From NCBI RefSeq assembly GCF_001314225.1, contig NZ_CP012697.1:4278001-4342000 (forward strand): 64,000 nucleotides of DNA. The letters run 5' to 3'. Shown here in pieces: positions 1-64,000 of this stretch. Source of the stretch: Microbacterium sp. No. 7. GTDB taxonomy: Bacteria > Actinomycetota > Actinomycetes > Actinomycetales > Microbacteriaceae. The translations under genes and the position numbers were made by a program. A model generated the notes under the pieces. That model searched no databases. It saw only the letters and a program-made list of their open reading frames with translations, and was not told the origin of the DNA. How positions within the stretch are numbered: the first letter of the stretch is position 1; each line of letters starts with the position of its first letter.

Positions 1-19
1 TTCGCCTTTCTGCGAGTGG

Positions 20-745
20 TTACTTGTTGGCGGTTCGGCGTTCGTAGGCCTGCTTGCGGTACTGGCCGACCGAACCGGCCGACCCTGGTGCAGGCATCTG
101 CTCACGCCCGAGCGACTGGTACAGCGGATCGCCGCCCTGGTCGCTGTCGTTCCCGCCCACCGGAGCGATGGACTGCGCGAACGTCTGGATGGCTTCGGCG
201 TCCAGATCGCCCTTGTCGTCGAGGAACTTGGTCACGTCGACGAACTTGAGTGCCCCACGGACACGTTCGACCGCGTCGTTGGGGGTTTCGCCGGATGCTC
301 GGGTGAGTCCGACGATCTGGCCCTCGATCGCGGGGGTCAGATACTTGGTGCGGGCTTCGGCCTGACCGGCCTGCTTGCCTTCGGTGCGTGCGTCCTCGAT
401 CGCCTTCTGCGCGTCGTCGAGGTTGCTGCGACGTGCCTGCTCCTGCTGCGCGAGGGTCGCCGCGACGTCGTCACGGGAGCCGAGCTTCGCCCACTCCCCG
501 TTCTCACGGGCGACGGTGTCGGCACGGTGCTGCTGCTTCTTCGCCTCGTACCGCCAGTACGCTTCGCGTTCGGCGGGTTCCATGTCGTCCTTCTTCGTTC
601 CGCGGGGGAACCCACGCTTGGCTTTGAAGTCGGTGTCGTTGAGGTCCGCGTCTCCGGGCAGGTACTCGTCGGGGTTGGCGACGATTCCGCCGCCTTCGGT
701 TCCCGTTCCGTTGAGCACGATGAACGGGGGGATGCGCTTGCGCAT
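20..745 (-). CDS. Putative phage scaffolding protein
   Basis: 241 residues, very rich in Glu, Lys, Gln and Ala, with a long charged helical middle (about residues 55-125) that looks like coiled coil, and a Gly/Pro-rich tail. This composition and the position directly downstream of portal and MuF-like genes fit a head scaffold, which shapes the procapsid and is then removed. The major capsid gene would be expected next, left of the window. No catalytic motif is seen, so the call rests on context and composition. Confidence 0.65.
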   Translation of the reverse strand: MRKRIPPFIVLNGTGTEGGGIVANPDEYLPGDADLNDTDFKAKRGFPRGTKKDDMEPAEREAYWRYEAKKQQHRADTVARENGEWAKLGSRDDVAATLAQQEQARRSNLDDAQKAIEDARTEGKQAGQAEARTKYLTPAIEGQIVGLTRASGETPNDAVERVRGALKFVDVTKFLDDKGDLDAEAIQTFAQSIAPVGGNDSDQGGDPLYQSLGREQMPAPGSAGSVGQYRKQAYERRTANK

Positions 746-819
746 GCGTTGTTGCCTCCATATCGGAATGCGTGCCCTCCCCCTGATCGGGTGGAGGCAA
801 CCCGCATGTCGCGGGAAGT

Positions 820-1860
820 TCAGTAGCGTGAGGCGCGGGCGATGAGGTTCCGGTGGAACTGGATGGCCTCGTCGATGTCACGCACCGGGGTTTCACGGCC
901 GCTGCCGGTGAGGTCGATGAGGTTCGTTCCGCGTCGCCGGGCGTCCTCGAGAATCTCGATGGACCGTTCGGACGTGTCACGCATCTGCGCCCAGTTGATG
1001 GCGTTGCTGGCCTTCGTGGGCTTGCTGTATCCCGTGAACACCCGGCGGGAGGACTGCCGGTTCACCTCGGCGACGTCCTTGTAGTGGTGGCCCTTCTGCA
1101 CAAGGATCGGGCCGAGCTCGCCGTGTTCGACGGTGCGGATGCTGATGCGCTTGAGGTCTTCCGCGTAGTTCGACCCGGCGGCTTCGTAGAGCTTGTCGAG
1201 GTCTTCCCTATTGAGCCGGAGACCCGGATCGTTCGATGCGGTCAGCGGCGCGACCGTGCACTTGCAACGATCGTGAAGGTCCAACAGGTCATCACGGGTG
1301 TAGAACCGGCTGGACGCGACGATGCAGAGCCCGCATGTGCCGGTCTTCGACAGCTCGGGATGAATGACCCGCCGGTATCCGATGACTTTCTCCGCCGGTG
1401 TCGCGTCGATCACTCGCTGTTGTTCGTCGCGTGCCGCGGCGGCGAGGTCCGCTTCAACGATCTGCTCGATACGTTCGGTGATCGTCTTCGTTGCGTCGGT
1501 GCTTTCGAGCGCTTTTCGGAGTTCATGCTCAACCTGCCGTGCGGGCCGCTTGTACACCTCGACGATGGGTGTCCCGGACCTCGCGTACATGTTCTCGAAC
1601 GCGGAAGGCGAGGGTTCGACATCGATCGCGTTGAGCATCTGGACCATGTACGCGCGGGCGAGGAGGCGAGCTTGCTCGGTCGCGACGTCCACGTACACGG
1701 CGGACTGCGCGGCACGTGCGTTGATCATGTCGGGTCGCCCGAACCATCGGAACGGCACCCACAAGCCAACGAGGATGCGAATCAGGCTGGTGACGAGCGA
1801 TGCGTGCTGTTCCGCGTAGGTCTCGACGACGCGCCGCACCTGCTGGTCAGTCGCCGCCAC
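820..1860 (-). CDS. MuF-like minor head / head morphogenesis protein
   Basis: 346 residues starting at a GTG that overlaps the end of the portal gene by 14 bases. The N-terminal 190 residues are helical. Around residues 195-230 there is a cluster with CGLC, an HD pair and a CKC motif, a Cys/His arrangement typical of phage Mu gpF-like proteins that bind portal and act at the start of DNA ejection. The gene order terminase, portal, MuF, scaffold is standard for siphophages. Confidence 0.75.
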   Translation of the reverse strand: MAATDQQVRRVVETYAEQHASLVTSLIRILVGLWVPFRWFGRPDMINARAAQSAVYVDVATEQARLLARAYMVQMLNAIDVEPSPSAFENMYARSGTPIVEVYKRPARQVEHELRKALESTDATKTITERIEQIVEADLAAAARDEQQRVIDATPAEKVIGYRRVIHPELSKTGTCGLCIVASSRFYTRDDLLDLHDRCKCTVAPLTASNDPGLRLNREDLDKLYEAAGSNYAEDLKRISIRTVEHGELGPILVQKGHHYKDVAEVNRQSSRRVFTGYSKPTKASNAINWAQMRDTSERSIEILEDARRRGTNLIDLTGSGRETPVRDIDEAIQFHRNLIARASRY

Positions 1861-3247
1861 CGGCCTGTCCTGCCTGTCCGAGGGACGTCACGAACGCTTC
1901 CGCGAGACGGTCCTGCGCGGCCTGACGCATCTGCGCCGGCGTCATCTCGAACACTTCCTCGTCGATGAAAGCCTGCGTCGCCCCACCGGTCTTGAACTTC
2001 GCTGCCGCTTCGGCCTTCTCCGCGAGCGACGACGGCTGGATCTTCCCCCAGATCACTTCAAGGTCGGTGATACTCGCCCGAGTGGTGTCGCCGGTCATGA
2101 GGAACGACTGCGACATCGCCTGCGTGAGGGCGACTTCCGCCTGCTCATTCATGCCCTGCACGGCATGGATGAGAGGTTCGCGAGAGATGTCGGCACCCTT
2201 CGCGGACTGGTTGTTCGACTCCCCGTCGAACAAGTCCTGCGGGGTGCGGGTGTTCGACATGAGCGTCTTGAGTTCTTCTTTCCGTGCGCTGTACACGGGG
2301 GTCACGTCGGTGGACGCGGATTCCCAGATCTCCGCACCGAGCGGGAGCATCCACAGCGCCGCGGGGCCCGCTTTGAACATCTCGTCGTAGTCGATCTCGT
2401 GACCGGCCTGCGGATGCCCTTCGGGGAAGTGAGTGGGCAGGTTGCCCTTGACGCCCCGCTGCCGGAACGACTGCATGACGATGAGGGTCAGCGCGTTGAG
2501 GGTGATCTCGTTGATCCGGTCGACGGTGTCGAGGTGCTTCTCGTACACCCCGAACCCATCGACGGTGCGGTTCTGCTGCAGCAGCGCGTCCAGGGTCCAT
2601 GGGGTGATCTGCCGGTCTTCTCGCCACGTCCACCCGGGCCCCGTGTACCAGGGGGTGCCGTCCTGCGGCAGGGTGGGGAACTCGGTGAGCCGGTACGCGC
2701 GCCGGTAGTACCCGGGCCGCCACAACGTCAACGATTCGGCTTTGTTGATCTGGTCGTACCCGTAGGTGATGCCGGCTTCGGTGAGCCACGGACGCAGAGC
2801 GTTCTGCTCGGTGATCGTGTTCCACTCGTTCCGGACGTTCCAGATCGGCCCGTCTGGTCCTGGGATGGTGAGGATGTACGCACGCCCGTAGTCACCGGTG
2901 TCGTTGAAGAACTGCCGTGACTGGACACCCATCCGGTTGCCGCGCCAGTGCTTGAACGCCTCGAGGTCACCGGTCTCGTCGGCGGGCGCCGCGGTGCGGA
3001 ACCCGAGGACACGCTGCCGGTCGGTGCGAGCGTCACGAATTGTCTCCACCGTGTGGAGGCGTGACCGGCGCATGAACCGCATGTACGACTCACGTGTGCC
3101 GGTGTCCCACGCGTTGTCGGGCAGGAGCGCGTCACCGTCACGGTAGGCGGTGAGTTTCCGCATCCTGGGGAGTCCGGCGCCGAGCTTCTCCCCCAGTCGC
3201 ATGAGCCACCAGTCGTCCGATCCGGGGATACCCGCTTGTTCGAGCAC
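1847..3247 (-). CDS. Phage portal protein
   Basis: 466 residues. The ring-forming portal sits at one capsid vertex and passes DNA. Support comes from length, from the tryptophan- and arginine-rich central part, from a C-terminal helical region (EKAEAAAKFKTGG, then a repeated 'MTPAQMRQAAQDRL' segment) and from the position between large terminase and MuF gene. The start codon follows the terminase stop after a short gap. No frameshift or truncation is seen. Confidence 0.85.
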   Translation of the reverse strand: MLEQAGIPGSDDWWLMRLGEKLGAGLPRMRKLTAYRDGDALLPDNAWDTGTRESYMRFMRRSRLHTVETIRDARTDRQRVLGFRTAAPADETGDLEAFKHWRGNRMGVQSRQFFNDTGDYGRAYILTIPGPDGPIWNVRNEWNTITEQNALRPWLTEAGITYGYDQINKAESLTLWRPGYYRRAYRLTEFPTLPQDGTPWYTGPGWTWREDRQITPWTLDALLQQNRTVDGFGVYEKHLDTVDRINEITLNALTLIVMQSFRQRGVKGNLPTHFPEGHPQAGHEIDYDEMFKAGPAALWMLPLGAEIWESASTDVTPVYSARKEELKTLMSNTRTPQDLFDGESNNQSAKGADISREPLIHAVQGMNEQAEVALTQAMSQSFLMTGDTTRASITDLEVIWGKIQPSSLAEKAEAAAKFKTGGATQAFIDEEVFEMTPAQMRQAAQDRLAEAFVTSLGQAGQAGGGD

Positions 3248-3255
3248 GTTGCCCC

Positions 3256-5010
3256 CTATCTGACGCGTCGCGGCACACCGGTTGTGGTGTCCTTGAACTC
3301 CTTGCGGAACCTGGCCCGACCTTCGATCGCGAGCGCCATGCCGACGGCGGCGTCCATCTTTTTCCCCGACCCGCGGACGTCCTTGCCGATCACGTCACCT
3401 GCAGGTCGTTTCCAACGGCGGGCGTTCATCACATGCCGTGTGAGGACGAGGTGGTCGCCGTGGATGATGTCGCCGGTCTTGATCGCGGTTTCCGCACGCT
3501 CCACGACCTTCGCCATTTCCGCGTGACGGCTCGTTTCGAACGTGATCTGTTTCTTCTCGGTGACGTGCACGACGAGACCAGCGCCGTACAGGTTCTCCCA
3601 CCGGTCGACGTAGTCACGCCAATGCGGCGGGTCCGCGAGAAACGCGACCACCTTGTACTTCTTGAACGTCTCCTTGACGACCGCATCAACGGCTTGGTGA
3701 TCAACAGACCAGTGGGCGGCTTCTTTCGAGTCCGGCGCTTCCCAGATCCCAATGGGGAACACGTACCCGTCCGAAATGCGGCACCCGATGAGGACAGTCG
3801 CGTCCCTGTTCAGCGAGCCGTCGAACCCGAGCGCGATCTCATCACCTCGACGCGGCGGCAGAATCCCGAGACGCCGCCCACCGGTCCTCGCAGCAGCTCG
3901 CCGAGCTCGGAGTCCGATCTTCACCCATTCGTGGAGCTTCAACCACGCATTCGACGCGGCGACGAGACTGTTGAAGAAGTACCGGCGCGTGTCGGCTTCC
4001 GACTGGCGCGTATCGAACAGGGAGTCAAGAAGGTCTTCGGGGTCGTTCCATGCGATCGCGTCGCCGAACGCTTCGATGAACCCGCTCCGTAGCCGGTCGA
4101 GGTACTCTTCCTCGGTTTCGAGCCGCTCGCCACCCTTCGCCTCAGGGTCCTTGACTTTGATCTTCTCGACCGACTCGACATCCGCCCACCTGTGATCGAA
4201 CAGCAAGCGAGGGCGTCGGGCTTTGCCCTCTTGGATCATGTCGGCGAGGAAGTACGTGTCCTCGGCGATTGAGTCTTCACCAGGCGCGTACATCGTTGTT
4301 GTCTCGATGTACCAGGTGCCTTCGCTGCGCCGCTTGACGAGGTTGCGGGTGACGGTGCTGTACATGCTGCGCAACGTGTCGGTGGTGTACAGGTGCGTCT
4401 CATCGAACACGGCGAACGTTTCGAGTCCGCCGTCCTTCGACGCGGACCCAGCGGTTGCGGGGATGATCATGCCGCCGTTGCCGATGATCACTCGCGTCTT
4501 GCCGACATCGACGCCGTACGCCGCCTTCAAGGCGAACAGCGGGGCGTCCTCGTCGGTGAGGTTGTAGTAGACCGAGTCGTAGACGTTGCCGGTCTGCCCT
4601 TCCTCCGTCGCCATGATGCGGATGTAGGGGTTGTGAACCGGCTTTCCCATGGGCTCGCCGGGTGAGTAGGTGTACGTCTGCCCGAGGAACGTGTAGGTCT
4701 CTCCGCCCTTCGCGTACCCTGCGAATCGGCAGGGCCCGAAGGCTTCGAAGAGCACCAGTGCCGCAGCGATGCCGGACTTGTCGGTGCCTTTCGGGCGGGA
4801 AAGGAACGCAGAGTTGTAGAGGCGGCTGCCGTCCTTCTCCAGCCCGTAGCAGTCAACAACGAACCCGGTGTACTCGTCGCCGTACCGGATGGGCTTGCCC
4901 TGCGCACCACCACGCCCGTGAACAACGAACGTCTCGATCCACCAGACGCCAATCCAACCGAGCGACCTGGCCCGGTCATGCCGGGGCAGCCGGATCAGGC
5001 GATGAGCCAC
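3256..5010 (-). CDS. terL: Phage terminase large subunit (ATPase/nuclease)
   Basis: 584 residues, GTG start (MAHRLIRLPRHDR). It packages DNA into the prohead. The N-terminal half keeps the order of a TerL ATPase: an RPKGTDKSG segment near residue 73 in the position of an adapted Walker A, and an acidic 'FAVFDETHLY' Walker B near residue 220. The C-terminal nuclease half includes 'ALGFDGSLNRDATVLIG' near residue 395, which has the first acidic residue expected for the RNase-H-like fold. The small subunit lies immediately upstream. Confidence 0.92.
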   Translation of the reverse strand: MAHRLIRLPRHDRARSLGWIGVWWIETFVVHGRGGAQGKPIRYGDEYTGFVVDCYGLEKDGSRLYNSAFLSRPKGTDKSGIAAALVLFEAFGPCRFAGYAKGGETYTFLGQTYTYSPGEPMGKPVHNPYIRIMATEEGQTGNVYDSVYYNLTDEDAPLFALKAAYGVDVGKTRVIIGNGGMIIPATAGSASKDGGLETFAVFDETHLYTTDTLRSMYSTVTRNLVKRRSEGTWYIETTTMYAPGEDSIAEDTYFLADMIQEGKARRPRLLFDHRWADVESVEKIKVKDPEAKGGERLETEEEYLDRLRSGFIEAFGDAIAWNDPEDLLDSLFDTRQSEADTRRYFFNSLVAASNAWLKLHEWVKIGLRARRAAARTGGRRLGILPPRRGDEIALGFDGSLNRDATVLIGCRISDGYVFPIGIWEAPDSKEAAHWSVDHQAVDAVVKETFKKYKVVAFLADPPHWRDYVDRWENLYGAGLVVHVTEKKQITFETSRHAEMAKVVERAETAIKTGDIIHGDHLVLTRHVMNARRWKRPAGDVIGKDVRGSGKKMDAAVGMALAIEGRARFRKEFKDTTTGVPRRVR

Positions 5011-5013
5011 GAC

Positions 5014-5505
5014 CTACGCCCCCGCGAGCCGACTACGCCGATCGTTCAGCGACGTGATGTTGTCCGAACCACCATCCGCGTTCCCAACCGGGTACTCCTC
5101 GGGCACCTCGATCTCAAGCCGTAGCCGCAGCCGGTCCGCGTACGTCGCGCCGAACGCGGCCACCCGCACACGGATCTCCGCGGCACGCTCCGAGTTGCGG
5201 CCACCGCTCATCCACATCTGGTGATGCATCAGCGCCGTATCGAGCATGTAGTCCCAGTCGACGTCCGTGACCATCCGAGTGCCCTGCGGCGACCGACGCC
5301 AGTTCTCCCACCAGCGCACGGTCTGCTTGTGCCACTGCTCACGCACAGGCGTGTCCTCGTCCTCCCACTGCGACTTCGGCAGGAACGGCAACACATCGTC
5401 GGGAAGCGGGAAGCCACCGATCTTGCCGTCGGAGCGGATCGACTCACGCACGGGCGTGTCACGAGCGCGGCTGCGCTTCTCCTTCGGGGGAGGACCGGGA
5501 GACAC
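5014..5505 (-). CDS. Phage terminase small subunit-like protein
   Basis: 163 residues with a GTG start. It begins with a Pro/Lys/Arg-rich DNA-contact-like segment (PGPPPKEKRSRARD), followed by helices with several Trp residues, and ends four bases before the large terminase start. Small terminase subunits recognise the packaging site; context, size and basic N terminus support this. Sequence motifs alone would not prove it. Confidence 0.72.
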   Translation of the reverse strand: MSPGPPPKEKRSRARDTPVRESIRSDGKIGGFPLPDDVLPFLPKSQWEDEDTPVREQWHKQTVRWWENWRRSPQGTRMVTDVDWDYMLDTALMHHQMWMSGGRNSERAAEIRVRVAAFGATYADRLRLRLEIEVPEEYPVGNADGGSDNITSLNDRRSRLAGA

Positions 5506-5975
5506 TAGACGGCCTTCCTCGCGTGGTAGCGGGCGAGCGCTTCAGAGTTCCGGCACTCTCGACACTGCCTGTACGGGGCCTTCCCCCGTACGGCCTTGAT
5601 GATCAGATTCGATCCAGTGAGATCGTGGCCACGAACGCAAGCGGTCTTTCGGCGGTTCTTGGCGATGTAGTTCTCGCTCCGGTCGGTGTTCTCTCGGGCC
5701 GTGACCACCTCAAGGTGCGCCGGGTTACAGCACGAGCGGTTCCGGCAAAGGTGATCCACCTGCATGCCGCCAGGGATCGACCCCTGCAACACGCGAACAG
5801 AGATCCTGTGCGTGTACTCGCGTCGTGGGTAGGTTCCGTCGGGCTGACGCAGCGCGTATCGCCCGTAGCCGTCTCGGTCCCGGTACGCGCGCCACTCCCA
5901 ACAACCGGATTCCGCCTGCTCAACCTTCGACCAGAAGGCATGGGGGAGCCGCGGATCAGCGAACTGGTACTGCAT
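5505..5975 (-). CDS. HNH homing-type endonuclease
   Basis: 156 residues. The core has 'QVDHLCRNRSCCNPAHLE' (about residues 72-89), a classic HNH site with the catalytic His in DH, two zinc-type Cys and the later Asn/His, followed by 'ENTDR'. A second Cys cluster (CVRGHDL and CREC) forms a C-terminal zinc finger. HNH genes next to terminase are frequent and can assist packaging cleavage; it could equally be a free-standing homing nuclease. Its stop overlaps the next start. Confidence 0.88.
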   Translation of the reverse strand: MQYQFADPRLPHAFWSKVEQAESGCWEWRAYRDRDGYGRYALRQPDGTYPRREYTHRISVRVLQGSIPGGMQVDHLCRNRSCCNPAHLEVVTARENTDRSENYIAKNRRKTACVRGHDLTGSNLIIKAVRGKAPYRQCRECRNSEALARYHARKAV

Positions 5976-6246
5976 GGTGCCTCATCTCCATCCAGAACGG
6001 ATGCCGCGACCAGAACGGCTCGCGGAGGTGAACGATTCGGGGCTAGGTACCCCCTGGAACCCGCGCGCACAGCGGAACGCAGAACGTGTGCGGGCGGGAG
6101 GGAGGCCGGGGGTGGGGGTCCTGCCCCGGGTGGGGTCGAGCTCGCTGGGGCGGGGTGTGTGGCCGGCGGGTGTGTGTCATGTGACGTGACATGTGTGGGG
6201 CGTAAGGGCTGGGCGGGGTGCTGGGGAAATGGATGAGGGCACGGGC

Positions 6247-6275
6247 TTGACAATGCCCACGGTCATGGGTAATGT
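6247..6275 (+). promoter_or_regulatory. Sigma70-type promoter for the rightward small-gene set
   Basis: A perfect TTGACA at 6247-6252, a 17-base spacer and TAATGT at 6270-6275. Transcription should begin near 6282, inside the first stem-loop. It lies in the 376-base gap (5976-6351) between the leftward HNH gene and the first rightward gene; no other gene is seen in that gap. Confidence 0.75.
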
Positions 6276-6278
6276 CAT

Positions 6279-6301
6279 GGGTGTCGGGAAGTAAGACACC
6301 C
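6279..6301 (+). promoter_or_regulatory. Stem-loop 1 with GTAAG loop
   Basis: GGGTGTC (6279-6285) pairs perfectly with GACACCC (6295-6301). The loop and junction contain GTAAG at 6291-6295. It stands at the expected transcript start, 50 bases before the start codon at 6352. It is one of four related hairpins in front of rightward genes. Confidence 0.7.
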
Positions 6302-6351
6302 GCAGACCTGAAACCACAGCCCCGCCCGGGGCCCGTCGAGAGGAGCACCCC

Positions 6352-6657
6352 ATGCCCAATGTCATCACCGCCCGGCTGGCGCCCGTCATCGGGCGTATCC
6401 CCGCCGACATCCACGCTCGCGCCGCGGCGCTCGGGATGATCGCCGAGACCTACGCCGAGACACGCGCCGGGCACGGCGTCACGGGCCGCGTCGCGTGGCA
6501 TGTCGCATTCGTGGCCGAGCCGCGCCCCGGCCACACGGAGGTCGTCCGCATGCGGTGCGGCACCGCCTCGACCGAAGCCCACGCGCTCGTCGAGCTCCGT
6601 GACGCGCTCGCCGAGCTCGAGCCGTACGCCGAGCGGATCGCCGCTATGCGGGCGTGA
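6352..6657 (+). CDS. Hypothetical prophage protein
   Basis: 101 residues, Ala/Arg/Glu-rich and mostly helical, with no recognised domain. The start is well defined by a GAGAGGAG ribosome site eight bases upstream and by the promoter at 6247. It is the first gene of a rightward set lying between two leftward blocks of the phage. Confidence 0.75.
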   Translation: MPNVITARLAPVIGRIPADIHARAAALGMIAETYAETRAGHGVTGRVAWHVAFVAEPRPGHTEVVRMRCGTASTEAHALVELRDALAELEPYAERIAAMRA

Positions 6658-6714
6658 GATCGGCCCCCGTGTGCGCGTAGGCGCCGCCGGCTCATGACCG
6701 GACACGGGGACAAC

Positions 6715-6736
6715 CCCGGCCAGTAAGGCGGCCGGG
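6715..6736 (+). promoter_or_regulatory. Stem-loop 2 with GTAAG loop
   Basis: CCCGGCC (6715-6721) pairs perfectly with GGCCGGG (6730-6736); the eight-base loop is AGTAAGGC. It ends 20 bases before the ATG at 6757, just before the shared GAAGGGAAC ribosome site. Confidence 0.7.
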
Positions 6737-6756
6737 TCAACCGAAGGGAACACATC

Positions 6757-7380
6757 ATGCGTGCATCGAACATCGTCGGGCTCGTCGCGGGCGCCGTTGC
6801 AGCCGTGGGCGTCATGCTCATCGTCGCCGTCGCGGTCATCCTCGGGGCGACCGTCAAGGCACCGCCGACAGCCGACACTGGCCCCGTCGAGCCCGCACCG
6901 GTCGTCGTCACCGCCCCGGCCTTCAAGGCACCGCCCGCGGCGGCCGGGGAAGCTCCCGAGCGCGGCACCACTGACGGGCGCAGCTGGGTGCGGCTGGGAG
7001 GCGTGACCTACTGGGCCGAGCCCGTCCCGACGCCGGAGCCGACGCCGGTCGTTGAGCCGACGCCGACACCCGCACCGGAGCCGGAGCCGGAGCCGGAGCC
7101 GGTTGCGCCGGTGGACGAGGAAGCGCCCGCCGTCGAGTGGGTCGAGCCCGCACCGGTCGTCGAGTCGGCGCCGGTCGAGTCCGAGCCGGCGCCCGCGTAC
7201 TGGGTGGTCGACACCTACGACGACGGGACGGTCGTCTACGGGACGAACGACCTCGAGGCATTCGCGGGTATGGAGTGCCCGCTGTCCGACGACCCGGCAA
7301 CCGAGATCGTCTGGTCTGACGACGAGTCCAGCTGGTACGGCACCCGGTATTGGGGTGCGTGCATCGAAGTCTGGCGCTGA
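6757..7380 (+). CDS. Membrane-anchored protein with Pro/Glu/Val-rich stalk
   Basis: 207 residues. Residues 7-31 form one hydrophobic segment, either a signal anchor or an uncleaved signal. Residues 35-150 are a low-complexity stalk of Pro, Glu, Thr and Val with repeated 'PEPTP' and 'EPEPE' units, suited to crossing the cell wall. The last 60 residues are a compact acidic and aromatic domain (WVVDTYDDGT to CIEVWR) with two Cys that could form a disulfide. The function is unknown; a surface-exposed lysogenic or exclusion role is possible but unproved. A GAAGGGAAC ribosome site precedes the ATG. Confidence 0.75.
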   Translation: MRASNIVGLVAGAVAAVGVMLIVAVAVILGATVKAPPTADTGPVEPAPVVVTAPAFKAPPAAAGEAPERGTTDGRSWVRLGGVTYWAEPVPTPEPTPVVEPTPTPAPEPEPEPEPVAPVDEEAPAVEWVEPAPVVESAPVESEPAPAYWVVDTYDDGTVVYGTNDLEAFAGMECPLSDDPATEIVWSDDESSWYGTRYWGACIEVWR

Positions 7381-7448
7381 CGTCCGCTCGCAGTTGCAAC
7401 GGCGGGCCCCGAAGCAAGTCGCACGGGGCTCGCCGCCCACCACAACCC

Positions 7449-7472
7449 GCCCGGGAGGTAAGACACCCGGGC
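7449..7472 (+). promoter_or_regulatory. Stem-loop 3 with GTAAG loop
   Basis: GCCCGGG (7449-7455) pairs with CCCGGGC (7466-7472) around the ten-base loop AGGTAAGACA. It lies in the gap before the ATG at 7490, again followed by GAAGGGAAC. Confidence 0.75.
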
Positions 7473-7489
7473 CCACCGAAGGGAACCTC

Positions 7490-7828
7490 ATGTACTACCG
7501 CATCCACACCGCTGGCGGCCGCAAGCTTCCCGGCATCTACCCGACGCGGCTCGCCGCGTTGCAGCACCTCGCAGACCGTGGTCTCAGCACCGTCGCGCAC
7601 ACCATCCGGCCCGACATCTCGACCGTCTCGATTCGGCGCGGGTACGCGGCCGTCTGCAACGGCGACACGACGATCGGGTACGTCGAGCTCACCCGCGACG
7701 GGTGGGCGGCGCTAAGCCTCGTCGCATCCACGTACGGGCACGAGTCCGACCGTGTCGAACGCGCTTGGGCTCGAGGTTGCGGCTCGCGTGCTGAGGCCGT
7801 CGCCGCGGTTGCGGAGCGTGCGCTGTGA
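7490..7828 (+). CDS. Hypothetical prophage protein
   Basis: 112 residues (MYYRIHTAGGRK...). The start is chosen because GAAGGGAAC lies seven bases upstream; the open frame extends further left but only across the previous gene and the hairpin. The C terminus is Ala/Arg-rich. Its stop overlaps the next GTG start, so translation is probably coupled. No domain is recognised. Confidence 0.7.
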   Translation: MYYRIHTAGGRKLPGIYPTRLAALQHLADRGLSTVAHTIRPDISTVSIRRGYAAVCNGDTTIGYVELTRDGWAALSLVASTYGHESDRVERAWARGCGSRAEAVAAVAERAL

Positions 7829-8154
7829 CCTACCCCGAAACCGCCCGCCGATTCGCACTCGCTGAGCAGAGCACCCGCTCCGGCGCAGCGCCTGACGTTG
7901 CCACGCTCGGAGCTGCCAAGCTCCCGATGTCCGACTGGGCCGAGGCCCGCCGCGACATCATGGGGCCGCAGACCATAGCCGCGAACCACGCGCTGCACGT
8001 CCAGGGAGCGGCGTTCGACCTGCGAAAGGCCGCCGCGGAGTGGGAGGCGATCGCAAGCACCCCCACCACTCCCGAACAGCGCCATGTCGCCGCGCAGCGC
8101 ATGGACACCGCCGCCCGCGCCCTGCTCGCCGCCATCGGGGAGGGGGAAGCATGA
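7825..8154 (+). CDS. Hypothetical prophage protein
   Basis: 109 residues, GTG start within the GTGA overlap with the previous stop. Almost entirely helical (AEARRDIMGPQT, then Ala-rich helices). It ends in an ATGA overlap with the next gene. No domain is recognised. Confidence 0.68.
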   Translation: MTYPETARRFALAEQSTRSGAAPDVATLGAAKLPMSDWAEARRDIMGPQTIAANHALHVQGAAFDLRKAAAEWEAIASTPTTPEQRHVAAQRMDTAARALLAAIGEGEA

Positions 8155-8408
8155 GCGCGATGGGTGCGGTGCACCTCGAGTTGCAGGAAACGGGGATGCT
8201 CCCCCGGTTCGATGAGTACACGGCGCGGGCGCGGGAGTGTGAGGTCCGTGAGTTGCACGTTCTCGCCGGCGTGTACGCGCGGGCGGCGCAGCGACTCATC
8301 GATGTTGCAGCTGCCGCGGTGCTGGAAGAGAGATGCCCCGGCTCGAACCGCAGAGCGGGTAAGACACGAGCCGGGGCGTTGCGGCGACCTGAAGGGAACA
8401 CCACATGA
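8151..8408 (+). CDS. Hypothetical prophage protein
   Basis: 85 residues starting at the ATG in the overlap at 8151, with GAGGGGGAAGC before it. Helical first two thirds. The last 25 codons run through stem-loop 4, so the 3' end of this gene doubles as the leader of the next gene. Function unknown. Confidence 0.6.
   Translation: MSAMGAVHLELQETGMLPRFDEYTARARECEVRELHVLAGVYARAAQRLIDVAAAAVLEERCPGSNRRAGKTRAGALRRPEGNTT
8335..8377 (+). promoter_or_regulatory. Stem-loop 4 with GTAAG in a larger loop
   Basis: GCCCCGGCTCG (8335-8345) pairs perfectly over 11 bases with CGAGCCGGGGC (8367-8377). The 21-base loop contains GGGTAAGACA, the same core as stem-loop 3. It lies 27 bases before the ATG at 8405 and inside the preceding coding region. 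Confidence 0.7.
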
Positions 8409-8662
8409 CCACTGTACCGGGTGCGAAAATTGCACCCATGACCCAGCACTACCTGAGCCCGAAGGAAGTTGCAGAACGCATCGGCGTCGAGCCGGAAACG
8501 GTGCGGACCTACGCGGCGCGAGGGCGCATGCCTGAACCTGACGCGACGATTGGTTTCATCAAGGGATGGTTGCCGGAAACGATCGACGAGTGGGCGGCGT
8601 CACGCCCGGGCCAGGGCCGGTGGGGACCGAGGAAGTTGCAGCACCCCGAGGATGCACCGTGA
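8405..8662 (+). CDS. Helix-turn-helix (MerR/excisionase-like) DNA-binding protein
   Basis: 85 residues. 'YLSPKEVAERIGVEPETVRTY' (residues 16-36) followed by 'AARGRMPEPD' is a winged helix-turn-helix start of the type in excisionases and MerR-like regulators. A second ATG at 8438 lies just before this domain and is an alternative start; the GAAGGGAAC site favours 8405. It may regulate the rightward set or act as recombination directionality factor, although it is far from the integrase. Confidence 0.72.
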   Translation: MTTVPGAKIAPMTQHYLSPKEVAERIGVEPETVRTYAARGRMPEPDATIGFIKGWLPETIDEWAASRPGQGRWGPRKLQHPEDAP

Positions 8663-8856
8663 GAGTCAGGGCTCTCGCGGGCGGGCGGAGAGTTGCATGC
8701 CCTCGTTGGGCGGTCGGGAACTGGCGGGATGCCGACGATACCCGGTCGCGTGTGGAGCGTGCACGGGAAGTTGCAGCGTTGGGAGTGGGGCGGGAGAAGC
8801 GCCCGAAGGTCGTCATGATGCGGCCTGACGGGACGTGGAAGGCCCTACGGGAGTAG
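8659..8856 (+). CDS. Small hypothetical protein
   Basis: 65 residues starting at the GTG in a GTGA overlap (8659). Basic, Arg-rich, ends KALRE. It converges with and overlaps by 12 bases the HNH gene on the other strand. No domain is recognised. Confidence 0.5.
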   Translation: MRVRALAGGRRVACPRWAVGNWRDADDTRSRVERAREVAALGVGREKRPKVVMMRPDGTWKALRE

Positions 8857-9156
8857 GCCCGGGTGCCGGCGTTTAGTTGCAGTCCGGCGGCGTTTCTGAG
8901 CGGCCCTGCCGCCCTCCGCTGAGGACTTCACCCGGTGGTGGTACTCGCACAACGATTGCAGGTTTGACGGGGAATGGTCGTGGTTGCGTTGCTGGTTAAC
9001 ATGGTCGACCTGGTTCGCGTACGCCCCGCACTTCTGGCCCGTGTCGTATCGGATGTGTTGGCATCGGTGGCGGTCGCGTTTCAGGATCGCGGGGCGGATC
9101 ACGGTGTCCCAGTCGGGTGGGAGTTGCGACTTTCGTCGCGATGTTGACCATGCCAT
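8845..9156 (-). CDS. HNH endonuclease
   Basis: 103 residues. 'RPAILKRDRHRCQHI' leads into 'NQVDHVNQQRNHDHSPSNLQ' and 'LCEYHHRVKSS', the full HNH order with DH, N and HH in place and four zinc-type positions including CQ and LC. The tail is strongly basic. The start is the ATG that overlaps the stop of the 39-residue zinc protein upstream. Confidence 0.85.
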   Translation of the reverse strand: MAWSTSRRKSQLPPDWDTVIRPAILKRDRHRCQHIRYDTGQKCGAYANQVDHVNQQRNHDHSPSNLQSLCEYHHRVKSSAEGGRAAQKRRRTATKRRHPGLLP

Positions 9157-9275
9157 CAGTCGCAGTCCCGGCCCTCGTAGCGGCGGTCGCAGCAGAACAG
9201 GAGCGCGAGCTCGGAGTCGTAGGTGCGCCCGCAAGTTTCGCATTCGTACAGGCCGTCGTCGCGAACGTCAGGCAT
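9156..9275 (-). CDS. Tiny zinc-ribbon protein
   Basis: 39 residues (MPDVRDDGLYECETCG...). It has CETC early and a CC pair later, an arrangement that could hold one zinc. It ends in a TGATG overlap with the HNH gene and its start overlaps the end of the next zinc-type protein, so it sits in a coupled chain. It could be a DNA- or protein-binding adaptor; function unknown. Confidence 0.6.
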   Translation of the reverse strand: MPDVRDDGLYECETCGRTYDSELALLFCCDRRYEGRDCD

Positions 9276-9456
9276 CCTGGTGGGTCCAGACGTGCGCGTA
9301 CAGGTCGGTCATGTCGGGATCGCAGGCCAGTTCACACCGACCCGACTTCGTGTGGCTCTCGGGGAGGAGACGGCCTGTCACGTTGACCGGGACGACCGTG
9401 TCGCACGCCGGGCATTGCACGTGCACGGTACCGATCTGGACAATCTCAGTCGTCAT
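9268..9456 (-). CDS. Small zinc-finger-like protein
   Basis: 62 residues. 'CPACDT' near residue 15 and later single Cys residues (GRCELACD) plus His suggest a zinc ribbon. Overlaps both neighbours by a few bases. No known family is recognised. Confidence 0.6.
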   Translation of the reverse strand: MTTEIVQIGTVHVQCPACDTVVPVNVTGRLLPESHTKSGRCELACDPDMTDLYAHVWTHQDA

Positions 9457-9748
9457 CGTCGTCGTCCTCGTCGTTGTTGAGCATCGCCCATGTTGCGCGT
9501 TCCATGACGACGTTGAGGAACGCGGCGAGACCAGTTGCATCGGTCGTTGACGTTTGCGGACCCAACGCGTACTGCGCCCCGGTCACCCGGGGACGCATGG
9601 TGTCGTCGGTGGAGTCGATACGTGAGGTTGAGATCCCGAGAACCCACCCGGTGATCCACGTGCCGTCCTTCACATCACTGGTTGCACGGAGGTAGTCGTG
9701 GATTGCGTCGTCAAGCGCCTGCAGCGGATTCGCGTTCTCAGCAGCCAT
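9446..9748 (-). CDS. Hypothetical prophage protein with acidic tail
   Basis: 100 residues, ending in a run of Asp (NNDEDDDDDD). The N-terminal part is helical and the middle is probably beta. It belongs to the large class of conserved actinophage proteins without known function. The stop overlaps the next gene, and the start overlaps the previous stop (ATGA). Confidence 0.7.
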   Translation of the reverse strand: MAAENANPLQALDDAIHDYLRATSDVKDGTWITGWVLGISTSRIDSTDDTMRPRVTGAQYALGPQTSTTDATGLAAFLNVVMERATWAMLNNDEDDDDDD

Positions 9749-9867
9749 CAGCGCCTCTCCCGTGGGGTGTCACCGCGGGCGAACACCCAGACGAGGATGT
9801 TGCGCCCGTACCAGTGCCAGAGCACGGCGACGCTCAGGCCGATCGTGAGGCCGATTGCGACACGCAT
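9748..9867 (-). CDS. Small single-pass membrane protein
   Basis: 39 residues; residues 2-19 are hydrophobic (RVAIGLTIGLSVAVLWHW) and the tail is basic. GGGGTGCCT precedes the ATG and the stop overlaps the next start as ATGA, which supports real translation despite its size. Lies just downstream of the tRNA gene. Confidence 0.52.
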   Translation of the reverse strand: MRVAIGLTIGLSVAVLWHWYGRNILVWVFARGDTPRERR

Positions 9868-9897
9868 AGGCACCCCGGGCTCTCGAAGGGATTCTTG

Positions 9898-9969
9898 CTG
9901 GCGTGGAAGGATTCGAACCCTCGCGCATCGGATCAACAGTCCGCCGCTCTGCCACTGAGCTACACACCA
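9898..9969 (-). tRNA. Phage-carried tRNA-Asn (GTT)
   Basis: 72 bases without encoded CCA. Acceptor TGGTGTG pairs with CACGCCA, the D arm has GCTC/GAGC, the anticodon loop CTGTTGA gives GTT, and the T arm is GAGGG-TTCGAAT-CCTTC. Discriminator G fits tRNA-Asn. One weak pair closes the anticodon stem. Phage tRNAs can supplement codon supply. Confidence 0.9.
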
Positions 9970-10149
9970 AAGGGCCCGTGACGTGGGCTGGGCGGTGTCC
10001 ATGCACGCTGGACACGGCGATGTATGACCCCGCAGGAGAACGTGCGAGGTGTTTGTACGGCAGTAACAACCCATTGCCGTTGATGTGCGGCCCGATCGGT
10101 GGGCCTTCTACGACCCGGATATGCCGCTTGTCAGGCGACTACCGGGGAG

Positions 10150-10182
10150 AATGAGAAGAACCCCCGCGAGTTGCGGAGGTTC
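10150..10182 (-). terminator. Hairpin terminator after the early leftward genes
   Basis: GAACCCCCGC (10158-10167) and GCGGAGGTTC (10173-10182) form a ten-base stem with one mismatch and loop GAGTT; on the minus strand it is followed by TTCTCATTCTC. It lies downstream of the gene ending at 10240 and before the tRNA. The rest of 9970-10239 shows no gene. Confidence 0.55.
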
Positions 10183-10239
10183 GGAATGCTCGGGCATAGA
10201 TTCTCGATGCTCTACAAGCAGTATGCCACATGTTTCACT

Positions 10240-10437
10240 TCATCGGAGTCCTTGACCGCCGTGTGTCTTCTCGGTCTCGATCAAGTCGCCCAGGTGGAAA
10301 TACCGGATACGGTACGGGCGGATCGTCCGCACGCGACCGTCACGCACCCATCGGTAGATTGTCTCCCTCGACCGGCCGACCGCCGATATCGCTTCGTTGA
10401 GTTGCACCCAATCGCTTCTTGTTGGTTTCTCGGTCAC
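10240..10437 (-). CDS. Helix-turn-helix DNA-binding protein
   Basis: 65 residues, GTG start. 'AISAVGRSRETIYRWVRDGRV' is a MerR/excisionase-type helix-turn-helix followed by a beta wing 'RTIRPYRIRYFHLGDLIE'. It overlaps the C-terminal codons of the gene upstream by 98 bases in another frame. Last protein gene before the terminator; possibly an excisionase or late regulator. Confidence 0.72.
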   Translation of the reverse strand: MTEKPTRSDWVQLNEAISAVGRSRETIYRWVRDGRVRTIRPYRIRYFHLGDLIETEKTHGGQGLR

Positions 10438-10954
10438 GGTTCTCGCTTTCGATGAGGTGCGCGGCGAAGGTGAACATGTCCTCGTCCATGATCGCTCTGC
10501 AGGCTTTGTCGGAACAGCGGACGATAACGCGATCGCCGTCGAAACGCGGCGGGTGGTAGCGGAGGGTGAGCGCGTTGCACGCTTGGCAACGCATGTGGCG
10601 CACACGGTGCGGTCGGTCGGCGTGGGGCCACTTCGCTCGCGCTATCTCCGTTTCTCTCGTGAATTCCCACGCGACCCAAGCTCCGTACTCGTCGTTCACG
10701 GCGTCTTCGAGCTCGGGCCACTGGTTCAGTTCTTGGAGGAGGCGGGTGATCTCCTCCGCGGCGAGCCACGTCGGCGGGAGACCGATGTGCCCATCCTGGG
10801 AGGAGGTGACTTTCACGTCCACCTCGCCGGAACGGATGTAGCCGGCGACGCGGAGCCACGGGACGAGGGCACGGGCGTTGTTCACCGCGTTGCGGAGACG
10901 ATCGAACTGCTCGACCGTGTAGTAGCCGATGCCTTCGTGTGAATGATCCGTCAT
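10340..10954 (-). CDS. Hypothetical protein with zinc-ribbon segment
   Basis: 204 residues, start at the ATG preceded by AAGGGG. N-terminal half helical (EQFDRLRNAVNNARAL). The C-terminal half has 'MRCQACNALTLRYHPP' and 'VRCSDKACRAIM', four Cys in CxxC/CxxxxC spacing suited to one zinc. The last 30 residues overlap the next gene. Family not recognised. Confidence 0.68.
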   Translation of the reverse strand: MTDHSHEGIGYYTVEQFDRLRNAVNNARALVPWLRVAGYIRSGEVDVKVTSSQDGHIGLPPTWLAAEEITRLLQELNQWPELEDAVNDEYGAWVAWEFTRETEIARAKWPHADRPHRVRHMRCQACNALTLRYHPPRFDGDRVIVRCSDKACRAIMDEDMFTFAAHLIESENRDRETNKKRLGATQRSDIGGRPVEGDNLPMGA

Positions 10955-11017
10955 GGCTGGCCCCTTATCTGTCCACGGGAGGATCCGTGGAGGTATCGAC
11001 GGCGTCAAGAAGTTCGC

Positions 11018-11413
11018 TCACTGGTGGGGCCTCCGTTCATCAGGTGGGTCCGGGGTGGTCGACGCCCCGAGCGCCGGGCGGTCACGAACCGAACCTCCGG
11101 GGGTCGGGTGCTCATCACAAGCCTCGTCGGTGAGGGACATCTCGCGACCGCAGCGCGGACACGACGCACCCCGGAACGGATCAGCGGAACCGCCCGTGCT
11201 CTCGTACACGGTGATCACGTCGCCGTGTACGATGTCGCACTGCTCGGTGTAGACATCCCGGTTGCAGTGCTCGCAGATGCCTTCGCCGCAGTTCACACAG
11301 AACGGGCCGTTGTGGTAGCCCTCCTCCCATGCCCAGGTGTCGACGTGACCGTTCTTGTCGGTCTCGAAGACGTGCCCGCCGGGGACGAGCATGCGGGGCG
11401 GGTACTCAGCCAT
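11018..11413 (-). CDS. Hypothetical zinc-binding protein
   Basis: 131 residues (MAEYPPRMLVPGGHV). Three Cys pairs: 'CVNCGEGICEHC' and 'CPRCGRE', enough for two zincs. The C terminus is Pro/Arg-rich and disordered. The start overlaps the previous gene's end by eight bases. A nucleic-acid-binding role is plausible only by analogy. Confidence 0.65.
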   Translation of the reverse strand: MAEYPPRMLVPGGHVFETDKNGHVDTWAWEEGYHNGPFCVNCGEGICEHCNRDVYTEQCDIVHGDVITVYESTGGSADPFRGASCPRCGREMSLTDEACDEHPTPGGSVRDRPALGASTTPDPPDERRPHQ

Positions 11414-11828
11414 CTTCGGCCCTTGCTCGGAGCCATCGGCTGGTCGGCGTCGATAGGACACCTGCGAGGTGCTCGTATCCCTCGGCCTTGTGTCTTTCGG
11501 CGAAAGCGCGTAGTAGGTCGCGGTCGTGCTGGGCGAGCCATCGGTCGAACTCGGCCTCACGCTGTTCGGCTTCCGCCGGTGAAGCAAGGTAGACCGAACC
11601 CCAGGCGTAATCGCTCCGCACATCCTCCGTCGTCGGGGTCTCCGGGCTCACTGCGCGGACGATCGTTCCTTCGTCCGGCGCAGCTGTCAGCTGGGCGTCG
11701 CGCTCGGCGAGCCACTTGTCGAACGGTGCCGCCAACTCCTTCTCGGAGAAGAACGGCTGATACATCCGCCGGCCGATGATGTACCACTCGCGCACATCGG
11801 ACACGTCGGGTTCTCCACGCTCACACAT
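11406..11828 (-). CDS. Hypothetical prophage protein
   Basis: 140 residues from the ATG with GGAGGTGAGAGCA upstream. Two similar helical units, 'FDKWLAERDAQL' and 'FDRWLAQHDRDL', repeat the same motif about 50 residues apart, suggesting an internal duplication. No known domain. The start lies inside the overlap with the end of the frame ending at 11821. Confidence 0.68.
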   Translation of the reverse strand: MCERGEPDVSDVREWYIIGRRMYQPFFSEKELAAPFDKWLAERDAQLTAAPDEGTIVRAVSPETPTTEDVRSDYAWGSVYLASPAEAEQREAEFDRWLAQHDRDLLRAFAERHKAEGYEHLAGVLSTPTSRWLRARAEDG

Positions 11829-12160
11829 TGCTCTCACCTCCGAGGGCTGCTTCGAGAACAGCACGGACCCTCGCGCGGCATCGGCGCGCTGTCACGACGT
11901 CCTCCGCGAGAATGCGGTCCCACTCGCCCGCGGCGTGGCCCGGATAGTACTCGTAGTCGCGACGGGAAGCTCGCTCGACCATCGCGTCGTCAATGACCGG
12001 CACCTTGGCCTCCGCGACGTCCGCGGGCTCGTCTTCCACGATGTCGAGACGCACCAGATCGTCAGGGAGTATGAGCGCGACGTCCAGCTCCTCCCAGGAG
12101 CCGGTGATGTCGGTGTTCCAGATCCCTTCCGCAGTCCACTCGAAGATGGGGCACCTGCAT
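11821..12160 (-). pseudogene. Out-of-frame coding segment continuing from the Dam gene
   Basis: About 110 residues in a different frame from the Dam methyltransferase (CPIFEWTAEGIWNT ... LGGESNV). Codon use is typical of the phage (G or C at third positions) and the stop overlaps the next gene's start, so this stretch was a real C-terminal coding part. No good start codon lies close to its beginning. It is either the shifted tail of the Dam gene or the rest of a second gene fused by a deletion. Confidence 0.55.
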
Positions 12161-12557
12161 TCGCGGCAGCCCGACGCCCGTCCGGGTAGTGGAAGTGCAA
12201 GCGACCATGCAGGAAAAGCACCGCTGTCGCTCGCCGCCACACCGTCTCCACGAACCCGCGCGTCTCGGTGCGCGCGAAGATCAGCGCGATACCGTCGCCA
12301 TGATTCGCAAGCTTGCCCAGCCACTTCCACGCGGCGAACGAATATGGCGGATTCAGCCAGACGCTTCCCGACCATTCCGCCGTGAGCCCATCCTCCGGCA
12401 GCTCAATGTGTCGCTTCGCCGTATCCCACGGACGCGGCGACGGCGCGGCACAGGGGTCCAGGTCGAACGGCCCCAGTGCGTCGATGATGTGGCGTGGTGT
12501 CAGCCAGGTCACGGACTTCGCGCGCGCCGATTGGTGCGACCCCATCGCGCGCGTCAT
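11892..12557 (-). CDS. Phage DNA N-6-adenine methyltransferase (Dam type), frame broken
   Basis: Start ATG preceded by GGGAGGCGATCG. The product adds a methyl group to adenine in phage DNA. 'FDLDPCAAP' and the catalytic 'WLNPPYSF' (an NPPY motif) are intact, followed by 'ALIFARTETRGF' and 'FLHGRLHFHYPDG', as in phage Dam proteins. After 'NAGAPS' at about 12,150 the frame turns into low-quality Ser/Arg-rich sequence to the stop at 11892, while the other frame looks coding. The natural C-terminal block is lost. The catalytic core may still be made. Confidence 0.72.
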   Translation of the reverse strand: MTRAMGSHQSARAKSVTWLTPRHIIDALGPFDLDPCAAPSPRPWDTAKRHIELPEDGLTAEWSGSVWLNPPYSFAAWKWLGKLANHGDGIALIFARTETRGFVETVWRRATAVLFLHGRLHFHYPDGRRAAANAGAPSSSGLRKGSGTPTSPAPGRSWTSRSYSLTIWCVSTSWKTSPRTSRRPRCRSLTTRWSSELPVATTSTIRATPRASGTAFSRRTS

Positions 12558-12931
12558 CGATCGCCTCCCTTGATCTGCTTGTGGTCCAGGAGGCATACGC
12601 CGGACACCGCCGTGCACCCGTGGTCGCAGATGGCGCCTGTGGGGTGGAGTGCCTGCGGGGTAGAGCGCCCGTGATGAAACCCCTCTTCGTACCCGGCCTC
12701 GTAGTCGCGTCGCAGTTCTACGAGATCCCGCAGCCCCACCGACGGCAGGTCAAGGCGCCATAGCGCGCCCACGACCAGCTTGACGACCGCGGCGGGGATG
12801 TCATCGACACCGACTGTCTTCGCAGCCTGGTCGATCTCGTCGGCCGCGCGGCGGAGGTCTGAAGCGACCTTCTGCGCCGCTGTCCTCACCCGGCGCTCCG
12901 CGAACTCGCTGGCCTTGGCACGGGCACTCAT
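12554..12931 (-). CDS. Hypothetical prophage protein
   Basis: 125 residues. The first 45 residues are helical and basic (RRVRTAAQKVASDLRRAADEI); the end has CDHGC and a later Cys plus His (CLLDHK), a possible zinc site. Both ends overlap neighbours by four bases. Function unknown. Confidence 0.68.
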   Translation of the reverse strand: MSARAKASEFAERRVRTAAQKVASDLRRAADEIDQAAKTVGVDDIPAAVVKLVVGALWRLDLPSVGLRDLVELRRDYEAGYEEGFHHGRSTPQALHPTGAICDHGCTAVSGVCLLDHKQIKGGDR

Positions 12932-13230
12932 CGGCTCCTCCTCAGGTCATCGGCCGCGCCCTGCGCGCTCTCGCGGACCCGCTTCCGAGCGGCGTCCAGA
13001 TCGAACAGCGGTCGCGCGTCCATGTAGGCGCGCAGCGGGCGGGACAGCAGGTCGTACTGCGTCCACTCGGCACCCGGCGGCGGGTCGATGATGGAACAGC
13101 CCCGTGTCATGACCTGCCCGCCGTAGCCGCCCCGCCAGCCCGCGGTGCTCCCGTATGTCGGGTGCGCGTCATAAAGCAGCAGAGCGAGTGCTCCCGCGAG
13201 GTCTTCGGCCAGTTCCCGCTCAGTCGGCAT
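12928..13230 (-). CDS. Hypothetical prophage protein
   Basis: 100 residues. A short N-terminal helix (RELAEDLAGALALLLYDA), a Gly-rich middle, and a basic C terminus. No domain recognised. Overlaps both neighbours, consistent with a single transcript. Confidence 0.65.
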   Translation of the reverse strand: MPTERELAEDLAGALALLLYDAHPTYGSTAGWRGGYGGQVMTRGCSIIDPPPGAEWTQYDLLSRPLRAYMDARPLFDLDAARKRVRESAQGAADDLRRSR

Positions 13231-13792
13231 TGCCCGCTCCCTTCTTCGCCGCGTGGTAGCGTTTCGCGCCCCACAGGATCGCGTGGCACGCGAGCAGGAA
13301 GTGAAAGTCGAAGTCCTTCCACGACTCCACGTCCTCGTAGTCCCATTGGATGTTGAAGTCGTCCAGAACCGTGACGGCCTCTTCCACGCTGTCGACCTCC
13401 GACTCGGCCGACTGCGGCAGATATCGCTGGGGGTCTCCGCGAAGCCAGGCCGCCCACTTCTCCCGCGAGAACACCCTCACGTTCCGCGCGCCGCGGTCCA
13501 GCTTCTCCGCCCAGTAGTCGGGCTTGATCCATCCCGGCGCCTGGTTTTGGTCGAACCACGTGAGCATGTCCCGCTCACGGGTGAAGATGAACCCCTCGCC
13601 GATGTCGCCGCGGATCGCGAGCGATCCTGGCCACGTGATGATGTCCCAGTGGTAGATGCCCGTGCCGGGCTTCTGGAACCGCAGGTGCCGGTAGAGACCG
13701 TCCTCATGGAGGATCTGCATTTCGTGCTCTTCCGTCTCTGCCAGCAGCACCCTGTACACGTCGGGGTAGTGGTAGGGCTTGAGGTCAGGCAT
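13220..13792 (-). CDS. Conserved actinophage hypothetical protein
   Basis: 190 residues, Trp- and Tyr-rich, mixed alpha/beta (GTGIYHWDIITWPGSLAIRGD, then FTRERDMLTWF). Proteins of this appearance recur in actinophages without known function. No catalytic motif or membrane segment is seen. Its stop lies inside the start of the next gene. Confidence 0.72.
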   Translation of the reverse strand: MPDLKPYHYPDVYRVLLAETEEHEMQILHEDGLYRHLRFQKPGTGIYHWDIITWPGSLAIRGDIGEGFIFTRERDMLTWFDQNQAPGWIKPDYWAEKLDRGARNVRVFSREKWAAWLRGDPQRYLPQSAESEVDSVEEAVTVLDDFNIQWDYEDVESWKDFDFHFLLACHAILWGAKRYHAAKKGAGNAD

Positions 13793-13983
13793 CAGCCCTC
13801 TCCTACCTGTTCTCCGTAGTAGTCCGTGATCTCGTCAGAGGTCGGCTCGCGCGTACTCCGCACGTCGTAAGCGCTGTCGTCCTCCATGCGCTCGGTCGCC
13901 ACCACCTCATCGCCATCCCAGTAGACGTACTCGGTGTACTGCATGATGGTCTCTTCGACGCGCTTACCCTCAAACTCAGGCAT
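13792..13983 (-). CDS. Small acidic hypothetical protein
   Basis: 63 residues from the ATG at 13983 (MPEFEGKRVEE). Strongly acidic with several Tyr. A TTG three bases upstream is a possible but less likely start. Overlaps the next gene by eight bases. Confidence 0.6.
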   Translation of the reverse strand: MPEFEGKRVEETIMQYTEYVYWDGDEVVATERMEDDSAYDVRSTREPTSDEITDYYGEQVGEG

Positions 13984-14137
13984 CAATCCGCCCCTCCGCC
14001 ACCAGCGCGGCCCAGAGCGCGCCGGAGAGAAACGCCTCTTCCACGTCCTCGATCTCGCCCTCCGCCGCGATCTCCGCAGCCCTGTCGGTCGCGGCGTCCT
14101 CGAAGCCCTTCGGGCGCTTCCATGCGTTCTCGTCCAT
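13976..14137 (-). CDS. Small acidic hypothetical protein
   Basis: 53 residues (MDENAWKRPKGFEDAATDR...), helical and rich in Glu and Ala. AAGGAGAGGAC gives a strong ribosome site. The stop overlaps the next start region. A longer Arg/Gly-rich frame over the same DNA is the shadow. Confidence 0.6.
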   Translation of the reverse strand: MDENAWKRPKGFEDAATDRAAEIAAEGEIEDVEEAFLSGALWAALVAEGRIDA

Positions 14138-14271
14138 CAGTCCTCTCCTTCCTCATCCCACGCAGGGCACTCCACGCACGCACTGCACGGCGGCGCGATG
14201 TGGCATGAGCAGTCGTGATCCGGTGCCTCGGGCTTACAGGAGAAGTGATCCGCCGCGTAGTGCTCTGCCAT
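14137..14271 (-). CDS. Small Cys-rich protein
   Basis: 44 residues with seven Cys (SCK, CSCH, CSACVEC) and three His, enough to bind one or two zincs. Start ATG at 14271 overlaps the next upstream stop, and its own TGA overlaps the following ATG. Function unknown. Confidence 0.58.
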   Translation of the reverse strand: MAEHYAADHFSCKPEAPDHDCSCHIAPPCSACVECPAWDEEGED

Positions 14272-14564
14272 CAACTCTCCCCTTCCAGGCGCACCAGCAG
14301 CTCCCGCAGGAACCAGATGACCGCCCCCTTGTCGTACGCGCCGGGATCGACGGTGATGTGGTCAGCGATGTACTGGAGCTGCATAAGGCCGTTTGCATCC
14401 CCCGTCCAGAGCCCCTGCGCGAGGGCATCCAGTAGCTCCGCCTGCTCGCTGTCGAGCCCTTCCGCGAGCAGAGCTCCGAGCGTCGCCCAGTCGTACTCCG
14501 CATCCACGACGACGCGGGCTTGCACGCCGGGGATGTGGATGAGGTTCGTGATCGTGTCGCTCAT
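14271..14564 (-). CDS. Hypothetical prophage protein
   Basis: 97 residues, hydrophobic/acidic helical protein (LGALLAEGLDSEQAELLDALAQGL). No recognised domain. Four-base overlaps with both neighbours. Confidence 0.63.
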   Translation of the reverse strand: MSDTITNLIHIPGVQARVVVDAEYDWATLGALLAEGLDSEQAELLDALAQGLWTGDANGLMQLQYIADHITVDPGAYDKGAVIWFLRELLVRLEGES

Positions 14565-14899
14565 GACAGCCCCAGCGCTTCCCGGATCTCAGGGCGGATT
14601 TCATAGTGCTCGTCATCGGGGCTCGTCTGGACGGTGGTCACGAGAGCCCCGTAAAGGGCATCGCCGACAAGCAGATACCCAGCTTCCTCGCTGTCGATGA
14701 AGTCACTCTGCCCTACGCGAGTCAGCGCGATGAGATTCGCGATGCGCTGCTGTTCCACGAGTGCGAGTAGCGCGTGCGCCTGCGCTTCCTGGATTGCGAG
14801 TGCGGCGGCGGGGTTCGTCTCGTCTTCGTTGGACGGGATCTGCCTCGCCAGGTCCAGGAATCCCCGCGCCTCCTGCGCATGGTCGATACGGTCGCTCAC
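14561..14899 (-). CDS. Hypothetical prophage protein
   Basis: 112 residues from a GTG in a GTGA overlap. Mostly helical (HAQEARGFLDLARQI; ALLALVEQQRIANLIAL). The longer open frame upstream covers the next gene in another frame and is not believed. Function unknown. Confidence 0.62.
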   Translation of the reverse strand: MSDRIDHAQEARGFLDLARQIPSNEDETNPAAALAIQEAQAHALLALVEQQRIANLIALTRVGQSDFIDSEEAGYLLVGDALYGALVTTVQTSPDDEHYEIRPEIREALGLS

Positions 14900-15096
14900 T
14901 TCACGTCCTCCACCAGTTCGCAGTCCCGCCGGATGTTTGAGCCCCAGCACCAGCCGTCGCCCGTGTAGTCGACGCCGTTCCACCGCCAGTCGTCCACCGG
15001 CTTCCCGGCGTGCGTGTTCTGCCGGGTGATGCGGATCAACCGGCCGTTCCGCTTCCTTCTCCAGACCTGACCGACCCGGATCTCCTGGTCGGTCAC
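14896..15096 (-). CDS. Small beta-rich hypothetical protein
   Basis: 66 residues with basic and aromatic beta-type sequence (GQVWRRKRNGRLIRI; WRWNGVDYTGDGWCWG). It resembles small SH3-like folds in composition, but that is only an impression. Overlaps the lipoprotein gene start by four bases. Confidence 0.6.
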   Translation of the reverse strand: MTDQEIRVGQVWRRKRNGRLIRITRQNTHAGKPVDDWRWNGVDYTGDGWCWGSNIRRDCELVEDVK

Positions 15097-15521
15097 TGCT
15101 CCCCCGCCTCCAGGTCAAACTCGGGGAAGATGCTCTCCGGCTTAATGATGATCTTTCGGTGGTACAGGCTGACGTCTTTCGACTCCAGCTGCTCGGTGAT
15201 GTACGTCACGTTGTCGCTGAGGCCGAGGAAGTCCTTCGTGTACTGGTCCGGCCCCTGTTTGCAGGTCACCTCCAGCGCCCCCGCGAGCCCGGAGTCCGCC
15301 GTCTCAACGGAGCAGTATCCCTCCACGGTGAGCATGATCTCGTTCGTGATCCCGTTGATGAAGGTGATGCGGCGTTCGATGTTGAACTGCTCGGCCTCCC
15401 GCGACAGGTTGTACGACGCAGTGTCGGCGTCGCTCGTACAGCCCGCCAGCGCCAGAGCGCCCGCGAGGGCGACTGTCGTGATGATGCTCTTCTTCTTCGC
15501 GTTGCTCTTGCGGTCGCTCAT
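15093..15521 (-). CDS. Prophage beta-sandwich-type lipoprotein
   Basis: 142 residues. The signal peptide (KKKSIITTVALAGALALAGC) ends in a lipobox with Cys28, so the mature protein should be lipid-anchored outside the membrane. The remainder has the pattern 'NIERRITFINGITNEIMLTVEGYCSVE ... LEVTCK', seen in actinophage proteins annotated as beta-sandwich lipoproteins, with a likely disulfide between the two later Cys. It could act in superinfection exclusion, but that is inference. Next to a Tat-exported protein. Confidence 0.78.
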   Translation of the reverse strand: MSDRKSNAKKKSIITTVALAGALALAGCTSDADTASYNLSREAEQFNIERRITFINGITNEIMLTVEGYCSVETADSGLAGALEVTCKQGPDQYTKDFLGLSDNVTYITEQLESKDVSLYHRKIIIKPESIFPEFDLEAGEQ

Positions 15522-15522
15522 A

Positions 15523-15900
15523 TCAGCACTCGATCCCGTAGTGGTCATTGAAGCCGTGGACCTGAATCCACGCGGGGCGGGCGCGGAGCGGCACCGCCCA
15601 GGCGGTCTCGCCGCGTGCGGGCGCGCTCCCGTAGTTCGTCCCGAAGCTCTGCGCCGAGCCGTCCACGTAACGGACGTTGATCTCGTAGATGTCGGGTGCA
15701 GCGTCGAAAGCGACCGTGATCCGGTCGTCCTCGACGTAGTAGCGGCCGTTGTTGCCGCCCGTGCCGCCGCACACCGCGGGCTCCGTGGCGGGGACGCTCG
15801 TCGCAGCGGCGACGGGTGCCGTGACCGCTGCTGCAATCACGGGCATCGCCCACGCGGCACCCTTCAGGATGGTGCGGCGTGACGCACGATTCTTATGCAT
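15523..15900 (-). CDS. Secreted protein with twin-arginine signal
   Basis: 125 residues from the ATG at 15900, which has AGAAGGG seven bases upstream; an in-frame ATG at 15936 is possible. 'ASRRTILKGAAWAMPVIAAAV' is a twin-arginine (Tat) signal with an Ala-type cleavage site, so the protein should be exported folded. The mature part is about 85 residues, beta-rich, with two Cys. No catalytic motif. Unusual within a replication region. Confidence 0.7.
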   Translation of the reverse strand: MHKNRASRRTILKGAAWAMPVIAAAVTAPVAAATSVPATEPAVCGGTGGNNGRYYVEDDRITVAFDAAPDIYEINVRYVDGSAQSFGTNYGSAPARGETAWAVPLRARPAWIQVHGFNDHYGIEC

Positions 15901-15939
15901 ACCTGACCCTTCTGGTGGTTGCTTTCCGGTACTCATCGG

Positions 15940-16386
15940 TCAGAACGGGGCGTTCTCGCCGTAGTTGGGGTTTACCCAGCCATCCGCGCCCGAGGCCGGG
16001 GGCGTCCAGGGCTCCTGCTGGGCGGGATAGTTTTGCGGGAAGTTTCCCGAACCCTGCACAGCGCGGGTGACCTGTGCGGTTGCGAATCGCAGGTCGGGTC
16101 CGAACGCGTCGGCGTTGATCTCCCACGCTGTACGTTTCACGTTGTCGCGGTCCTCGTAGGTGCGGGATTCGAGACGTCCGACGACGATCACCGACGTGCC
16201 CTTCTCGAGGTGCGCTGCGTTCTCTGCGAGGGAACCCCACAGTGTGATGCGGTGGAAGTCGGTTTCCTTCTTGTCATCTCGACCCCGGTTCACGGCCACG
16301 GTCACGTTCCCCACGGGAAGGCCGTTCTTCGTGAACCTCAGTTCGACGGGCGCGACCATGTTCCCGCGAATGGTGATGCTCGTCAT
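15940..16386 (-). CDS. ssb: Single-stranded DNA-binding protein
   Basis: 148 residues with an OB fold of the SSB type: 'MTSITIRGNMVAPVELRFTKNGLPV', then 'FHRITLWGSLAENAAHLEKGTSVIVVGRLESRTY' with the conserved Trp and Gly. The C-terminal third is disordered, Pro/Gln-rich, and ends in PF (GENAPF) like SSB tails that recruit partners, though less acidic than usual. It coats single strands in phage replication and recombination. Neighbour of the RusA gene. Confidence 0.92.
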   Translation of the reverse strand: MTSITIRGNMVAPVELRFTKNGLPVGNVTVAVNRGRDDKKETDFHRITLWGSLAENAAHLEKGTSVIVVGRLESRTYEDRDNVKRTAWEINADAFGPDLRFATAQVTRAVQGSGNFPQNYPAQQEPWTPPASGADGWVNPNYGENAPF

Positions 16387-16565
16387 CAGGTGTCCTCTCC
16401 GTGGTAGATGCCGTGGCGTTTCGCGGCGTCGGCGATGAGCCCGGCGGGTCGCTCCTCGAACCCTTCACGGGCACCGGCGGCGGCGGGCGTCACGCTGATC
16501 GTGATACCCATGTCCTTCATGCGCTGCATCTCACGGTCGAGTTGATCCTGTGCTCTCTTGTTCAT
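16386..16565 (-). CDS. Small hypothetical protein
   Basis: 59 residues (MNKRAQDQLDREMQRMKDMG...). Helical N terminus and a C terminus reading AGLIADAAKRHGIYHGEDT. Both ends overlap SSB and RusA genes by one to four bases, so it is part of the same coupled chain. No family recognised. Confidence 0.58.
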   Translation of the reverse strand: MNKRAQDQLDREMQRMKDMGITISVTPAAAGAREGFEERPAGLIADAAKRHGIYHGEDT

Positions 16566-16990
16566 TGGATGGTTCTCGCTATCGCGTCTATGTCGTCTGG
16601 TCGGTGGCTGATGTCACGGATCGTGACCTCGAACCTGGCCTTCTCCCCCGGCCTGTACTCGATACGGAGGCGTGGTTTCGACATCCATTCCGGGGAATCG
16701 TCAGGCACGATGTGTGCTGAGATGCCACGGTCTGAACCGATCGCGTCGTAGATCGCTTTACAGAACGGGTCAGGGCCGTCCGTGTCCCGTTTCCGCCTGT
16801 CCGTGACAACCCATACGATCTGCACCTCGCAACGTTGCATTTTCGGTACCCGGTGGGAACGAGTAAGGGCGACAACCAGGTTCCTGACCTCGGCTGTCGC
16901 CCTTGCTTTCACACGCCAATGCGTGCGACTGTTCGCAGATAACCCGTCGGGTGGACGGGGGTACGGGAGGACGATCGTCCACACGCTCAC
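16562..16990 (-). CDS. RusA-like Holliday junction resolvase
   Basis: 142 residues from the GTG at 16990 (a second GTG at 16984 is possible). RusA enzymes cut four-way DNA junctions. 'RRKRDTDGPDPFCKAIYDAIG' with the two Asp of the active site, followed by 'IVPDDSPEW' carrying the later acidic pair, is the RusA signature. Placement beside SSB fits a recombination and replication module. Confidence 0.87.
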   Translation of the reverse strand: MSVWTIVLPYPRPPDGLSANSRTHWRVKARATAEVRNLVVALTRSHRVPKMQRCEVQIVWVVTDRRKRDTDGPDPFCKAIYDAIGSDRGISAHIVPDDSPEWMSKPRLRIEYRPGEKARFEVTIRDISHRPDDIDAIARTIQ

Positions 16991-17154
16991 GACTCGATCA
17001 CCAACTCCGATGCGACCATCGAATAGTGGGCCGACTTCTTTCGCAGGTCGGCATCGCATGCGAGATGCGCCACCCATTCCGGATAGACAGCCCGGGCATC
17101 CCGCACGTTCGGGACAACCTGGGCACCGCTTTCGATCTCGATAACTCTGCTCAT
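16987..17154 (-). CDS. Small hypothetical protein
   Basis: 55 residues (MSRVIEIESGAQVVPNVRD...). Contains a helix 'DADLRKKSAHYSMV'. Overlaps RusA start (GTGA) and the methyltransferase C-half stop, so it is probably translated. Function unknown. Confidence 0.55.
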   Translation of the reverse strand: MSRVIEIESGAQVVPNVRDARAVYPEWVAHLACDADLRKKSAHYSMVASELVIES

Positions 17155-17818
17155 ATTCGACCTTCCAGAAGTGAGGCGAGCGCTTCAGGCGCACGCTGGA
17201 GAAGGCCGACCGTCGCGGCCTCGGCCTGCTGTGGGACGACGCCGTTGCCAGCGGCTTTCAGCTCCTCGGCCCGGGTCAACCCGACGCCCGTGATATGCCC
17301 CTCGGGGAGACCCATCATCCATTCCGGGAGCTCCGAGTTCAGGCGCGGTTTCCCGCCCTTCCCGTCGTGCCGCACAGGCGACGGGGCGGGGCGAGTGATC
17401 CGCTCCCACCGGGCCACAGCCTCGGCGTAGATCCCCCAGTCGTCGCGCGGCACTACCGTCCCTTGTGGCCGGTCGTCGTCCGAGCGGGCACCCCCAAGGC
17501 CGTATGCGAGCTCAGTGGATGAGCCGCCCCTGGTCGCGCGAGGAGTGGGCATCTGCCGCGCCTCACGGCCAAGGTCCCGTGCATGACCGTTGCCCGTTTC
17601 CGGTTGCGTCGTCGGCGTGGGTAGCAGGTGCTCGACCACGTCTTGGATCGTGACCGAGTGCCCCCCCCCTGCGGCGTTTGTCCGGATGCTGACTGCCGCC
17701 CCGGTCCGCGCTGTACGCGTCCGGCGTCGGCAACAACCGTCCTGAGATCCTGCCCACCCTCACCATGCCTCCCCGGCCCGTTCATCTCACTCGTCGTCGG
17801 AGTCGGCAGTAGACGCAT
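17151..17818 (-). pseudogene. C-terminal half of a phage DNA cytosine-5 methyltransferase, in three frames
   Basis: Begins at ATG 17818 (MRLLPTPTTSEMNG) and ends with 'WMMGLPEGHITGVGLTRAEELKAAGNGVVPQQ', the target-side and motif IX/X region of m5C methyltransferases. Repeats of 'LLPTP' appear in all three frames: frame A to about 17,740, frame B (LLPTPDAYSADRGGSQHPDK) to the nine-G run at 17661-17669, frame C to the stop. One base fewer in the G run restores B to C. An open frame from 17639 covers the last 162 residues. Confidence 0.75.
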
Positions 17819-18284
17819 CTCGAACCTCCACGCTGGTCAATGTGTCCCAGAGGGTTCGGGACACATTGTCGGCCTTGTTCGTCCGCCGCCGCGACGGCGT
17901 ATCCCAACCCGGGCGCGGCGGACGCTGCGCGACCACACGGAACCCAGCTGCACGGAGGCTCGCGCCCGACTCATCCGCCTGCGTGTACGTGATAAGCCGG
18001 TCGTAGCCGAGCGCGAACGCGGCGCGCCGGCACGCGCCGTAGAGCATGCTGTTCGCGTTCCTCGTGCCGTCCGTCGCCGTGCGGATCACTTCGAGCGTCG
18101 CGCCTTCGGACTGGATGACTCGGGACACGGGGCGCCCAACGATGGCAACACCGACGAGCTCGTGTCCGTCTGCGACGCCGATGCTGAACTTGTGACCGAT
18201 CGGCGGGTCGTTGTGCCTGTGGTGCAGGGCGACGAACTCACGAGCGGACGCGAGGTCAACCGGCACGATCCGAAGAGACATCAT
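17787..18284 (-). CDS. XF1762-type phage acetyltransferase-fold protein
   Basis: 165 residues. 'FVALHHRHNDPPIGHKFSIGVAD' and 'IVGRPVSR', 'RNANSMLYGACRRAAFALGYDRLITYT' and 'GASLRAAGFRVV' match the XF1762 family of phage proteins with a GNAT-like fold. It sits between the two halves of a cytosine methyltransferase; its ATG overlaps the stop of the first half, using GGGGGAGG as ribosome site, and its last 32 bases overlap the start of the second half. The frame is intact. Role unknown. Confidence 0.85.
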   Translation of the reverse strand: MMSLRIVPVDLASAREFVALHHRHNDPPIGHKFSIGVADGHELVGVAIVGRPVSRVIQSEGATLEVIRTATDGTRNANSMLYGACRRAAFALGYDRLITYTQADESGASLRAAGFRVVAQRPPRPGWDTPSRRRTNKADNVSRTLWDTLTSVEVRDASTADSDDE

Positions 18285-19166
18285 CCTCCCCCGTTGAGCA
18301 TCTGCACGGCGATCGTCAACGGGATCCCGTTACTCGCCCCCGACGCGGCATTCACCTTCGCGCGGCGTGCCATGAAAGTGTCGACCCCTTCACCGTCGTT
18401 ACTCACCGCAGCGTTCGGGGTCGGGAGCAACCGCCCCCCCTTCTCGGGGCCAGGCGATGATGAAGACACGGAACCGGGCGTGGGGGGCACCGACTGTGGA
18501 CGCTTCCAGACCCGTCCATTCCGCATCGAACCCGAGGTCGGCCAGATCCCGCAGAACTGTGGCGATAGCTCGCTGAACAAGTCGATGCTCCCGTTCGCGT
18601 CGAGCCAACGCCCGCTTGCGGTGTCGAGCAACGCGAACGAGTTCGGCACGTTTCCGTCTGACGTAGTCGCGGTCACCCGCCCACCTCCTGATCCTGTGCT
18701 CAATCAACGCGGCCACCCGATCCCACCGCCGCACTTCCGCATCGGCGGCGGTCATCTCGTCATGCCACGGCTCACCATCGGCTGACAGCAGACCGCGAAC
18801 GTTCTCGATCACGACCAGCCGGGGCCGCTGCTCCGAGATAGCCCGACGGAACTCCGCCCACAATCCGGAACGCGTGCCGTCCTTGAGTCCCTGCTGACGG
18901 CCCGCTACCGACACGTCCTGGCATGGGAACCCGCCCGACATCACATCGACTCGCGGGGCCTTCGTGAAGTCGACCTTCGTGACGTCGCCGAGATTCGGAA
19001 CATCCGGCCAGTGATGCGCGAGGATCCGCGACGGCGCCTCATCGAACTCACAGAACCACGCAGGCTCCACCCTGAAACCGAACCGGGCAAGCGCCGCCAC
19101 GACACCGAGATCGAGTCCGCCGTATCCAGAGAAGAGGCTGCCGGCGCGGAGCGTGATGGGTGTCAC
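18281..19166 (-). pseudogene. N-terminal half of a phage DNA cytosine-5 methyltransferase, one frameshift
   Basis: Start ATG 19166. Motif I 'LFSGYGGLDLG', the catalytic 'GGFPCQDVSVAG' (PC motif), 'VIENVRG' (ENV) and motif VIII 'APHARFRVFI' are all present, so the methyl-donor and catalytic side is complete. At the seven-G run (plus-strand C7 at 18434-18440) the frame shifts: the first frame stops at 18399, whereas the other continues 'GGRLLPTPNAAVSND...' to 18281. One G fewer joins them. Confidence 0.8.
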
Positions 19167-19927
19167 GCTGCATCACCGTCCCCGAGGGAAGAGAAGTCGA
19201 ACGCTTGCTGAGCTAGGCGGTGGGCCGCAGCTTCGGCGTAGTCCTCGCGCGCCTCATAGGCGACACATCGCCGGCCGAGATGTCGAGCGGCGATGGCCGT
19301 TGTCCCGGACCCGGCGAATGGGTCGATCACAAGACCACCCGGTGGGGTGCTGTACTCGATGAGGGGTGCGACAGCGCCCACCGGCTTCTGAGTCGGATGG
19401 ACAGCGTGGCCGTGCGTGGAACGGACGTACTGGACTGACCGCATGAGACGCGGACCGCCGTCCTCCGAAACGTAGTCCGACGCTCCCCGTGACCCCTGAT
19501 GCTCCCCCTTCGTGGCCCGCCGACGCAGTGCTCGGGGCGTTGCATCCGGGGTCGTCGGTGTCACATGGTAGAGATCCCGCCATTCCCCTCGATACCAAAG
19601 GTTGGCGATCTCATGCACGCGCCGGAATCGGTCGGCCGCGAGGCCGGATCCGTTGTGCTTCTCCCAGATGAAGTCCTGCGAGAACTGCCACCCTGCCGCG
19701 ATGAACTCTCGTGAATGTGCGAGGTGCATCCGCATTGATCCGTAGACCCACAACGATGGTGCGACGGTCGCCATAGCATCGGGCCAACCTGTCGGCCATG
19801 TGTCCCACTCGAGCGACGTCTCGCCATAGGGCGGATCCGTGACGATCGCATCCGCGGCCGGGATTTCCGCGTCTTCGTAGCGACCGTGGTAGAGGGTCAC
19901 GAGGTCGTCTTCGTAGTAGGGCTTCAT
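19163..19927 (-). CDS. Site-specific DNA adenine (N6/N4) methyltransferase
   Basis: 254 residues, start with CCGGAG ten bases upstream. 'AIVTDPPYGETS' (motif IV, DPPY) comes first and 'VIDPFAGSGTTAIAA' (motif I) comes late, the beta-class order. Methylates phage DNA, probably against host restriction. A third methyltransferase in the same operon. The stop overlaps the start of the cytosine methyltransferase. Intact, with no restriction partner nearby. Confidence 0.9.
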   Translation of the reverse strand: MKPYYEDDLVTLYHGRYEDAEIPAADAIVTDPPYGETSLEWDTWPTGWPDAMATVAPSLWVYGSMRMHLAHSREFIAAGWQFSQDFIWEKHNGSGLAADRFRRVHEIANLWYRGEWRDLYHVTPTTPDATPRALRRRATKGEHQGSRGASDYVSEDGGPRLMRSVQYVRSTHGHAVHPTQKPVGAVAPLIEYSTPPGGLVIDPFAGSGTTAIAARHLGRRCVAYEAREDYAEAAAHRLAQQAFDFSSLGDGDAA

Positions 19928-19947
19928 GGTGTGCTCCGGGTATGCGT

Positions 19948-19973
19948 GTGGCCCACCACCATGGGTGGGCCAC
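19948..19973 (-). terminator. Strong intergenic hairpin
   Basis: GTGGCCCACC (19948-19957) pairs perfectly over ten bases with GGTGGGCCAC (19964-19973); loop ACCATG. Lies between the adenine methyltransferase start and the stop of the upstream gene. No T tract follows, so it may be a partial terminator or a processing site. Confidence 0.5.
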
Positions 19974-19981
19974 GGAATGTT

Positions 19982-20665
19982 TCAGGCGGCTTTCGGGAGT
20001 CCCTTGGGGCGTTCTCTGGGATCGTCGATGTCGTCCCAGCAGAGCCCGGGTACCCACCCGTGTTTGACGGCCATGCGGCGTGCACGGACCGCGTACGGCC
20101 CCTCCGGTGGAGGCGCGACTTCGAGCTCGTCGTACAGCTCTTTGATGAGTTCGTGGATGGCGACGGTCACGAGGTTCGCGTGCGTCCATGACCACATCTG
20201 CTGGGCGTCTTTCCCGATCCGTTGTCCGAGGGCGGTGAGGGTCCAGCCTTGTGCGGCGAGTCCTTGGATGCGCCGGCGTGTGCCGGTCGCGTCAACGAAC
20301 GCGGTCGTCCGTTTCTGGAGCGAGTGGACACCGAGGATGCGTTGCGTTGTCTCCGCCGTGACCCACCTACCGGGTTGGCGGAGCATCCGCTGCAGGCTGG
20401 ACTTGTTCATCCCGGTCGCGTCTGCGATCTCACGCATCGTCCACCCGTCCTTGCGGAGAAGCACCAGTCGTTCGATCACGGGCTCGACAGGGTGGCGTAC
20501 CGGGTGGCGACCGTACGCTGCGTTTCGGCGTTGTCTCGCCGCGTGAGCACTGTTCGCGGCCCCGCAAACGTCACATGAGCAGCAGCACTTCTTGTAGCAG
20601 TAGATGCCGTGCTTGTGGTTCGGGTTCTCACACCGCGTGTCCCGGCGGGCGCCTTCACGAGGCAC
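19982..20665 (-). CDS. DNA-binding protein with Cys-rich head and helix-turn-helix
   Basis: 227 residues from GTG 20665, with AGGAAGG upstream. Residues 12-35 hold a cluster 'CENPNHKHGIYCYKKCCCSCDVC' rich in Cys/His, likely a zinc module. Around residue 75 'DGWTMREIADATGMNKSSLQRML' is a clear helix-turn-helix. A second similar unit 'QGWTLTALGQRIGKDAQQMW' follows. Probably a phage regulator; target unknown. Confidence 0.78.
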   Translation of the reverse strand: MPREGARRDTRCENPNHKHGIYCYKKCCCSCDVCGAANSAHAARQRRNAAYGRHPVRHPVEPVIERLVLLRKDGWTMREIADATGMNKSSLQRMLRQPGRWVTAETTQRILGVHSLQKRTTAFVDATGTRRRIQGLAAQGWTLTALGQRIGKDAQQMWSWTHANLVTVAIHELIKELYDELEVAPPPEGPYAVRARRMAVKHGWVPGLCWDDIDDPRERPKGLPKAA

Positions 20666-20915
20666 GGCCGGTGGCCTTCCTGTGCTCGTGGAGGGTTTCC
20701 CCGATCCGCATGGTGATCTCGCTGAGGAGCCGCTTCCGGAACGGCTTCTCACGTTCCCATCGGGTGACGCAGTACTGGATGAACGTGTCCAACTTGTCAC
20801 CGCTGTGCGCCTCTGTGAGGGGCGAACAGGACGCATCCCTACCCAGCACACCAGCCGGTGGGGTTTCGTCCGCCAGCGGGGCCGTGAGCGCCGCAGGCGT
20901 GGGCTCACCGCTCAT
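20655..20915 (-). CDS. Hypothetical prophage protein
   Basis: 86 residues (MSGEPTPAALTAP...). Disordered Ala/Pro-rich first half; helical second half (KLDTFIQYCVTRWEREKPFRKRLLSEI). Overlaps the downstream regulator start by 11 bases. No domain recognised. Confidence 0.6.
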   Translation of the reverse strand: MSGEPTPAALTAPLADETPPAGVLGRDASCSPLTEAHSGDKLDTFIQYCVTRWEREKPFRKRLLSEITMRIGETLHEHRKATGRAS

Positions 20916-21075
20916 CGGAACGCCCCCGGTACAAGGTTTCCGACCGGACAGCACGTCGACCACGCACACCACGGACCGCTGAGACGACCGCGTAGACGAC
21001 GAAGAACGTCAACGCGGCCACGATGATGCATGCCGCGACGGCGGCGAACCATCCGAGGAGTTCCCAACCATTCAT
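20905..21075 (-). CDS. Small membrane protein
   Basis: 56 residues from ATG 21075 (AAGAAGG upstream). One long hydrophobic segment (WFAAVAACIIVAALTFFVVYAVVSAV) and a basic tail. Stop overlaps the next start. Function unknown. Confidence 0.6.
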   Translation of the reverse strand: MNGWELLGWFAAVAACIIVAALTFFVVYAVVSAVRGVRGRRAVRSETLYRGRSDER

Positions 21076-21117
21076 TCTGAAGACCTTCTTTCTCACGAGT
21101 TCCACAGCCACGGGAAA

Positions 21118-21264
21118 GGGTCACTGCCTCGGTAGACCGAGGGACAGTGACCCTGTGGATAACTGTGCCGCGCAGGGCGCGAGAATCTGAAAGATTCGTA
21201 GCTGTAGTAGTAGATGTAGATGTAGATGTAGTAGGCGCGCCCGTAGCTCTGGGCGACGTTTGGG
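21118..21264. other. Candidate replication origin with DnaA box, hairpin and iterons
   Basis: Within the longest non-coding gap of the leftward early region: a nested palindrome (21118-21126 with 21145-21153, nine pairs, enclosing 21127-21132 with 21137-21142, six pairs); a perfect DnaA box, TTATCCACA on the minus strand (21154-21162); GAATCT-GAA-AGATTC (21183-21197); and three tandem TAGATG units (21211-21228) flanked by GTA-rich DNA. It lies directly downstream of the putative replication protein gene. Confidence 0.5.
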
Positions 21265-21810
21265 CTAAACGTCGGGCGTAGCGTTGCCCGTCGGGAACGG
21301 AAGGAACTCCGGGAAGTCCCAGTCGAGATCCGTCTTCGTCTCGCGCACCGGCACCGCGTTCTGCTTCAACACCGTCAACACTTGTGGCTTGTCCCACGCC
21401 GCAAGGTCGGGCTCCGACTTTCGGAGTCGCTGTAGTTCATGGACGACGACAGCTCGGATCTTCGATGACGCGATCGATCCGAACGCTTTCGCCGCCGACA
21501 CCGCGAGGCGCGGCTGCTTCATCAGACCGTCGTGACGGAGGAACGACCGCACGAGCGCCTCATCGGTCATTTGATCGACGACGATGAAGTACTTGTCGGA
21601 AAGCTCCTGTGCTGCGACCATCACGTCCCCCGGGGACATCTCACGCGACATCGCCGCTAGCCGGCCTGGGTGAAACTCGACACACCCGCAGTAGTCCAAC
21701 TTCGGATGCGACGTGAGCTTGAAGTAGAGCGATTGAGCTCCCCCCGTGAGGTCTCGGAAGTCGTCGTCTGACCAAATGTCAACGTTGATGGTCGCTCGCT
21801 CACGCGCCAT
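21265..21810 (-). CDS. Putative phage replication initiator / replisome organiser-like protein
   Basis: 181 residues from ATG 21810. 'INVDIWSDDDFRDLTGGAQSLYFKLTSHPKLDYCGCVEFHPGRLAAM' is the winged-helix start typical of phage replication-organiser and primosome-like proteins; 'FLRHDGLMKQPRLAVSAAKAF' follows as in those families. The C terminus is short and acidic. No ATPase part is present, so helicase loading would need another protein. Adjacent origin-like DNA supports the role. The palindrome GACGTTT/AAACGTC spans its stop. Confidence 0.72.
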   Translation of the reverse strand: MARERATINVDIWSDDDFRDLTGGAQSLYFKLTSHPKLDYCGCVEFHPGRLAAMSREMSPGDVMVAAQELSDKYFIVVDQMTDEALVRSFLRHDGLMKQPRLAVSAAKAFGSIASSKIRAVVVHELQRLRKSEPDLAAWDKPQVLTVLKQNAVPVRETKTDLDWDFPEFLPFPTGNATPDV

Positions 21811-21872
21811 CCGCACCGACCCCCGCCATGCGGCGTTCCGTATCAAGCACGGCTTTCCTGCCTCCTATAGAC

Positions 21873-22082
21873 TCATTCGTCGCACCGACATGGCTTCACG
21901 AGCCAGCACGACCCGCAGACGATCTCGTTGGGCCCGAGCGTGTACGGATCGGGTTTCGGTGCGCACTCGTCATGGACGAACGCGTCGAGGTCTTCGTCTT
22001 TCCTGATCGCGTCTCCGATATGGATACGAGATCCGCACCCGGCGGGGCACATGCCGCCCTCGAAACGCGCCGTGAGGGTCAC
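21873..22082 (-). CDS. Small zinc-finger protein
   Basis: 69 residues from GTG 22082. 'CPAGCG', a central 'DECAP' and a final 'CGSCWLVKPCRC' give several Cys spaced for a treble-clef-like zinc site. Overlaps the upstream gene's stop. Zinc proteins of this pattern are common in actinophages; function unknown. Confidence 0.62.
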   Translation of the reverse strand: MTLTARFEGGMCPAGCGSRIHIGDAIRKDEDLDAFVHDECAPKPDPYTLGPNEIVCGSCWLVKPCRCDE

Positions 22083-22507
22083 CGTGTGTGACCTGCCATT
22101 TCGGTGATCGCGCGAAGACCGTCGCCCCACGCCGCGAGGAGATACGCTGCGATGGCCGCGTGGTGTTCCTCGGGTTGGGTGAGTGCAGCGAGGATGAGCG
22201 CGGTGAGCGTGTCGTCGTCGCCGTTCATCGCGACGGTCATCATGCGTGCCGCGTCGCGTGCGGCTGGGGTCGCACCACGGTCCTCCATGACCCACAAGTC
22301 GCCTTCCCGAAAGTTGACTCCCTTGGTGAGAGCGAGTGGGAAAGACTTGGCGATCATCCGGGTGAGGAGTTTGAACAGCGCGTGCATGTCGCGGTAGCTG
22401 CGGATGTGCTGTTCCATCCAGCCGGCGATGCGGTTGCTGTCGCCATCGTGCACGAGGTACATCAGTTCCTCTGCATCTTCCGCGTCGAACCCATGTTCGT
22501 ATCCCAA
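22079..22507 (-). CDS. Hypothetical prophage protein
   Basis: 142 residues, helical, acidic N terminus (DAEDAEELMYLVHDGD). 'AARDAARMMTVAMNGDDDTLTALILAAL' is a repeated-helix look. No known domain. Nine-base gap to the HNH gene upstream. Confidence 0.65.
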   Translation of the reverse strand: MGYEHGFDAEDAEELMYLVHDGDSNRIAGWMEQHIRSYRDMHALFKLLTRMIAKSFPLALTKGVNFREGDLWVMEDRGATPAARDAARMMTVAMNGDDDTLTALILAALTQPEEHHAAIAAYLLAAWGDGLRAITEMAGHTR

Positions 22508-22516
22508 CTGTTCCTC

Positions 22517-22930
22517 CTAGAACTGCACATCAGGACCGACCGGCTCTTTACGTCCGTCGTCGGTGAGCCACCATCGGGCCCCGTCACGGTCGGTGACGGG
22601 GATAAGTGCGGGTCGGCGAGCCGGATTGACCGTTGCGGCGACGCGCGACACCAGCAGCCCGAGATCGAGCGCAAGGCCACGCTTGGACTCGACCCACCCG
22701 TGACAGCCCGTCACGCCACTGCCGCAGAGGGTGAGGCCATTCGAAGCCTTGTTCGTCCACGTGTCCCGCTTCCCGACCCCGCCGGAACCGCGTGGGCACC
22801 GATGGTGAAGGCTGTAGTCAACCCCGCGAAGGCCGGATGCGACCCAATTCCTGCACCAGAAACAGCGGCCCCCATCCCGTTCGAGGATGAGGGCCGATGT
22901 TGTCGCGTCGAAGCCGGTCTTGGTCGTCAT
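22517..22930 (-). CDS. HNH nuclease-like protein
   Basis: 137 residues. 'ILERDGGRCFWC' then 'YSLHHRCPRGSGG', 'ASNGLTLCGSGVTGCHGWVES' give the HNH order with paired Cys for zinc and the HH catalytic site. The C-terminal 50 residues are an extra beta-type domain (ALIPVTDRDGARWWLTDDG). It may nick DNA in phage replication or packaging. The third HNH gene in the window. Confidence 0.82.
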   Translation of the reverse strand: MTTKTGFDATTSALILERDGGRCFWCRNWVASGLRGVDYSLHHRCPRGSGGVGKRDTWTNKASNGLTLCGSGVTGCHGWVESKRGLALDLGLLVSRVAATVNPARRPALIPVTDRDGARWWLTDDGRKEPVGPDVQF

Positions 22931-23076
22931 GACGACGGTTCCAACCCGTGGGCGGCGTAGAACTCAGCTGCGGCGATCGCTGACGGCAACCGGTGATACC
23001 CGGCGAGGGAACCAACATGCTGTCCGGCGATGGTGATGAACCACATGCCGGCGGTCTTGAACACGAATGGCCTCAC
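22927..23076 (-). CDS. Small hypothetical protein
   Basis: 49 residues from GTG 23076 (VRPFVFKTAGMWFITIAG...). Beta-hairpin start and a helical end. Overlaps both neighbours in GTGA/ATGA style, so very likely translated. Function unknown. Confidence 0.57.
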   Translation of the reverse strand: MRPFVFKTAGMWFITIAGQHVGSLAGYHRLPSAIAAAEFYAAHGLEPSS

Positions 23077-23498
23077 GGCTTCGCCTTCCGTCGGGGCGGG
23101 TTGATGCCTGCGAAGCGGAGCGCGGCCGACAGTGCCGCGGTGCGTGCGGTCTCCTGCGGGAACGCTGCGGTGACCTCGTCGGCGTCTTTGGTTCCTCGGG
23201 TGGCTTCCGCGGTCGCGATCGGTCGCACGTCGTAGGCAGACCGGTACACCGACGCCCGCACCGTGTATCGCACTTCCCCGCCCGCCAGATGGAGGTTGCC
23301 GGTGAAGGTGTCAAGTGTTTCGACGTCCTGCCCATTGATGAGGATGACGTGAGTGTCGAGACGCCCCTCCGGGTAGCGGCGCCAGAAGACCTTGATGCGG
23401 TCATCAGCTGTCACGAGGTCGTCGACCACGCGCTCGGGCTTCGCCTCACGGTGCAAACGGGAACGCTCAGAACTTTCGGGGAGGGTGATGTCGGTCAT
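23073..23498 (-). CDS. Hypothetical recombination-associated protein
   Basis: 141 residues, immediately downstream of the RecE-like nuclease in a coupled pair. Beta-strand middle (DTHVILINGQDVETLDTFTGNLHLAGG) and a helical end 'FPQETARTAALSAALRFAGI', reminiscent of the end of single-strand annealing proteins. Position where a RecT/ERF annealase would be expected, but the sequence match is not clear, so the role is inference only. Confidence 0.55.
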   Translation of the reverse strand: MTDITLPESSERSRLHREAKPERVVDDLVTADDRIKVFWRRYPEGRLDTHVILINGQDVETLDTFTGNLHLAGGEVRYTVRASVYRSAYDVRPIATAEATRGTKDADEVTAAFPQETARTAALSAALRFAGINPPRRKAKP

Positions 23499-24319
23499 GA
23501 TGATGTCTCCATGTCATCGATGTGCTGATAGATCGCGTACTGAGGGGGACGGATCACTTGAATGTCCGTGGGAAGTCCTGGCCACTCCCCCGTTTCGGTG
23601 CAACGCGCGAAGATCTCACGCGCCCTGAGCGCTTTCGCCTCACCGATCTCTTTGAACTCGTCATTGAGCCGATACACGGCCAGGTGATACGGGGGCTCGG
23701 TCTCCACGACAAGGAAGACCAAGTCTGTGACCGCTTCACGAGCGAGCTCCGCGGTGCGCGTGTACCAAGCCCACGACACGTCATACCCGTACTCGACGAT
23801 CGATGATGCGAACTTGTGGACCTTCGCATGCCCCTTACGGGCGGTCTTCAGGTCAACAGCCACGCGACGATCCGCAGGCAAGAAATCGAACCGGCACCGC
23901 ATCTGCACACCCGTAGCGGGGTCGGTAGCGAACACGGATGCTTCCGCGTCACCTTCCCGTTCCAGCAACGCACGTCCCCTCGGGTGCGCGAGCACAGCCT
24001 GCGCGGTCGCATGCACTTCCGTCATGTCTTTCCGCAGCATCGGAATCTTCCCCGCAGCACGTACCTCGTCCCGTGCGGTTCGCGCCGCCGCGGAACGAAA
24101 GTCATCAAAATCCAACTCGACAACGTCGTACCCACTGCCGAGAACTTCAGCATGAATCGCGGAACCCAGATCGAACGCCGCTTTCTCCGTCCGATGCCCC
24201 TGAGTTACAACCCAGTCGTACATGGCCGGCGAATCCAGCAGCAGTTTCGCCTGAGTCGAAGACAACGCCGAATGCGCATGGTACGTGTCTTCTGGCATGC
24301 CCAGCACGATCCCGGTCAT
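23495..24319 (-). CDS. RecE-like / PDDEXK-type exonuclease
   Basis: 274 residues from ATG 24319; a far longer open frame upstream is an artefact of the 27-base repeats. 'YHAHSALSSTQAKLLLDSPAMY' near the N terminus, 'GSAIHAEVL', 'MRCRFDFLPADRRVAVDLKTARKG' with the D...D-x-K core, and 'YDVSWAWYTRTAEL' follow the phage RecE C-terminal nuclease pattern. It would resect double-strand ends for homologous recombination. Confidence 0.85.
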   Translation of the reverse strand: MTGIVLGMPEDTYHAHSALSSTQAKLLLDSPAMYDWVVTQGHRTEKAAFDLGSAIHAEVLGSGYDVVELDFDDFRSAAARTARDEVRAAGKIPMLRKDMTEVHATAQAVLAHPRGRALLEREGDAEASVFATDPATGVQMRCRFDFLPADRRVAVDLKTARKGHAKVHKFASSIVEYGYDVSWAWYTRTAELAREAVTDLVFLVVETEPPYHLAVYRLNDEFKEIGEAKALRAREIFARCTETGEWPGLPTDIQVIRPPQYAIYQHIDDMETSS

Positions 24320-24453
24320 GGCATCCCCATCCCTACGTAGACACCCACGGTCACTACAGCGACGAGGAGGCACACTGCCCCGATAGCGCTGGCCGCGACA
24401 GGAAGGGCCGGGGATTCCCCGGCCCATTCGATTGGTTCGTCTCGGTCGATCAC
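24316..24453 (-). CDS. Small membrane protein
   Basis: 45 residues from GTG 24453; acidic N terminus (MIDRDEPIEWAGES) and one hydrophobic helix (VAASAIGAVCLLVAVVTVGVYVG). Overlaps both neighbours by four bases. Function unknown. Confidence 0.6.
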   Translation of the reverse strand: MIDRDEPIEWAGESPALPVAASAIGAVCLLVAVVTVGVYVGMGMP

Positions 24454-25544
24454 GCTTCCGTGACCTTCCCGTCCAGCAACGTGTAGAACACGTTCGGGTG
24501 GACCGTCTCGCCGTCGACCTGCACGGCCTGCACGCCGAGAATGTTCCGTTTGTTGTCGCGCTCGGTGAGCACAAGCCAGCACCCGAGCGCGCCCTTCGCC
24601 TTCCCTCGGCCGAGAACGGCGGCGATCGACCCCTCATCGGCAGTCGACGCCTCATTCGTCGCGGAGTACCCGGTGGTCGCGGCGTTCGCGTAGCGCCCGG
24701 TGGTCGCGGCGTTCGCGTAGTCCCCGGTGGTCGCGGCGTGCGCGGAGTACCCGGTGGTCGCGGCGTGCGCGGAGTACCCGGTGGTCGCGGCGTGCGCGGA
24801 GTACCCGGTGGTCGCGGCGTGCGCGTAGCGCCCGGTGGTCGCGGCGTGCGCGGAGTCCCCGGTGGTCGCGGCGTGCGCGGAGTACCCGGTGGTCGCGGCG
24901 TGCGCGGAGTACCCGGTGGTCGCGGCGTGCGCGGAGTACCCGGTGGTCGCGGCGTGCGCGGAGTCCCCGGTGGTCGCGGCGTGCGCGGAGTACCCGGTGG
25001 TCGCGGCGTGCGCGGAGTACCCGGTGGTCGCGGCGTGCGCGGAGTCCCCGGTGGTCGCGGCGTGCGCGTAGCGCCCGGTGGTCGCGGCGTTCGCGTAGTC
25101 CCCGGTGGTCGCGGCGTGCGCGGAGTACCCGGTGGTCGCGGCGTGCGCGGAGTACCCGGTGGTCGCGGCGTGCGCGGAGTCCCCGGTGGTCGCGTTCTTC
25201 TTCTCCGAAGGCTTCTTCGCCGCACGATCCCAGATCGCTTCGACGTGCGCCTCGATGAGCCCGAAGACGTTGATCTGCGCGCCAACCGTGATCTGCGCGC
25301 CAACGCGCTTCGAGTCCTTCTCGCGCTCGTCGGTGACACCCCCCAGGGCCGCCCGATGGTAGACAGATCCGATGGGCGGATAGTAGGACATCGCGTCGAG
25401 GGGAAGTTCGACGGCATGGAACCCCGAGCTGCAGAGCGACACCGGCCCATTGTGGGTGTACGTCTTCCCGACCTCGTACTGGAACCCGCGGCACTTGAGG
25501 TCTTTGTCGAATCCCTTGAACACTTCCAGGGTTTCTTCGGTCAT
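24450..25544 (-). CDS. DUF7666-type protein with 20 nonapeptide repeats
   Basis: 364 residues from ATG 25544. The N-terminal domain (FKGFDKDLKCRGFQYEVGKTY ... LCSSGFHAVELPLD ... YYPP) matches DUF7666-type phage proteins. Residues about 118-297 are 20 copies of ATTG-x-S/Y-A-H/N-A. The C-terminal 65 residues form a second compact domain (VLGRGKAKGALGCWLVLTERD). The nine-residue period would give two repeats per 18-residue coil of a left-handed beta-helix. No catalytic motif. Function unknown. Confidence 0.8.
   Translation of the reverse strand: MTEETLEVFKGFDKDLKCRGFQYEVGKTYTHNGPVSLCSSGFHAVELPLDAMSYYPPIGSVYHRAALGGVTDEREKDSKRVGAQITVGAQINVFGLIEAHVEAIWDRAAKKPSEKKNATTGDSAHAATTGYSAHAATTGYSAHAATTGDYANAATTGRYAHAATTGDSAHAATTGYSAHAATTGYSAHAATTGDSAHAATTGYSAHAATTGYSAHAATTGYSAHAATTGDSAHAATTGRYAHAATTGYSAHAATTGYSAHAATTGYSAHAATTGDYANAATTGRYANAATTGYSATNEASTADEGSIAAVLGRGKAKGALGCWLVLTERDNKRNILGVQAVQVDGETVHPNVFYTLLDGKVTEA
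24660..25195 (-). repeat. 27-bp tandem repeat array (about 20 units) inside a coding gene
   Basis: Near-identical 27-base units, each encoding one nonapeptide. Variants (GDS, GYS, GRY/H, GDY/N) recur in blocks, for example GDS-GYS-GYS, showing expansion by segment duplication. Copy number is likely to vary between strains. Confidence 0.95.
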
Positions 25545-25921
25545 TGCTGTTCTCCTCCGATGATGGCCTGGAACGAGGCCGGGATGATGACGTTGGATGG
25601 GTGTCCCGCGAACGCGGGTGCTACCTCGGCGGGCGCGTGGCCTGCGATCCCGCACCCGATAGGGGTGACGAGGAAGCGCAAGTGCGGGTGAGCCCGCGCC
25701 GTGGTGAGGAATCGAGCGACCGCGGCATGCAGATCGGCGATTCCCGTCATGGTGGGTAGTGCGTAGCAGAGGCCCGTGAGGCCTTCTCCGACGCCCCATT
25801 CGGCACCCCACCGTTCGTATGCGGTGCGGGCAGCTCCGCCTGCATGGATTCCCTCGGCGTTCGATCCGAATACGAATCGTTCGCCCGGGCCGAGCTCCGT
25901 GAGCATTTCAGGAGTGTTCAT
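25541..25921 (-). CDS. A1S_2505-type phage protein (macrodomain-like)
   Basis: 126 residues. 'FVFGSNAEGIHAGGAARTAYERWGA', 'GLTGLCYALPT' and 'FLVTPIGCGIAGHAPAEVAPAF' are the hallmarks of the A1S_2505 family, small phage proteins resembling macro domains and possibly binding ADP-ribose or a related nucleotide. Non-structural; exact substrate unknown. Start overlaps the end of the upstream zinc protein by 14 bases. Confidence 0.82.
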   Translation of the reverse strand: MNTPEMLTELGPGERFVFGSNAEGIHAGGAARTAYERWGAEWGVGEGLTGLCYALPTMTGIADLHAAVARFLTTARAHPHLRFLVTPIGCGIAGHAPAEVAPAFAGHPSNVIIPASFQAIIGGEQQ

Positions 25922-26051
25922 AGTTGTCTCGCTTTCCTGTTCCCTGGCAACAGGGACAGTTGATATCGCGGTCGGGGTCGAATGAGATCATCACCCACCC
26001 CCACCCGTCGCATTCCTCGCACCGTTCACTGGGTGGGATATCGCTCCTCAT
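25908..26051 (-). CDS. Miniature DnaJ-type zinc-finger protein
   Basis: 47 residues with 'CEECDGWGW' and 'CPCCQGTGK', two CxxCxGxG elements as in the Cys-rich zinc module of DnaJ, giving one zinc site. Overlaps both neighbours, so translation is coupled. Could assist protein or RNA binding. Confidence 0.65.
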   Translation of the reverse strand: MRSDIPPSERCEECDGWGWVMISFDPDRDINCPCCQGTGKRDNYEHS

Positions 26052-26506
26052 GGCCAGGTCCGGAACGTTCGGAGCGGTATCCGTTTTCCCATGCTCTCGA
26101 TGTTCTCCTCAACGGCAAGGAGGTCACTGATCGCTTCACGGCAACCGTCTTGATCATCGACTTCTTGAAGCCATGTGATTCGTTCGCATAGTTCACGGTG
26201 TTGTTTCGCGAGCCGCTCCCATCTCGCGGATATCGACTCAACCCGTTCCGTAGCGGGATCGAAACCGGGAAGACGGATGCCTTTCCGATGTCTCCCCGAG
26301 TTCGGGCGTTTCGGTGTCACTCCGGACAGGCGTCGCATTTTGGCGCGTGCATTCTTGTCGCCTCGGAAGTCACCGGGCGTGGAGGGGATGCGCATGGTCG
26401 CCCCGTTCGGGTGGGTGAGGGTGTAGTGGCCTCCCCCGTCTTTCCCGGTCAGCGTGAATCCGCAGGCTTCGGCGTAGGCGACGAGCTCACGGACTCGTGC
26501 TTGCAT
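26048..26506 (-). CDS. HicA-like domain protein
   Basis: 152 residues. N-terminal 'ELVAYAEACGFTLTGKDGGGHYTLTHPNGATMRIPSTPGD' matches the HicA/dsRBD-like fold (the GGGHY strand carries the His), and the C-terminal 70 residues are a coiled helix (ARWERLAKQHRELCERI). No HicB antitoxin gene sits next to it, so it is probably a recruited phage protein rather than a toxin-antitoxin pair. Confidence 0.68.
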   Translation of the reverse strand: MQARVRELVAYAEACGFTLTGKDGGGHYTLTHPNGATMRIPSTPGDFRGDKNARAKMRRLSGVTPKRPNSGRHRKGIRLPGFDPATERVESISARWERLAKQHRELCERITWLQEVDDQDGCREAISDLLAVEENIESMGKRIPLRTFRTWP

Positions 26507-26729
26507 CCGTGCCCTCCCATCGGGCGTAGATCTTCACCGTGCCCTGCGGGGTGATGTCGCGCGTCGTGACCTTGACGCCCGGGTAGCGGCGGAGGGTTGT
26601 TGCCGCGTGCGCTGGAAGGTTCTCGCTGATCAACGCCCAGACACCTGGCCGGGAACGCAGCACCTCAACGATGCCCTTCCAGTCTGTTCTGCCTCCACGT
26701 GGGGCGGGGTCTTCCCATCTGATGTCCAC
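26487..26729 (-). CDS. Small hypothetical protein
   Basis: 80 residues from GTG 26729. 'WKGIVEVLRSRPGVWALISENLPAHAATTLRRYPGVKVTTRD' looks like a small alpha/beta actinophage protein. Overlaps the next gene by 20 bases. It is the first gene after a terminator, so a promoter should lie in 26730-26755, but none stands out. Confidence 0.62.
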   Translation of the reverse strand: MDIRWEDPAPRGGRTDWKGIVEVLRSRPGVWALISENLPAHAATTLRRYPGVKVTTRDITPQGTVKIYARWEGTDASTSP

Positions 26730-26754
26730 ACCACTCTCCGTTCCTGCATTGATG

Positions 26755-26812
26755 AAAAAGGGGGCGGGCTAGGTAACAGAAATCAACCCCTTGACGTCCT
26801 TCTGCCCGCCCC
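26755..26812 (-). terminator. Minus-strand terminator with long loop
   Basis: GCCCGCCCC (26804-26812) and GGGGCGGGC (26761-26769) pair perfectly over nine bases around a 34-base loop; on the minus strand the stem is followed by CTTTTTCATC. It ends any leftward transcript crossing the gene-free stretch to its right, including the tRNA-like segment. Confidence 0.6.
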
Positions 26813-26815
26813 TCG

Positions 26816-26875
26816 TACGCACCCGTGGACTCGAACCACGAAACAACCCACAGGGTTGTCGACCAACTCGTGCGC
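26816..26875 (-). ncRNA. Compact tRNA-like element lacking a normal D arm
   Basis: About 60 bases. T arm CGTGG-TTCGAGT-CCACG is exactly canonical. 3' acceptor GGTGCGT can pair with 5' GCGCAC(G) at six of seven positions (one wobble). ACAAC-CCTGTGG-GTTGT makes a five-pair, seven-base loop. D-loop-like AGTTGGTCG is present without its stem, and base 33 is not T. Either a decayed phage tRNA or an unusual tRNA mimic. Confidence 0.35.
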
Positions 26876-27315
26876 GACCAGTGTCTTCTCTGCCCGGCCG
26901 ACGACTCCGGCTCGTACAGCAGTCCATGAACACAAGGTGTTTTCACGTGCCCGATCGCTCGTCCAATGATCCATCCCGCGTATCCGCGGTTCTTCATCCG
27001 GCGATTCGTTCAGCACGTCCCTCAACACGAAAAAACTGTTTGGAATCCCTTCGATTCCCGGGCCGCATCCGATAGCAGCCACTCGCCCGTTCCAGCACCC
27101 CGGCATCTCCACCACCTAGTGGCCCGTAGCGTGCGTTTCCTGTCGTCCCCATTGGTGTGCCGATGTTCGGTGCCGGGACATACCGGGCCATGAACATCGA
27201 GACGACATATCAGCGTGTCTCTCATATGGAATTGTCAATGTTCGCTCGCCACGCAAGGCGCGACGAATAGTGCCTATAGAGGGTTTGACCCCTCAATAGG
27301 CCGGTGACCCGGTGG
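26876..27315. other. Gene-free stretch
   Basis: About 440 bases with no supportable coding gene. It holds one imperfect hairpin (27273-27283 with 27290-27300) and a TTGACA on the minus strand near 27235 without a well-spaced -10. It may be leader DNA for the tRNA-like element. Confidence 0.5.
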
Positions 27316-27411
27316 TTACCGGTGTCGTTCCGTGTCCCTGACCGCCCACAACCAGGCGGTGTACACGGCGGTCAGGCCGGCGATCCAACCAAGCAACGTC
27401 AGACCGTCCAT
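27316..27411 (-). CDS. Very small membrane peptide
   Basis: 31 residues (MDGLTLLGWIAGLTAVYTAWLWAVRDTERHR): one hydrophobic helix and a charged tail. Overlaps the upstream gene by 13 bases. The ribosome site is not strong, so this is tentative. Confidence 0.42.
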   Translation of the reverse strand: MDGLTLLGWIAGLTAVYTAWLWAVRDTERHR

Positions 27412-27620
27412 GAACGCTCGCCTCGCTTCCGTTCGGTCGGGCTGACGATCGGGAGTGAAGCGACCCACTGCTGCAAGTCGTCGGCGAGGATGACGGGCTT
27501 GCGGTTCGCGTACCGCGGCGTGAGATCACCGCACCGCACGGCTTCCTTGATCGTCGTCTCCCCGTACCCGGTCGCTTCGGCGGCCTCCGGGATGGAGTAG
27601 GAGATCTTCGGGGCGTTCAT
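27399..27620 (-). CDS. Excisionase-like helix-turn-helix protein
   Basis: 73 residues. 'YSIPEAAEATGYGETTIKEAVRCGDLTPRYANRKPVILADDLQQWV' is a MerR/excisionase-type winged helix with the typical 'R-x-P-V-I-L-x-x-D-L' end. It is the excisionase-like gene closest to the early promoter, so it is the best candidate recombination directionality factor, though a regulatory role is equally possible. Confidence 0.75.
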   Translation of the reverse strand: MNAPKISYSIPEAAEATGYGETTIKEAVRCGDLTPRYANRKPVILADDLQQWVASLPIVSPTERKRGERSWTV

Positions 27621-27904
27621 GACGCGCCTCGCAGTTCCGCGAGTTCCGCTTCGAGCTGCGCGATGCGCTTCGCCTTCCGGCCCTCGGCGGTGAGGAACAC
27701 AACCGGTTCCGACCGGATCACCTCGAACGGGTGTCCGGAGCGGAGACCCGCGTCACGCGCACCAGACCGAGACAGGTACCCCGACATGCGACCAAAGATG
27801 TGCTCGCCCGGCTCGGCCGTGTAACCGTGCTCTTCTCCGTCCTCCCAGTCGGTGACCACAAAGACGTCCTCAGTGTTCACGGCCCGGTACAGGTAGGTGC
27901 TCAT
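27617..27904 (-). CDS. Hypothetical prophage protein
   Basis: 95 residues: a beta-rich head (YLYRAVNTEDVFVVTDWEDGEEHGY) and a C-terminal coiled-coil helix (KAKRIAQLEAELAELRG). Four-base overlaps on both sides. No family recognised. Confidence 0.65.
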   Translation of the reverse strand: MSTYLYRAVNTEDVFVVTDWEDGEEHGYTAEPGEHIFGRMSGYLSRSGARDAGLRSGHPFEVIRSEPVVFLTAEGRKAKRIAQLEAELAELRGAS

Positions 27905-28740
27905 GCTGCGGTCTCCTTACGGACGTAGACGACACCGTTCTGCGCGAGGTTCGTGACCGCGGCATCCCAGAGCCTCCCCTGACCCTTCGGCGTCAACCGG
28001 GCAGTGATCTTCAACTCGTCACCGTGGTTCGTGTCGATGACGCTCTCCTTCGGCTTCACCCATCCGGCCTCGATCGCACGCGCGGTCGGCTGGTTGTGGC
28101 GGATCGTGTCGCCCCGGATGATGAGCCCGATCTGCCCGGCGAGGTCGTACACGTCCTTCTGCAGCACCTTCACGCCCGGGTAGTTCGACAGGGCATGCAC
28201 CTTGAGGTCGTTCGCGACATCCCCGATAGTGCGGAGCCCATCGGCCTGACGGAACGTGTCAGCGTGCGCCGCACGCGGCTCGAGCTCAGCGATCTGCCTA
28301 TCCTTCTCCGCGAGCATCCGCTGCGCCTCGACCACGGCGAGAGCGATCAACTCGGCACCAGTCGGTGCCGTAGTGGGCGCGAGTTCCTGCTTCCGTGTCT
28401 GCACGGCGAAGTACTGCTGCAACGCCGCGATCTCCGGCTTCCGCGAGTCCGCGTTCTGGAACAGGATGTAGCACGCGTAGCGGGTGAGGTTGACGTCCTC
28501 GACCTCGCGGCGCGCTCCGGAGCCCAGTTCGACCATCTTGACCCCTCCGGCAAAATGGTCGGCGGCGTTCAAACCGGACGCGTTGACCGACTCGATCGCC
28601 CGGTCGATAGCACCGGACCACTTCCGCCAGTTCGTGTAGCCGGCGAAGGTCATGAGGTCACGGGCGGACCACACCTCCCCATCGGTGAGGGTGACGATCT
28701 TGAGGTCGTCGAGCTGCGCGCTCCTGTCGATGGCGGTCAT
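27901..28740 (-). CDS. Phage antirepressor with KilAC-type C-terminal domain
   Basis: 279 residues. The N-terminal part (VWSARDLMTFAGYTNWRKWSGAIDRAI ... VNLTRYACYILFQNAD) is a BRO/DinD-like domain; after a coiled helix with 'QMRLAEKDRQIAELEPRA' style heptads, the C-terminal part 'TIGDVANDLKVHA ... IIRGDTIRHNQPTARAIEAGWV ... ITARLTPKGQGRL' matches KilAC. It is expected to bind and block a repressor at induction. Second gene of the early leftward operon. Confidence 0.87.
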   Translation of the reverse strand: MTAIDRSAQLDDLKIVTLTDGEVWSARDLMTFAGYTNWRKWSGAIDRAIESVNASGLNAADHFAGGVKMVELGSGARREVEDVNLTRYACYILFQNADSRKPEIAALQQYFAVQTRKQELAPTTAPTGAELIALAVVEAQRMLAEKDRQIAELEPRAAHADTFRQADGLRTIGDVANDLKVHALSNYPGVKVLQKDVYDLAGQIGLIIRGDTIRHNQPTARAIEAGWVKPKESVIDTNHGDELKITARLTPKGQGRLWDAAVTNLAQNGVVYVRKETAA

Positions 28741-28979
28741 GCTGCCACCGCCTTCCGCTCAGCACTCGTGGGGAGTGCGTCTCGGATCAACGCGAACGTG
28801 ATCGCCCGCGCTCTCGCCCGTGCGGTCTCTCCTTTGAGGACGTTGAGGGTGACCATCCGGCGCACATGCTCCATCTGGTCAAACAGGCCGAGGGCGTCCG
28901 GCTTGGCGCGGGTCATATCCTCCGCCGCCTCGATCGCGACCTCAGTATCGAACCGGTCAGGTATCGTGTTGCTGGTCAT
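28737..28979 (-). CDS. Small early prophage protein
   Basis: 80 residues from ATG 28979 (AAAGGAACTAG upstream). Helical with a Glu/Arg-rich centre (KGETARARARAITFALIRDAL). Overlaps the antirepressor by four bases. Function unknown. Confidence 0.68.
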   Translation of the reverse strand: MTSNTIPDRFDTEVAIEAAEDMTRAKPDALGLFDQMEHVRRMVTLNVLKGETARARARAITFALIRDALPTSAERKAVAA

Positions 28980-29020
28980 GAAAGCTAGTTCCTTTCGTGT
29001 ACTCGATGCCCGCTGCGCGC

Positions 29021-29245
29021 CTACGCGGCGGGCATCTCTTCTACTCGGTCGATGCGGAGAGATCGGCGGCGGATGCTCTCTGCGATGGCCGCCGTCACGG
29101 TTCCGATCCACTCCGGCGATGCGTCTGCTGCACCCGTCTCCACGCGGGACAGGTACGACTCGGAGACACCAGCGGCCCTGGCGACATCCCGTGCGGTCAG
29201 ACCGGCAACTTCTCGCAGTGTCCTTACTGCTTGCCCTGTGGTCAT
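29021..29245 (-). CDS. Cro/C1-type helix-turn-helix protein (first early gene)
   Basis: 74 residues from ATG 29245. 'AVRTLREVAGLTARDVARAAGVSESYLSRVETGAADASPEWI' is an HTH of the lambda-repressor type. Transcribed away from the repressor gene, so it fits a Cro-like early regulator. The start codon lies eight bases after its -10 element with no ribosome site, suggesting a leaderless transcript. Confidence 0.85.
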   Translation of the reverse strand: MTTGQAVRTLREVAGLTARDVARAAGVSESYLSRVETGAADASPEWIGTVTAAIAESIRRRSLRIDRVEEMPAA

Positions 29246-29357
29246 AGGCAAGACAATACGTGCTCTTTCCGGTTAGCGCAAGCAGGAGCCGGAACTTTCA
29301 TGGCCATAGTTTCCTGATGACTTGCGCTGACCGGCAAGATATGGGTACTCTGTCCGC
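29246..29357. promoter_or_regulatory. Immunity switch with two inverted 14-bp operators and divergent promoters
   Basis: Operator 1, CCGGTTAGCGCAAG (29269-29282), and operator 2, CTTGCGCTGACCGG (29321-29334), are inverted copies with one difference. Each contains the TTGCGC -35 of one promoter. Leftward: TTGCGC, 17 bases, TATTGT (29253-29258), ATG at +8 after the -10. Rightward: TTGCGC (29322-29327), 18 bases, TACTCT (29346-29351), ATG seven bases after. Both genes would be leaderless. Confidence 0.75.
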
Positions 29358-29912
29358 ATGAACACTGATGCCGACCGGAAGAACTTGGTTCTGACGCGGG
29401 ACGCGATCAACCAGGCGTCGCAGCAAACGCGCTTGCTCTACGGGGTGCTCGTCAAGGAGATTCGCGAGGAATCCCGACTGACCCAGGATGAAGTGGCATC
29501 CCGGTCTGGCGTGAGTTCGCGCACGATCCGGAATATCGAGACGGGCGCAGTTGCAGGCCAGGCCGACAAGCTCATCAAGATCTTCATCGCGATGGGTGTG
29601 GACATCGACGGCGACCTGTACTCTGCCGACACTCAACGGCATCTGCGCCTTCTGGGATCGCTCATCGTCCGAATCGAGGAGAACCATCGTGCGTCAGCTG
29701 TGACGCACGCGGCAGTCCTGCTCGCCGACGAGATCCGACGCCATCCCGCTCCCGACCCCGAGAGTCCAACTAGCAACGTGACGCACGCTCACTTCCGTGG
29801 TGTCGGTGATTCGGTGGATGATGAGCCCGGGATCAAGCAGCCGCCGAGCAAGATGCGGACCGCTGCGCGGAAGGGTACGCGGAAGGCCGACGAGGCCCCA
29901 TACGCCGAGTAG
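29358..29912 (+). CDS. Lysogeny repressor (helix-turn-helix, C1-like)
   Basis: 184 residues. 'EIREESRLTQDEVASRSGVSSRTIRNIETGAVAGQADKLIKIFIAMG' is a clear HTH_3 domain. The rest is helical (LRLLGSLIVRIEENHRASAV) with a disordered basic tail; no LexA-type peptidase domain. Starts without ribosome site, consistent with a leaderless message. Followed by an ImmA-type protease, as in ICEBs1-like immunity where protease cuts repressor. Confidence 0.82.
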   Translation: MNTDADRKNLVLTRDAINQASQQTRLLYGVLVKEIREESRLTQDEVASRSGVSSRTIRNIETGAVAGQADKLIKIFIAMGVDIDGDLYSADTQRHLRLLGSLIVRIEENHRASAVTHAAVLLADEIRRHPAPDPESPTSNVTHAHFRGVGDSVDDEPGIKQPPSKMRTAARKGTRKADEAPYAE

Positions 29913-29920
29913 GAGTGGTC

Positions 29921-30361
29921 ATGTTGAGGAAGGTGCTTCGCTACGCCGCTGGCCACGGCATCAGCGTGCACGGCGCACACCTCGAGCCCGGGGTGCTCGG
30001 CGAATGGTACGAGGAAGAACGCGAGATCTACTTCGACATGTCGCTGTCGCCCGACGAGATCGTCTTCACCATCGGGCACGAGCTCGGCCACGCTCACCAC
30101 GGCGACCGGTGCGAAGGGGAGCAAGCGGTCGAGGAACGCGCGGACCTGTTCGCGGCGGAGCTTCTCATCGACCCCCGCCGGTACGCGGCCCTTGAACAGC
30201 AGGGCCTCCACCAGTACGACATCGCCGAGGAGCTGGGTGTCACGGTCGACGTCCTGAACCTCTGGATGAAGTCGTGTCTCACCCGACTCCGCGGCGTCAC
30301 CTACGCCAAGGCCAAGATGGGCGTAGGCCGGTGGCTCCACCGCCACGAGATAGCCGTATAG
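29921..30361 (+). CDS. ImmA/IrrE-type metallopeptidase
   Basis: 146 residues from ATG 29921 (AGGAG five bases upstream). 'FTIGHELGHAHHGDRC' contains HELGH, the zinc HExxH site; 'EERADLFAAELLIDPRRY' supplies the downstream Glu. Typical of proteases that cut the partner repressor at induction. Nine bases after the repressor gene, so almost certainly its partner. Confidence 0.9.
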   Translation: MLRKVLRYAAGHGISVHGAHLEPGVLGEWYEEEREIYFDMSLSPDEIVFTIGHELGHAHHGDRCEGEQAVEERADLFAAELLIDPRRYAALEQQGLHQYDIAEELGVTVDVLNLWMKSCLTRLRGVTYAKAKMGVGRWLHRHEIAV

Positions 30362-30415
30362 CCCGACCAGTACCCGCGGCAAGCTTCTGCTCGTCGCATG
30401 AACACAGGAGACACC

Positions 30416-30991
30416 ATGACCGACACAGCGCCAGCCGCCCCGCCCAGATCCACCGTGCGACGCTTCTGGCCCGTCTTCGCCGTCGCCGGCCTCGGCGCGC
30501 TCATCATCGCATTCGTTGTGGGCGCAGCGAGCACACAGGGACAGATCAACGAGGCCCGCGCCGAGGCGGCGACCGCGACCCATCGCATCACCGAACTTGA
30601 AGAGCAGCGCGACGCCGCGCTCGACATGCTCAACGACGAGCGCGCCCGCATTCAAGAGCAGAAGGAAGCGGTGAACAAACGCGAGGAGGGGCTCACGGAA
30701 CGTGAGAACGCCGTGAAAGCGCGCGAAGATGCAGTCACCGCAGTCGAGACGCAGATCGCTCAGACGAGCCTCAAGGACGGCGTCTACACCGTCGGCGTCA
30801 GCATGGAACCGGGAACGTACCGAACCGAGTCAACGAGCTCGCGCTGCTACTGGAAGATCACCGTCGCCGGCACGAACTACGACGACATCGTGCAGAACGA
30901 CCTCGGGTCTGTGGGCATCCTCACCGTCACGATCAGCGATGGACAGGACTTCCACACGGCGAGCTGCGGCACGTGGGCGAAGATCGAGTAG
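30416..30991 (+). CDS. Single-pass membrane protein with coiled coil and C-terminal beta domain
   Basis: 191 residues from ATG 30416, with ACAGGAG at the right distance; an ATG 18 bases upstream lacks one. One membrane helix (VFAVAGLGALIIAFVVGA), then about 75 residues of coiled coil rich in Glu, Arg and Lys, then a beta domain 'DGVYTVGVSMEPGTYRTE ... CYWKITV ... SCGTWAKIE' found in actinobacterial surface proteins. Carried next to the repressor, so it is probably expressed in the lysogen. Confidence 0.75.
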   Translation: MTDTAPAAPPRSTVRRFWPVFAVAGLGALIIAFVVGAASTQGQINEARAEAATATHRITELEEQRDAALDMLNDERARIQEQKEAVNKREEGLTERENAVKAREDAVTAVETQIAQTSLKDGVYTVGVSMEPGTYRTESTSSRCYWKITVAGTNYDDIVQNDLGSVGILTVTISDGQDFHTASCGTWAKIE

Positions 30992-31023
30992 GGCATGTGG
31001 GACCACAAGGAACAAGTGATGTG

Positions 31024-31386
31024 ATGAGTAGAAACGGATACGATCTCGCCATGAGCTACCAGCCGCCCGTGACCTACGTGCAAATCCAGAAGCCGCCGGT
31101 CAACGGTTCCGCGATCGCAGGCATGATCCTCGGAATCGTCGCGCTCGCCATCGGGATCTGGGCACCCATACCCTTCTTCGGACTGGTGGCGGGGACCGTT
31201 GCGTTCATCCCAACGCTTCTCGCGATCACCTTCGGCCACATCGGCCTTGCCGGCTCGAAGCGTCTGAACAACACCGGCAAGGCGCAGGCGATCACGGGCC
31301 TCGTGCTCGGATACCTCACACTCGCGATCATCGCTTTCTCGAGCGTGGTGTGGTTCGCATTCTTCGCCTCCGGCGGGGGCAGCTAG
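31024..31386 (+). CDS. DUF4190-type membrane protein
   Basis: 120 residues. Cytoplasmic Pro-rich head, then two hydrophobic blocks (IAGMILGIVALAIGIWAPIPFFGLVAGTVAFIPTLLAITFGHIGL and ITGLVLGYLTLAIIAFSSVVWFAFFA) with the 'GHIGL..SK' loop typical of DUF4190. An ATG at 31051 is an alternative start. Converges with the integrase gene, overlapping by four bases. Possible superinfection-exclusion role by position. Confidence 0.78.
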   Translation: MSRNGYDLAMSYQPPVTYVQIQKPPVNGSAIAGMILGIVALAIGIWAPIPFFGLVAGTVAFIPTLLAITFGHIGLAGSKRLNNTGKAQAITGLVLGYLTLAIIAFSSVVWFAFFASGGGS

Positions 31387-32573
31387 CTTTCGAGGGCGGG
31401 CTGTTCGTAGCCGAGAAGTGCGGACAGCTGGTTCATCGCTGCCGTTCGGCGCACCAACTTCTCACGCGACTTGTACTGCCTCGTCACCGCAACCTGCGAG
31501 TGCCCGACGATCTCCATGACGACGTCTTCGGGCACGCCGGCCTCGAGGAGGAGGTCAACGGTGGTGTGGCGCAGGTCATGCAGACGGACCTTGCGCGTGG
31601 TGACGCTCGCCGCGTAGGCCGTCCACATCCCGGTCGCCGTATCAGGGTCGATCGGCTGACCGCCAATGGTGAACACGAGACCGTGCGCGTTGGGAGCAGT
31701 GCGAGCGCGGTGGGCGGCAAGGATGGACCTCAACGGTTCAACGAGCGGGATGATCCGCCACCCTGCGGAGGTCTTCGGCCTGGTCCAGTAAAGAGTGCCG
31801 CGGAGCTCTCGGTACTCATAGTCTGGTGCTGCGGTCGAGATGTCGGTGATGCGTTGCAGCTGCCACGACAGATCAAGGACGTCGCCGACGCGGTCCCACT
31901 CAAGGCCGAGCAGCTCTCCTCGGCGCACAGCAGTGAGGAGATAGGACGCCCAGAGGGTGTGTTCCTGGTCATACTCTTCGGTGGTTCCGTCGAGCTCGGG
32001 GACGGCGCGCTGGATCACAGTGATGGCCTGGTCGAGGGTGAGGGCGCTGAGGTTGGTACGCGACTTCTTGGGCGCGTCAACGACGTTAGCGGGATTCTTC
32101 GCGATCAGCCCTTCTGCTTCTGCGTCCTTCAGGGCACGTGCGAGCACTCGGTGCGCATTGAGAGCGTAGGTGGACGTCGCGCCGGCGGAAGTGATGTGGT
32201 CGTGGACGCGGCGAATGTGCGCGGGCTGCAACTTGTCAAGCCTGATGTTGCCGATCGCGGCGGTGATCTGCTTCGTCACGGAGCGGTATCCGGCGAGAGT
32301 GTTCGGCCGCACCCGCTTCGCCGCGATGTTGTCAAGCCAGTACGACATCCACGCGGCGACGGGCTTGGAGGCGGACGGCAGGTCGCCATGGATGTAGAAC
32401 TGCTTGCGCGGCTCCTTCAGCTTCTCCATGAGGCGGTCCTTTGTCGTCGCCGTGATCTCCTTGCGGCGCCTGCCTCCAGGCCCAGCAGGCAGCTCGATAC
32501 GCGCCACCCAAAGTCCGCTCGACCTCTGAAAGATCGCACCCTCGCCCTTGCCTCGCTGCTGCTTCTCCGCCAT
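31383..32573 (-). CDS. int: Tyrosine-family phage integrase
   Basis: 396 residues from ATG 32573 (AAGGG upstream). N-terminal AP2-like arm domain (RSSGLWVARIELPAGPGGRRRKEITATTKD), SAM-like core-binding domain (VAAWMSYWLDNIAAKRVRPNTLAGY...), then the catalytic domain with R in 'AVRRGELLGLEW', HxLR in 'HDLRHTTVDLLLEAG', GH in 'VGHSQVAVTRQY' and the Tyr nucleophile. All catalytic residues are present. It is read away from the attachment site, 140 bases away. Confidence 0.95.
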   Translation of the reverse strand: MAEKQQRGKGEGAIFQRSSGLWVARIELPAGPGGRRRKEITATTKDRLMEKLKEPRKQFYIHGDLPSASKPVAAWMSYWLDNIAAKRVRPNTLAGYRSVTKQITAAIGNIRLDKLQPAHIRRVHDHITSAGATSTYALNAHRVLARALKDAEAEGLIAKNPANVVDAPKKSRTNLSALTLDQAITVIQRAVPELDGTTEEYDQEHTLWASYLLTAVRRGELLGLEWDRVGDVLDLSWQLQRITDISTAAPDYEYRELRGTLYWTRPKTSAGWRIIPLVEPLRSILAAHRARTAPNAHGLVFTIGGQPIDPDTATGMWTAYAASVTTRKVRLHDLRHTTVDLLLEAGVPEDVVMEIVGHSQVAVTRQYKSREKLVRRTAAMNQLSALLGYEQPALES

Positions 32574-32600
32574 CACGCCCTTCTTCCTTCGATGTCCCCA

Positions 32601-32647
32601 GAAGTACACCCGAAGTACACCCATAGTCACGACCTTGCACGACCTTG
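32601..32647. repeat. Two pairs of short tandem repeats next to attachment site (candidate arm-type sites)
   Basis: GAAGTACACCC twice in a row (32601-32611, 32612-32622) and CACGACCTTG twice in a row (32628-32637, 32638-32647), all perfect. Short direct repeats between int and the core are typical of integrase arm-binding sites. Confidence 0.55.
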
Positions 32648-32708
32648 TGCGCCCCAGTTTATCCTGTTCACATGGGTTTTTACGCGCAATCCCTACCCTC
32701 GATCTTAT

Positions 32709-32753
32709 ACTGAAAATCGAAAGGTCACCGGATCGATGCCGGTCGGAGCCACA
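32709..32753 (+). other. attR: Prophage right attachment site: 3' half of a tRNA (Phe-type anticodon loop)
   Basis: CTGAAAA is a complete tRNA-Phe (GAA) anticodon loop, followed by TCGAA, variable AGGTC, T arm ACCGG-ATCGATG-CCGGT, 3' acceptor CGGAGCC and discriminator A at 32751. The 5' half is absent because phage DNA precedes it; the intact tRNA should be at the other prophage end, left of the window. T54 is replaced by A. Confidence 0.78.
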
Positions 32754-32779
32754 CGGGTGGTCATTACACTCACCCCAGG

Positions 32780-32823
32780 AACCCTCGCGTAGCTTCTACA
32801 TCGCGGGGGTTTCGTCTTTTTTT
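32780..32823 (+). terminator. Terminator downstream of the tRNA
   Basis: AACCC-TCGCG-TAG (32780-32792) pairs with CTA, CGCG and GGGTT (32796-32811) with a small bulge, followed by TTTCGTCTTTTTTT. It is chromosomal DNA left of which the phage integrated. Confidence 0.8.
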
Positions 32824-32885
32824 CCTGGTGAGATGCTGATTCGGCCGCGCATCTCCAGCGCCGTGCGCCGCGGTGACGACATACA

Positions 32886-32942
32886 GCGGCGCGCACTCGT
32901 CACCACAGGAGCCCTTCGGGCGGGATGACGAGTGCGCGCCGC
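32886..32942. terminator. Long perfect inverted repeat after the MFS gene
   Basis: GCGGCGCGCACTCGTCA (32886-32902) pairs perfectly over 17 bases with its complement at 32926-32942. It lies between the leftward MFS gene and the tRNA terminator and should stop transcription from either side. Confidence 0.7.
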
Positions 32943-32972
32943 GGGGTCAGCGGATGCCGCCTCCGCCGACGG

Positions 32973-34313
32973 TCACGAGAGCTGCGGCGGCGCCGTGTGG
33001 TCCATCCTCAGATCGACGTCCTTCGTCTCGCGCAGCGCGAGGATGCAGCAGAGCGACAGCACCCCGATGGCCGTGAGGTAGAGGGGCACCGGCCACGATG
33101 CGCCGGCGGCGGCGACGAGGGCGGTGAGCACGAGGGGTGTGATCGCTGCGCCGAGGATCGCGCTGAAGTTGAACACGATGCCGACGCCGGTCGAACGCAC
33201 GCTCGTTCCGAACAGCTCGCCGAGGAACGCCGCCATCGGACCGTAGAACATGGAGAAGAAGATCATGAGCACGAGCAGCGCGACCGTCAGTCCCCCGAGC
33301 GAGCCGGTATCGATGAGCCACATCATCGGATACATCCACAGGGTGGCGAGCCCGACGCCGCCGATGCTCAGCACACGACGTCCGAATCGGTCGGACAGGC
33401 GGGCGAAGACCGGGATGAGCGCACCACTGACGGCGATCACCGCCATCAGGATGATGAGCATCGTGCCGCGGTCGTGGCCGATGACGGTCGTCCCGTATGA
33501 CAACGAGTACACCGAGAAGAAGTAGAACAGCGCGCTCATCGAGATCAGGGCGCCGGTGCCGAGGAGCACCTGCCTCGGGTAGTGGCGGAACAGGGCGAAG
33601 AACGGCACACGGCGGCGCTCGCCGGCGCGGACCGTGTCGGCGAACACGGGAGACTCCTCGATGCGGAGCCGCAGGTAGAGGCCCACGCCGACGAGCACAA
33701 TGCTCAGCAGGAACGGGATCCGCCATCCCCAGGCGAGGAAGTCCTCCGGCGAGAAGACCAGGAGACACAGCAGGAACACCGACGTCGACAGCACGAACCC
33801 GATGGATGGACCGATGTTGTTGATACCCGCGTAGAAGCCGCGTTTGGCGGGGGGAGCGTGCTCGGCGATGATCAGCACCGCGGCACTGTACTCTCCGCCG
33901 AACCCGAAGCCCTGCAGAAAGCGCAACAGCACGAGCAGGGCGGGGGCGAGCGCCCCGATCGCACTGTAGGTGGGAAGCAGCCCGATCGCGAACGTGGCGA
34001 GCCCCATGATGACCAGGGAGATCATGAGGATGGTCCGCCGCCCGATCCGGTCGCCGTAGTGCCCGAACACGATCGCCCCGACCGGTCGCGCGACGAACGA
34101 CACCGCGAAGCTCGACAGCGACAGCAGCAGGCTCGCCGTGGGGTCGGCGGCGGGAAAGAACAGCGGGGCGAAGATCAGCGCGGAAGCGGTGCCGTACAGG
34201 TAGAGGTCATACGTCTCGAGAGCGGTGCCCGTGAGGCTTGCGGCGACGACGTGGCGGATGGGAGTGCGTGCGAGGGTAGGCGCCGGGATGCCGACGTCGG
34301 TGTGATTCGTCAT
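32973..34313 (-). CDS. MFS transporter of the metabolite:proton symporter type
   Basis: 446 residues with 12 hydrophobic segments. 'SLTGTALETYDLYLYGTASALIF' at the first helix, 'GHYGDRIGRRTILMISL' between helices 2 and 3 and 'QGFGFGGEYSAAVLI' in helix 5 identify the ProP/ShiA/KgtP subgroup, which imports organic acids with protons. Shares a leftward unit with the HpcH/HpaI aldolase upstream (28-base gap), so it probably brings in that enzyme's precursor. Confidence 0.92.
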   Translation of the reverse strand: MTNHTDVGIPAPTLARTPIRHVVAASLTGTALETYDLYLYGTASALIFAPLFFPAADPTASLLLSLSSFAVSFVARPVGAIVFGHYGDRIGRRTILMISLVIMGLATFAIGLLPTYSAIGALAPALLVLLRFLQGFGFGGEYSAAVLIIAEHAPPAKRGFYAGINNIGPSIGFVLSTSVFLLCLLVFSPEDFLAWGWRIPFLLSIVLVGVGLYLRLRIEESPVFADTVRAGERRRVPFFALFRHYPRQVLLGTGALISMSALFYFFSVYSLSYGTTVIGHDRGTMLIILMAVIAVSGALIPVFARLSDRFGRRVLSIGGVGLATLWMYPMMWLIDTGSLGGLTVALLVLMIFFSMFYGPMAAFLGELFGTSVRSTGVGIVFNFSAILGAAITPLVLTALVAAAGASWPVPLYLTAIGVLSLCCILALRETKDVDLRMDHTAPPQLS

Positions 34314-34341
34314 TGAACCGTGGTCTCTTTCTGCGGATTTC

Positions 34342-35133
34342 TCAGTGGGTGTTCCGGATCGCCGTGAGCGCGGCGCGGTACGCGGCGGCGAGGGTGAGCC
34401 GATCGATGAGGACGGTGGACATCGTGCACCCCTCCTCGTACCACGACCCGGCCGCTGCGGCGCCGCCGAGCGGGTTGTCGTCGACCGTCACGGCGACGGA
34501 GTCGACGCCCGCAGCCGACGCCGCGCGCACCACGGCACCGAGCGCAGCGCGCACGTCGGGGTGCGCCGACTCCCCCCGCAGACCCATCGACATGGACAGG
34601 TCGAACGGCCCCAGCATGATGCCGTCGGGGGCGAGCGCGAGGATCTCGTCGATGGCATCGACGGCGCCCGGATGCTCGACGAGCAGCCAGACGGCGACCT
34701 CCTCGTGGGCTTCACGGACGACCTCGTCCCAGGGCCGCAGGCCGTGGTCGGTGGACCGCGACACAGGGCACGAGCCGCGGGTGCCGAGCGGCTCGTAGCG
34801 GGTTGCGGCGATCGCGCGGCGGGCGTCGTCGACCGAGGTGATGCCCGGCACCACGACGATCGCCGCCCCGGCGTCGAGCGTCCGCTTGATGATCGAGGTC
34901 TCGTTCACGGGGACGCGCACGGCGGGCGTCGACCCGCCCGCCTGCACCGCGCGGATCATGCCCGCCATCGATGTCACGTCGAAGGTGCCGTGCTCCATGT
35001 CGATCAGCACGAAGTCGAAGCCGGCGGCCGCGGCAAGCTCGCACGTCTCGGGACTGTCCATCTGGACCCACGTGCCGACGGGGTGCCGCCCCTCGTCGAT
35101 GACGCGGGTGAGGGCCTTCGGGCGTCGATGCAT
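34342..35133 (-). CDS. HpcH/HpaI-type class II aldolase
   Basis: 263 residues from ATG 35133 with AGGAG nine bases upstream; the open frame reaches 69 bases further without ribosome site. Cleaves 4-hydroxy-2-oxo acids to pyruvate and an aldehyde in known members. 'GTWVQMDSPETCELAAAAGFDFVLIDMEHG' holds the metal Glu, 'VRVPVNE' and 'GAAIVVVPGI' follow, then 'IMLGPFDLSMSMGL' with the metal Asp. No fusion or damage. Divergent from the PucR gene. Confidence 0.92.
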   Translation of the reverse strand: MHRRPKALTRVIDEGRHPVGTWVQMDSPETCELAAAAGFDFVLIDMEHGTFDVTSMAGMIRAVQAGGSTPAVRVPVNETSIIKRTLDAGAAIVVVPGITSVDDARRAIAATRYEPLGTRGSCPVSRSTDHGLRPWDEVVREAHEEVAVWLLVEHPGAVDAIDEILALAPDGIMLGPFDLSMSMGLRGESAHPDVRAALGAVVRAASAAGVDSVAVTVDDNPLGGAAAAGSWYEEGCTMSTVLIDRLTLAAAYRAALTAIRNTH

Positions 35134-35357
35134 GGAATCTTCTCCTGGGTCGTCGGTCGGGTGACGGAGACGACCGTAGGACGACGGGCGTGCCGGGCGC
35201 ATCGAACAGGCGTGCGATCTCCCTCGCCGCGATCAGACATCTGTCCGAGAAGGCTTGCCATGGTCGCACCAGGGGGAGAAGCTGATCTGGCGGGGGTGCC
35301 GGCCCGTCCTCGCTCACCATTGATCGGCCACGCGACTCGCGACGAGGGGAGGAGCCC

Positions 35358-36488
35358 GTGGACAGGGAAGTGCTGCAGCGCACCGCGGATCTGGCGTACG
35401 ACGCCTCCGGGATGCCCACCGTCCTCACCGATGCCGACATGGTCTTCCTCGCCGCGAGCGCCCACTCCGGCGGCGTGGACGCCAATCGCCGCGTGACCGT
35501 GATGGAGCGTCGCGTGCAGCCGGGGGGCAAGATGCTCGCGGACGATCTGCGCTTCGCGCACCGTGAGAAGCCGTTCATCCTCCTTCCGCGTGCGGCGTTC
35601 GGCATGCAGCACCGGCGATGGTGCGTGCCCATTCGCGGCAACGGCCGCGCCCTGGGATATGTATGGGCGCTTCAGCCGATCCCGACCGATGCCGACCGAT
35701 CGGATGTGCTCCACCGCATCGGCGAACGGATGCAGCGCGACGCCGAGCTCATGAGCCTGCTGGGTCGGCGGCCCAAGCCCACCATGGAGCCGCTCGTCCA
35801 CGCGATCCTCCTCGGATCGAGCGGGCCGGACGACGCGCCCGCCGCGCGGCAGCGAGGCAACGTGGTGGTCTTCCGCCCACGCCCTGGCCGGGAACAGGCT
35901 TCCGACGACGACTCGTTCGAGCGCTGGCTGAACGAGCACCGCATCGCATGGCACCGGGTCCCGAGGGCGCACGTCGCGTTCGTGCGCGAGGAGCATCTGG
36001 AGCGTGCGCTCACATCACCCCGCGTCGCCGGCGTCAGCCCTGCCGGGATGCTGGGCACCGACGGCGCTGCGCTGCTCGGGCACGCCGACTTCGCCTCCCG
36101 GATGGCGGTGGCCTCCCCCGCACCGAGGAACGTCGTCGGGCAGCCCGGCGGCATCTGGCAGATGGCGCGGCTTCTCTCCGAGATGCGGCACTCGGTCGCG
36201 CCGGCGATCGCAGACCTCGGGTCGGCCGCGCCCGAGCTCGTCGACTCCGCCCTCGCATATATGGAGACGACGGCGTCCGCCGCAGACCTGGCCGCCCGGT
36301 TGCACATCCACCGGAGCACCCTCTACTACCGCCTGTCGCGCATCGAGCGGTTTCTGGGCGACGGATGGGCCACCGGCTCCGCCCGAACGGAGAACCATCT
36401 CGGCCTCCTGCTGTGGAAGCTCGAGCAGATCCCCCCGATCAGCGGCTCGTCCGGGCCGGGGGCCGTCGACAGGCCGTTCCCCGGATGA
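35358..36488 (+). CDS. PucR/CdaR-type transcription regulator
   Basis: 376 residues, GTG start with GGGAGGAG nine bases before. An N-terminal sensor-like region (DLAYDASGMPTVLTDADMVFLAAS), a middle part with 'VVVFRPRPGREQ', and a C-terminal helix-turn-helix 'ETTASAADLAARLHIHRSTLYYRLSRIERFLG' of the PucR type. Divergent from the aldolase-MFS unit, with a 224-base gap that should hold both promoters. Likely senses the imported acid. Confidence 0.87.
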   Translation: MDREVLQRTADLAYDASGMPTVLTDADMVFLAASAHSGGVDANRRVTVMERRVQPGGKMLADDLRFAHREKPFILLPRAAFGMQHRRWCVPIRGNGRALGYVWALQPIPTDADRSDVLHRIGERMQRDAELMSLLGRRPKPTMEPLVHAILLGSSGPDDAPAARQRGNVVVFRPRPGREQASDDDSFERWLNEHRIAWHRVPRAHVAFVREEHLERALTSPRVAGVSPAGMLGTDGAALLGHADFASRMAVASPAPRNVVGQPGGIWQMARLLSEMRHSVAPAIADLGSAAPELVDSALAYMETTASAADLAARLHIHRSTLYYRLSRIERFLGDGWATGSARTENHLGLLLWKLEQIPPISGSSGPGAVDRPFPG

Positions 36489-36503
36489 GCGAGGCGGTGG
36501 ACG

Positions 36504-37184
36504 TCATCCCTCCACCGGGCCGTCCGGAGAACCGTCGCTCGAGGACCGACGAGGTGTGCGTGCGTCGTCGGTCCGGTCGGGAACGACCGACCGAACGCGA
36601 GAGACGAACGGGCGCACCGGGCTACGCCTGGCCTCGTATGCCTCGATCTCGTCCAGATGCGCGAGCGACTGCTCGATGGCATCGCGTCCCTCCAGGAGCT
36701 GTCGACGGTGATCGCGGGGTATGTCGAACGGAACCGCTCCCGCACCCCAATCGATGACGCAGGCGCGTAGATCGACATGCACCTCGACGCCGCCGCCGCC
36801 CTCCAGCCACGTCAGGAGCCGCTCGACATCGCTCTCCGCCGGCGCGGCGGTCAGAAGACCCGCGTTCGCCGAGTTGGCGCGGAAGATGTCGCCGAAGCGT
36901 TCTGACACCACGACCCGGAATCCCGCCTGCTGGATCGCCCACACCGCGTGCTCGCGCGAGGAGCCCGTCCCGAAGTCGGGCTCGGCGACGAGGATGGACG
37001 CCGTGCGGAACCGCTCCTGATTGAGCACGAAATCCGGATCCTCTCTCCAACGCGCGAAGAGGAACTCACCGAACCCATCGCGCTGGACGCGCTGGAGATG
37101 GCGGGCCGGGAGGATCTGGTCGGTGTCCACATTGCTCCGCCGCAGCGGTGCGGCGATGCCGGAGTGCTGGGTGAACGGGCGCAT
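36504..37184 (-). CDS. LeuD-type small subunit of an aconitase-family hydratase
   Basis: 226 residues from the ATG in the ATGA overlap with the LeuC-type gene. 'RRSNVDTDQILPARHL' and 'FGTGSSREHAVWAIQQAGF' are the swivelling-domain signatures of isopropylmalate isomerase small subunits. The C terminus has about 30 extra basic, Ser-rich residues. With its partner it should add or move water on a C4-C7 di- or tricarboxylate. Catabolic neighbours and no leu biosynthesis genes argue against leucine synthesis. Last gene of the 12-gene operon. Confidence 0.9.
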   Translation of the reverse strand: MRPFTQHSGIAAPLRRSNVDTDQILPARHLQRVQRDGFGEFLFARWREDPDFVLNQERFRTASILVAEPDFGTGSSREHAVWAIQQAGFRVVVSERFGDIFRANSANAGLLTAAPAESDVERLLTWLEGGGGVEVHVDLRACVIDWGAGAVPFDIPRDHRRQLLEGRDAIEQSLAHLDEIEAYEARRSPVRPFVSRVRSVVPDRTDDARTPRRSSSDGSPDGPVEG

Positions 37185-38614
37185 CAGAGTCGCTCCAGAT
37201 CCTCTGGCGAAGCCAGACGTCCCGCCACCGCGGTGGCGGCCGCCACGCGGGGAGCCACCAGATGCGTGCGTGCGCCGGCACCCTGCCGGCCCTCGAAGTT
37301 GCGGTTCGACGTGGAGGCGATGCGCTCCCCGCGTGCGGCGACGTCGTTGTTCAGACCCACGCAGAGCGAGCACCCCGATGAACGCCATTGCGCCCCGGAC
37401 GCACGGAACACCGCATCCAGGCCCAGCTCCTCCGCCCGGCGCTTCACCGCCTCGGAACCGGGAACGACCAGCATCCGCACCCCTTCCGCGACCCGGCGGC
37501 CGACGAGCACCTCGGCGGCTTCGAGGAGGTCTTCGATGCGACTGTTGGTGCACGATCCCAGGAAGACGGAGTCGATGCGGATATCGCGCATGGCCGTGCC
37601 GGGAGCCAGGCCCATGTAGTCCAGTGCCCGTTCGGCCGCAGCGCGCGAAGGCCCGTCCTCCATCGAGGCCGGGTCCGGCACGAAGCCCGATATCGGCACG
37701 CCCTGCGCGGGATTCGTGCCCCAGGTGACGAACGGCGCGAAGCCGGAGACGTCGACCTGGACGTGCCGGTCGTACGCTGCGCCCTCATCCGAGCAGTACG
37801 ACAGCCAGAGGGCGGCCGCCTCGTCCCAGTCCACTTGGGCGGTGAACGGCCTGGCCCGCAGATAGTCCAGGGTGACGGTGTCCGGAGCGATCATCCCTGC
37901 CCTCGCCCCCAGTTCTATGGTCATGTTGCAGAGCGTCATCCGCGCCTCGGTCGACAGCGTGGTCACGACCTCGCCGCGGTATTCGATCGCGAAGCCCTGG
38001 CCCGCCGAGGTTCCCAGCGTCGCCAGCAGGTTGAGCGCCAGATCCTTCGACGTCAATCGCGCCCGTGGCCGTCCGCACAGTTCGACCAGCATGCTCCGGG
38101 GCCGCCGCAACCGTATCGTCTGGGTCGCCAGCACGTGCTCGACATCGCTCGTGCCGATGCCGAACGCGAGCGCACCGAGCGCGCCGTGGGTCGACGTATG
38201 GCTGTCACCGCACACGATGATCGACCCCGGCTGCGACAGGCCCTGTTCGGGACCGATGACGTGCACGATGCCCTGGTCGGGCGCGCCCAACTGCGCCAGA
38301 TGAACCCCGCTCCTCCCCGCGTTCCGACGCAACGCGATGATCTGTTCGCGTGCAGCGACGGATGCGTTGCGCAGGCCCAGGCCGTCCGTGGGCACATTAT
38401 GGTCCTCCGTGGCGAAAGTGAGGTCCGGGCGACGCACCGCCCGCCCTGCGGCGGCCAGGCCGCCGAACGCCTGCGGGCTCGTGATCTCGTGCAGATAGTG
38501 CATGTCGACGTATACGAGATCGGGCTCGGCGGGCGTCGCACCCGCGGCGACGAGATGGTCGTCCCAGATCTTGTCGAGCATCGTTCGAGCATCGGTTCCG
38601 GTCAGAACGGCCAT
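37184..38614 (-). CDS. LeuC-type large subunit of an aconitase-family hydratase
   Basis: 476 residues from ATG 38614 (GGAGG nine bases upstream). '[18 protein letters not shown]', 'ATEDHNVPT', '[34 protein letters not shown]' and '[21 protein letters not shown]' match the family; the three 4Fe-4S Cys are in SCTN and '[10 protein letters not shown]'. The same subunit pair carries maleate, citraconate or 2,3-dimethylmaleate hydration elsewhere; substrate here is unknown. The start overlaps the SDR stop. Confidence 0.92.
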
Positions 38615-39336
38615 CGTCTCATGCCTCCGTCGAACGGGATCATCGCGCCGGTCAGGTAGGACGCCTCTGGCGAGAGGAGGAACGCCACGAGCGCGGCGAC
38701 CTCCTCCGCCTCCCCGAATCGCTGCAAGGGGATGCGCTCGCGCGCCCATTCCTCGCGCGCGACGGGATCGGGATGCAGACGTTCCAGGATCTGGGCGGTG
38801 CTGACACGGCCGGGGTTTATCGTGTTGGCGGTGATGCCGCGCTCGCCGACGGCGTTGGCCACGCCCTTCAGCCACACGGTGAACGCCGTCTTCGCCGCGG
38901 CCGACGCATTCGGCTGCGGGCCGGGCTCGACGACCCCTCCGATGTAGACGATGCGGCCGCCCTCGGGCATCGAGGGCAGAATGCCCTCGACCAGCTCACG
39001 CGGGGAATGGAACATCAGTTCCAGAGCTGCGTCCCAGCTCTCTCGGTCCGTGCCCAGCGGAGCCGCCACACTCGCACCGGCCGCCAGCACCAAGGCCCGC
39101 GGTGCCACGTTCCCCAGCTGTCTCAAGAGCGCCTCGCTCGCTCCTCGCACGGACAGGTCGGCCACGATCACCGCGCAGCCGGCACCATTCGATGCCGCCG
39201 CAGCCGCCACGGCGGCAAGGGACCCGCCGCTGCGCGCGACGAGAGCGAGATCGTACCCGCGTGCCGCGAGGGTCAGCGCGGTCGCGCGTCCGATCCCCGA
39301 CGATGCGCCCGTGACGACCGCAACCGGACGACTCAT
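38602..39336 (-). CDS. SDR-fold protein with altered catalytic residues
   Basis: 244 residues. The nucleotide-binding '[15 protein letters not shown]' and 'VLAAGAS' elements are intact, as is the '[13 protein letters not shown]' loop and the C-terminal '[16 protein letters not shown]'. But the active site differs: where a Ser is expected the chain reads '[11 protein letters not shown]', and the YxxxK Tyr is replaced (ASAAAK, Ser four before Lys). It may bind NAD(P) and substrate with different chemistry. Overlaps both neighbours. Confidence 0.85.
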
Positions 39337-40202
39337 GCCACGTCCTCCGCGTCAGCGGTCAGACGCATCTCCCAGCTCTGCAACGCCGGAAGGCCCAGCG
39401 CCGTGTTGAGGGCACTGAAGTCACGACCGCGATTGCCGACCTCGACCGCATCGTCGGCGTCGGTGAGCAGGCGGCGGGCCTCGCCTTCGGCGGCGCGCCA
39501 GACCGCGAAGAGCACCTGCACCGGGTACAGCACCAACCCCACGCCGAGCTCCCGCGCGTCGCGCAGCGAGATGGCGGGACTCACTCCGGTATCCGCAGCG
39601 TTGAAGACGATGGGCCCTCTCACTGCGTCGCGATGTCGGCGCACCTGGCTGAGGTCGGTGACGGCGTCCACGAATGTCGCAGACGCTCCGACGGCCTCGA
39701 ACGCGTGCACCCGCCAGATCGCCTCGTCGAGGCCATGCGTCGCAAGCGAATCGGTGCGGGCGATGACGGCGATGTCGTCGCCGGCGGCGTCGACCGCAGC
39801 GGCGATCCGCGCCACCGCGTCCGAGCGCGGGACCACCTCCTTGCCCGCGAAATGACCGCACCTCTTCGGATTGACCTGGTCTTCGATCTGCACGGCCGCC
39901 ACCCCGGCTCGCGCGAACTCGCGCACGGCGCGGGCGACGTTCGCGGGGCCCCCGTAGCCCGCGTCGATGTCAACAATCACGGGGACCGTGACCGCCGAGC
40001 TCGCGCGGGCCGCGATGGCGAGCACCTCGCCGAAGCTGAGCAGCCCAACGTCGGGCGCCGCGAGCGAGGAGGCCGTCAGCGCGTAGCTACCGAGGTAGAC
40101 GCAGTCGGCGCCTGCCGCCTCGACGGTTCGAGCGCTGAGCGCGTCGAACGCGCCGATGGCTCGTCGCGGCTGTTGTGTGGAGATCCAGTCTCTTGTTCTC
40201 AC
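39333..40202 (-). CDS. Isocitrate-lyase / PEP-mutase superfamily lyase
   Basis: 289 residues from GTG 40202 (AAAGG upstream). 'RAIGAFDALSARTVEAAGADCVYLGSYAL' and 'VPVIVDIDAGYGG' (metal Asp) precede 'IEDQVNPKRCGHFAGKEVV', the KRCGH catalytic loop with the acid/base Cys, then 'IARTDSLATHGLDEAI'. Members cleave a C-C bond in 2-methylisocitrate, 2,3-dimethylmalate, oxaloacetate and related acids. With the hydratase pair it makes a hydrate-and-cleave module. Confidence 0.9.
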   Translation of the reverse strand: MRTRDWISTQQPRRAIGAFDALSARTVEAAGADCVYLGSYALTASSLAAPDVGLLSFGEVLAIAARASSAVTVPVIVDIDAGYGGPANVARAVREFARAGVAAVQIEDQVNPKRCGHFAGKEVVPRSDAVARIAAAVDAAGDDIAVIARTDSLATHGLDEAIWRVHAFEAVGASATFVDAVTDLSQVRRHRDAVRGPIVFNAADTGVSPAISLRDARELGVGLVLYPVQVLFAVWRAAEGEARRLLTDADDAVEVGNRGRDFSALNTALGLPALQSWEMRLTADAEDVA

Positions 40203-40269
40203 TGCGAGTGACCTTTCTGGGCGGAGATGGGCAAGAGCCGACGGCCGGTGTCGCCGGCCACCGGTCCCG

Positions 40270-41301
40270 TCAGCTGTTGGGGCCGTACAGCTCGCGGATC
40301 TGCTCGAGCACTCCAGGGCCCCATGCCTCTTCGGCCTCCGTCGATCCGGCATCGCCGACGGCCCCGGCGAACTCCGCGATGTCGAGATCCGTGATCTGCA
40401 CCGCACCCGAGGACACCCATCCGTCCAGCAGCGCGTCGCTCTCCGCGCGCAGCTGCTCCTCCTGGTCGGAGACCAGCTGCGAGACCTCGGCCTCCATCAC
40501 GGCGCGGTCGCTTTCGCAGATGCTCTGGAACCTGTCCTCGTTGATGAGCAGGTATCTGAATCCCTGGGCATGGTTGGTGATCGCGACGTAGTCCTGGACC
40601 TCCTGCAGCTTTCCACTCTCGATCACGCTGGGCGGATTCTCCTGTCCGTCGACCGCGCCCGTCTGGAGGGCGTAGTAGGTGTCCGGAAACGGCAACGCCA
40701 CAGGCGTCGCACCGAACGCCTCGAACGCCTCGACAAGAGCAGGGATCTCCGGCACCCGGATCTTCAGGCCGTTGAGATCGGCGGGCTTGTGGATCGGGGT
40801 GTTGGACGTGATCCATCGGGGCGGGAAGTACTCGACCGCGAGCACCCGGATGCCTTCGCGCTCGCGGATCGCGTCCTTCCAGCCCTGCATGATCTCGCTC
40901 GTGGCGAAGTCCATCGCTTTCGCGTCGTCGAACAGATAGGGCACGAAGATGGGCGAGAACTCCTTGAGACCCGTCGAGCCGGCCTGGACCAGACCGAGAT
41001 TGCCCTGCTTGACCTGGGCGACCATCTCGATCTCGCCGCCGAGCTGGCCTCCGGGAAGGAGCCGGATCATGACACGTCCGTCGGTGCCCTCCTGCACGCG
41101 CTCGATGTAGCTCTTCAGCGCCTGCTCCCAGGCTGAGCCCGTGAGTGTGTCAGCCACCTCGAGAGCGATCGGCATGCAGTCGGCGACGGCGTCGCCATCG
41201 GCGGAGGCGGTGGTGGAGCCTTCATCCGTGCAGCCTGTCAGGGCTGCGGTCAGGGCCGCAGCGGTTCCCACGGCGGCTGCCAACTTCATTGTTGTGCGCA
41301 T
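40270..41301 (-). CDS. dctP: TRAP transporter solute-binding lipoprotein (DctP type)
   Basis: 343 residues. Signal peptide with lipobox 'TAALTGC', so anchored on the membrane. 'RVMIRLLPGGQLGGEIEMVAQVKQGNLGLVQAGSTGL' and 'GLKIRVPEIPALVEAFEAFGATPVALPFPDTYYALQTGAVDGQENP' with the conserved carboxylate-binding Arg (LKIRVP) mark the DctP family. It captures a carboxylate for DctQM. AAAGGA precedes the ATG. Confidence 0.93.
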   Translation of the reverse strand: MRTTMKLAAAVGTAAALTAALTGCTDEGSTTASADGDAVADCMPIALEVADTLTGSAWEQALKSYIERVQEGTDGRVMIRLLPGGQLGGEIEMVAQVKQGNLGLVQAGSTGLKEFSPIFVPYLFDDAKAMDFATSEIMQGWKDAIREREGIRVLAVEYFPPRWITSNTPIHKPADLNGLKIRVPEIPALVEAFEAFGATPVALPFPDTYYALQTGAVDGQENPPSVIESGKLQEVQDYVAITNHAQGFRYLLINEDRFQSICESDRAVMEAEVSQLVSDQEEQLRAESDALLDGWVSSGAVQITDLDIAEFAGAVGDAGSTEAEEAWGPGVLEQIRELYGPNS

Positions 41302-41369
41302 TGTTTTCCTTTCGGACAGGCTCGCGCCGGAGAGGAGCGAGCGCGGCTTCGGAATCGGTATGAGGCGGG

Positions 41370-42680
41370 TCAGGAAGGGGGGAAGAAGACGCCGGGCAGC
41401 CACAGCGATATCTGCGGCACGAGGGCCAGGATCACGGTGACGATGCCCAGCACTCCGACGTAGGGCCAGGATGCGCGCAGCAGGTCGTCCAGCGGCACGT
41501 CTCCGGTGCGCGAGACAGCGAACAGGTTCAGGCCCACCGGCGGTGATATCGCGCCGATCATGAGCGCCACGGTCATCACGATGCTGAAGTGGATCGGGTC
41601 GATCCCGAGGGCCGGCAGCAGCGGATAGACGACGGGCACGAGGATGAATATGAGCGGGACGGCCTCCAACACCAGGCCGAGCACGAGCAGCCCGGCGATG
41701 ATCGTCAGCCAGAGCAGCACCGGCGAGAACGAGAGCGCCTCGAGCCCGACGGCGAGGTGGTCGCCGACGCCCTCCAGTGCCAGCATCCAGCTGATACCGG
41801 CGCTCCCGGCGAGGGTGATGAGGATCGCCGATGTGCTCAGCGCCGCTTCGCGGAACGACTCCCACAGAGCACGACCCGTCGGCGGCCGAAAGACCGTGAA
41901 CAGCGCCAGGAAGGACACGGCGCACCCGAGAGCAGCCGCCTCGGTCGTGGTCGTCGCGCCGCTGACGAGGCCGCCGACGACGACGAGCGGTGTCGCCACG
42001 GCCACGAGGGCCTGCAGCAGCGCACGGCCGGCACCGACGCGCGCGGTCGCGAACACCTTGTGCGCGTCGACCCTCGGCCGACTCCGCGATCTGATGTAGA
42101 CCCAGATCATCAGACCGACGGCCACCGCGATGCCGGGCACGATTCCCGCGAGGAACAGCTGACCGATCGACAAGGATGCGAGACCACCGATGAGCACGAG
42201 CGGGATGCTCGGCGGGGTGATGGGGCCGATGGTCGCCGCAGCGGCCGTCAGCGCCCCCGCTTCAGCGGGACGCCATCCGGTCTTGACCATGGGACGGATC
42301 AGCACCATGCTCGTCGCGGCCGCGTCGGCGACCGACGAGCCCGACATTCCCGACATCCCTAGGTTTGCGGCGACATTGACGTAGCCCAGCGGTCCGCGGA
42401 GGCGGGCGAACGGGTACAGGAGCAGCCGCACGAGGGTGGTGGTGATGCCGCTCACGGTCATGAGCGCGCCCATGAGGATGAACAGCGGCACGGACACGAG
42501 AGCATCGGAGCGCAACTGATCGGCCATCAGCTGCGGAACGACGGTGAACTGATCGGCGCCTTGCAGAAGCATCTTCAGGGCGAAGTAGACCAGAGTGCTG
42601 CCGATCATCGACAGGGCGACATCGAACCCGATGACGATGAGGACGATCATCAACGCGACGCTGACGAGAAGAATGATCAC
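41370..42680 (-). CDS. dctM: TRAP transporter large permease (DctM type)
   Basis: 436 residues from GTG 42680 (AAAGGTG upstream); about 12 hydrophobic segments. 'SVPLFILMGALMTVSGI', 'NLGMSGMSGSSVADAAATS', 'ITPPSIPLVLIGGLA' and 'GAISPPVGLNLFAVSRTG' are DctM signatures. Sodium-driven uptake with the binding protein and small subunit. Start overlaps the DctQ stop. Confidence 0.94.
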   Translation of the reverse strand: MIILLVSVALMIVLIVIGFDVALSMIGSTLVYFALKMLLQGADQFTVVPQLMADQLRSDALVSVPLFILMGALMTVSGITTTLVRLLLYPFARLRGPLGYVNVAANLGMSGMSGSSVADAAATSMVLIRPMVKTGWRPAEAGALTAAAATIGPITPPSIPLVLIGGLASLSIGQLFLAGIVPGIAVAVGLMIWVYIRSRSRPRVDAHKVFATARVGAGRALLQALVAVATPLVVVGGLVSGATTTTEAAALGCAVSFLALFTVFRPPTGRALWESFREAALSTSAILITLAGSAGISWMLALEGVGDHLAVGLEALSFSPVLLWLTIIAGLLVLGLVLEAVPLIFILVPVVYPLLPALGIDPIHFSIVMTVALMIGAISPPVGLNLFAVSRTGDVPLDDLLRASWPYVGVLGIVTVILALVPQISLWLPGVFFPPS

Positions 42681-43261
42681 CGGCGCACCTTTCGCAGGAT
42701 GATTCCGGCGATGCGCACGACGGCGACGACCGCGACGCCCCCGGCGAAGACGACGACGGACAGGTAGCCGACGGCCGCGGGAAGGCCCAGCAGCGACGAC
42801 GCGGCGACCGCCCATCCCTGCACGCCGAGGAACCTCAGTGCCGCCCACAGCAACGCCCCCGAAGTCAGCAGCGCCGCAGCCTCGTAGGAGACGGTGCGCG
42901 GACGCCAGCGCCCGGGCACCGACAGGCTCGTGCCCTGGTAGTAGCTCACGAACGCGCCGACGCACACCATCCACACGAGCAGCAATCGGGTGAGCTCGTA
43001 CGACCACGGCGGGACATGCACGCTGATGGCCCGTCCTCCCACCTGAACCATCTGGATGAGGAAGATCCCCAGGATCGCGAGGATCGTCAGGGTCTCGAAC
43101 GCTGCCACCGCCCGCCGCAGCTGCGGTGCCGGCTCAGGAATCGCCTCCGCGTCGGCGGCGGTGTCCGTGAGCAGCGACACGACCTCGGTTCGCTCTTCGC
43201 CGGGCAGGGGCACGAGGTTCGTGCTGGGAGCGAACGCTTCCTCATCACGCTGGTCGCTCAT
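42677..43261 (-). CDS. dctQ: TRAP transporter small permease (DctQ type)
   Basis: 194 residues from ATG 43261, four membrane helices after a 50-residue acidic N-terminal extension. 'WSYELTRLLLVWMVCVGAFVSYYQGTSLSV' is the DctQ signature (E-x-x-R, then W/G). The extension is longer than usual. Overlaps the IclR stop by four bases. Confidence 0.9.
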   Translation of the reverse strand: MSDQRDEEAFAPSTNLVPLPGEERTEVVSLLTDTAADAEAIPEPAPQLRRAVAAFETLTILAILGIFLIQMVQVGGRAISVHVPPWSYELTRLLLVWMVCVGAFVSYYQGTSLSVPGRWRPRTVSYEAAALLTSGALLWAALRFLGVQGWAVAASSLLGLPAAVGYLSVVVFAGGVAVVAVVRIAGIILRKVRR

Positions 43262-44043
43262 CGTCCCACCGCCTTCGACAACGTCCCGGCGGCGTCGACC
43301 ACGGCGCGGATGTAGGACAGGGCGTGCCTCTCGTCGAAACGCGATACCGGCACGGGCATCGCGATGCATCCGACGACACCGGACGCATCGAACACGGGTG
43401 CGGCGAACCCGACCGACTCGGCGAGCTTCTCTCCGTTGGAACGATCCCATCCGTGTTCCTTGATTCTCTCCAGCCTCGCCAGCACGACCTCGAACGGCGG
43501 CTTGGCCGCGTTCTTCGCCGGCGAGTCGCCCTCTTCGTCGTAGATCGCGCGCACCGTCTCGTCGGGCAGGAACGCCAGGATCGATCGGCCTGAGCATCCC
43601 CACAGCAGCGACTGAGGCGTGCGCACCGGAAGAACGAAGCGCAGAGGGTGGATGCTCGGCGTGACCGCCTCGATGCTCATCTTTCGCAACGACGGAAGAT
43701 ACACGCCCAGTTGGGCGGTCTCTCCTGTGGCTGCAGCGAGCTTGTCCAGGATCGGCTGGGCGAAGTCGGCCAGGCCGTATCGGGCGGCCAGCAAGGACGC
43801 GAGGCGATGCAGGCCGGGCCCGGCGTCATAGCGTTGAGTGTCGGGGTGGAACGACACCAGGCCTTCGGCGCGCAGCAGTTGCAACAACCTGTGCACCGTG
43901 CTCACGGCCAGGCCGAGATCGGATGCGAGGTCGGTGATGCGCACGGGTTCGCCCGACTCCGCGATCAGCTTGAGTATGCGCGAGGCACGGGCAACGGTCC
44001 CGCGGGGCGAGTCCGCGTCGGACGATACGGGGATAGCCGACAT
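43258..44043 (-). CDS. IclR-family transcription regulator
   Basis: 261 residues from ATG 44043. N-terminal winged HTH 'RITDLASDLGLAVSTVHRLLQLLRAEGLV', then the IclR effector domain with 'GCSGRSILAFLPDETV' and 'GVVGCIAMPVPVSRF'. Located inside the operon between HyuB and the transporter, so likely autogenous control. TTCCA-N5-TGGAA palindromes in front of the operon are probable binding sites. Confidence 0.92.
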   Translation of the reverse strand: MSAIPVSSDADSPRGTVARASRILKLIAESGEPVRITDLASDLGLAVSTVHRLLQLLRAEGLVSFHPDTQRYDAGPGLHRLASLLAARYGLADFAQPILDKLAAATGETAQLGVYLPSLRKMSIEAVTPSIHPLRFVLPVRTPQSLLWGCSGRSILAFLPDETVRAIYDEEGDSPAKNAAKPPFEVVLARLERIKEHGWDRSNGEKLAESVGFAAPVFDASGVVGCIAMPVPVSRFDERHALSYIRAVVDAAGTLSKAVGR

Positions 44044-44045
44044 TC

Positions 44046-45662
44046 CTAGTCCTCTCTTCTCTTCTCGTTCTGCGGGGCGCCGTAGCCGCCGCCCCCGGGA
44101 GTCTCCGCGATGAACAGATCCCCCGCCTGCACTCTGAAACCGGAGAGAAGACCGGGCAGGTTCAACTCCTCCCCCTCGCGGATGATCGTGAAGCGACTGG
44201 CGGCGCCGTCGCCCCCGCCGGCCTTGCCGACGGGCGGGTTCTGCATGCCGTGCCCGCGGATCGACAGAGTGCCGGGACGCAGGAATCGCACCACGCGACG
44301 CATGCCCGACCCGCCTGCCCATCGCCCTGGACCGCCGGAGCCGTGTCGGATCTCGTAACGTTCGACGAGCATGGGGAACTCCGCCTCTAGCATCTCGGCG
44401 GGCACATTGACCGCGTTGGTGACAGCGTTCTCGACCGCGTCGACTCCGCACCGGCCGGCTCTCGCGCCCGATCCGCCGGTGAGGGAGTTGTCGACCATGA
44501 TGCTGGCGGCCTCGCCCGGCAACGGATCAGGAGCCCACACGTAGGGCATGGTCGTGCCTCCCGACGAGGATGCCGCGCCCTCGTCGCCGGCGGCCTGACT
44601 CAGAGCATCCAGCACGCACTCGAAGGCCAGTGCCGCAACAAGAGCCCGCGCAGCGACGGGGGCCGGAGTCACGGGGTTCATGAGCGACCCTTCCACGCAG
44701 GTGGTGGTGAGGAGCCGCTGGATCCCACCGTTGAAGGGCACATCGGAGCCGAGGATGCCCCGCAACGCGCACAGCGCAGCGGAGTAGCCGTTCGAGGGAA
44801 CCACGTTGATCGGTCGTTCCACTTGGGGTGATGAGTCCGAGAAGTCCACGATCACCTGCTGGTCGGTGACCGTCACCGCAGCGGCTACGACGGCGGGCGG
44901 GCTGTCATCGTCGGGTCGCTGATTGTCGATGCGTCGCGACGCGCGGTACACGCCGGGAACGAGGGCACGCAGCCGTCCGGCGCCGAGACGTTCGGAGTGA
45001 GCGAGGTACCTCTCCATGGCCGACAGGGTGCGCCCGGCACCGTGGCGCTCGATCGTCTCCCGCAACCGGGTCACCCCGAGCGCGCACGCGGCGAGCTCGG
45101 CACGCAGGTCGGCTTCCAGATTGACCGGGGTGCGGGTGTTGGCGCAAAGGATGGCGAGTATCCGTTCATCGACCTGGCCGCCGCGCACGATGAGGGTGGG
45201 CGGCAGGCGGAAGCCCTCCTGGAACAGATCGGTGGAATCGGCTGGCATGCTGCCGGGCACCTTTCCACCCACGTCGGTGAAGTGGGCGATGGTCGCGACG
45301 TAGGCCAGGGTCGCGCCATCGATGCGCACGGGTGCGACGCAGAGGAAGTCGTTCAAGTGCGGCGCCCCCATGGCGGGGTCGTTGGTCAGCAGCACGTCAC
45401 CCTCGCCGAGCGATTCGCGGTACTCGCGAACCATCGATTGTGCAGCCTGCGAGAGCACGCCCATCTGCAACGGAATCGCGTCCGCTTGTCCCCAGAATCG
45501 GAAATCGGCGCCCAGCACCGCGGCCGAGCAGTCGAACGATTCCTTGATCACCGACGAGTAGGCCGCTCGGATGAGCGTCAGTTCGATCTCGTTTGAGATG
45601 GTGCGCATGTTGTTGCCCAGGATCTGCGCACTGAACAGGTCGACGTCCTCGATGCACATCAC
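44046..45662 (-). CDS. Hydantoinase/oxoprolinase subunit B (HyuB type)
   Basis: 537-538 residues; starts GTG 45662 or ATG 45659, both served by GGAGGGG. 'MRTISNEIELTLIRAAYSSVIKESFDCSAAVLGAD', 'NDPAMGAPHLNDFLCVAPV', 'GKVPGSMPADSTDLFQEGFRLPP' and 'GGGGYGAPQNEK' match the family. Works with HyuA in ATP-driven opening of hydantoins, oxoproline or lactams, or in carboxylation in other branches. Both subunits are complete and separate. Confidence 0.93.
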   Translation of the reverse strand: MMCIEDVDLFSAQILGNNMRTISNEIELTLIRAAYSSVIKESFDCSAAVLGADFRFWGQADAIPLQMGVLSQAAQSMVREYRESLGEGDVLLTNDPAMGAPHLNDFLCVAPVRIDGATLAYVATIAHFTDVGGKVPGSMPADSTDLFQEGFRLPPTLIVRGGQVDERILAILCANTRTPVNLEADLRAELAACALGVTRLRETIERHGAGRTLSAMERYLAHSERLGAGRLRALVPGVYRASRRIDNQRPDDDSPPAVVAAAVTVTDQQVIVDFSDSSPQVERPINVVPSNGYSAALCALRGILGSDVPFNGGIQRLLTTTCVEGSLMNPVTPAPVAARALVAALAFECVLDALSQAAGDEGAASSSGGTTMPYVWAPDPLPGEAASIMVDNSLTGGSGARAGRCGVDAVENAVTNAVNVPAEMLEAEFPMLVERYEIRHGSGGPGRWAGGSGMRRVVRFLRPGTLSIRGHGMQNPPVGKAGGGDGAASRFTIIREGEELNLPGLLSGFRVQAGDLFIAETPGGGGYGAPQNEKRRED

Positions 45663-47734
45663 GCATCCCCTCCCGCGGCATCAGAGATGCGAAGCATACG
45701 GAGCCCTCCGCCGCCGATCGGCTCAACGGTCCATCCAGCGGGCACGATCGCCGAGGTGGCGGCATCCTCGATCACGATCGGACCGCGGGCGGTGTCCGCA
45801 ACCGCGCTGCGCGCCACGACGGTGACGGGCACAGCGCCGTCGCCGAAATCGATGTCACGTCGGTCGTGGTCTACGGCGAACGCCTCCCCGGTCTTGGAGA
45901 CGGGAACCGGATCGATGTGCTGTCTCTTGGTCGCACGCAGGGTGACCAGTTCGCACGGCGAGTCTTCTCGCATGTGGCCGTAGATGCGGGCATGTCGTCT
46001 GTCGAACGCGGCCTTCGCGCCGTTCAGATCGAGCGAGCCCTCCGTGACCACGACCGGGACGTTCAACTCGTACGACTGACCGGGATAGCGGAGGTCGGCG
46101 CTGAACCCGAGCTCGCCGACCGTGCCGGCCGACTGGGCGTCGATGCGGGCGACCAGCTCGCAGATCGCCTGGCTCGTGGCCTGTCCGGCGGCAGGATCGT
46201 CGGTGCGCACCATCAGGCCCGCGCTCTCGTCTATCTGCACGACCGCATCGAGAAGCCCCCGCGCGGAGTGCACGCCCGCGAGCGGCGGGACGAGGACACG
46301 GGTGATGCCGAGGTCCTCGGCGATCGCCCACGCATGCAGCGGCCCCGCACCACCTGAGGCGAGCAGAGCGAAGTCGCGGGGGTCGAGCCCGCGTGAGACG
46401 GTCACCATGCGAACGGCGTCCGACATCTGCGCCGTGGCGATGCGCAGAATCGCGACGGCTGCACCATCGGCCGTCGTGCCGAGCATGCGACCCAGCTGGG
46501 CGAGCGCATCGGACGCCTGCGCTCGGCCGACGCCCGCGAGATAGCTGCCGCGACTGGGGCGCAACAGCCCCAGTTGCACGTACGCATCCGTCACGGTGGG
46601 CTGTACGCCGCCCCGCAGATAGCACGCCGGTCCGGGATCAGCGCCGGCGCTGCGCGGGCCCACCCGCAACGCACCGGCCTCGTCGACCCACGCGATGCTC
46701 CCGCCTCCCGTGCCCACCTCGGCGATGTCGATGACCGGTGTGCGCAGGGGATAGCCAGTGCCTTTGCTCAGCATGCTTCCGCCGTGGGCGGCACCGCCCA
46801 CCTCGTAGTCGAAGTTGATCGCGTACTCACCGCCGTGGATGAGCGCCGCCTTCGCAGTCGTCCCTCCCATGTCGAACGCGATGACGTCGTGCTCGCCGAC
46901 GAGCGCGCCGAACGCCTTCGCTCCGATGACGCCCGCGGCAGGCCCGGACTCCACGAGCTCTTCGGGATGATCGGCCGCTTGCTCGGCAGGAATCAGGCCT
47001 CCGCTGGACTTCATGACGACATAGCTGTCGTCGTAGCCGATCTCGCGCAGGCGTCTCGACAGGTTCGCAAGATATCTCGACACGAGCGGGCCGAGGTAGG
47101 CCGCGATCGCCGTCGTGCTCGCCCTCTCAAACTCACGCGGCTGCGGAAGCACTTCGTGTGAGGAGAACACCGGGCAGCTCACTCCCGCGTTCCTCAACGC
47201 CGCCGCGAGTCGCCGCTCGTGCACCGGGTTGACATGGGCATGCAGGAGGCAGATCGCGACGGCGTCCGGAGCGAGCTCGCGGATGCGATCGGCCAACGCC
47301 GCGGCCTCGAGCGGGTCGAGGGCGATACGCACATCGCCGCGGGCGGTCAGGCGCTCATCCACCTCCAACACGTCTGCGCGGTCGACGAGCGGCGCGAGCC
47401 GCTCGTCGACCAGCGAGAACGGATCGATGCGGCGCAGACGTGCGATCGTCAGCAGATCGCCGAATCCCTCGGTCACCAGGAGGGCGACGCGGGCACCGGT
47501 ACGCTCCAGCAGCGCGTTGGTCGCGGCCGTCGTGGCGTGCACGACCTCGTTGAGCTCGGTCGCCGCAGCGCCGGCGCGAGCGAGCGCGTGGCGGATGCCG
47601 TCGATCACTCCCGCGCTGGGGTCGGGGGAGGTGGACGGCACCTTCGCCGCGATCAGCTCGCCCCCGAGGCGTAGCACGACGTCCGTGAACGTGCCGCCGA
47701 CATCGACGGCGACACGTGTAGGCGAGGAGGGCAT
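45659..47734 (-). CDS. Hydantoinase/oxoprolinase subunit A (HyuA type)
   Basis: 691 residues. 'RVAVDVGGTFTDVVL' (first phosphate-binding loop), 'VVHATTAATNALLERTGA', 'FDMGGTTAKAALI' (second phosphate loop) and 'ASGGAGPLHAWAIAEDLGI' identify the ATP-grasping actin-like subunit that phosphorylates the amide or carbonyl oxygen. Stop overlaps HyuB. It is the operon's most likely entry enzyme if the substrate is cyclic amide. Confidence 0.94.
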   Translation of the reverse strand: MPSSPTRVAVDVGGTFTDVVLRLGGELIAAKVPSTSPDPSAGVIDGIRHALARAGAAATELNEVVHATTAATNALLERTGARVALLVTEGFGDLLTIARLRRIDPFSLVDERLAPLVDRADVLEVDERLTARGDVRIALDPLEAAALADRIRELAPDAVAICLLHAHVNPVHERRLAAALRNAGVSCPVFSSHEVLPQPREFERASTTAIAAYLGPLVSRYLANLSRRLREIGYDDSYVVMKSSGGLIPAEQAADHPEELVESGPAAGVIGAKAFGALVGEHDVIAFDMGGTTAKAALIHGGEYAINFDYEVGGAAHGGSMLSKGTGYPLRTPVIDIAEVGTGGGSIAWVDEAGALRVGPRSAGADPGPACYLRGGVQPTVTDAYVQLGLLRPSRGSYLAGVGRAQASDALAQLGRMLGTTADGAAVAILRIATAQMSDAVRMVTVSRGLDPRDFALLASGGAGPLHAWAIAEDLGITRVLVPPLAGVHSARGLLDAVVQIDESAGLMVRTDDPAAGQATSQAICELVARIDAQSAGTVGELGFSADLRYPGQSYELNVPVVVTEGSLDLNGAKAAFDRRHARIYGHMREDSPCELVTLRATKRQHIDPVPVSKTGEAFAVDHDRRDIDFGDGAVPVTVVARSAVADTARGPIVIEDAATSAIVPAGWTVEPIGGGGLRMLRISDAAGGDA

Positions 47735-47739
47735 CGGAC

Positions 47740-48105
47740 TCAGTCCTCCGCGTCGAGCACGTCGCGGAGCAACGGGTAGGCCGACAGCGGCGCGTGGTAG
47801 CCGACGACGAGACCGGCGAGCCGCAGGGCCGACGTGATCTCGTCGACGCTGGCGCCGGCGCGCATCGCCTCCTCCATGTGGAACTTGCAGCCGTAGTGGA
47901 AGTACACCGCGGCATCGACAGCGATCAGGATCAGCTGCTTCTCCCGCTCTGTCAGCGCCGAGCTCTCGCCCATCGCATGCATGTACGCCCCGTGGAACGC
48001 CGCGAGCGCGCCCGGGTCGAGCTCCGCTGCCTGCCGAAAGGCGCCGGGGACGATGCCCCGGTCCTTCTCCACCTGTGCGAGGACCTCTGCAGCCGTCTTC
48101 TCCAT
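47740..48105 (-). CDS. Carboxymuconolactone decarboxylase-family protein
   Basis: 121 residues from ATG 48105 (GGAGAG upstream). 'FRQAAELDPGALAAFHGAYMHAMGES', 'TEREKQLILIAVDAAVYFHYGCKFHMEEAMRAGAS' and 'EITSALRLAGLVVGY' give the CMD fold. It has a Cys and His (CKFH) but lacks the second Cys of AhpD peroxidases, so redox activity is uncertain; decarboxylase or isomerase-like action is possible. Six bases before HyuA. Confidence 0.87.
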   Translation of the reverse strand: MEKTAAEVLAQVEKDRGIVPGAFRQAAELDPGALAAFHGAYMHAMGESSALTEREKQLILIAVDAAVYFHYGCKFHMEEAMRAGASVDEITSALRLAGLVVGYHAPLSAYPLLRDVLDAED

Positions 48106-48114
48106 GAATGACTC

Positions 48115-48128
48115 TCCGTTGAGTGGAA
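48115..48128 (-). promoter_or_regulatory. Third IclR-type half-palindrome
   Basis: On the minus strand TTCCA-CTCAA-CGGA overlaps the ribosome site of the CMD gene; the same spacing as the two sites at 49070-49104, with one arm imperfect. Confidence 0.4.
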
Positions 48129-48158
48129 TATGCTTCCGATGATCAGAACGATGGCTAT

Positions 48159-49061
48159 TCAAATCCCAGCGGAATCAATGGGCAAGTCTTTTCCGTTTTT
48201 CTCCATCGCGAACACCCACGCCATCCGCTGCGCCGCGACACGGACGCTGCGCGAGGAGTGCGCGTAGAACCCGCGCCCGCTCTTCGCGCCGAGCCGCCCC
48301 GCGGCGACGAGATCGAGCAGCACGTCGGAAGGCACTTCGGAGTTGTCAAGGGTGGGGAAGATCTCGGCGCACAGAGCTGCGAAGACATCGAGCCCACCGA
48401 GATCTGCGACGCCTATCGGCCCGGCGATGGCCCAGCGTGGTGCCAGCGCGCTCATCACGACCTCGTCGACGGCCTCGGCATCCGCCACTCCCGCCTCGAT
48501 GAGGGCAAGGGACTCGCGAAGCATCGCGGCCTGCAGTCGATTCGCCACGAATCCGGTGGTCTCCGTCCTCAGGAGCACCGGCCGCTTGCCCAGGCGTCGC
48601 ATCAGGCCGACGACGATGTCCACAGCAGCCGGATCGGTACCCGCATGGGGCACGACCTCCACGAGAGGCACGACGTCCGGCGGGTTGAAGAAGTGCGCGA
48701 TCAGCAGCCGTTCGGGCCGCCGCACGAAAGGGGCGAGCACACTCGGTCGGAACGTGGATGTGTTCGAGGCGATCACGGCGTCCGCGGAGGCTTCCGACAC
48801 CACTCGGAGCACACGCTCCTTCACCTCCAGATCCTCGAACACGGCCTCGAACACGATGTGGGCATCCGACACGCTCTCCTCCGCGCTCGGGTGCATCTGG
48901 AGCTCGGCCAGCCCGTGATCACGCATGTACGCGGCAGTGAGCGGTGTGGGGTCATAGGCGGACACCGTGCCACCGGCCGCCAAGAGGGCACGCGCGATGC
49001 CCCGGCCCATCGTCCCCAAACCGATCACGGCCGCACGGACGTTCTGGATCTCGGTAACCAT
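48159..49061 (-). CDS. 3-hydroxyacyl-CoA dehydrogenase-like protein
   Basis: 300 residues from ATG 49061. 'AAVIGLGTMGRGIARALLAAGG' binds NAD; 'VFEAVFEDLEVKERVL', 'SNTSTFRPSVLAP', 'LIAHFFNPPDVVPLVEVVPHAGT' hold the catalytic His and Glu region; 'VANRLQAAMLRESLALIEAGVADAEAVDEVV' begins the C-terminal domain. Oxidises a 3-hydroxy acid (CoA-bound or free, as in carnitine or gulonate dehydrogenases). First gene of the operon. Confidence 0.9.
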   Translation of the reverse strand: MVTEIQNVRAAVIGLGTMGRGIARALLAAGGTVSAYDPTPLTAAYMRDHGLAELQMHPSAEESVSDAHIVFEAVFEDLEVKERVLRVVSEASADAVIASNTSTFRPSVLAPFVRRPERLLIAHFFNPPDVVPLVEVVPHAGTDPAAVDIVVGLMRRLGKRPVLLRTETTGFVANRLQAAMLRESLALIEAGVADAEAVDEVVMSALAPRWAIAGPIGVADLGGLDVFAALCAEIFPTLDNSEVPSDVLLDLVAAGRLGAKSGRGFYAHSSRSVRVAAQRMAWVFAMEKNGKDLPIDSAGI

Positions 49062-49148
49062 TTGTATTGTTCCATTCAGTGGAAAGCTGATCCATTGTGT
49101 GGAACCAATGAATAACATGTCCGTGTCGGCTCAGCCAAGGAGGACCAG
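49062..49148. promoter_or_regulatory. Divergent control region with two TTCCA-N5-TGGAA palindromes
   Basis: Site 1, TTCCA-TTCAG-TGGAA, is a perfect palindrome at 49070-49084. Site 2, TCCA-TTGTG-TGGA, is at 49091-49103. Their centres are 20 bases apart, two helical turns. Both lie between the divergent dehydrogenase and SDR genes, where an IclR regulator would act. Confidence 0.65.
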
Positions 49149-49934
49149 ATGGAGCTATCGCTCAGCGGAAAACGGATCGTGGTCACCGGGGGCACATCCG
49201 GTATCGGCCGCGCCACCGCCAAGCTGCTGGTCGCCGAGGGCGCTTCCGTGCTCTCCGTCGGCCGGGCCGCCGTCATCGACCCCATGCCCGGCGAGACCAT
49301 CGTCGACATAGATCTCTCGGCGACTGATGCCGACCGCCGCCTCGGCGCGGCAGTCGACGCCGCCTGGGGCGGTCGATGCGACGGACTCGCCGCCGTCGCG
49401 GGAGTCATGCGGATGACGGACGGCGGCGTTCTCGACGCTGCTGACCACGACTGGCGCGCCACGTGGGAGGTGAACGTACTGGGCACCGTCCGCGCACTGC
49501 GCGCCACCGTTCCGCCGATGATCGCCGCAGGCGGCGGAGCGGTCGTCCTGATGTCATCGGTGCGCGCCGTCATGCCCGACTTCCGCCAACCCGACTACTC
49601 GGTGACCAAGGCGGCCGTTCGATCGCTCGCACGCATGACCGCGGACGAGTTCGCCCATGCCGGGGTGCGTGTGAACTCGGTCAGTCCCGGCGCCGTGCGC
49701 ACCGACGCCTGGGATGCGCCCGGCGGCGTGGGCGACGTGCTCGCGACTCGGCACGGCCGGGATCGTGAGGAGGCGATCGCGCATGAGATGGCCGTCGTGC
49801 GTGGCGTGCCGCTGGGTCGCATCGGAACGCCGGAGGAGATCGCGCGCGTCGTGGCGTTCCTCCTCTCACCCGTCTCCTGCTACCTCACCGGGGAGGACAT
49901 CCGTGCCGACGGAGGCTACGTCCGCACCCTCTGA
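49149..49934 (+). CDS. Short-chain dehydrogenase/reductase
   Basis: 261 residues, ATG with AAGGAGG eight bases before. '[17 protein letters not shown]', 'VLMSSVRAVMP' with catalytic Ser, 'YSVTKAAVRSLARM' with Tyr and Lys, 'NSVSPGAVRTDAW' and 'TGEDIRADGGYVRTL' are all canonical. An NAD(P)-dependent alcohol dehydrogenase probably in the same pathway. Divergent from the operon and sharing its operators. Confidence 0.92.
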   Translation: MELSLSGKRIVVTGGTSGIGRATAKLLVAEGASVLSVGRAAVIDPMPGETIVDIDLSATDADRRLGAAVDAAWGGRCDGLAAVAGVMRMTDGGVLDAADHDWRATWEVNVLGTVRALRATVPPMIAAGGGAVVLMSSVRAVMPDFRQPDYSVTKAAVRSLARMTADEFAHAGVRVNSVSPGAVRTDAWDAPGGVGDVLATRHGRDREEAIAHEMAVVRGVPLGRIGTPEEIARVVAFLLSPVSCYLTGEDIRADGGYVRTL

Positions 49935-50021
49935 TCGCCTGACGGCGCCCCACGCTCCAACTGCCGCTCCTCCCCCTCCCACGCCCCGACTCAAAGCCGA
50001 TATCTGTTGTGGCTTGAGGTC

Positions 50022-50500
50022 GCGGATGCCGCTCGTTTCGTAGAATCCGCGTCCGGCAGCGCAACACGTGAGCCGGGCAAGAAGGACGCGTTCGTCTACC
50101 ACCTCTCGAAGCCGCTCCCCCGCCAGCTCGAGCTGCCCAGCACGGTCGTGGCGTCACCGTGAGAGGCGGACGCCGCACTCGGCCATTTGCAGGGACTGGG
50201 CATGCTCGTCACCGACCCCAGCCTCCTCATCGGCCCCTACCTGCGGCACGAGGCACTCGCCAGTTACCGCATCGAGGGCACGCAGGTATCGCTCTCCGAT
50301 GTCTTCCAGGCCGACGCGGTGAAGAGAAATCGCCCGGCGAGTGTGGCGCGCTCTCGACGGCTCATCTCCATCCGTGAGAGCTACCACTCGGAAGCGATCA
50401 AGGAACGGTCGAGCCTCCCTCAGCTCGTCGACATCATCGTGCGCAATCCCTTGGTGACGGTGAAGTCGGTGCAGACTGAATCCCGCAGCGGCCCCACAGG
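50022..50500 (+). pseudogene. Decayed Fic-family AMP-transferase gene
   Basis: The frame reads 'GKKDAFVYHLSKPLPRQLEL', an in-frame TGA at 50160-50162, then 'LLIGPYLRHEALASYRIEGTQVSLSDVFQAD', the N-terminal Fic domain with the inhibitory helix. It jumps to a C-terminal part 'RRLISIRESYHSEAI ... LPQLVDIIVRNPLVTVKSVQ', so the catalytic HPFxxGNG core is deleted. No function is possible. Confidence 0.75.
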
Positions 50501-50786
50501 TCACCGGCCCAAATCTACGAACACTCTCGCTACTCATAAAGACGGGCCGACTTCTTATGAGCAACTCAGCTTCTGGATCGCGAGAACCACGCCATGTGGC
50601 CCCGTGCGAGCAGCACCCGCCTGACCGCCGATGCGCGGACGGTACACAGCCGAGACCACGGAGCCAACGACTGACCTGGGGCGGGAGCCATCCAGCTCGG
50701 TAGGCACGCGGCTGCGCTAAGGACCTCTCCATGGTGGAAGATGAGAGCTACGGTCTTCATATATGTGGCGCGACGGAGGCGACGTG

Positions 50787-51758
50787 GTGAACGGCAAGCA
50801 GATCAGGGTCTATCTCGTCGATGGCACGCCGGGTGGCCTTCTCACGGCAGAGATCATGAACTGGACGGGCCATGTGGTCGCCGCGCCGCGATCCGACATC
50901 GCTGATCTCCTTGCCCGTGACGAAGTCCGCCGTACGGGCGTATATGTGCTACTCGGCGACGATGCCGAATCGCTATCCCCTTCCGGCAAGGCGGTCTACG
51001 TCGGAGAAGGGGACGACATCGCTGTACGTCTACGCCAGCATGCTCGCCCGGAAAAGGCAGGCGGAAAGGACTTCTGGGATCGTGTGGTGATCCTGACCTC
51101 GAAGGATGCGAATGTCACGAAGGCTCATGCACGTTACCTCGAGGCACGCCTCATCGGTGCGGCGACTGCAGCCAGACGCGCCACAGTCGTGAACGGCACA
51201 GCGCCCGTTCCAATACACCTGCCCGAGGCAGACATCTCGGACATGGAATATTATCTCAGCCAGGTACACATCGTGCTCCCGGTTCTGGGTATCACAGAGT
51301 TCCGACCGACTCGTGCAGCGAGCACCGCTGAGGCGTCTCTCGGGTCGGCGAACTCCGCGGCAGGGCGCACTTCGCCGACGTTTCACTTCGAAGTGCCACG
51401 ATACGGAATCTCGGCCACAGCACAAGAGATCGACGGAGAGTTCACCGTCCTTGAAGGTTCCATCGCGCGTGCCAACTGGATCAGCACTAGTCGCCACCGT
51501 GGTTATCAGCAACAGCACACGACGCTCATAGCTGATGGAACTCTTCGAACAGAAGATCGTGGGCTCGCAAGATTCACGCAGGACGTCGTCTTTTCGTCGT
51601 CCTCGGCAGCTGCCGCGGTCGTCGCAGGCCGTTCTGCGAACGGTCGTACTTCGTGGGTCGACCCCGTCTCCGGGATTAACTTTGGCGAGTGGCAGAGCCG
51701 CGGCATCAGGGACGAAATCTTCGAAGCCACTCCGGCCGCGGATCAAGGCCTGAGCTGA
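50787..51758 (+). CDS. GIY-YIG nuclease-like protein with DUF4357
   Basis: 323 residues from GTG 50787 (GGAGG seven bases upstream; ATG 50763 and GTG 50784 are possible). N-terminal GIY-YIG core: 'TGVYVLLGDDAE' and 'KAVYVGEGDDIAVRLRQHA' with the Tyr pair and Arg, then 'FWDRVVILTSKDANVTKAHARYLEARLI' with the metal Glu. The C terminus 'GYQQQHTTLIADGTLR ... VVAGRSANGRTSWV' is DUF4357. Such proteins occur on mobile DNA and may act in restriction or DNA repair. No partner methylase nearby. Confidence 0.82.
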   Translation: MNGKQIRVYLVDGTPGGLLTAEIMNWTGHVVAAPRSDIADLLARDEVRRTGVYVLLGDDAESLSPSGKAVYVGEGDDIAVRLRQHARPEKAGGKDFWDRVVILTSKDANVTKAHARYLEARLIGAATAARRATVVNGTAPVPIHLPEADISDMEYYLSQVHIVLPVLGITEFRPTRAASTAEASLGSANSAAGRTSPTFHFEVPRYGISATAQEIDGEFTVLEGSIARANWISTSRHRGYQQQHTTLIADGTLRTEDRGLARFTQDVVFSSSSAAAAVVAGRSANGRTSWVDPVSGINFGEWQSRGIRDEIFEATPAADQGLS

Positions 51759-51839
51759 AAATCCCGAAGACCGATCACAAAAACAGCACAAATTCCGCGA
51801 ACCAGCCACCGGCGAATATGCGTCACTCTGCCGAACATG

Positions 51840-51924
51840 ACCGAAGACCGAAAGATTGCTGGACAGATTCCGATGGGAGCCGCAGAAACCCTTGCGGTGC
51901 TTCTACATAGCGTGATCTCGTCTT
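51840..51924 (+). other. Degenerate second copy of the tRNA 3' half and terminator (island right edge)
   Basis: 51840-51884 aligns without gaps to 32709-32753 at 32 of 45 positions, including CGAAAG and GGAGCC. 51885-51908 aligns to 32778-32801 at 20 of 24, then TCGTCTT follows in both. Order and orientation match, with a deletion of about 24 bases between the blocks. Probably the relic attachment site of an older insertion. Confidence 0.65.
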
Positions 51925-51954
51925 CGGGCTGGCTATGTCTTCAGGCTGGCTATG
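51921..51954. repeat. 17-bp tandem duplication
   Basis: TCTTCGGGCTGGCTATG (51921-51937) is repeated at 51938-51954 with one change (G to A). It abuts the degenerate attachment copy. Confidence 0.85.
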
Positions 51955-52245
51955 TGGCTCGGCCCGAAGCACCGACGAGGTGCTCGCGGCCGTGGATCGC
52001 TTCGCGGCGCGAGCCGGTCGGCGGGAGCGTGGGCGGTGACACGGGCGAGCGAGCTGGTCCCGACCGTTCACCGCCGAGGGGCTGATCGTTCCCGAGGGGC
52101 GACGCGCCACGCATCCCTCCTCGGGAACGCGAGATCTCCTCGATTGTGAACGGGGCGGGCGCGCCGAGCGGCACGCCCGCCCCGTATGAGTCGCAATGAG
52201 ACGCGGCGGATGGCCGGGGGCGGAGGGCGCTGCCAGGATGGCGCG
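51955..52245. other. Gene-free transition to chromosomal DNA
   Basis: No complete gene is seen. A short fragment in the plus frame (STDEVLAAVDRFAARAG) looks like gene debris. A perfect 11-base hairpin (52151-52161 with 52174-52184) stands near the end, probably a terminator without a T run. Downstream DNA is visibly richer in G and C than the island. Confidence 0.55.
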
Positions 52246-53241
52246 GTGACGGTCTCCGCGGTCAGCTTCTTCTCCCGTCTGCTCGGCGGCACGCCCGCGC
52301 CGCAGCGCTACGACGACGCCCTCGCCGAGATCGGCGTCGCCGAGCGGCTGGGCTTCCATCGCGCGTGGGTGGCGCAGCACCATCTGTCCGGCGACGAGGG
52401 CGGACTGCCGTCACCGCTCGTGTTCCTCGCGCACGCGGCGGCGAGGACGTCCCGCATCCGGCTCGCGACCGGCGTGATCACGGTGGGGCTGGAGGAGCCG
52501 ATCCGCGCGGCGGAGGACGCCGCGGTGCTCGACGTGCTCTCGGGCGGCCGCCTCGACATCGGCCTCGGCTCGGGCGGCTCGGCCGCGCTGCTGACGGCCC
52601 TGGGCCTGGAGGGCGCCGACCGCACGCGGCTGTACGAGGACAAGGTCGCGGCGTTCCGGGCGGCGCTCGACGGGGCGGAGCTCGGCGGCGGACGGCTGTG
52701 GCCGCCGGCGCCCGGGCTGAGCGGCCGGATCTGGCAGGCGACGTTCTCGGTGCAGGGCGGGCGTCGCGCCGGGCTCGCGGGCGACGGGCTGCTGCTGTCG
52801 CGCACCCAGCCGCGGCCGGAGGGAAGGCCGTCGCTGCCGCTGGCCGACGTGCAGCTGCCGATCATCGAGGCCTATCTCGACGCCCTGCCGGCCGGCGTCG
52901 CCCCGCGGATCATGGCCTCGCGCACGGTCTACGTCGCCGACGACCGCGAACGCGCCCTCGCGCAGGCCGCGACGGGCATCGCCCGCGTGAAGGGGTCGTT
53001 CGAGCGGCTCGGGCAGGTCTTCGACGGCGACGACGCGGCGTCGCTCATCCGCACGACCGACGCGCACGTCGGCACGCCGGACGACGTCGCCGCATCGCTG
53101 GCGAAGGATGCCTCGATCGCGGCATCGACGGAGCTCGCCATCCAGGTGCATTCGATCGACCCGCCGTCCGACGACGTGCGCGCCTCGCTGGAGCTGTTCG
53201 CCGCGCGCGTGGCGCCGGCGCTCGGGCTCCCGCTCGCCTGA
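52246..53241 (+). CDS. Luciferase-like flavin monooxygenase, KPN_01858 type
   Basis: 331 residues from GTG 52246 (CAGGA upstream; ATGs at 52186 and 52210 possible). 'FFSRLLGGTPAPQRYDDALAEIGVAERLGFHRAWVAQHHL', 'GGLPSPLVFLAHAAARTSRIRLATGVITVGLEEPIRAAEDAAVLDVLSGGRLDIGLGSGG' fit the FMN-dependent KPN_01858 subgroup of LLM enzymes. Needs reduced flavin from a partner. Substrate unknown. Followed by the CMD/AhpD fusion. Confidence 0.9.
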   Translation: MTVSAVSFFSRLLGGTPAPQRYDDALAEIGVAERLGFHRAWVAQHHLSGDEGGLPSPLVFLAHAAARTSRIRLATGVITVGLEEPIRAAEDAAVLDVLSGGRLDIGLGSGGSAALLTALGLEGADRTRLYEDKVAAFRAALDGAELGGGRLWPPAPGLSGRIWQATFSVQGGRRAGLAGDGLLLSRTQPRPEGRPSLPLADVQLPIIEAYLDALPAGVAPRIMASRTVYVADDRERALAQAATGIARVKGSFERLGQVFDGDDAASLIRTTDAHVGTPDDVAASLAKDASIAASTELAIQVHSIDPPSDDVRASLELFAARVAPALGLPLA

Positions 53242-53355
53242 ACCGTCCTCCCGGCCAGCACGGCTCCCCACCCGCCCCCGGAAGCACCGCGAACCCGCAT
53301 CCCGCACCCGCCACCTCACCCGACCGCCCCGCACCAGACCCCGAGAAGGAGCACC

Positions 53356-54627
53356 GTGACCGACATCATCGACCTGGAGGCCGGCGTCGCCGCCGGGAGC
53401 GGCATCGACGCGGCCCGCCGCGCGCGGCCGAACGCGCGCGAGCACTCGCAGGCGGCGTTCGAGGCGCTGTTCACGGAGCCGGGCATCGCACCGGCCGCCC
53501 TGTCCGCGTTCTCTCTGACGGAGCGCTTCGCCGTCGCCGCGTTCGTCACCTCGCTCACCGGGTCGGCGATCGAGACGTATCCGCGGGAGCTGGCGGCCCT
53601 CGACACCGGCCTCGCCGGCGCGGTCGCCGACGCGGCCCTCTCGGCGCGGGCGCGCGGCCCCTTCGGCCACTACCCGCCGAGCGGCGTGTCGGCCGAGGAC
53701 ACCGACGGCCTGCGCTGGACGGCCGACGCCGTGAGCGGGATCTCCCCGCGCGTGGCCGCCGCCCTGACCCACGCCCACCTGCTGACGCTCCGGCCCCGCG
53801 AGGCCGCGCCCGCGGCGCTCGCGACCCTGCAGGACGCGGGCTGGAGCGTCGACGGCATCGTCTCGCTGTCGCAGCTCGTCTCGTTCCTCACGTATCAGCT
53901 GCGCGTCATCCACGGGCTCCGCGTCGTCGCCGGGCATGCGGGCGCGACGCCCGGCGACGGGTTCGCCATGATCGACCCGCGACCGGATGCCGCGGCGCAG
54001 CCGACGAGGGACGACGGCGTGCCGCCCGCGTTCACGCAGGAGCAGCTGTGGTGGGAGCCCTGGCTGCCGCCCATCGAGAAGGACGCGCTCACCGCCGCGC
54101 ACTACGACGGCCTGGTCGAGCGGGCGCGGGCGGCGCTGCCGTACTTCCGGCTGCTCGCCCGGGATCCGAAGGTGCTGCGCGCCCGGACCCTCGCCGACCT
54201 CGACATCTTCACGAACGAGGACGGCGGTCTGCCGCGGGCCGAGCGCGAGCTCGCGGCCGCCGCCGTGTCCCGCCTGAACGGATGCCTGTTCTGCGCGTCC
54301 GTGCACGCGCGCAGCGCGTCGCGGTTCTCGGGTCGGCGCGACGACGTGCAGCGGCTGCTCGACGACGGCGTGGACGCGCGGATCGACGAGCGCTGGGACG
54401 CGATCATCGACGCGGCCGCCGACCTGAGCCGCACCCCGATCGCCTTCGACGCCGCCCACGTGCACCGGCTCCGTGCGGCGGGCCTGGAGGATCAGGCGCT
54501 CGTCGACCTGATCGGCTCGGCGGCGTTCTTCAACTGGGCGAACCGGCTCATGCTCTCGATCGGCGAGCCGCGGGTCGACCCCGCCCGGCTCGAGACCATC
54601 CGCGAGTACGAGAACCGCCCGCGCTGA
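53356..54627 (+). CDS. Fused CMD-domain / alkylhydroperoxidase-domain protein (Avi_7170 plus Avi_7169 type)
   Basis: 423 residues, GTG start with GAAGGAG. Two related AhpD-like halves: residues 1-195 (CMD part, 'ALTHAHLLTLRPREAAPAAL ... LVSFLTYQLRVIHG') without Cys, and residues 225-423 with the active 'NGCLFCASVHARSASRF' CxxCxxxH motif. In many bacteria these are two genes; here they form one chain. Probably handles a peroxide or electrons linked to the monooxygenases. Confidence 0.85.
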   Translation: MTDIIDLEAGVAAGSGIDAARRARPNAREHSQAAFEALFTEPGIAPAALSAFSLTERFAVAAFVTSLTGSAIETYPRELAALDTGLAGAVADAALSARARGPFGHYPPSGVSAEDTDGLRWTADAVSGISPRVAAALTHAHLLTLRPREAAPAALATLQDAGWSVDGIVSLSQLVSFLTYQLRVIHGLRVVAGHAGATPGDGFAMIDPRPDAAAQPTRDDGVPPAFTQEQLWWEPWLPPIEKDALTAAHYDGLVERARAALPYFRLLARDPKVLRARTLADLDIFTNEDGGLPRAERELAAAAVSRLNGCLFCASVHARSASRFSGRRDDVQRLLDDGVDARIDERWDAIIDAAADLSRTPIAFDAAHVHRLRAAGLEDQALVDLIGSAAFFNWANRLMLSIGEPRVDPARLETIREYENRPR

Positions 54628-54654
54628 CGCGCGCCACGCCGTGCCCGGGTTCCA

Positions 54655-54682
54655 CGCCCCGGAGCCTCCCGGCTCCGGGGCG
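54655..54682. terminator. Bidirectional terminator between convergent genes
   Basis: CGCCCCGGAGCC (54655-54666) and GGCTCCGGGGCG (54671-54682) form a perfect 12-base stem with loop TCCC. It separates the rightward fusion gene and the leftward DUF1684 gene. Confidence 0.8.
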
Positions 54683-54690
54683 ACCACCCC

Positions 54691-55443
54691 CTACCCCCGC
54701 AGCACCAGCTTCTCGCCGGCGCGCACGGGGAGCTCCCACCGGTTGCCGGGCAGCGGCGTGGGGCAGACGTACTCGGGCGAGAAGCCGCACGGCGGCACCG
54801 TGAGCCGGTTGAAGTCGACGACGAACACGTCGCCCTCCGGCGTCCCCAGCTCGACGAAGCGGAAGCGGTAGGTCTCGACGTTGTTCGTCGCGTCGCCGAG
54901 CACGGCGGAGAAGCCACCGGCCGCCGTGGACGTCACCGTGAGCACCGCCGGGCCGGCCGGCGTGTCCAGCCGGATCTCCCCCGCGAGCCTCGCCGGCGTG
55001 ACCACGCCGTCGACGGCGACGACGTCGACGCTCTCGCCCGACTCGTCCCGCACGAACGTGCCGGCCACCCGCCAGGCGGGGTCATAGGCGTAGGCGTCGA
55101 TCCCGACGATGGTGGTGCGGTTCGGCGAGGCGGGGTCGAAGACGCGCAGCGCGTTGCCGCGGCGGTCGAAGTTCCTCAGCAGCAGGTCGCCCACCTCGGC
55201 CGACTCGCCCGGCGCGAGGCGCACCTCGCCGCCCGGCAGCCCGGTGCCGACGATGACGCCGTCCGCGAGACGCCACAGCCCCGGCAGTCCGGCGAGCTCG
55301 GCCGGCTCGTCGCCGGGCCACTCCGTGCGGTCGAGCGCCGCGAGGCCGTGCGGCAGCGTCGCGTTCCGCAGCCGGGCGGCGCGCCACGTCTCCCACGCGG
55401 CGCGCGCCTCCTCGGGCGCCGTCGCCTGCGTCGCCCCGCTCAT
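54691..55443 (-). CDS. DUF1684-domain protein
   Basis: 250 residues from ATG 55443 (ATGA overlap with the LLM gene). 'WETWRAARLRNATLPHGLAAL' starts the domain; 'DFNRLTVPPCGFSPEYVCPTPLPGNRWELPVRAGEKL' is the strongly conserved DUF1684 end. No catalytic role is known for the family. Last gene of the leftward unit. Confidence 0.9.
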   Translation of the reverse strand: MSGATQATAPEEARAAWETWRAARLRNATLPHGLAALDRTEWPGDEPAELAGLPGLWRLADGVIVGTGLPGGEVRLAPGESAEVGDLLLRNFDRRGNALRVFDPASPNRTTIVGIDAYAYDPAWRVAGTFVRDESGESVDVVAVDGVVTPARLAGEIRLDTPAGPAVLTVTSTAAGGFSAVLGDATNNVETYRFRFVELGTPEGDVFVVDFNRLTVPPCGFSPEYVCPTPLPGNRWELPVRAGEKLVLRG

Positions 55444-56570
55444 GCGCGCGCCCATTCCTGCTGGATCTGCCACGTGTCGAGCGTCGCGTCGAGCGTCGGC
55501 CGGTGCGCCGCCCACGCGGCGCGGACGATCGGGACGGTGCGCTCGTACAGCACGCGGGCGCGCTCGATGGTCTCGTCGATCGTCTGATGGGACGGATGGA
55601 TGCCGAGCACGAGCTCGTCGGAGAGCAGGACGCTCGGGTCGTCGAGCAGCCGGCCGGCCAGCTCCTCCGGATCGCCCCAGACGACGTTGTCGGCGAGCGC
55701 CTCGCCCGCCGCGTCGAGATCGAGGGGCACCCGCCCGAGCTCACGGGCGAAGTCGTTCCACTTCGCGGTCGTGCGGGCGAGGTCGTCGAGCGATCCGGGC
55801 CACGCCGAGCGGGACAGCACGACGTAGGGCGTGCGCGCGCCGCCCCAGGCGTCGCGGAAGGTGCGACGGTACTCGACGATGGAGTCCGCCTGGCGGCGCA
55901 GGAAGCCCTCGCGTCGATCGGGGTGGCGCTCGTCGCCCGTGCCGAAGCGCTCCAGGATGAGCCCGTCGCCGTGCCGAGCGGCGCGGCGGATCGTCTCCCA
56001 GTTCGAGGTGCCGTGGTAGATCCGGCCGAGGAGGTCCTCGTTCGGCGGCCAGATCCTCGTCTTCGTGCCCTCGACCTCTCCGCCGGCCACCGCCCACTTG
56101 AGCCGGTCGGTCTTGTCGTCGTACTCGAGCTCGCGGTCGCCGCCCCACTTGGCGAAGACGCTGTACGCGTCCGACGGCACGCCCTTGCCGAGACCCAGCT
56201 GCAGCCGGCCGCCGCTGAGGTAGTCGAGCGCGGCCGCCTCCTCGGCATCCCTCACCGGGTCGTCGGGGACGAGGGGCAGCACGGCGGTGCCGAGGTGGAT
56301 GCGGCTCGTGGCCTGCGCGGCGGCGCCGTAGAACGCGAACGGGCTCGGCAGCGCCGCGAAGCCGGAGTAGAAGTGCCGGGTCGCGATCCAGGCACTGTCG
56401 AAGCCGATCTCCTCCAGCGCCTGGATGAGCCGGATGTTCTCGCCGTAGATCCGGTGCAGGTCGTCGTGCTGGTCGAGGTGGGTGATGAATCCCACGCGCA
56501 GCTCCTGCCCGGCGCCCGAGGCGGCGAGCGGCGCGGTCGTGCGGGGGACGGGGTTCGGGGTGGCGCTCAC
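55440..56570 (-). CDS. Luciferase-like flavin monooxygenase
   Basis: 376 residues from GTG 56570 (GTGA overlap). 'LRVGFITHLDQHDDLHRIYGENIRLIQALEEIGFDSAWIATRHFYSG', 'LPSPFAFYGAAAQATSRIHLGTAVLPLVPDDPVRDAEEAAALDYLSGGRLQLGLGKG' are typical LLM barrel elements. Contains a long insertion around 'AKWGGDRELEYDDK'. Paired with the next LLM gene, which may indicate a two-subunit enzyme. Confidence 0.9.
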   Translation of the reverse strand: MSATPNPVPRTTAPLAASGAGQELRVGFITHLDQHDDLHRIYGENIRLIQALEEIGFDSAWIATRHFYSGFAALPSPFAFYGAAAQATSRIHLGTAVLPLVPDDPVRDAEEAAALDYLSGGRLQLGLGKGVPSDAYSVFAKWGGDRELEYDDKTDRLKWAVAGGEVEGTKTRIWPPNEDLLGRIYHGTSNWETIRRAARHGDGLILERFGTGDERHPDRREGFLRRQADSIVEYRRTFRDAWGGARTPYVVLSRSAWPGSLDDLARTTAKWNDFARELGRVPLDLDAAGEALADNVVWGDPEELAGRLLDDPSVLLSDELVLGIHPSHQTIDETIERARVLYERTVPIVRAAWAAHRPTLDATLDTWQIQQEWARA

Positions 56571-57580
56571 GCGGCGACCTCCTTCTTGACGTCGGCCTGC
56601 AGCGCGGGCAGCTCCGCGCTGAAGAGCTCGATGGCGCGCAGCACGGTCTCGTTGCTCACGCCCGGGCCCTGGAACTGGATGGCGGTCTGCTCGGTGCCGT
56701 CGAACTGCTCCGTCCACGCCCAGATCTGGTCGGCGACGTCGGCGGCGGTGCCGACGGCGAAGCTGAGCCGCTCCGCGATCTCGTCGAACTGCGCACTGTC
56801 GGGGCCGCCGTCCCAGTCGAGCCGGAGGTAGATCCTGGCGTACTCGCGGAGGAACTCGACGGCGTCGCGCCGCGCCTCGTCGCGCGTGCGGCCGACGAGA
56901 CCGCTGCGCAGGTGGATGACCTCGCCGTCGCCGCCGGTGACCTCGCGGTACTCGCGGTTGAAACGGAGACGCTCCTCCAGCGGCAGCGGCCGGGGGATCA
57001 TCAGCCGGTAGCCGTGCCTCGCGGCGAGCTCGGTGGAGTTGCGGCCGGCCGCGACCCAGATGAGGTCGTTCGCCGCACGGGTCGTCGTGGGCGACAGCCG
57101 GACGTCCTCGTAGCGGTAGTACTCCCCCTGGAAGTCCACGATCCCGGTGTCGAAGGCCTGGTGCAGGATCTCGAAGATCTCCCTCGCGCGCGGCGACAGC
57201 GTCGACGGATCGTCGTCGACGCCCATCGCGAAGCTGAGCGCGGCGTCGCCGATGCCGCTGCCCACGCCGAGGTCGAGGCGGCCGCCGGAGACGGAGTCGA
57301 GCAGCAGCGCCGACTCGGCCAGCCGGATCGGGTTGTAGTAGGGGGCGCAGACGATCGACGTGCCGAGCCGGATCCGCTCGGTGCGGCCGCTGATCCGGGC
57401 GAGGAAGAGCAGCGGGTCGGGGATCTCGCCGCGCCACTGCAGGTGGTGCTCGGTCACCCACACGCCGTTGTAGCCGAGCCGGTCGCCGAGGACGACCTGC
57501 TCCTCGATGTCGCGGTAGAGCTCGTGCGGGCTCTGCCCCGGCGAGGTGTCGCCGTAGTAGAAGAGGTCGATGCGTGGCAT
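56567..57580 (-). CDS. Luciferase-like flavin monooxygenase
   Basis: 337 residues, ATG 57580 with AAAGGACC. 'RIDLFYYGDTSPGQSPHELYRDIEEQVVLGDRLGYNGVWVTEHHLQWRGEIPDPLLFLARISGRTERIRLGTSIVCAPYYNPIRLAESALLLDSVSGGRLDLGVGSG' follows the LLM family throughout. Just downstream of the ABC transporter ATPase gene, so the imported substrate is probably its target or precursor. Confidence 0.9.
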   Translation of the reverse strand: MPRIDLFYYGDTSPGQSPHELYRDIEEQVVLGDRLGYNGVWVTEHHLQWRGEIPDPLLFLARISGRTERIRLGTSIVCAPYYNPIRLAESALLLDSVSGGRLDLGVGSGIGDAALSFAMGVDDDPSTLSPRAREIFEILHQAFDTGIVDFQGEYYRYEDVRLSPTTTRAANDLIWVAAGRNSTELAARHGYRLMIPRPLPLEERLRFNREYREVTGGDGEVIHLRSGLVGRTRDEARRDAVEFLREYARIYLRLDWDGGPDSAQFDEIAERLSFAVGTAADVADQIWAWTEQFDGTEQTAIQFQGPGVSNETVLRAIELFSAELPALQADVKKEVAA

Positions 57581-57582
57581 CC

Positions 57583-59277
57583 TCAGGTCCTTTCGATGGG
57601 TGCCGGCAGCGTCGGGATGGCTGCCAGCAGCGACGTCGTGTAGTCGTGTCGGGGGTGGGCGAAGACCTCGCGCACGTCGCCGGACTCGACGACGTGCCCG
57701 TCTTTCATGACGAGCACGCGGTCGGCGATGTGATGGACGACGCCGAGGTCGTGCGAGATGAAGACGATGGCGACGCCCGTGGTGGCGCGCAGGTGCTCGA
57801 GCAGGTCGAGGACCTGCGCCTGCACGGTGACGTCGAGCGCCGAGACCGCCTCGTCGCACACGAGCACGTCGGGGCGCGTCGCCAGGGCCCGCGCGATCGC
57901 GACGCGCTGACGCTGGCCGCCCGAGAGCGTCACGGGCTTGCGATCGAGGTGCTCGGCGCCGAGGCCCACCGACTCCAGCAGCTCCTGCACCCGGGCACGG
58001 CGCTGCGGCCGGGACAGGCCCGGCAGCGCCTCGCCGACGATGCGCGCGACCGAGTAGCGGGGGTCGAAGGAGCCGAGCGGATCCTGGGACACCGTCTGGA
58101 TCCGGCGGCGCAGCGAGCGCAGTGCGCTCCCTCTCGCCTCGCGCCAGGTCGTGCCGTGCACGAGCACGCGGCCGGCATCCGGCACGACGTGGCCGAGCAC
58201 GATGCGGCCGAGCGTCGACTTGCCCGATCCCGACTCGCCCACGATGCCGAGCACCTCGCCGGCGGCCAGCCGGAAGGACACGTCCGCGACCGCGGTGATC
58301 TCGCCGCGGCGCCCGGCCCGGTACCGTTTCGTCACGCCGGTCACGGCGACGACCGGCGGGCGGTCCTCGTCGATCGGGGCGGGCTCCGGCAACGGCTCGC
58401 CGGTCACGAGCGAGCGCCCCTTGGACTCCGCGCTCGGCACCGAGCGGATCAGCTCGCGCACGTACGGCTGCGTCGGCGCGGTGAGCACGTCGAGCGCCGG
58501 GCCGCTCTCGACGACCTCTCCGCGCCGCAGCACGACGACCCGGTCGGCGAGGCGGCCGACGACCGCGAGGTCGTGGGAGATGAGCAGCAGCCCCGTGCCC
58601 TGCGCCTTCAGCTCGCCGAGCAGGTCGAGGATGCGCGCCTGCACGGTGACGTCGAGGGCCGTCGTGGGCTCGTCGGCGATGATGATCTCGGGGGCGCCGG
58701 CGAGCGCCGAGGCGATGAGCGCGCGCTGGCGGAGCCCGCCGCTCAGCTCGTGCGGGTACTGCGCGGCCCGCACGCCGGGCTCGGGCACGCCGACGTCGGC
58801 GAGCAGGCGCCGCACATGGCCGGGCCGCTGCTGTCGGCTGCCGATCCGGTGCACGGCGAGGGCCTCGCCGACCTCGGCGCCGACGCGCCGCAGCGGGTCG
58901 AGCGATCCGAGGGCGTCCTGCAGCACGAGGCCGATGCCGACGCCCCGCACCTGCCGGAACCCGGCCTCGGTGAGCCGGGTCAGATCGCGATCCCGGTAGG
59001 CGAGCCGGTCGGCGGTCACGAGGGCGCCCCGGCCGGCGACGCCGAGCAGCGCGCGGGCCGAGACCGACTTGCCGGAGCCCGACTCGCCGACCAGGGCGAC
59101 GCACTCGCCGGCCCCGATCTCGACGTCGAGGCCGCGGACGACCGTGCTGCGGCCGCCGTCGAAGCTGACGCTCAGGCCGCGCACCGTGAGGATCGCGTCG
59201 GCACGGATCGCCTCGGCGCGCGACGCCGACGGCGGCGGGGCGCTCGACGGCAGGATGCCGGGGTGCGGCGCGCTCAT
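57583..59277 (-). CDS. Fused double ATP-binding subunit of an Opp/Dpp-type ABC importer
   Basis: 564 residues from ATG 59277. Two complete ATPase domains: first Walker A 'GESGSGKSVSARA', signature 'LSGGLRQRAL', Walker B 'IIIADEPTTALD'; second Walker A 'GESGSGKSTLGRI', signature 'LSGGQRQRVAIARAL', Walker B 'VLVCDEAVSALD'. Corresponds to OppD plus OppF in one chain. Powers the import with the permeases and binding protein. Stop is three bases before the next gene. Confidence 0.94.
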   Translation of the reverse strand: MSAPHPGILPSSAPPPSASRAEAIRADAILTVRGLSVSFDGGRSTVVRGLDVEIGAGECVALVGESGSGKSVSARALLGVAGRGALVTADRLAYRDRDLTRLTEAGFRQVRGVGIGLVLQDALGSLDPLRRVGAEVGEALAVHRIGSRQQRPGHVRRLLADVGVPEPGVRAAQYPHELSGGLRQRALIASALAGAPEIIIADEPTTALDVTVQARILDLLGELKAQGTGLLLISHDLAVVGRLADRVVVLRRGEVVESGPALDVLTAPTQPYVRELIRSVPSAESKGRSLVTGEPLPEPAPIDEDRPPVVAVTGVTKRYRAGRRGEITAVADVSFRLAAGEVLGIVGESGSGKSTLGRIVLGHVVPDAGRVLVHGTTWREARGSALRSLRRRIQTVSQDPLGSFDPRYSVARIVGEALPGLSRPQRRARVQELLESVGLGAEHLDRKPVTLSGGQRQRVAIARALATRPDVLVCDEAVSALDVTVQAQVLDLLEHLRATTGVAIVFISHDLGVVHHIADRVLVMKDGHVVESGDVREVFAHPRHDYTTSLLAAIPTLPAPIERT

Positions 59278-60137
59278 CGGCCCACCCCCGACACGAACCG
59301 GCGCTGCAGCCGACGGCCGACGATGTTGATCGCGATGACGGTGACGGCCAGGAAGGCCCCGGGCCAGATCCCGAGCCACGGCGCGAAGGCCAGGTAGTTG
59401 CGGCTCTCCGAGAGCATGAGGCCCCACTCCGGTGTCGGCGGCTGGGCCCCGAGCCCCACGAAGCTGAGGGCCGAGCCGGAGATGATCGCGGTGCCGACGC
59501 CGATCGTGGCGAGCACCAGCAGCGGCCCGATCGAGTTCGGCAGCACGTGCCGCACGGCGACGACGAACCCGGGCACCCCGAGGCCCTTGGCCGCCTCGAC
59601 GTAGCCCGCGTTGCGGACGAGCTGCACCTGACTGCGCAGGATGCGGGCGTAGCCGGGGATCGCGCCGATGCCGATCGCGATCAGCAGCGTCGGCAGGCTC
59701 ACCCCCAGCAGGGCGACGAGCACGATGGCGATGAGCAGGTCGGGGAAGGCGAAGAGGATGTCGAGGGTGCGCGACAGGAACCGGTCGGCGACGCCGCGGG
59801 AGAGGCCCGCCAGCACGCCGATCACGATCCCGCCGAGCAGGCTGACGAGCACGGCGCCGACGCCGAGGATGAGGCTGGTGCGGGCGCCGTGGACGAGGCG
59901 GGCGAACAGGTCGCGGCCGAGCTGGTCGGTGCCGAAGGGATGCGCCGCGCTCGGCGGCTGCAGCGAGTTCGCGGGGTTCGCCGCGAGCGGGTCGACCTGC
60001 ACGATCAGCGAGGGGAACAGGGCGAGCACGACGATGACCAGCAGCACGGCACCGGCGATGCCCGCGACGACACTGCCTCCGGCGGGCGCCGGACGGCGGG
60101 CGATCCCCGTGCCGAGGGCGGCGCTCGACAGCACCAT
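59274..60137 (-). CDS. ABC transporter permease (OppC/DppC type)
   Basis: 287 residues from ATG 60137; six membrane helices. 'HPFGTDQLGRDLFARLVHGARTSL' is the periplasmic OppC hallmark, and the EAA loop is 'YVEAAKGLGVPGFVVAVRHVLPNS'. ATGA overlap with the other permease. Confidence 0.94.
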   Translation of the reverse strand: MVLSSAALGTGIARRPAPAGGSVVAGIAGAVLLVIVVLALFPSLIVQVDPLAANPANSLQPPSAAHPFGTDQLGRDLFARLVHGARTSLILGVGAVLVSLLGGIVIGVLAGLSRGVADRFLSRTLDILFAFPDLLIAIVLVALLGVSLPTLLIAIGIGAIPGYARILRSQVQLVRNAGYVEAAKGLGVPGFVVAVRHVLPNSIGPLLVLATIGVGTAIISGSALSFVGLGAQPPTPEWGLMLSESRNYLAFAPWLGIWPGAFLAVTVIAINIVGRRLQRRFVSGVGR

Positions 60138-61150
60138 CAGCGCACCCCCGCCTCGATCTTGAGCCGCGGGTCGACCGCGGTGGCGACGATGTCGACGAGG
60201 GAGTTGATGACCACGAACAGCACCGAGCCGAAGACGATGATGCCCATGATCAGCGGCATGTCGTTGGAGATGACCGCGTTCAGCAGCACGCGGCCGAGGC
60301 CGGGGCGGGCGAACAGCGTCTCGATGACGGCGGTGCCGATGAGCAGCGAGCCGAAGATCGCGCCGGAGAAGGTCAGCGCCGGCAGCACCGCGTGCCGCAG
60401 CACGTGGCCGAACCGCACGCGGAGGTCGCCGGCCCCGCGGGTGCGGGCGGTGACGACGAACGGCTGCTCCAGCGCCTCCTCCATCCGCTCGCGCAGGATC
60501 TGGGCGAGCAGCCCGCTGATGGGGATCGCGAGGGTGACCGCCGGCAGCACGAGCGACTCGATGCCGCGCGCGCCGCTCGACGGGAAGATCGGGATGGTGA
60601 ACGAGAAGGCGGTGAGCAGCAGCAGTCCGATCCAGAACGACGGCACCGAGATGGCGAGCAGCTCGAGGGCCTGGGTGATGAGCGAGGCGAGCTGGCCGCG
60701 GCCGGCCGACAGCGTCGCGACGACGACCGCGAGCACGACGGCGAGGCCCAGACCGGCGGCGGCGAGCGCGCCGGTGGCGCCGAGGTTGGCGGCGATGATC
60801 TCGGTCACCGGCTGGCGGATCTGGTAGCTCTGGCCGAGGTCGCCGGTGAGCACGCCGAACAGGTATCGCCCGTACTGCTCGATGAGCGGACGGTCGAGGC
60901 CGTAGTCCTTGACGACCTCCTCGCGCACAGCGGGCGTGATCTCGAAGATGCCCTTCAGCAGCACGTCCTCCGGCTTGCCCGGCATCGCCTGCAGCATGAG
61001 CCACACGGCGGTCGTCGACACGATGACGACGATCACGACGTCGACGAGGCGTCGCAGCACCGTCCCCGCGACCGCGCCCAGGCGACGGCGCGCCGCAGGG
61101 ACGGGACGGACCGCGAGGTCCGTCCCGTCCTGCAGCGTTGTCGTCGTCAT
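60137..61150 (-). CDS. ABC transporter permease (OppB/DppB type)
   Basis: 337 residues from ATG 61150. N-terminal Ala/Arg head, six helices, 'YGLDRPLIEQYGRYLFGVLTGDLGQSYQIRQPVTEII' in the first external loop, EAA loop 'FVVTARTRGAGDLRVRFGHVLRHAVLPAL'. Its start overlaps the binding protein stop. Confidence 0.94.
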   Translation of the reverse strand: MTTTTLQDGTDLAVRPVPAARRRLGAVAGTVLRRLVDVVIVVIVSTTAVWLMLQAMPGKPEDVLLKGIFEITPAVREEVVKDYGLDRPLIEQYGRYLFGVLTGDLGQSYQIRQPVTEIIAANLGATGALAAAGLGLAVVLAVVVATLSAGRGQLASLITQALELLAISVPSFWIGLLLLTAFSFTIPIFPSSGARGIESLVLPAVTLAIPISGLLAQILRERMEEALEQPFVVTARTRGAGDLRVRFGHVLRHAVLPALTFSGAIFGSLLIGTAVIETLFARPGLGRVLLNAVISNDMPLIMGIIVFGSVLFVVINSLVDIVATAVDPRLKIEAGVR

Positions 61151-62760
61151 CAGCCCGCGACGCGCTCGACGTTCGTGAACCAGGTCGGGTAGCCGACCGG
61201 GTCGAACTCGATCCCGGTGTACTCGGCGTCGACGGCCACGATGAAGTTCTGCACGTAGAGCGGCAGGACGACGCGGTTGTCGCTGAGCCGCTGCTGGATG
61301 CTGCGGTACAGCTCCGCGCGGTGCGCATCGTCGTCGAGCGTCGCCCAGGCCTCGAACAGCCAGCCGGTCACCTCGGCGTCGTCGTACTTCGGGTAGTTGA
61401 CGATGGGGCCGGCCACCGTCAGCACGACGAAGGCGTCGGACTGGCCCCACGACTCGGCCGCGATCTCGAAGGAGCCCTCCTCGATGCGGGCGAGGTACGC
61501 CGACGTGTCGAGCTTCTCGATCTGGATGTCGATGCCGATCTTGCGGACGTCGGCCTGGATCGCCTCGGCGAGCACGTCGCGCTGGTCGCGGATGTCGCCC
61601 GAGTCGAAGATCCAGCGCAGCACGAGCGGCTCGCCGGCGGCGTCGGTCAGGATGCCGTCGGCGTTCTTCCCGGTGTAGCCCGCCTCGGCGAGCAGCGCGG
61701 CCGCGGCCGCCTGGTCGTAGGTCCAGCTGCCCTCGACGTCGTCGTTGTAGGCGCCGGCGGGCGGCGTCGTCGGGGCGATGACCGTCCAGGCGCGGTCGTA
61801 GCGGCCGGCGTAGACGTCGCCGATGATGGCATCGAGGTCGGCGCCGCGGAACAGCGCGTCGCGCACCTTGACGTCCGCGGTCGGTCCGCCGGAGGTGTTC
61901 AGCGTCGCGACGAACGGCACACCGGTCGCCGGGCCGTCGACGAGCGTGAAGCCCGCCGACTCGAGCGCGTCGGCGTTGAGCGGCGGCACCGCGCTCGCGG
62001 CATCCGCCTGGCCCGACTGCAGCGCGCCGATGCGGGCCTGCGCCTCGGGCACGAAGCGGATCTCGACGTTCTTCAGCTTCGCCGGGCCCTCGTTCCTGCC
62101 CGTCGAGTAGGCGTCGAAGCGGGTCAGGGTCAGCGACTCGCCCTTGACGTAGGCGTCCGGCACGAACGGGCCGGCGCCGACGATCGTGGTCGGGTCGGCG
62201 CAGCGGTCGCCGTCGCTGTGCTCTTCGATCGACTCGCTCGACAGCACGGGGAAGTCGGGCGTGGAGGCCGACTGCAGGAAGTTCGCCTGCGGGCTCTCCA
62301 GGGTCGTCGACCAGGTGTAGTCGTCGATGACCTCGTACTCGCCCTCGACGAGCCAGTTCGGGCTGGAGAGCGTGTTGCCCTCGGCGAAGAAGCGGTCGGC
62401 GCTGGCCTGCACGTCGTGTGCGTCGAAGGTCGTGCCGTCGTGGAAGGTCACGCCCTCCTTCAGGTGCAGGGTCCAGGTCAGCCCGTCGTCGGAGACCTCC
62501 CAGCTCTCGGCGAGCGCCGGCGAGTAGGAGCCGTCCTGGTTCTGCCGCACGAGCGGCTCGAGGATCTGCCGGGCGACGTTGTAGTTGGCGAGGTTCTTGT
62601 AGCCGCCGGTGTCGAAGCAGACCGGCTCGAGGTCGCTCAGGAAGACGAAGGGGGCGTCGTCGTCGCCCGTCTCGGCGGTGCCGCCGGCGCAGCCGGCCAG
62701 CAGTGCGACGGACGCCGCCGCGGCGGCGAGGGCGAGTCCTCGCCGGGTGAACGTGGTCAT
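61150..62760 (-). CDS. Extracellular solute-binding lipoprotein (KPN_01854-like)
   Basis: 536 residues. Signal peptide with lipobox 'VALLAGC'. 'LEPVCFDTGGYKNLANYNVARQILEPLVRQNQDGSYSPALAESWEVSDDGLTWTLHLKEGVTFHDGT' is family 5 of binding proteins, in the form usually beside KPN_01858-type monooxygenases. Binds a peptide-like or other organic ligand; identity unknown. First of five import genes. Confidence 0.9.
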   Translation of the reverse strand: MTTFTRRGLALAAAAASVALLAGCAGGTAETGDDDAPFVFLSDLEPVCFDTGGYKNLANYNVARQILEPLVRQNQDGSYSPALAESWEVSDDGLTWTLHLKEGVTFHDGTTFDAHDVQASADRFFAEGNTLSSPNWLVEGEYEVIDDYTWSTTLESPQANFLQSASTPDFPVLSSESIEEHSDGDRCADPTTIVGAGPFVPDAYVKGESLTLTRFDAYSTGRNEGPAKLKNVEIRFVPEAQARIGALQSGQADAASAVPPLNADALESAGFTLVDGPATGVPFVATLNTSGGPTADVKVRDALFRGADLDAIIGDVYAGRYDRAWTVIAPTTPPAGAYNDDVEGSWTYDQAAAAALLAEAGYTGKNADGILTDAAGEPLVLRWIFDSGDIRDQRDVLAEAIQADVRKIGIDIQIEKLDTSAYLARIEEGSFEIAAESWGQSDAFVVLTVAGPIVNYPKYDDAEVTGWLFEAWATLDDDAHRAELYRSIQQRLSDNRVVLPLYVQNFIVAVDAEYTGIEFDPVGYPTWFTNVERVAG

Positions 62761-62865
62761 GTGCTGTGCTCTCTCTCGGGTGATGGGCTGTCGGGTGGTG
62801 AGCCCGGGTGCGAAGGGTCGGGTGCGGTGGGTCGGGTGCGGTGCGGGGAGCGGGTCGCCGTGCGG

Positions 62866-63756
62866 CTACGGCGTGACCGGCGACGGCGGGATGTCGGGCA
62901 TCGGCCGGCTGGTGGCGGCCAGCGCCTCCAGCGCGGCGAGCGCCTGCTCGTCGAGCTCGAGGTCGAGGGCCGCGAGGTTGCTCGCGAGCCGTTCCGGGCT
63001 CGACGTGCCGGGGATGGCGAGCGTGCGCGGGCTGTGCTGGAAGAGCCAGGCCAGCACGACCTGGGCGCCCGTGACGCCGAGCCGGTCGGCGATCGCCTGC
63101 ACCGCCGGCGACGCGATCAGCTCGCGGCCGTGGCCGAGGCTCCAGTAGGCGATGAACGGGATGCCGAGCTCGGCGGTGCGGCGCACGACCGGCTCGTGTG
63201 CGCGGCTGACGACGTTGAAGTGGCTCTGCACCGCGTCGATCGGCGTGACGGCACGGGCGGCCTCCAGCTGCGCCGGGTCGACCGCGCTGACGCCGATGTG
63301 GCGGATCGCCCCGGCCTCGCGCAGCTCGGCGAGGGCGCCGACCTGGTCGGCGAGCGGGTACGCGGGGTCGATGCGGTGCAGGAAGAACAGCGGGATGGCG
63401 TCGAGCCTCAGCCGGTGCAGGCTCGTGTACGCCTGCTGCTTCAGGTAGTCCGGCCGGCCGAGCACCCCCCACTCGCGGGCGCCCGCCCTCGTCATGCCCG
63501 CCTTCGTCGCGATGACGAGGTCGCCCCGGTACGGCGCGAGCTCCTCGGCGATGACCTCCTCCGAGACGCCGGGGCCCAGCGTGTCGGCGGTGTCGATGTA
63601 GCGGACGCCGCGCTCCACCGCGGCGCGCAGCAGCGCACGGGCCGCGTCGCGGTCCGGCGCGGGGCCCCAGCCGCCGGGACCGGCCAGATGCAGTCCGGCG
63701 AAGCCGACGCGCGGCACCTCGATGCCGGCGATCGTCGTCGTGGGCGTCGTCGTCAT
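62866..63756 (-). CDS. Aldo/keto reductase
   Basis: 296 residues from ATG 63756. 'VRYIDTADTLGPGVSEEVIAEELAPYRGDLVIATKAG' holds the catalytic Asp and Lys, 'YLKQQAYTSLHRLRLDAIPLFFLHRID' the His, 'FIAYWSLGHG' and 'IPGTSSPERLASNLAAL' bind NADPH. The usual Tyr is displaced (TLGPG) so the tetrad should be checked. May be cotranscribed with the transporter genes. Confidence 0.88.
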   Translation of the reverse strand: MTTTPTTTIAGIEVPRVGFAGLHLAGPGGWGPAPDRDAARALLRAAVERGVRYIDTADTLGPGVSEEVIAEELAPYRGDLVIATKAGMTRAGAREWGVLGRPDYLKQQAYTSLHRLRLDAIPLFFLHRIDPAYPLADQVGALAELREAGAIRHIGVSAVDPAQLEAARAVTPIDAVQSHFNVVSRAHEPVVRRTAELGIPFIAYWSLGHGRELIASPAVQAIADRLGVTGAQVVLAWLFQHSPRTLAIPGTSSPERLASNLAALDLELDEQALAALEALAATSRPMPDIPPSPVTP

Positions 63757-63904
63757 GGCGGGACACCCCCAGAGTTCGATTGCAGGGCCCGGTACATCCG
63801 GACGCATAGAACTATGGGGATTCGCCGCGCCGACGCTAAACAGCGACGTAACAGCCCGCCATACGGCGTCACAAACCGTCGAACAGCCGCCGCAGAATGG
63901 GAGC

Positions 63905-64000
63905 ATGGATTCTTCGCCCCGGTCGCGGACCGGCATCGCGATTCTGCGTCTCACGTGGGGTTGTGCGACCCTCGTCGCGATCGTCGCGACGCTCGTCGAC
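63905..64000 (+). CDS. N terminus of a membrane protein (cut by window end)
   Basis: 32 residues visible: a short polar head (MDSSPRSRTGIAILRLTWG) and the start of a hydrophobic helix. Resembles the beginning of Pr6Pr-type membrane proteins, but too little is present to be sure. GGGAGC precedes the ATG. The 148-base gap before it is divergent with the aldo/keto reductase. Confidence 0.5.
   Translation, partial: MDSSPRSRTGIAILRLTWGCATLVAIVATLVD

What the first reader, a model, noticed from the sequence alone, without database searches (positions are those of the whole stretch)
36504..49934. Twelve-gene catabolic operon joining HyuAB, TRAP import, an aconitase-type hydratase and an isocitrate-lyase-type cleavage enzyme
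Twelve leftward genes overlap or nearly touch. Aconitase-family hydratase plus PEP-mutase/ICL lyase is the same enzyme pair as dimethylmaleate hydratase and dimethylmalate lyase of nicotinate fermentation, but here it comes with an ATP-dependent HyuAB pair, a CMD protein, two dehydrogenases and a TRAP importer. The inferred logic: uptake of a carboxylate, ring or amide opening, oxidation, hydration of a substituted maleate and cleavage to two small acids. I know no described pathway with this exact set.
Basis: partly seen in the sequence, partly recalled or inferred. Interest (0 to 1): 0.85.

Follow-up and report, generated by a model that had tools for sequence, protein, structure and literature searches.

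The report
Recurrent hydantoinase–hydratase–lyase catabolic operon
A bacterium (probably a Microbacterium) carries a twelve-gene operon that probably imports an unknown nitrogen-containing ring acid, opens it and cuts the resulting branched acid in two; similar core gene sets turn up in unrelated bacteria, apparently assembled more than once, which points to a breakdown pathway that seems not to have been described.

Summary
In detail: twelve leftward, nearly touching genes (36504-49061) encode LeuD, LeuC, SDR, ICL/PEP-mutase-type lyase, TRAP DctP/M/Q, IclR, HyuB, HyuA, a CMD protein and a HADH-type dehydrogenase. The last gene of the stated span (SDR, 49149-49934) is on the other strand. The genome has a separate leuCD; the operon's LeuC lies outside the canonical actinobacterial group. 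In 366 genomes of the genus only this one has the lyase; a 15.4-kb public contig appears to hold LeuC, lyase and HADH orthologues. The key result is recurrence: LeuC + ICL-type lyase + HyuAB cluster in eight other loci that I opened (Azospirillum, Sulfitobacter, Roseomonas, Neorhizobium, Paraburkholderia, another actinobacterial family), each with an isochorismatase-type amidase, six with an FAD enzyme. LeuC was recruited more than once, once as the distant type-2 form. But the window lacks the amidase and FAD enzyme, its LeuC is not the type-2 class where I place dimethylmaleate hydratase, and the substrate is unknown. Ten full-text searches found no paper on it. I call it a new variant of a known kind: an alkylmaleate hydratase-lyase pathway fed by ATP-dependent ring opening.

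The parts
36504..37184 (-). LeuD-type small subunit of an aconitase-family hydratase
   Evidence: TIGR00171 154 bits over cut-off 116; PF00694; 53% to own canonical LeuD; loop Tyr of 17 of 18 canonical LeuDs is His29
37184..38614 (-). LeuC-type large subunit, paralogue of leucine-biosynthesis LeuC
   Evidence: TIGR00170 615 bits over 560; 58% to own LeuC; Cys355, Cys415, Cys418 in GSCTN and CSLC contexts (Fe-S role recalled); separate clade
38602..39336 (-). short-chain dehydrogenase SDR1
   Evidence: PF13561; none of the 25 NCBIfam models shown reaches its cut-off
39333..40202 (-). isocitrate-lyase/PEP-mutase superfamily C-C lyase
   Evidence: PF13714; PrpB TIGR02317 219 bits, below 354; KRCGH motif kept, Glu188 of E. 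coli PrpB is Asp
40270..41301 (-). TRAP solute-binding protein DctP
   Evidence: PF03480; best solved relative 4pc9
41370..42680 (-). TRAP large permease DctM
   Evidence: TIGR00786 over cut-off; PF06808
42677..43261 (-). TRAP small permease DctQ
   Evidence: PF04290, 29.4 bits against cut-off 28.3
43258..44043 (-). IclR-family regulator
   Evidence: PF09339 + PF01614; best NCBIfam BhcR 103 bits, below 350
44046..45659 (-). HyuB-type subunit (Hydantoinase B)
   Evidence: PF02538 482 bits; CapB metal ligands D41, H99, D102, H124 have counterparts D43, H101, D104, H126 at a constant offset of 2
45659..47734 (-). HyuA-type ATP-binding subunit
   Evidence: PF05378 + PF01968; DVGGT at 11, DMGGT at 288, GADPGP at 364 match CapA ATP motifs
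47740..48105 (-). carboxymuconolactone-decarboxylase-family (CMD/AhpD-like) protein
   Evidence: PF02627
48159..49061 (-). 3-hydroxyacyl-CoA-dehydrogenase-fold dehydrogenase (HADH)
   Evidence: PF02737 + PF00725; best solved relative 4om8, FHMPC dehydrogenase; no NCBIfam cut-off reached
49149..49934 (+). divergent short-chain dehydrogenase SDR2; possible partner, not in the operon
   Evidence: opposite strand, 30-87 bp from the HADH start; PF13561

Best explanation
The operon encodes uptake and breakdown of an unidentified nitrogen-containing ring (or amide) carboxylate. The TRAP system imports it; HyuAB opens the ring with ATP (cyclic imide, lactam or hydantoin type); SDR1/HADH (and perhaps SDR2) adjust the redox state; the catabolic LeuCD paralogue hydrates the resulting substituted maleate to a substituted malate; the ICL-type lyase cleaves that to a 2-oxo acid (glyoxylate or pyruvate) and a second carboxylic acid; IclR regulates. 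Shown by sequence: gene order, families, kept catalytic motifs, the second leuCD, recurrence and repeated recruitment of the core. Inferred: every substrate, the reaction order, and the roles of HADH, SDRs and CMD.
For: (1) LeuC was found in 285 of 296 genomes of the class; 11 showed two copies. In 4 of those 11 (this genome, G239, G115, G192) an ICL-type gene lies within about 1.1 kb of one copy. Of 48 other LeuC loci with flanks of up to 1.5 kb (some cut by contig ends), 3 hold an ICL-type gene: one copy each of G239, G115 and G192. (2) HyuAB joins LeuC and lyase in G115, two Azospirillum, two Sulfitobacter, Roseomonas, Neorhizobium and Paraburkholderia records: eight loci opened. Of the 38 best plasmid records for the Azospirillum lyase (56% identity or more), HyuA lies within 15 kb in 29, type-1 LeuC in 23, both in 22. 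(3) Repeated recruitment: strongly supported branches force at least 4 gains or losses of the cluster label among cluster-linked and canonical LeuCs; the Paraburkholderia locus uses a type-2 LeuC (PRK00402 520 bits over 385). (4) Partners fit: isochorismatase-type amidases in 8 of those 8 loci (checked by HMM in four, by annotation in four), an FAD enzyme in 6 of 8 (flavocytochrome c/tricarballylate-dehydrogenase-like in the two checked, below cut-offs), or CoA-transferase plus acyl-CoA dehydrogenase beside LeuCD and HyuAB in Tistrella. (5) HyuAB keeps the ATP and metal motifs essential in caprolactamase; the lyase keeps K-x-C-G-H. (6) Two malate-synthase-family genes could use glyoxylate. (7) LeuC, lyase and HADH relatives (75%, 71%, 61%) each list a longest contig of 15,377 bp.
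Against: Of the nine loci with HyuAB, LeuC and lyase, the window is the only one without the amidase, and it has neither the FAD nor the CoA-type desaturase; tblastn of 15 such proteins found no relative in the 64-kb window (the rest of the genome was not searched for them). Its lyase and HyuA do not group with the proteobacterial cluster proteins, so the shared logic is by kind, not by descent. Window LeuC and LeuD pass NCBI's leucine-pathway cut-offs. In G239 and G192 both LeuC copies fall inside the canonical actinobacterial group, so those are at best recent captures, and which copy is canonical is my assignment. In 7 of the 11 two-copy genomes no lyase was found beside either copy. The LeuC-linked lyase of Terrarubrum lacks the Cys and His of the motif. 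In the G115 20-kb stretch no LeuD was found. The window lyase has Asp for PrpB Glu188. The scan for HADH relatives gave 80 loci without HyuA, HyuB, DctP, CMD or lyase hits. The shared contig is inferred from length only. No biochemistry.
Confidence: 0.55

Rival explanations
1. The ring substrate is a hydantoin or pyrimidine-like ureide: HyuAB makes an N-carbamoyl compound, an amidase removes the carbamoyl group, and LeuCD/lyase act on the deaminated carbon chain.
For: Two Asp/Glu/hydantoin racemase-family genes beside the Neorhizobium locus; ureidoglycolate-lyase-like and molybdenum hydroxylase genes in G115; RutB/biuret-hydrolase-like amidases, below cut-offs; RutA/SfnG-like monooxygenase in Variovorax RA8, below cut-offs.
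Against: The two FAD enzymes checked are succinate/tricarballylate-dehydrogenase-like, not amino-acid-oxidase-like; a hydantoin route does not directly give a maleate; the window itself has no amidase.
Confidence: 0.2
2. HyuAB is an ATP-dependent ketone carboxylase (acetone/acetophenone-carboxylase-like) that makes a beta-keto acid.
For: Same superfamily and ATP/metal motifs; acetophenone carboxylase gamma matches HyuA at 224 bits.
Against: CapA (376 bits) and N-methylhydantoinase (400 bits) are closer; only two subunits; neighbouring amidases in the other loci fit hydrolysis.
Confidence: 0.1
3. Two unrelated modules share one transcript: HyuAB/TRAP/HADH for one substrate, LeuCD/lyase/SDR1 for another.
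For: LeuCD-lyase pairs occur without HyuAB in the stretches shown (Azospirillum p3, Terrarubrum, Variovorax RA8, G192, G239); an ICL-type gene lies next to HyuAB without LeuC in G295.
Against: HyuA and LeuC both near the lyase in 22 of 38 best plasmid records, and in G115.
Confidence: 0.15
4. LeuCD is a redundant leucine-biosynthesis isomerase that happens to sit here.
For: Both subunits pass leuC/leuD cut-offs.
Against: Another leuCD exists elsewhere; separate clade; linkage of extra LeuC copies to a lyase in 4 of 11 two-copy genomes.
Confidence: 0.05

Closest known systems
End of nicotinate fermentation in Eubacterium barkeri (dimethylmaleate hydratase DmdAB + 2,3-dimethylmalate lyase; pathway recalled, no paper read)
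   Same: Aconitase-family hydratase followed by ICL/PEP-mutase-family lyase on a substituted maleate/malate
   Different: Type-1 LeuC instead of the type-2/HacA class; HyuAB and TRAP in the operon; none of the twelve genes is a cobalamin mutase
Caprolactam hydrolase of Pseudomonas jessenii (CapAB; PMC8453981, passages read)
   Same: ATP-dependent HyuA/HyuB pair with the same ATP motifs and Asp-His-Asp-His metal site
   Different: Window proteins far below CapA/CapB equivalog cut-offs; as I recall, that pathway has no LeuCD or ICL-type step
HyuAB-isochorismatase-ICL-LeuCD loci of Azospirillum, Sulfitobacter, Roseomonas, Neorhizobium (found here)
   Same: HyuAB, LeuCD, ICL-type lyase; TRAP genes in the two Sulfitobacter loci and beside the A. 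ramasamyi locus
   Different: They carry an amidase and an FAD enzyme; the window has SDR, HADH, CMD instead; enzymes not orthologous by tree
Branched short-chain dicarboxylate (itaconate) cluster of Pseudomonas (PMC9875883, passages read)
   Same: Catabolism of C5 branched dicarboxylates
Methylcitrate cycle lyase PrpB
   Same: Fold and catalytic motif of the lyase
   Different: 219 bits against cut-off 354; loop S-G-G is G-S-Y, Glu188 is Asp

Membership tests
Type-2 LeuC/HacA class to which I assign DmdA (assignment recalled) | Large subunit reaches PRK00402, TIGR01343 or TIGR02086 cut-off | tested here: not met
   345.4 < 385; 311.3 < 385.7; 289.6 < 410.15
Dimethylmaleate hydratase | Hydrates 2,3-dimethylmaleate | not testable with these tools
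   needs assay
Leucine-biosynthesis isopropylmalate isomerase LeuCD | leuC and leuD equivalog cut-offs | tested here: met
   615.1 > 560.25 and 154.2 > 116.25
Leucine-biosynthesis isopropylmalate isomerase LeuCD | Sole or canonical copy, grouping with the genus LeuC | tested here: not met
   another leuCD present; window LeuC outside the group holding own LeuC
2-methylisocitrate lyase PrpB | TIGR02317 cut-off | tested here: not met
   219.3 < 354.4
ICL/PEP-mutase superfamily C-C lyase | K-x-C-G-H lyase motif with Asp58, Asp85, Asp87, Arg158, Asn210 (PrpB numbering; roles recalled) | tested here: met
   all present; Glu188 is Asp
2,3-dimethylmalate lyase | Closest characterised relative or activity | tested here: inconclusive
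   3fa3 158.8 bits, 3eoo methylisocitrate lyase 177.5 bits
ATP-dependent hydantoinase/lactamase HyuAB/CapAB | ATP motifs DxGGT, DMGGT, GxxPGP and Asp-His-Asp-His metal site | tested here: met
Caprolactamase CapAB | NF050156/NF050157 cut-offs | tested here: not met
   376 and 193 against 1000
Acetophenone carboxylase | NF042975/NF042960 cut-offs | tested here: not met
   224.3 against 1500, 142.4 against 1250
TRAP transporter | DctP, DctQ and DctM present together | tested here: met
HyuAB-isochorismatase-lyase-LeuCD loci found here | Isochorismatase-type amidase in the cluster | tested here: not met
   no relative in the window

The most novel reading that the evidence does not exclude
The operon is one of several independently assembled versions of an undescribed, widespread pathway for alkyl-substituted cyclic imides or related rings: HyuAB opens the imide, an amidase frees an alkylsuccinate or alkylmaleate, a TcuA-like flavoprotein or a CoA-transferase/acyl-CoA dehydrogenase pair desaturates it where needed, a captured LeuCD hydrates it, and an ICL-type lyase splits it. 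Tetrapyrrole-derived maleimides such as hematinic acid (which carries the carboxylate that a TRAP importer wants) would be natural substrates; hematinic acid would give pyruvate and glutarate.
Probability: 0.35. Interest if true: 0.78.

Novelty: new variant of a known kind. Interest (0 to 1): 0.62.

Why it matters
A leucine-biosynthesis enzyme seems to have been captured more than once beside the same kind of lyase and ring-opening enzyme; that repetition is good evidence of one reaction logic. It means that genes annotated leuC/leuD in such clusters are probably misnamed, and it gives testable loci, some in named strains with annotated replicons (Azospirillum ramasamyi, A. oryzae, Sulfitobacter SK012), for a breakdown route that I could not find described.

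Tried and rejected
HADH as anchor for the single genome-contig scan: best 80 of 501 confirmed stretches kept; at E <= 1e-8 none has a HyuA, HyuB, DctP, CMD, LeuD or lyase hit, one (L132) has a DctM-like gene and one (L108) a 25% LeuC-like gene. So HADH marks a wider dehydrogenase family, not this pathway; neighbours were family-checked only for parts of L059 and L060. Nicotinate fermentation proper: no type-2 hydratase here; a cobalamin mutase was not searched for in the genome. G239 adjacency was first suspected to be chance because its LeuC groups with the canonical one; kept after a second copy was found. RHA1 pRHL3 HADH, Streptomyces NBC_01643 HyuA, Geobacillus pGYMC5201 LeuC and Streptomyces NBC_00161 LeuC stretches show no related cluster; the Nocardia farcinica stretch has no annotation. 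Thalassospira and Roseivivax lyase stretches show no LeuC or HyuAB. My first ORF picker chose antisense ORFs in this GC-rich DNA and was replaced. The plasmid counts are of records, not independent events: of the 22 with both partners 10 are Azospirillum and 9 Sulfitobacter. A type-2 LeuC was seen in one Paraburkholderia record; five more with HyuA near the lyase were not opened. The isonicotinate/citrazinate idea gave no paper that I judged relevant from the listing. Structure prediction was not run.

Rows chosen or dropped: one search used 78 of the 119 LeuC hits other than the window's own entry. One search used hand-picked hits (seven beside the window). One search took 13 of the HyuA loci at hand; 4 were dropped because the typed motif was not found.
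Full report
The observation. The window is G000:C1:4278001-4342000 of a 4.83-Mb genome in 3 contigs. Its genus is not named by the tool; the closest named relative of the HADH is from Microbacterium ulmi, so I take it as probably Microbacterium. Twelve minus-strand genes run from HADH (start 49061 or 49118) to LeuD (stop 36504); eight of eleven junctions overlap or lie within 5 bp, with gaps of 67 and 68 bp around DctP. SDR2 (49149-49934) is on the other strand.

Is LeuCD the leucine enzyme? The genome has three matches to the aconitase family: an adjacent leuCD at 2.03 Mb (58% and 53% identical to the window pair), one at 2.38 Mb that is 24% identical to the window LeuC (probably aconitase, not checked further), and the window copy. 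The window pair still passes the leuC/leuD equivalog cut-offs. In a tree of 83 LeuCs the window protein groups with P0242 and P0243 (75%) and then P0247, apart from the set of 78 rows that holds own LeuC (99/94; the bootstrap had not settled). In the second tree it falls outside the 15-row group that holds the actinobacterial canonical copies (96/90). The cysteines in the Fe-S-type contexts are kept (C355, C415, C418); in LeuD the loop Tyr of 17 of 18 canonical proteins is His29, while the cluster-linked LeuDs have Phe, Leu or His and E. coli LeuD has Phe, so this is no clear marker.

How rare is it? Of 366 genomes of the genus, only this one has the lyase at E <= 1e-54 (6 candidates scored for each genome shown). 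HyuA had no relative above 43% identity among the matches at E <= 1e-60 in 295 genomes (3 candidates scored for each genome shown). Among about 5.8 billion proteins two lyase relatives reach 71%; of the 120 listed, one fragment reaches 59% and the rest at most 51%. Lyase P0003, HADH P0123 and LeuC P0243 all list a longest contig of 15,377 bp. I read this as one orthologous operon on one contig, but I could not open that contig.

Does the gene set recur? In 296 genomes of the class, 285 have a LeuC match at E <= 1e-120 and 11 show two. One copy lies beside an ICL-type gene in 4 of the 11: this genome, G239, G115 and G192; in the other 7 none was found near either copy (some flanks are cut by contig ends). 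G115 reads ICL(-), SDR-LeuC-HyuA-HyuB-isochorismatase-HisD-like(+), with a molybdenum hydroxylase large subunit and a ureidoglycolate-lyase-like gene upstream. G192 reads arylmalonate-decarboxylase-like, FAD monooxygenase, GntR, TPP enzyme, two isochorismatases, ICL, LeuC, LeuD. G239 has ICL near LeuCD plus CoA-transferase III, acyl-CoA dehydrogenase, mesaconyl-CoA-hydratase-like, CitE/HpcH-like and PrpD genes.

On plasmids of Proteobacteria the set is plain: Azospirillum ramasamyi and A. oryzae leuD-leuC-FAD enzyme-cysteine hydrolase-HyuA-HyuB-ICL-ABC importer-GntR; Sulfitobacter S190 and SK012 with TRAP genes beside leuCD; Roseomonas haemaphysalidis and Neorhizobium petrolearium with MmgE/PrpD; Paraburkholderia with a 422-aa type-2 LeuC and no FAD enzyme in the cluster. 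Tistrella has LeuCD, HyuAB and the hydrolase with CoA-transferase and acyl-CoA dehydrogenase in place of the FAD enzyme, and its lyase on another replicon. So eight opened loci hold HyuAB, LeuC and lyase together; 8 of 8 have an isochorismatase-type (cysteine) hydrolase and 6 of 8 an FAD enzyme (not G115, not Paraburkholderia). The window is the ninth and has neither. Of the 38 best records for the A. ramasamyi lyase (of 421 with any match), HyuA lies within 15 kb in 29, type-1 LeuC in 23, both in 22; a partner not among the 50 rows listed counts as absent. Pairs without HyuAB in the stretch shown also exist: Azospirillum p3, Terrarubrum (its lyase lacks the Cys and His of the motif), and Variovorax RA8, which has a RutA/SfnG-like monooxygenase and an isochorismatase instead.

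Common descent or convergence? In the LeuC tree the nine proteobacterial cluster proteins form one clade (96/94); the window clade, G115, G192 and G239 fall elsewhere, G192 and G239 inside the canonical actinobacterial group, G239 next to its own other copy; starred branches force at least 4 gains or losses of the label. The window lyase groups only with P0002, P0003 and P0059, apart from the proteobacterial lyases; window HyuA is a long lone branch. So the same enzyme kinds were brought together more than once, at least as far as these trees show.

Mechanism. HyuA keeps DVGGT at 11, DMGGT at 288 and GADPGP at 364, and HyuB keeps D43, H101, D104, H126, the counterparts of residues needed or conserved in caprolactamase (PMC8453981, passages only). 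In the other loci the amidases checked are nearest to RutB, biuret hydrolase and PRK11440, and the two FAD enzymes checked to flavocytochrome c and tricarballylate dehydrogenase, all below curated cut-offs: ring opening, amide removal, desaturation to a maleate, hydration, cleavage. The lyase keeps K-R-C-G-H and most PrpB active-site residues, but Glu188 is Asp, as in G115 and G192, and the S-G-G loop is G-S-Y. The window lacks amidase and desaturase relatives and has SDR1, HADH and CMD instead, so its own upstream chemistry differs and is unknown. Two malate-synthase-family genes would allow use of glyoxylate.

Literature. Ten full-text searches of the held open library showed me no paper on this gene set. 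Two asked for the combination and returned none; a third returned two listings, the caprolactam proteomics paper and one on small RNAs of Ruegeria, which I did not open. The library misses most subscription papers, so this is weak evidence of novelty. I read passages of PMC8453981 and PMC9875883 only; the rest were search listings.

Verdict.

Noticed in passing
window 32973-36488: MFS transporter (below the 2A0106 cut-off, next best shikimate transporter), HpcH/HpaI-type aldolase (below cut-offs) and a divergent PucR-type regulator: probably a separate small catabolic unit beside the operon.
   Followed up: partly
L059 (Microbacterium ulmi) 2471-10906: The closest named HADH relative (68%) lies in another catabolic cluster: two phosphotriesterase-like, two TPP enzymes, a xylose-isomerase-like protein and a class-III aminotransferase.
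   Followed up: partly
L218 (Paraburkholderia AP028202) 8971-16077: HyuAB-isochorismatase-ICL set but with a type-2 LeuC (PRK00402 520 bits over 385): replacement of the hydratase by a distant relative.
   Followed up: partly
L220 (Variovorax RA8) 6297-14321: LeuCD-ICL-isochorismatase with an SfnG/RutA-like flavin monooxygenase, flavin reductase and RibBA instead of HyuAB: the ring-opening enzyme may be swapped.
   Followed up: partly
L141 (Streptomyces NBC_01003 plasmid) and second LeuC copies of G018, G133, G056: A separate LeuC clade (100/100) that in L141 sits with methylaspartate mutase, aspartate kinase and aspartate-semialdehyde dehydrogenase; looks like another, perhaps biosynthetic, use of LeuCD.
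   Followed up: no
window lyase residue 179 (PrpB Glu188): Asp in the window lyase, its three closest relatives, P0026 and the LeuC-linked lyases of G115 and G192; Glu in G239 and the proteobacterial cluster lyases except Terrarubrum (Ser).
   Followed up: partly
window 50000-51758: GC is 0.62 at 50001-52000 next to a DUF4357 protein (50763-51758), just beyond the operon; possible edge of an acquired segment.
   Followed up: no
L207, G000:C2 31496-32197: Another PEP-mutase-family gene on the 135-kb contig C2, without the C-G-H motif.
   Followed up: no
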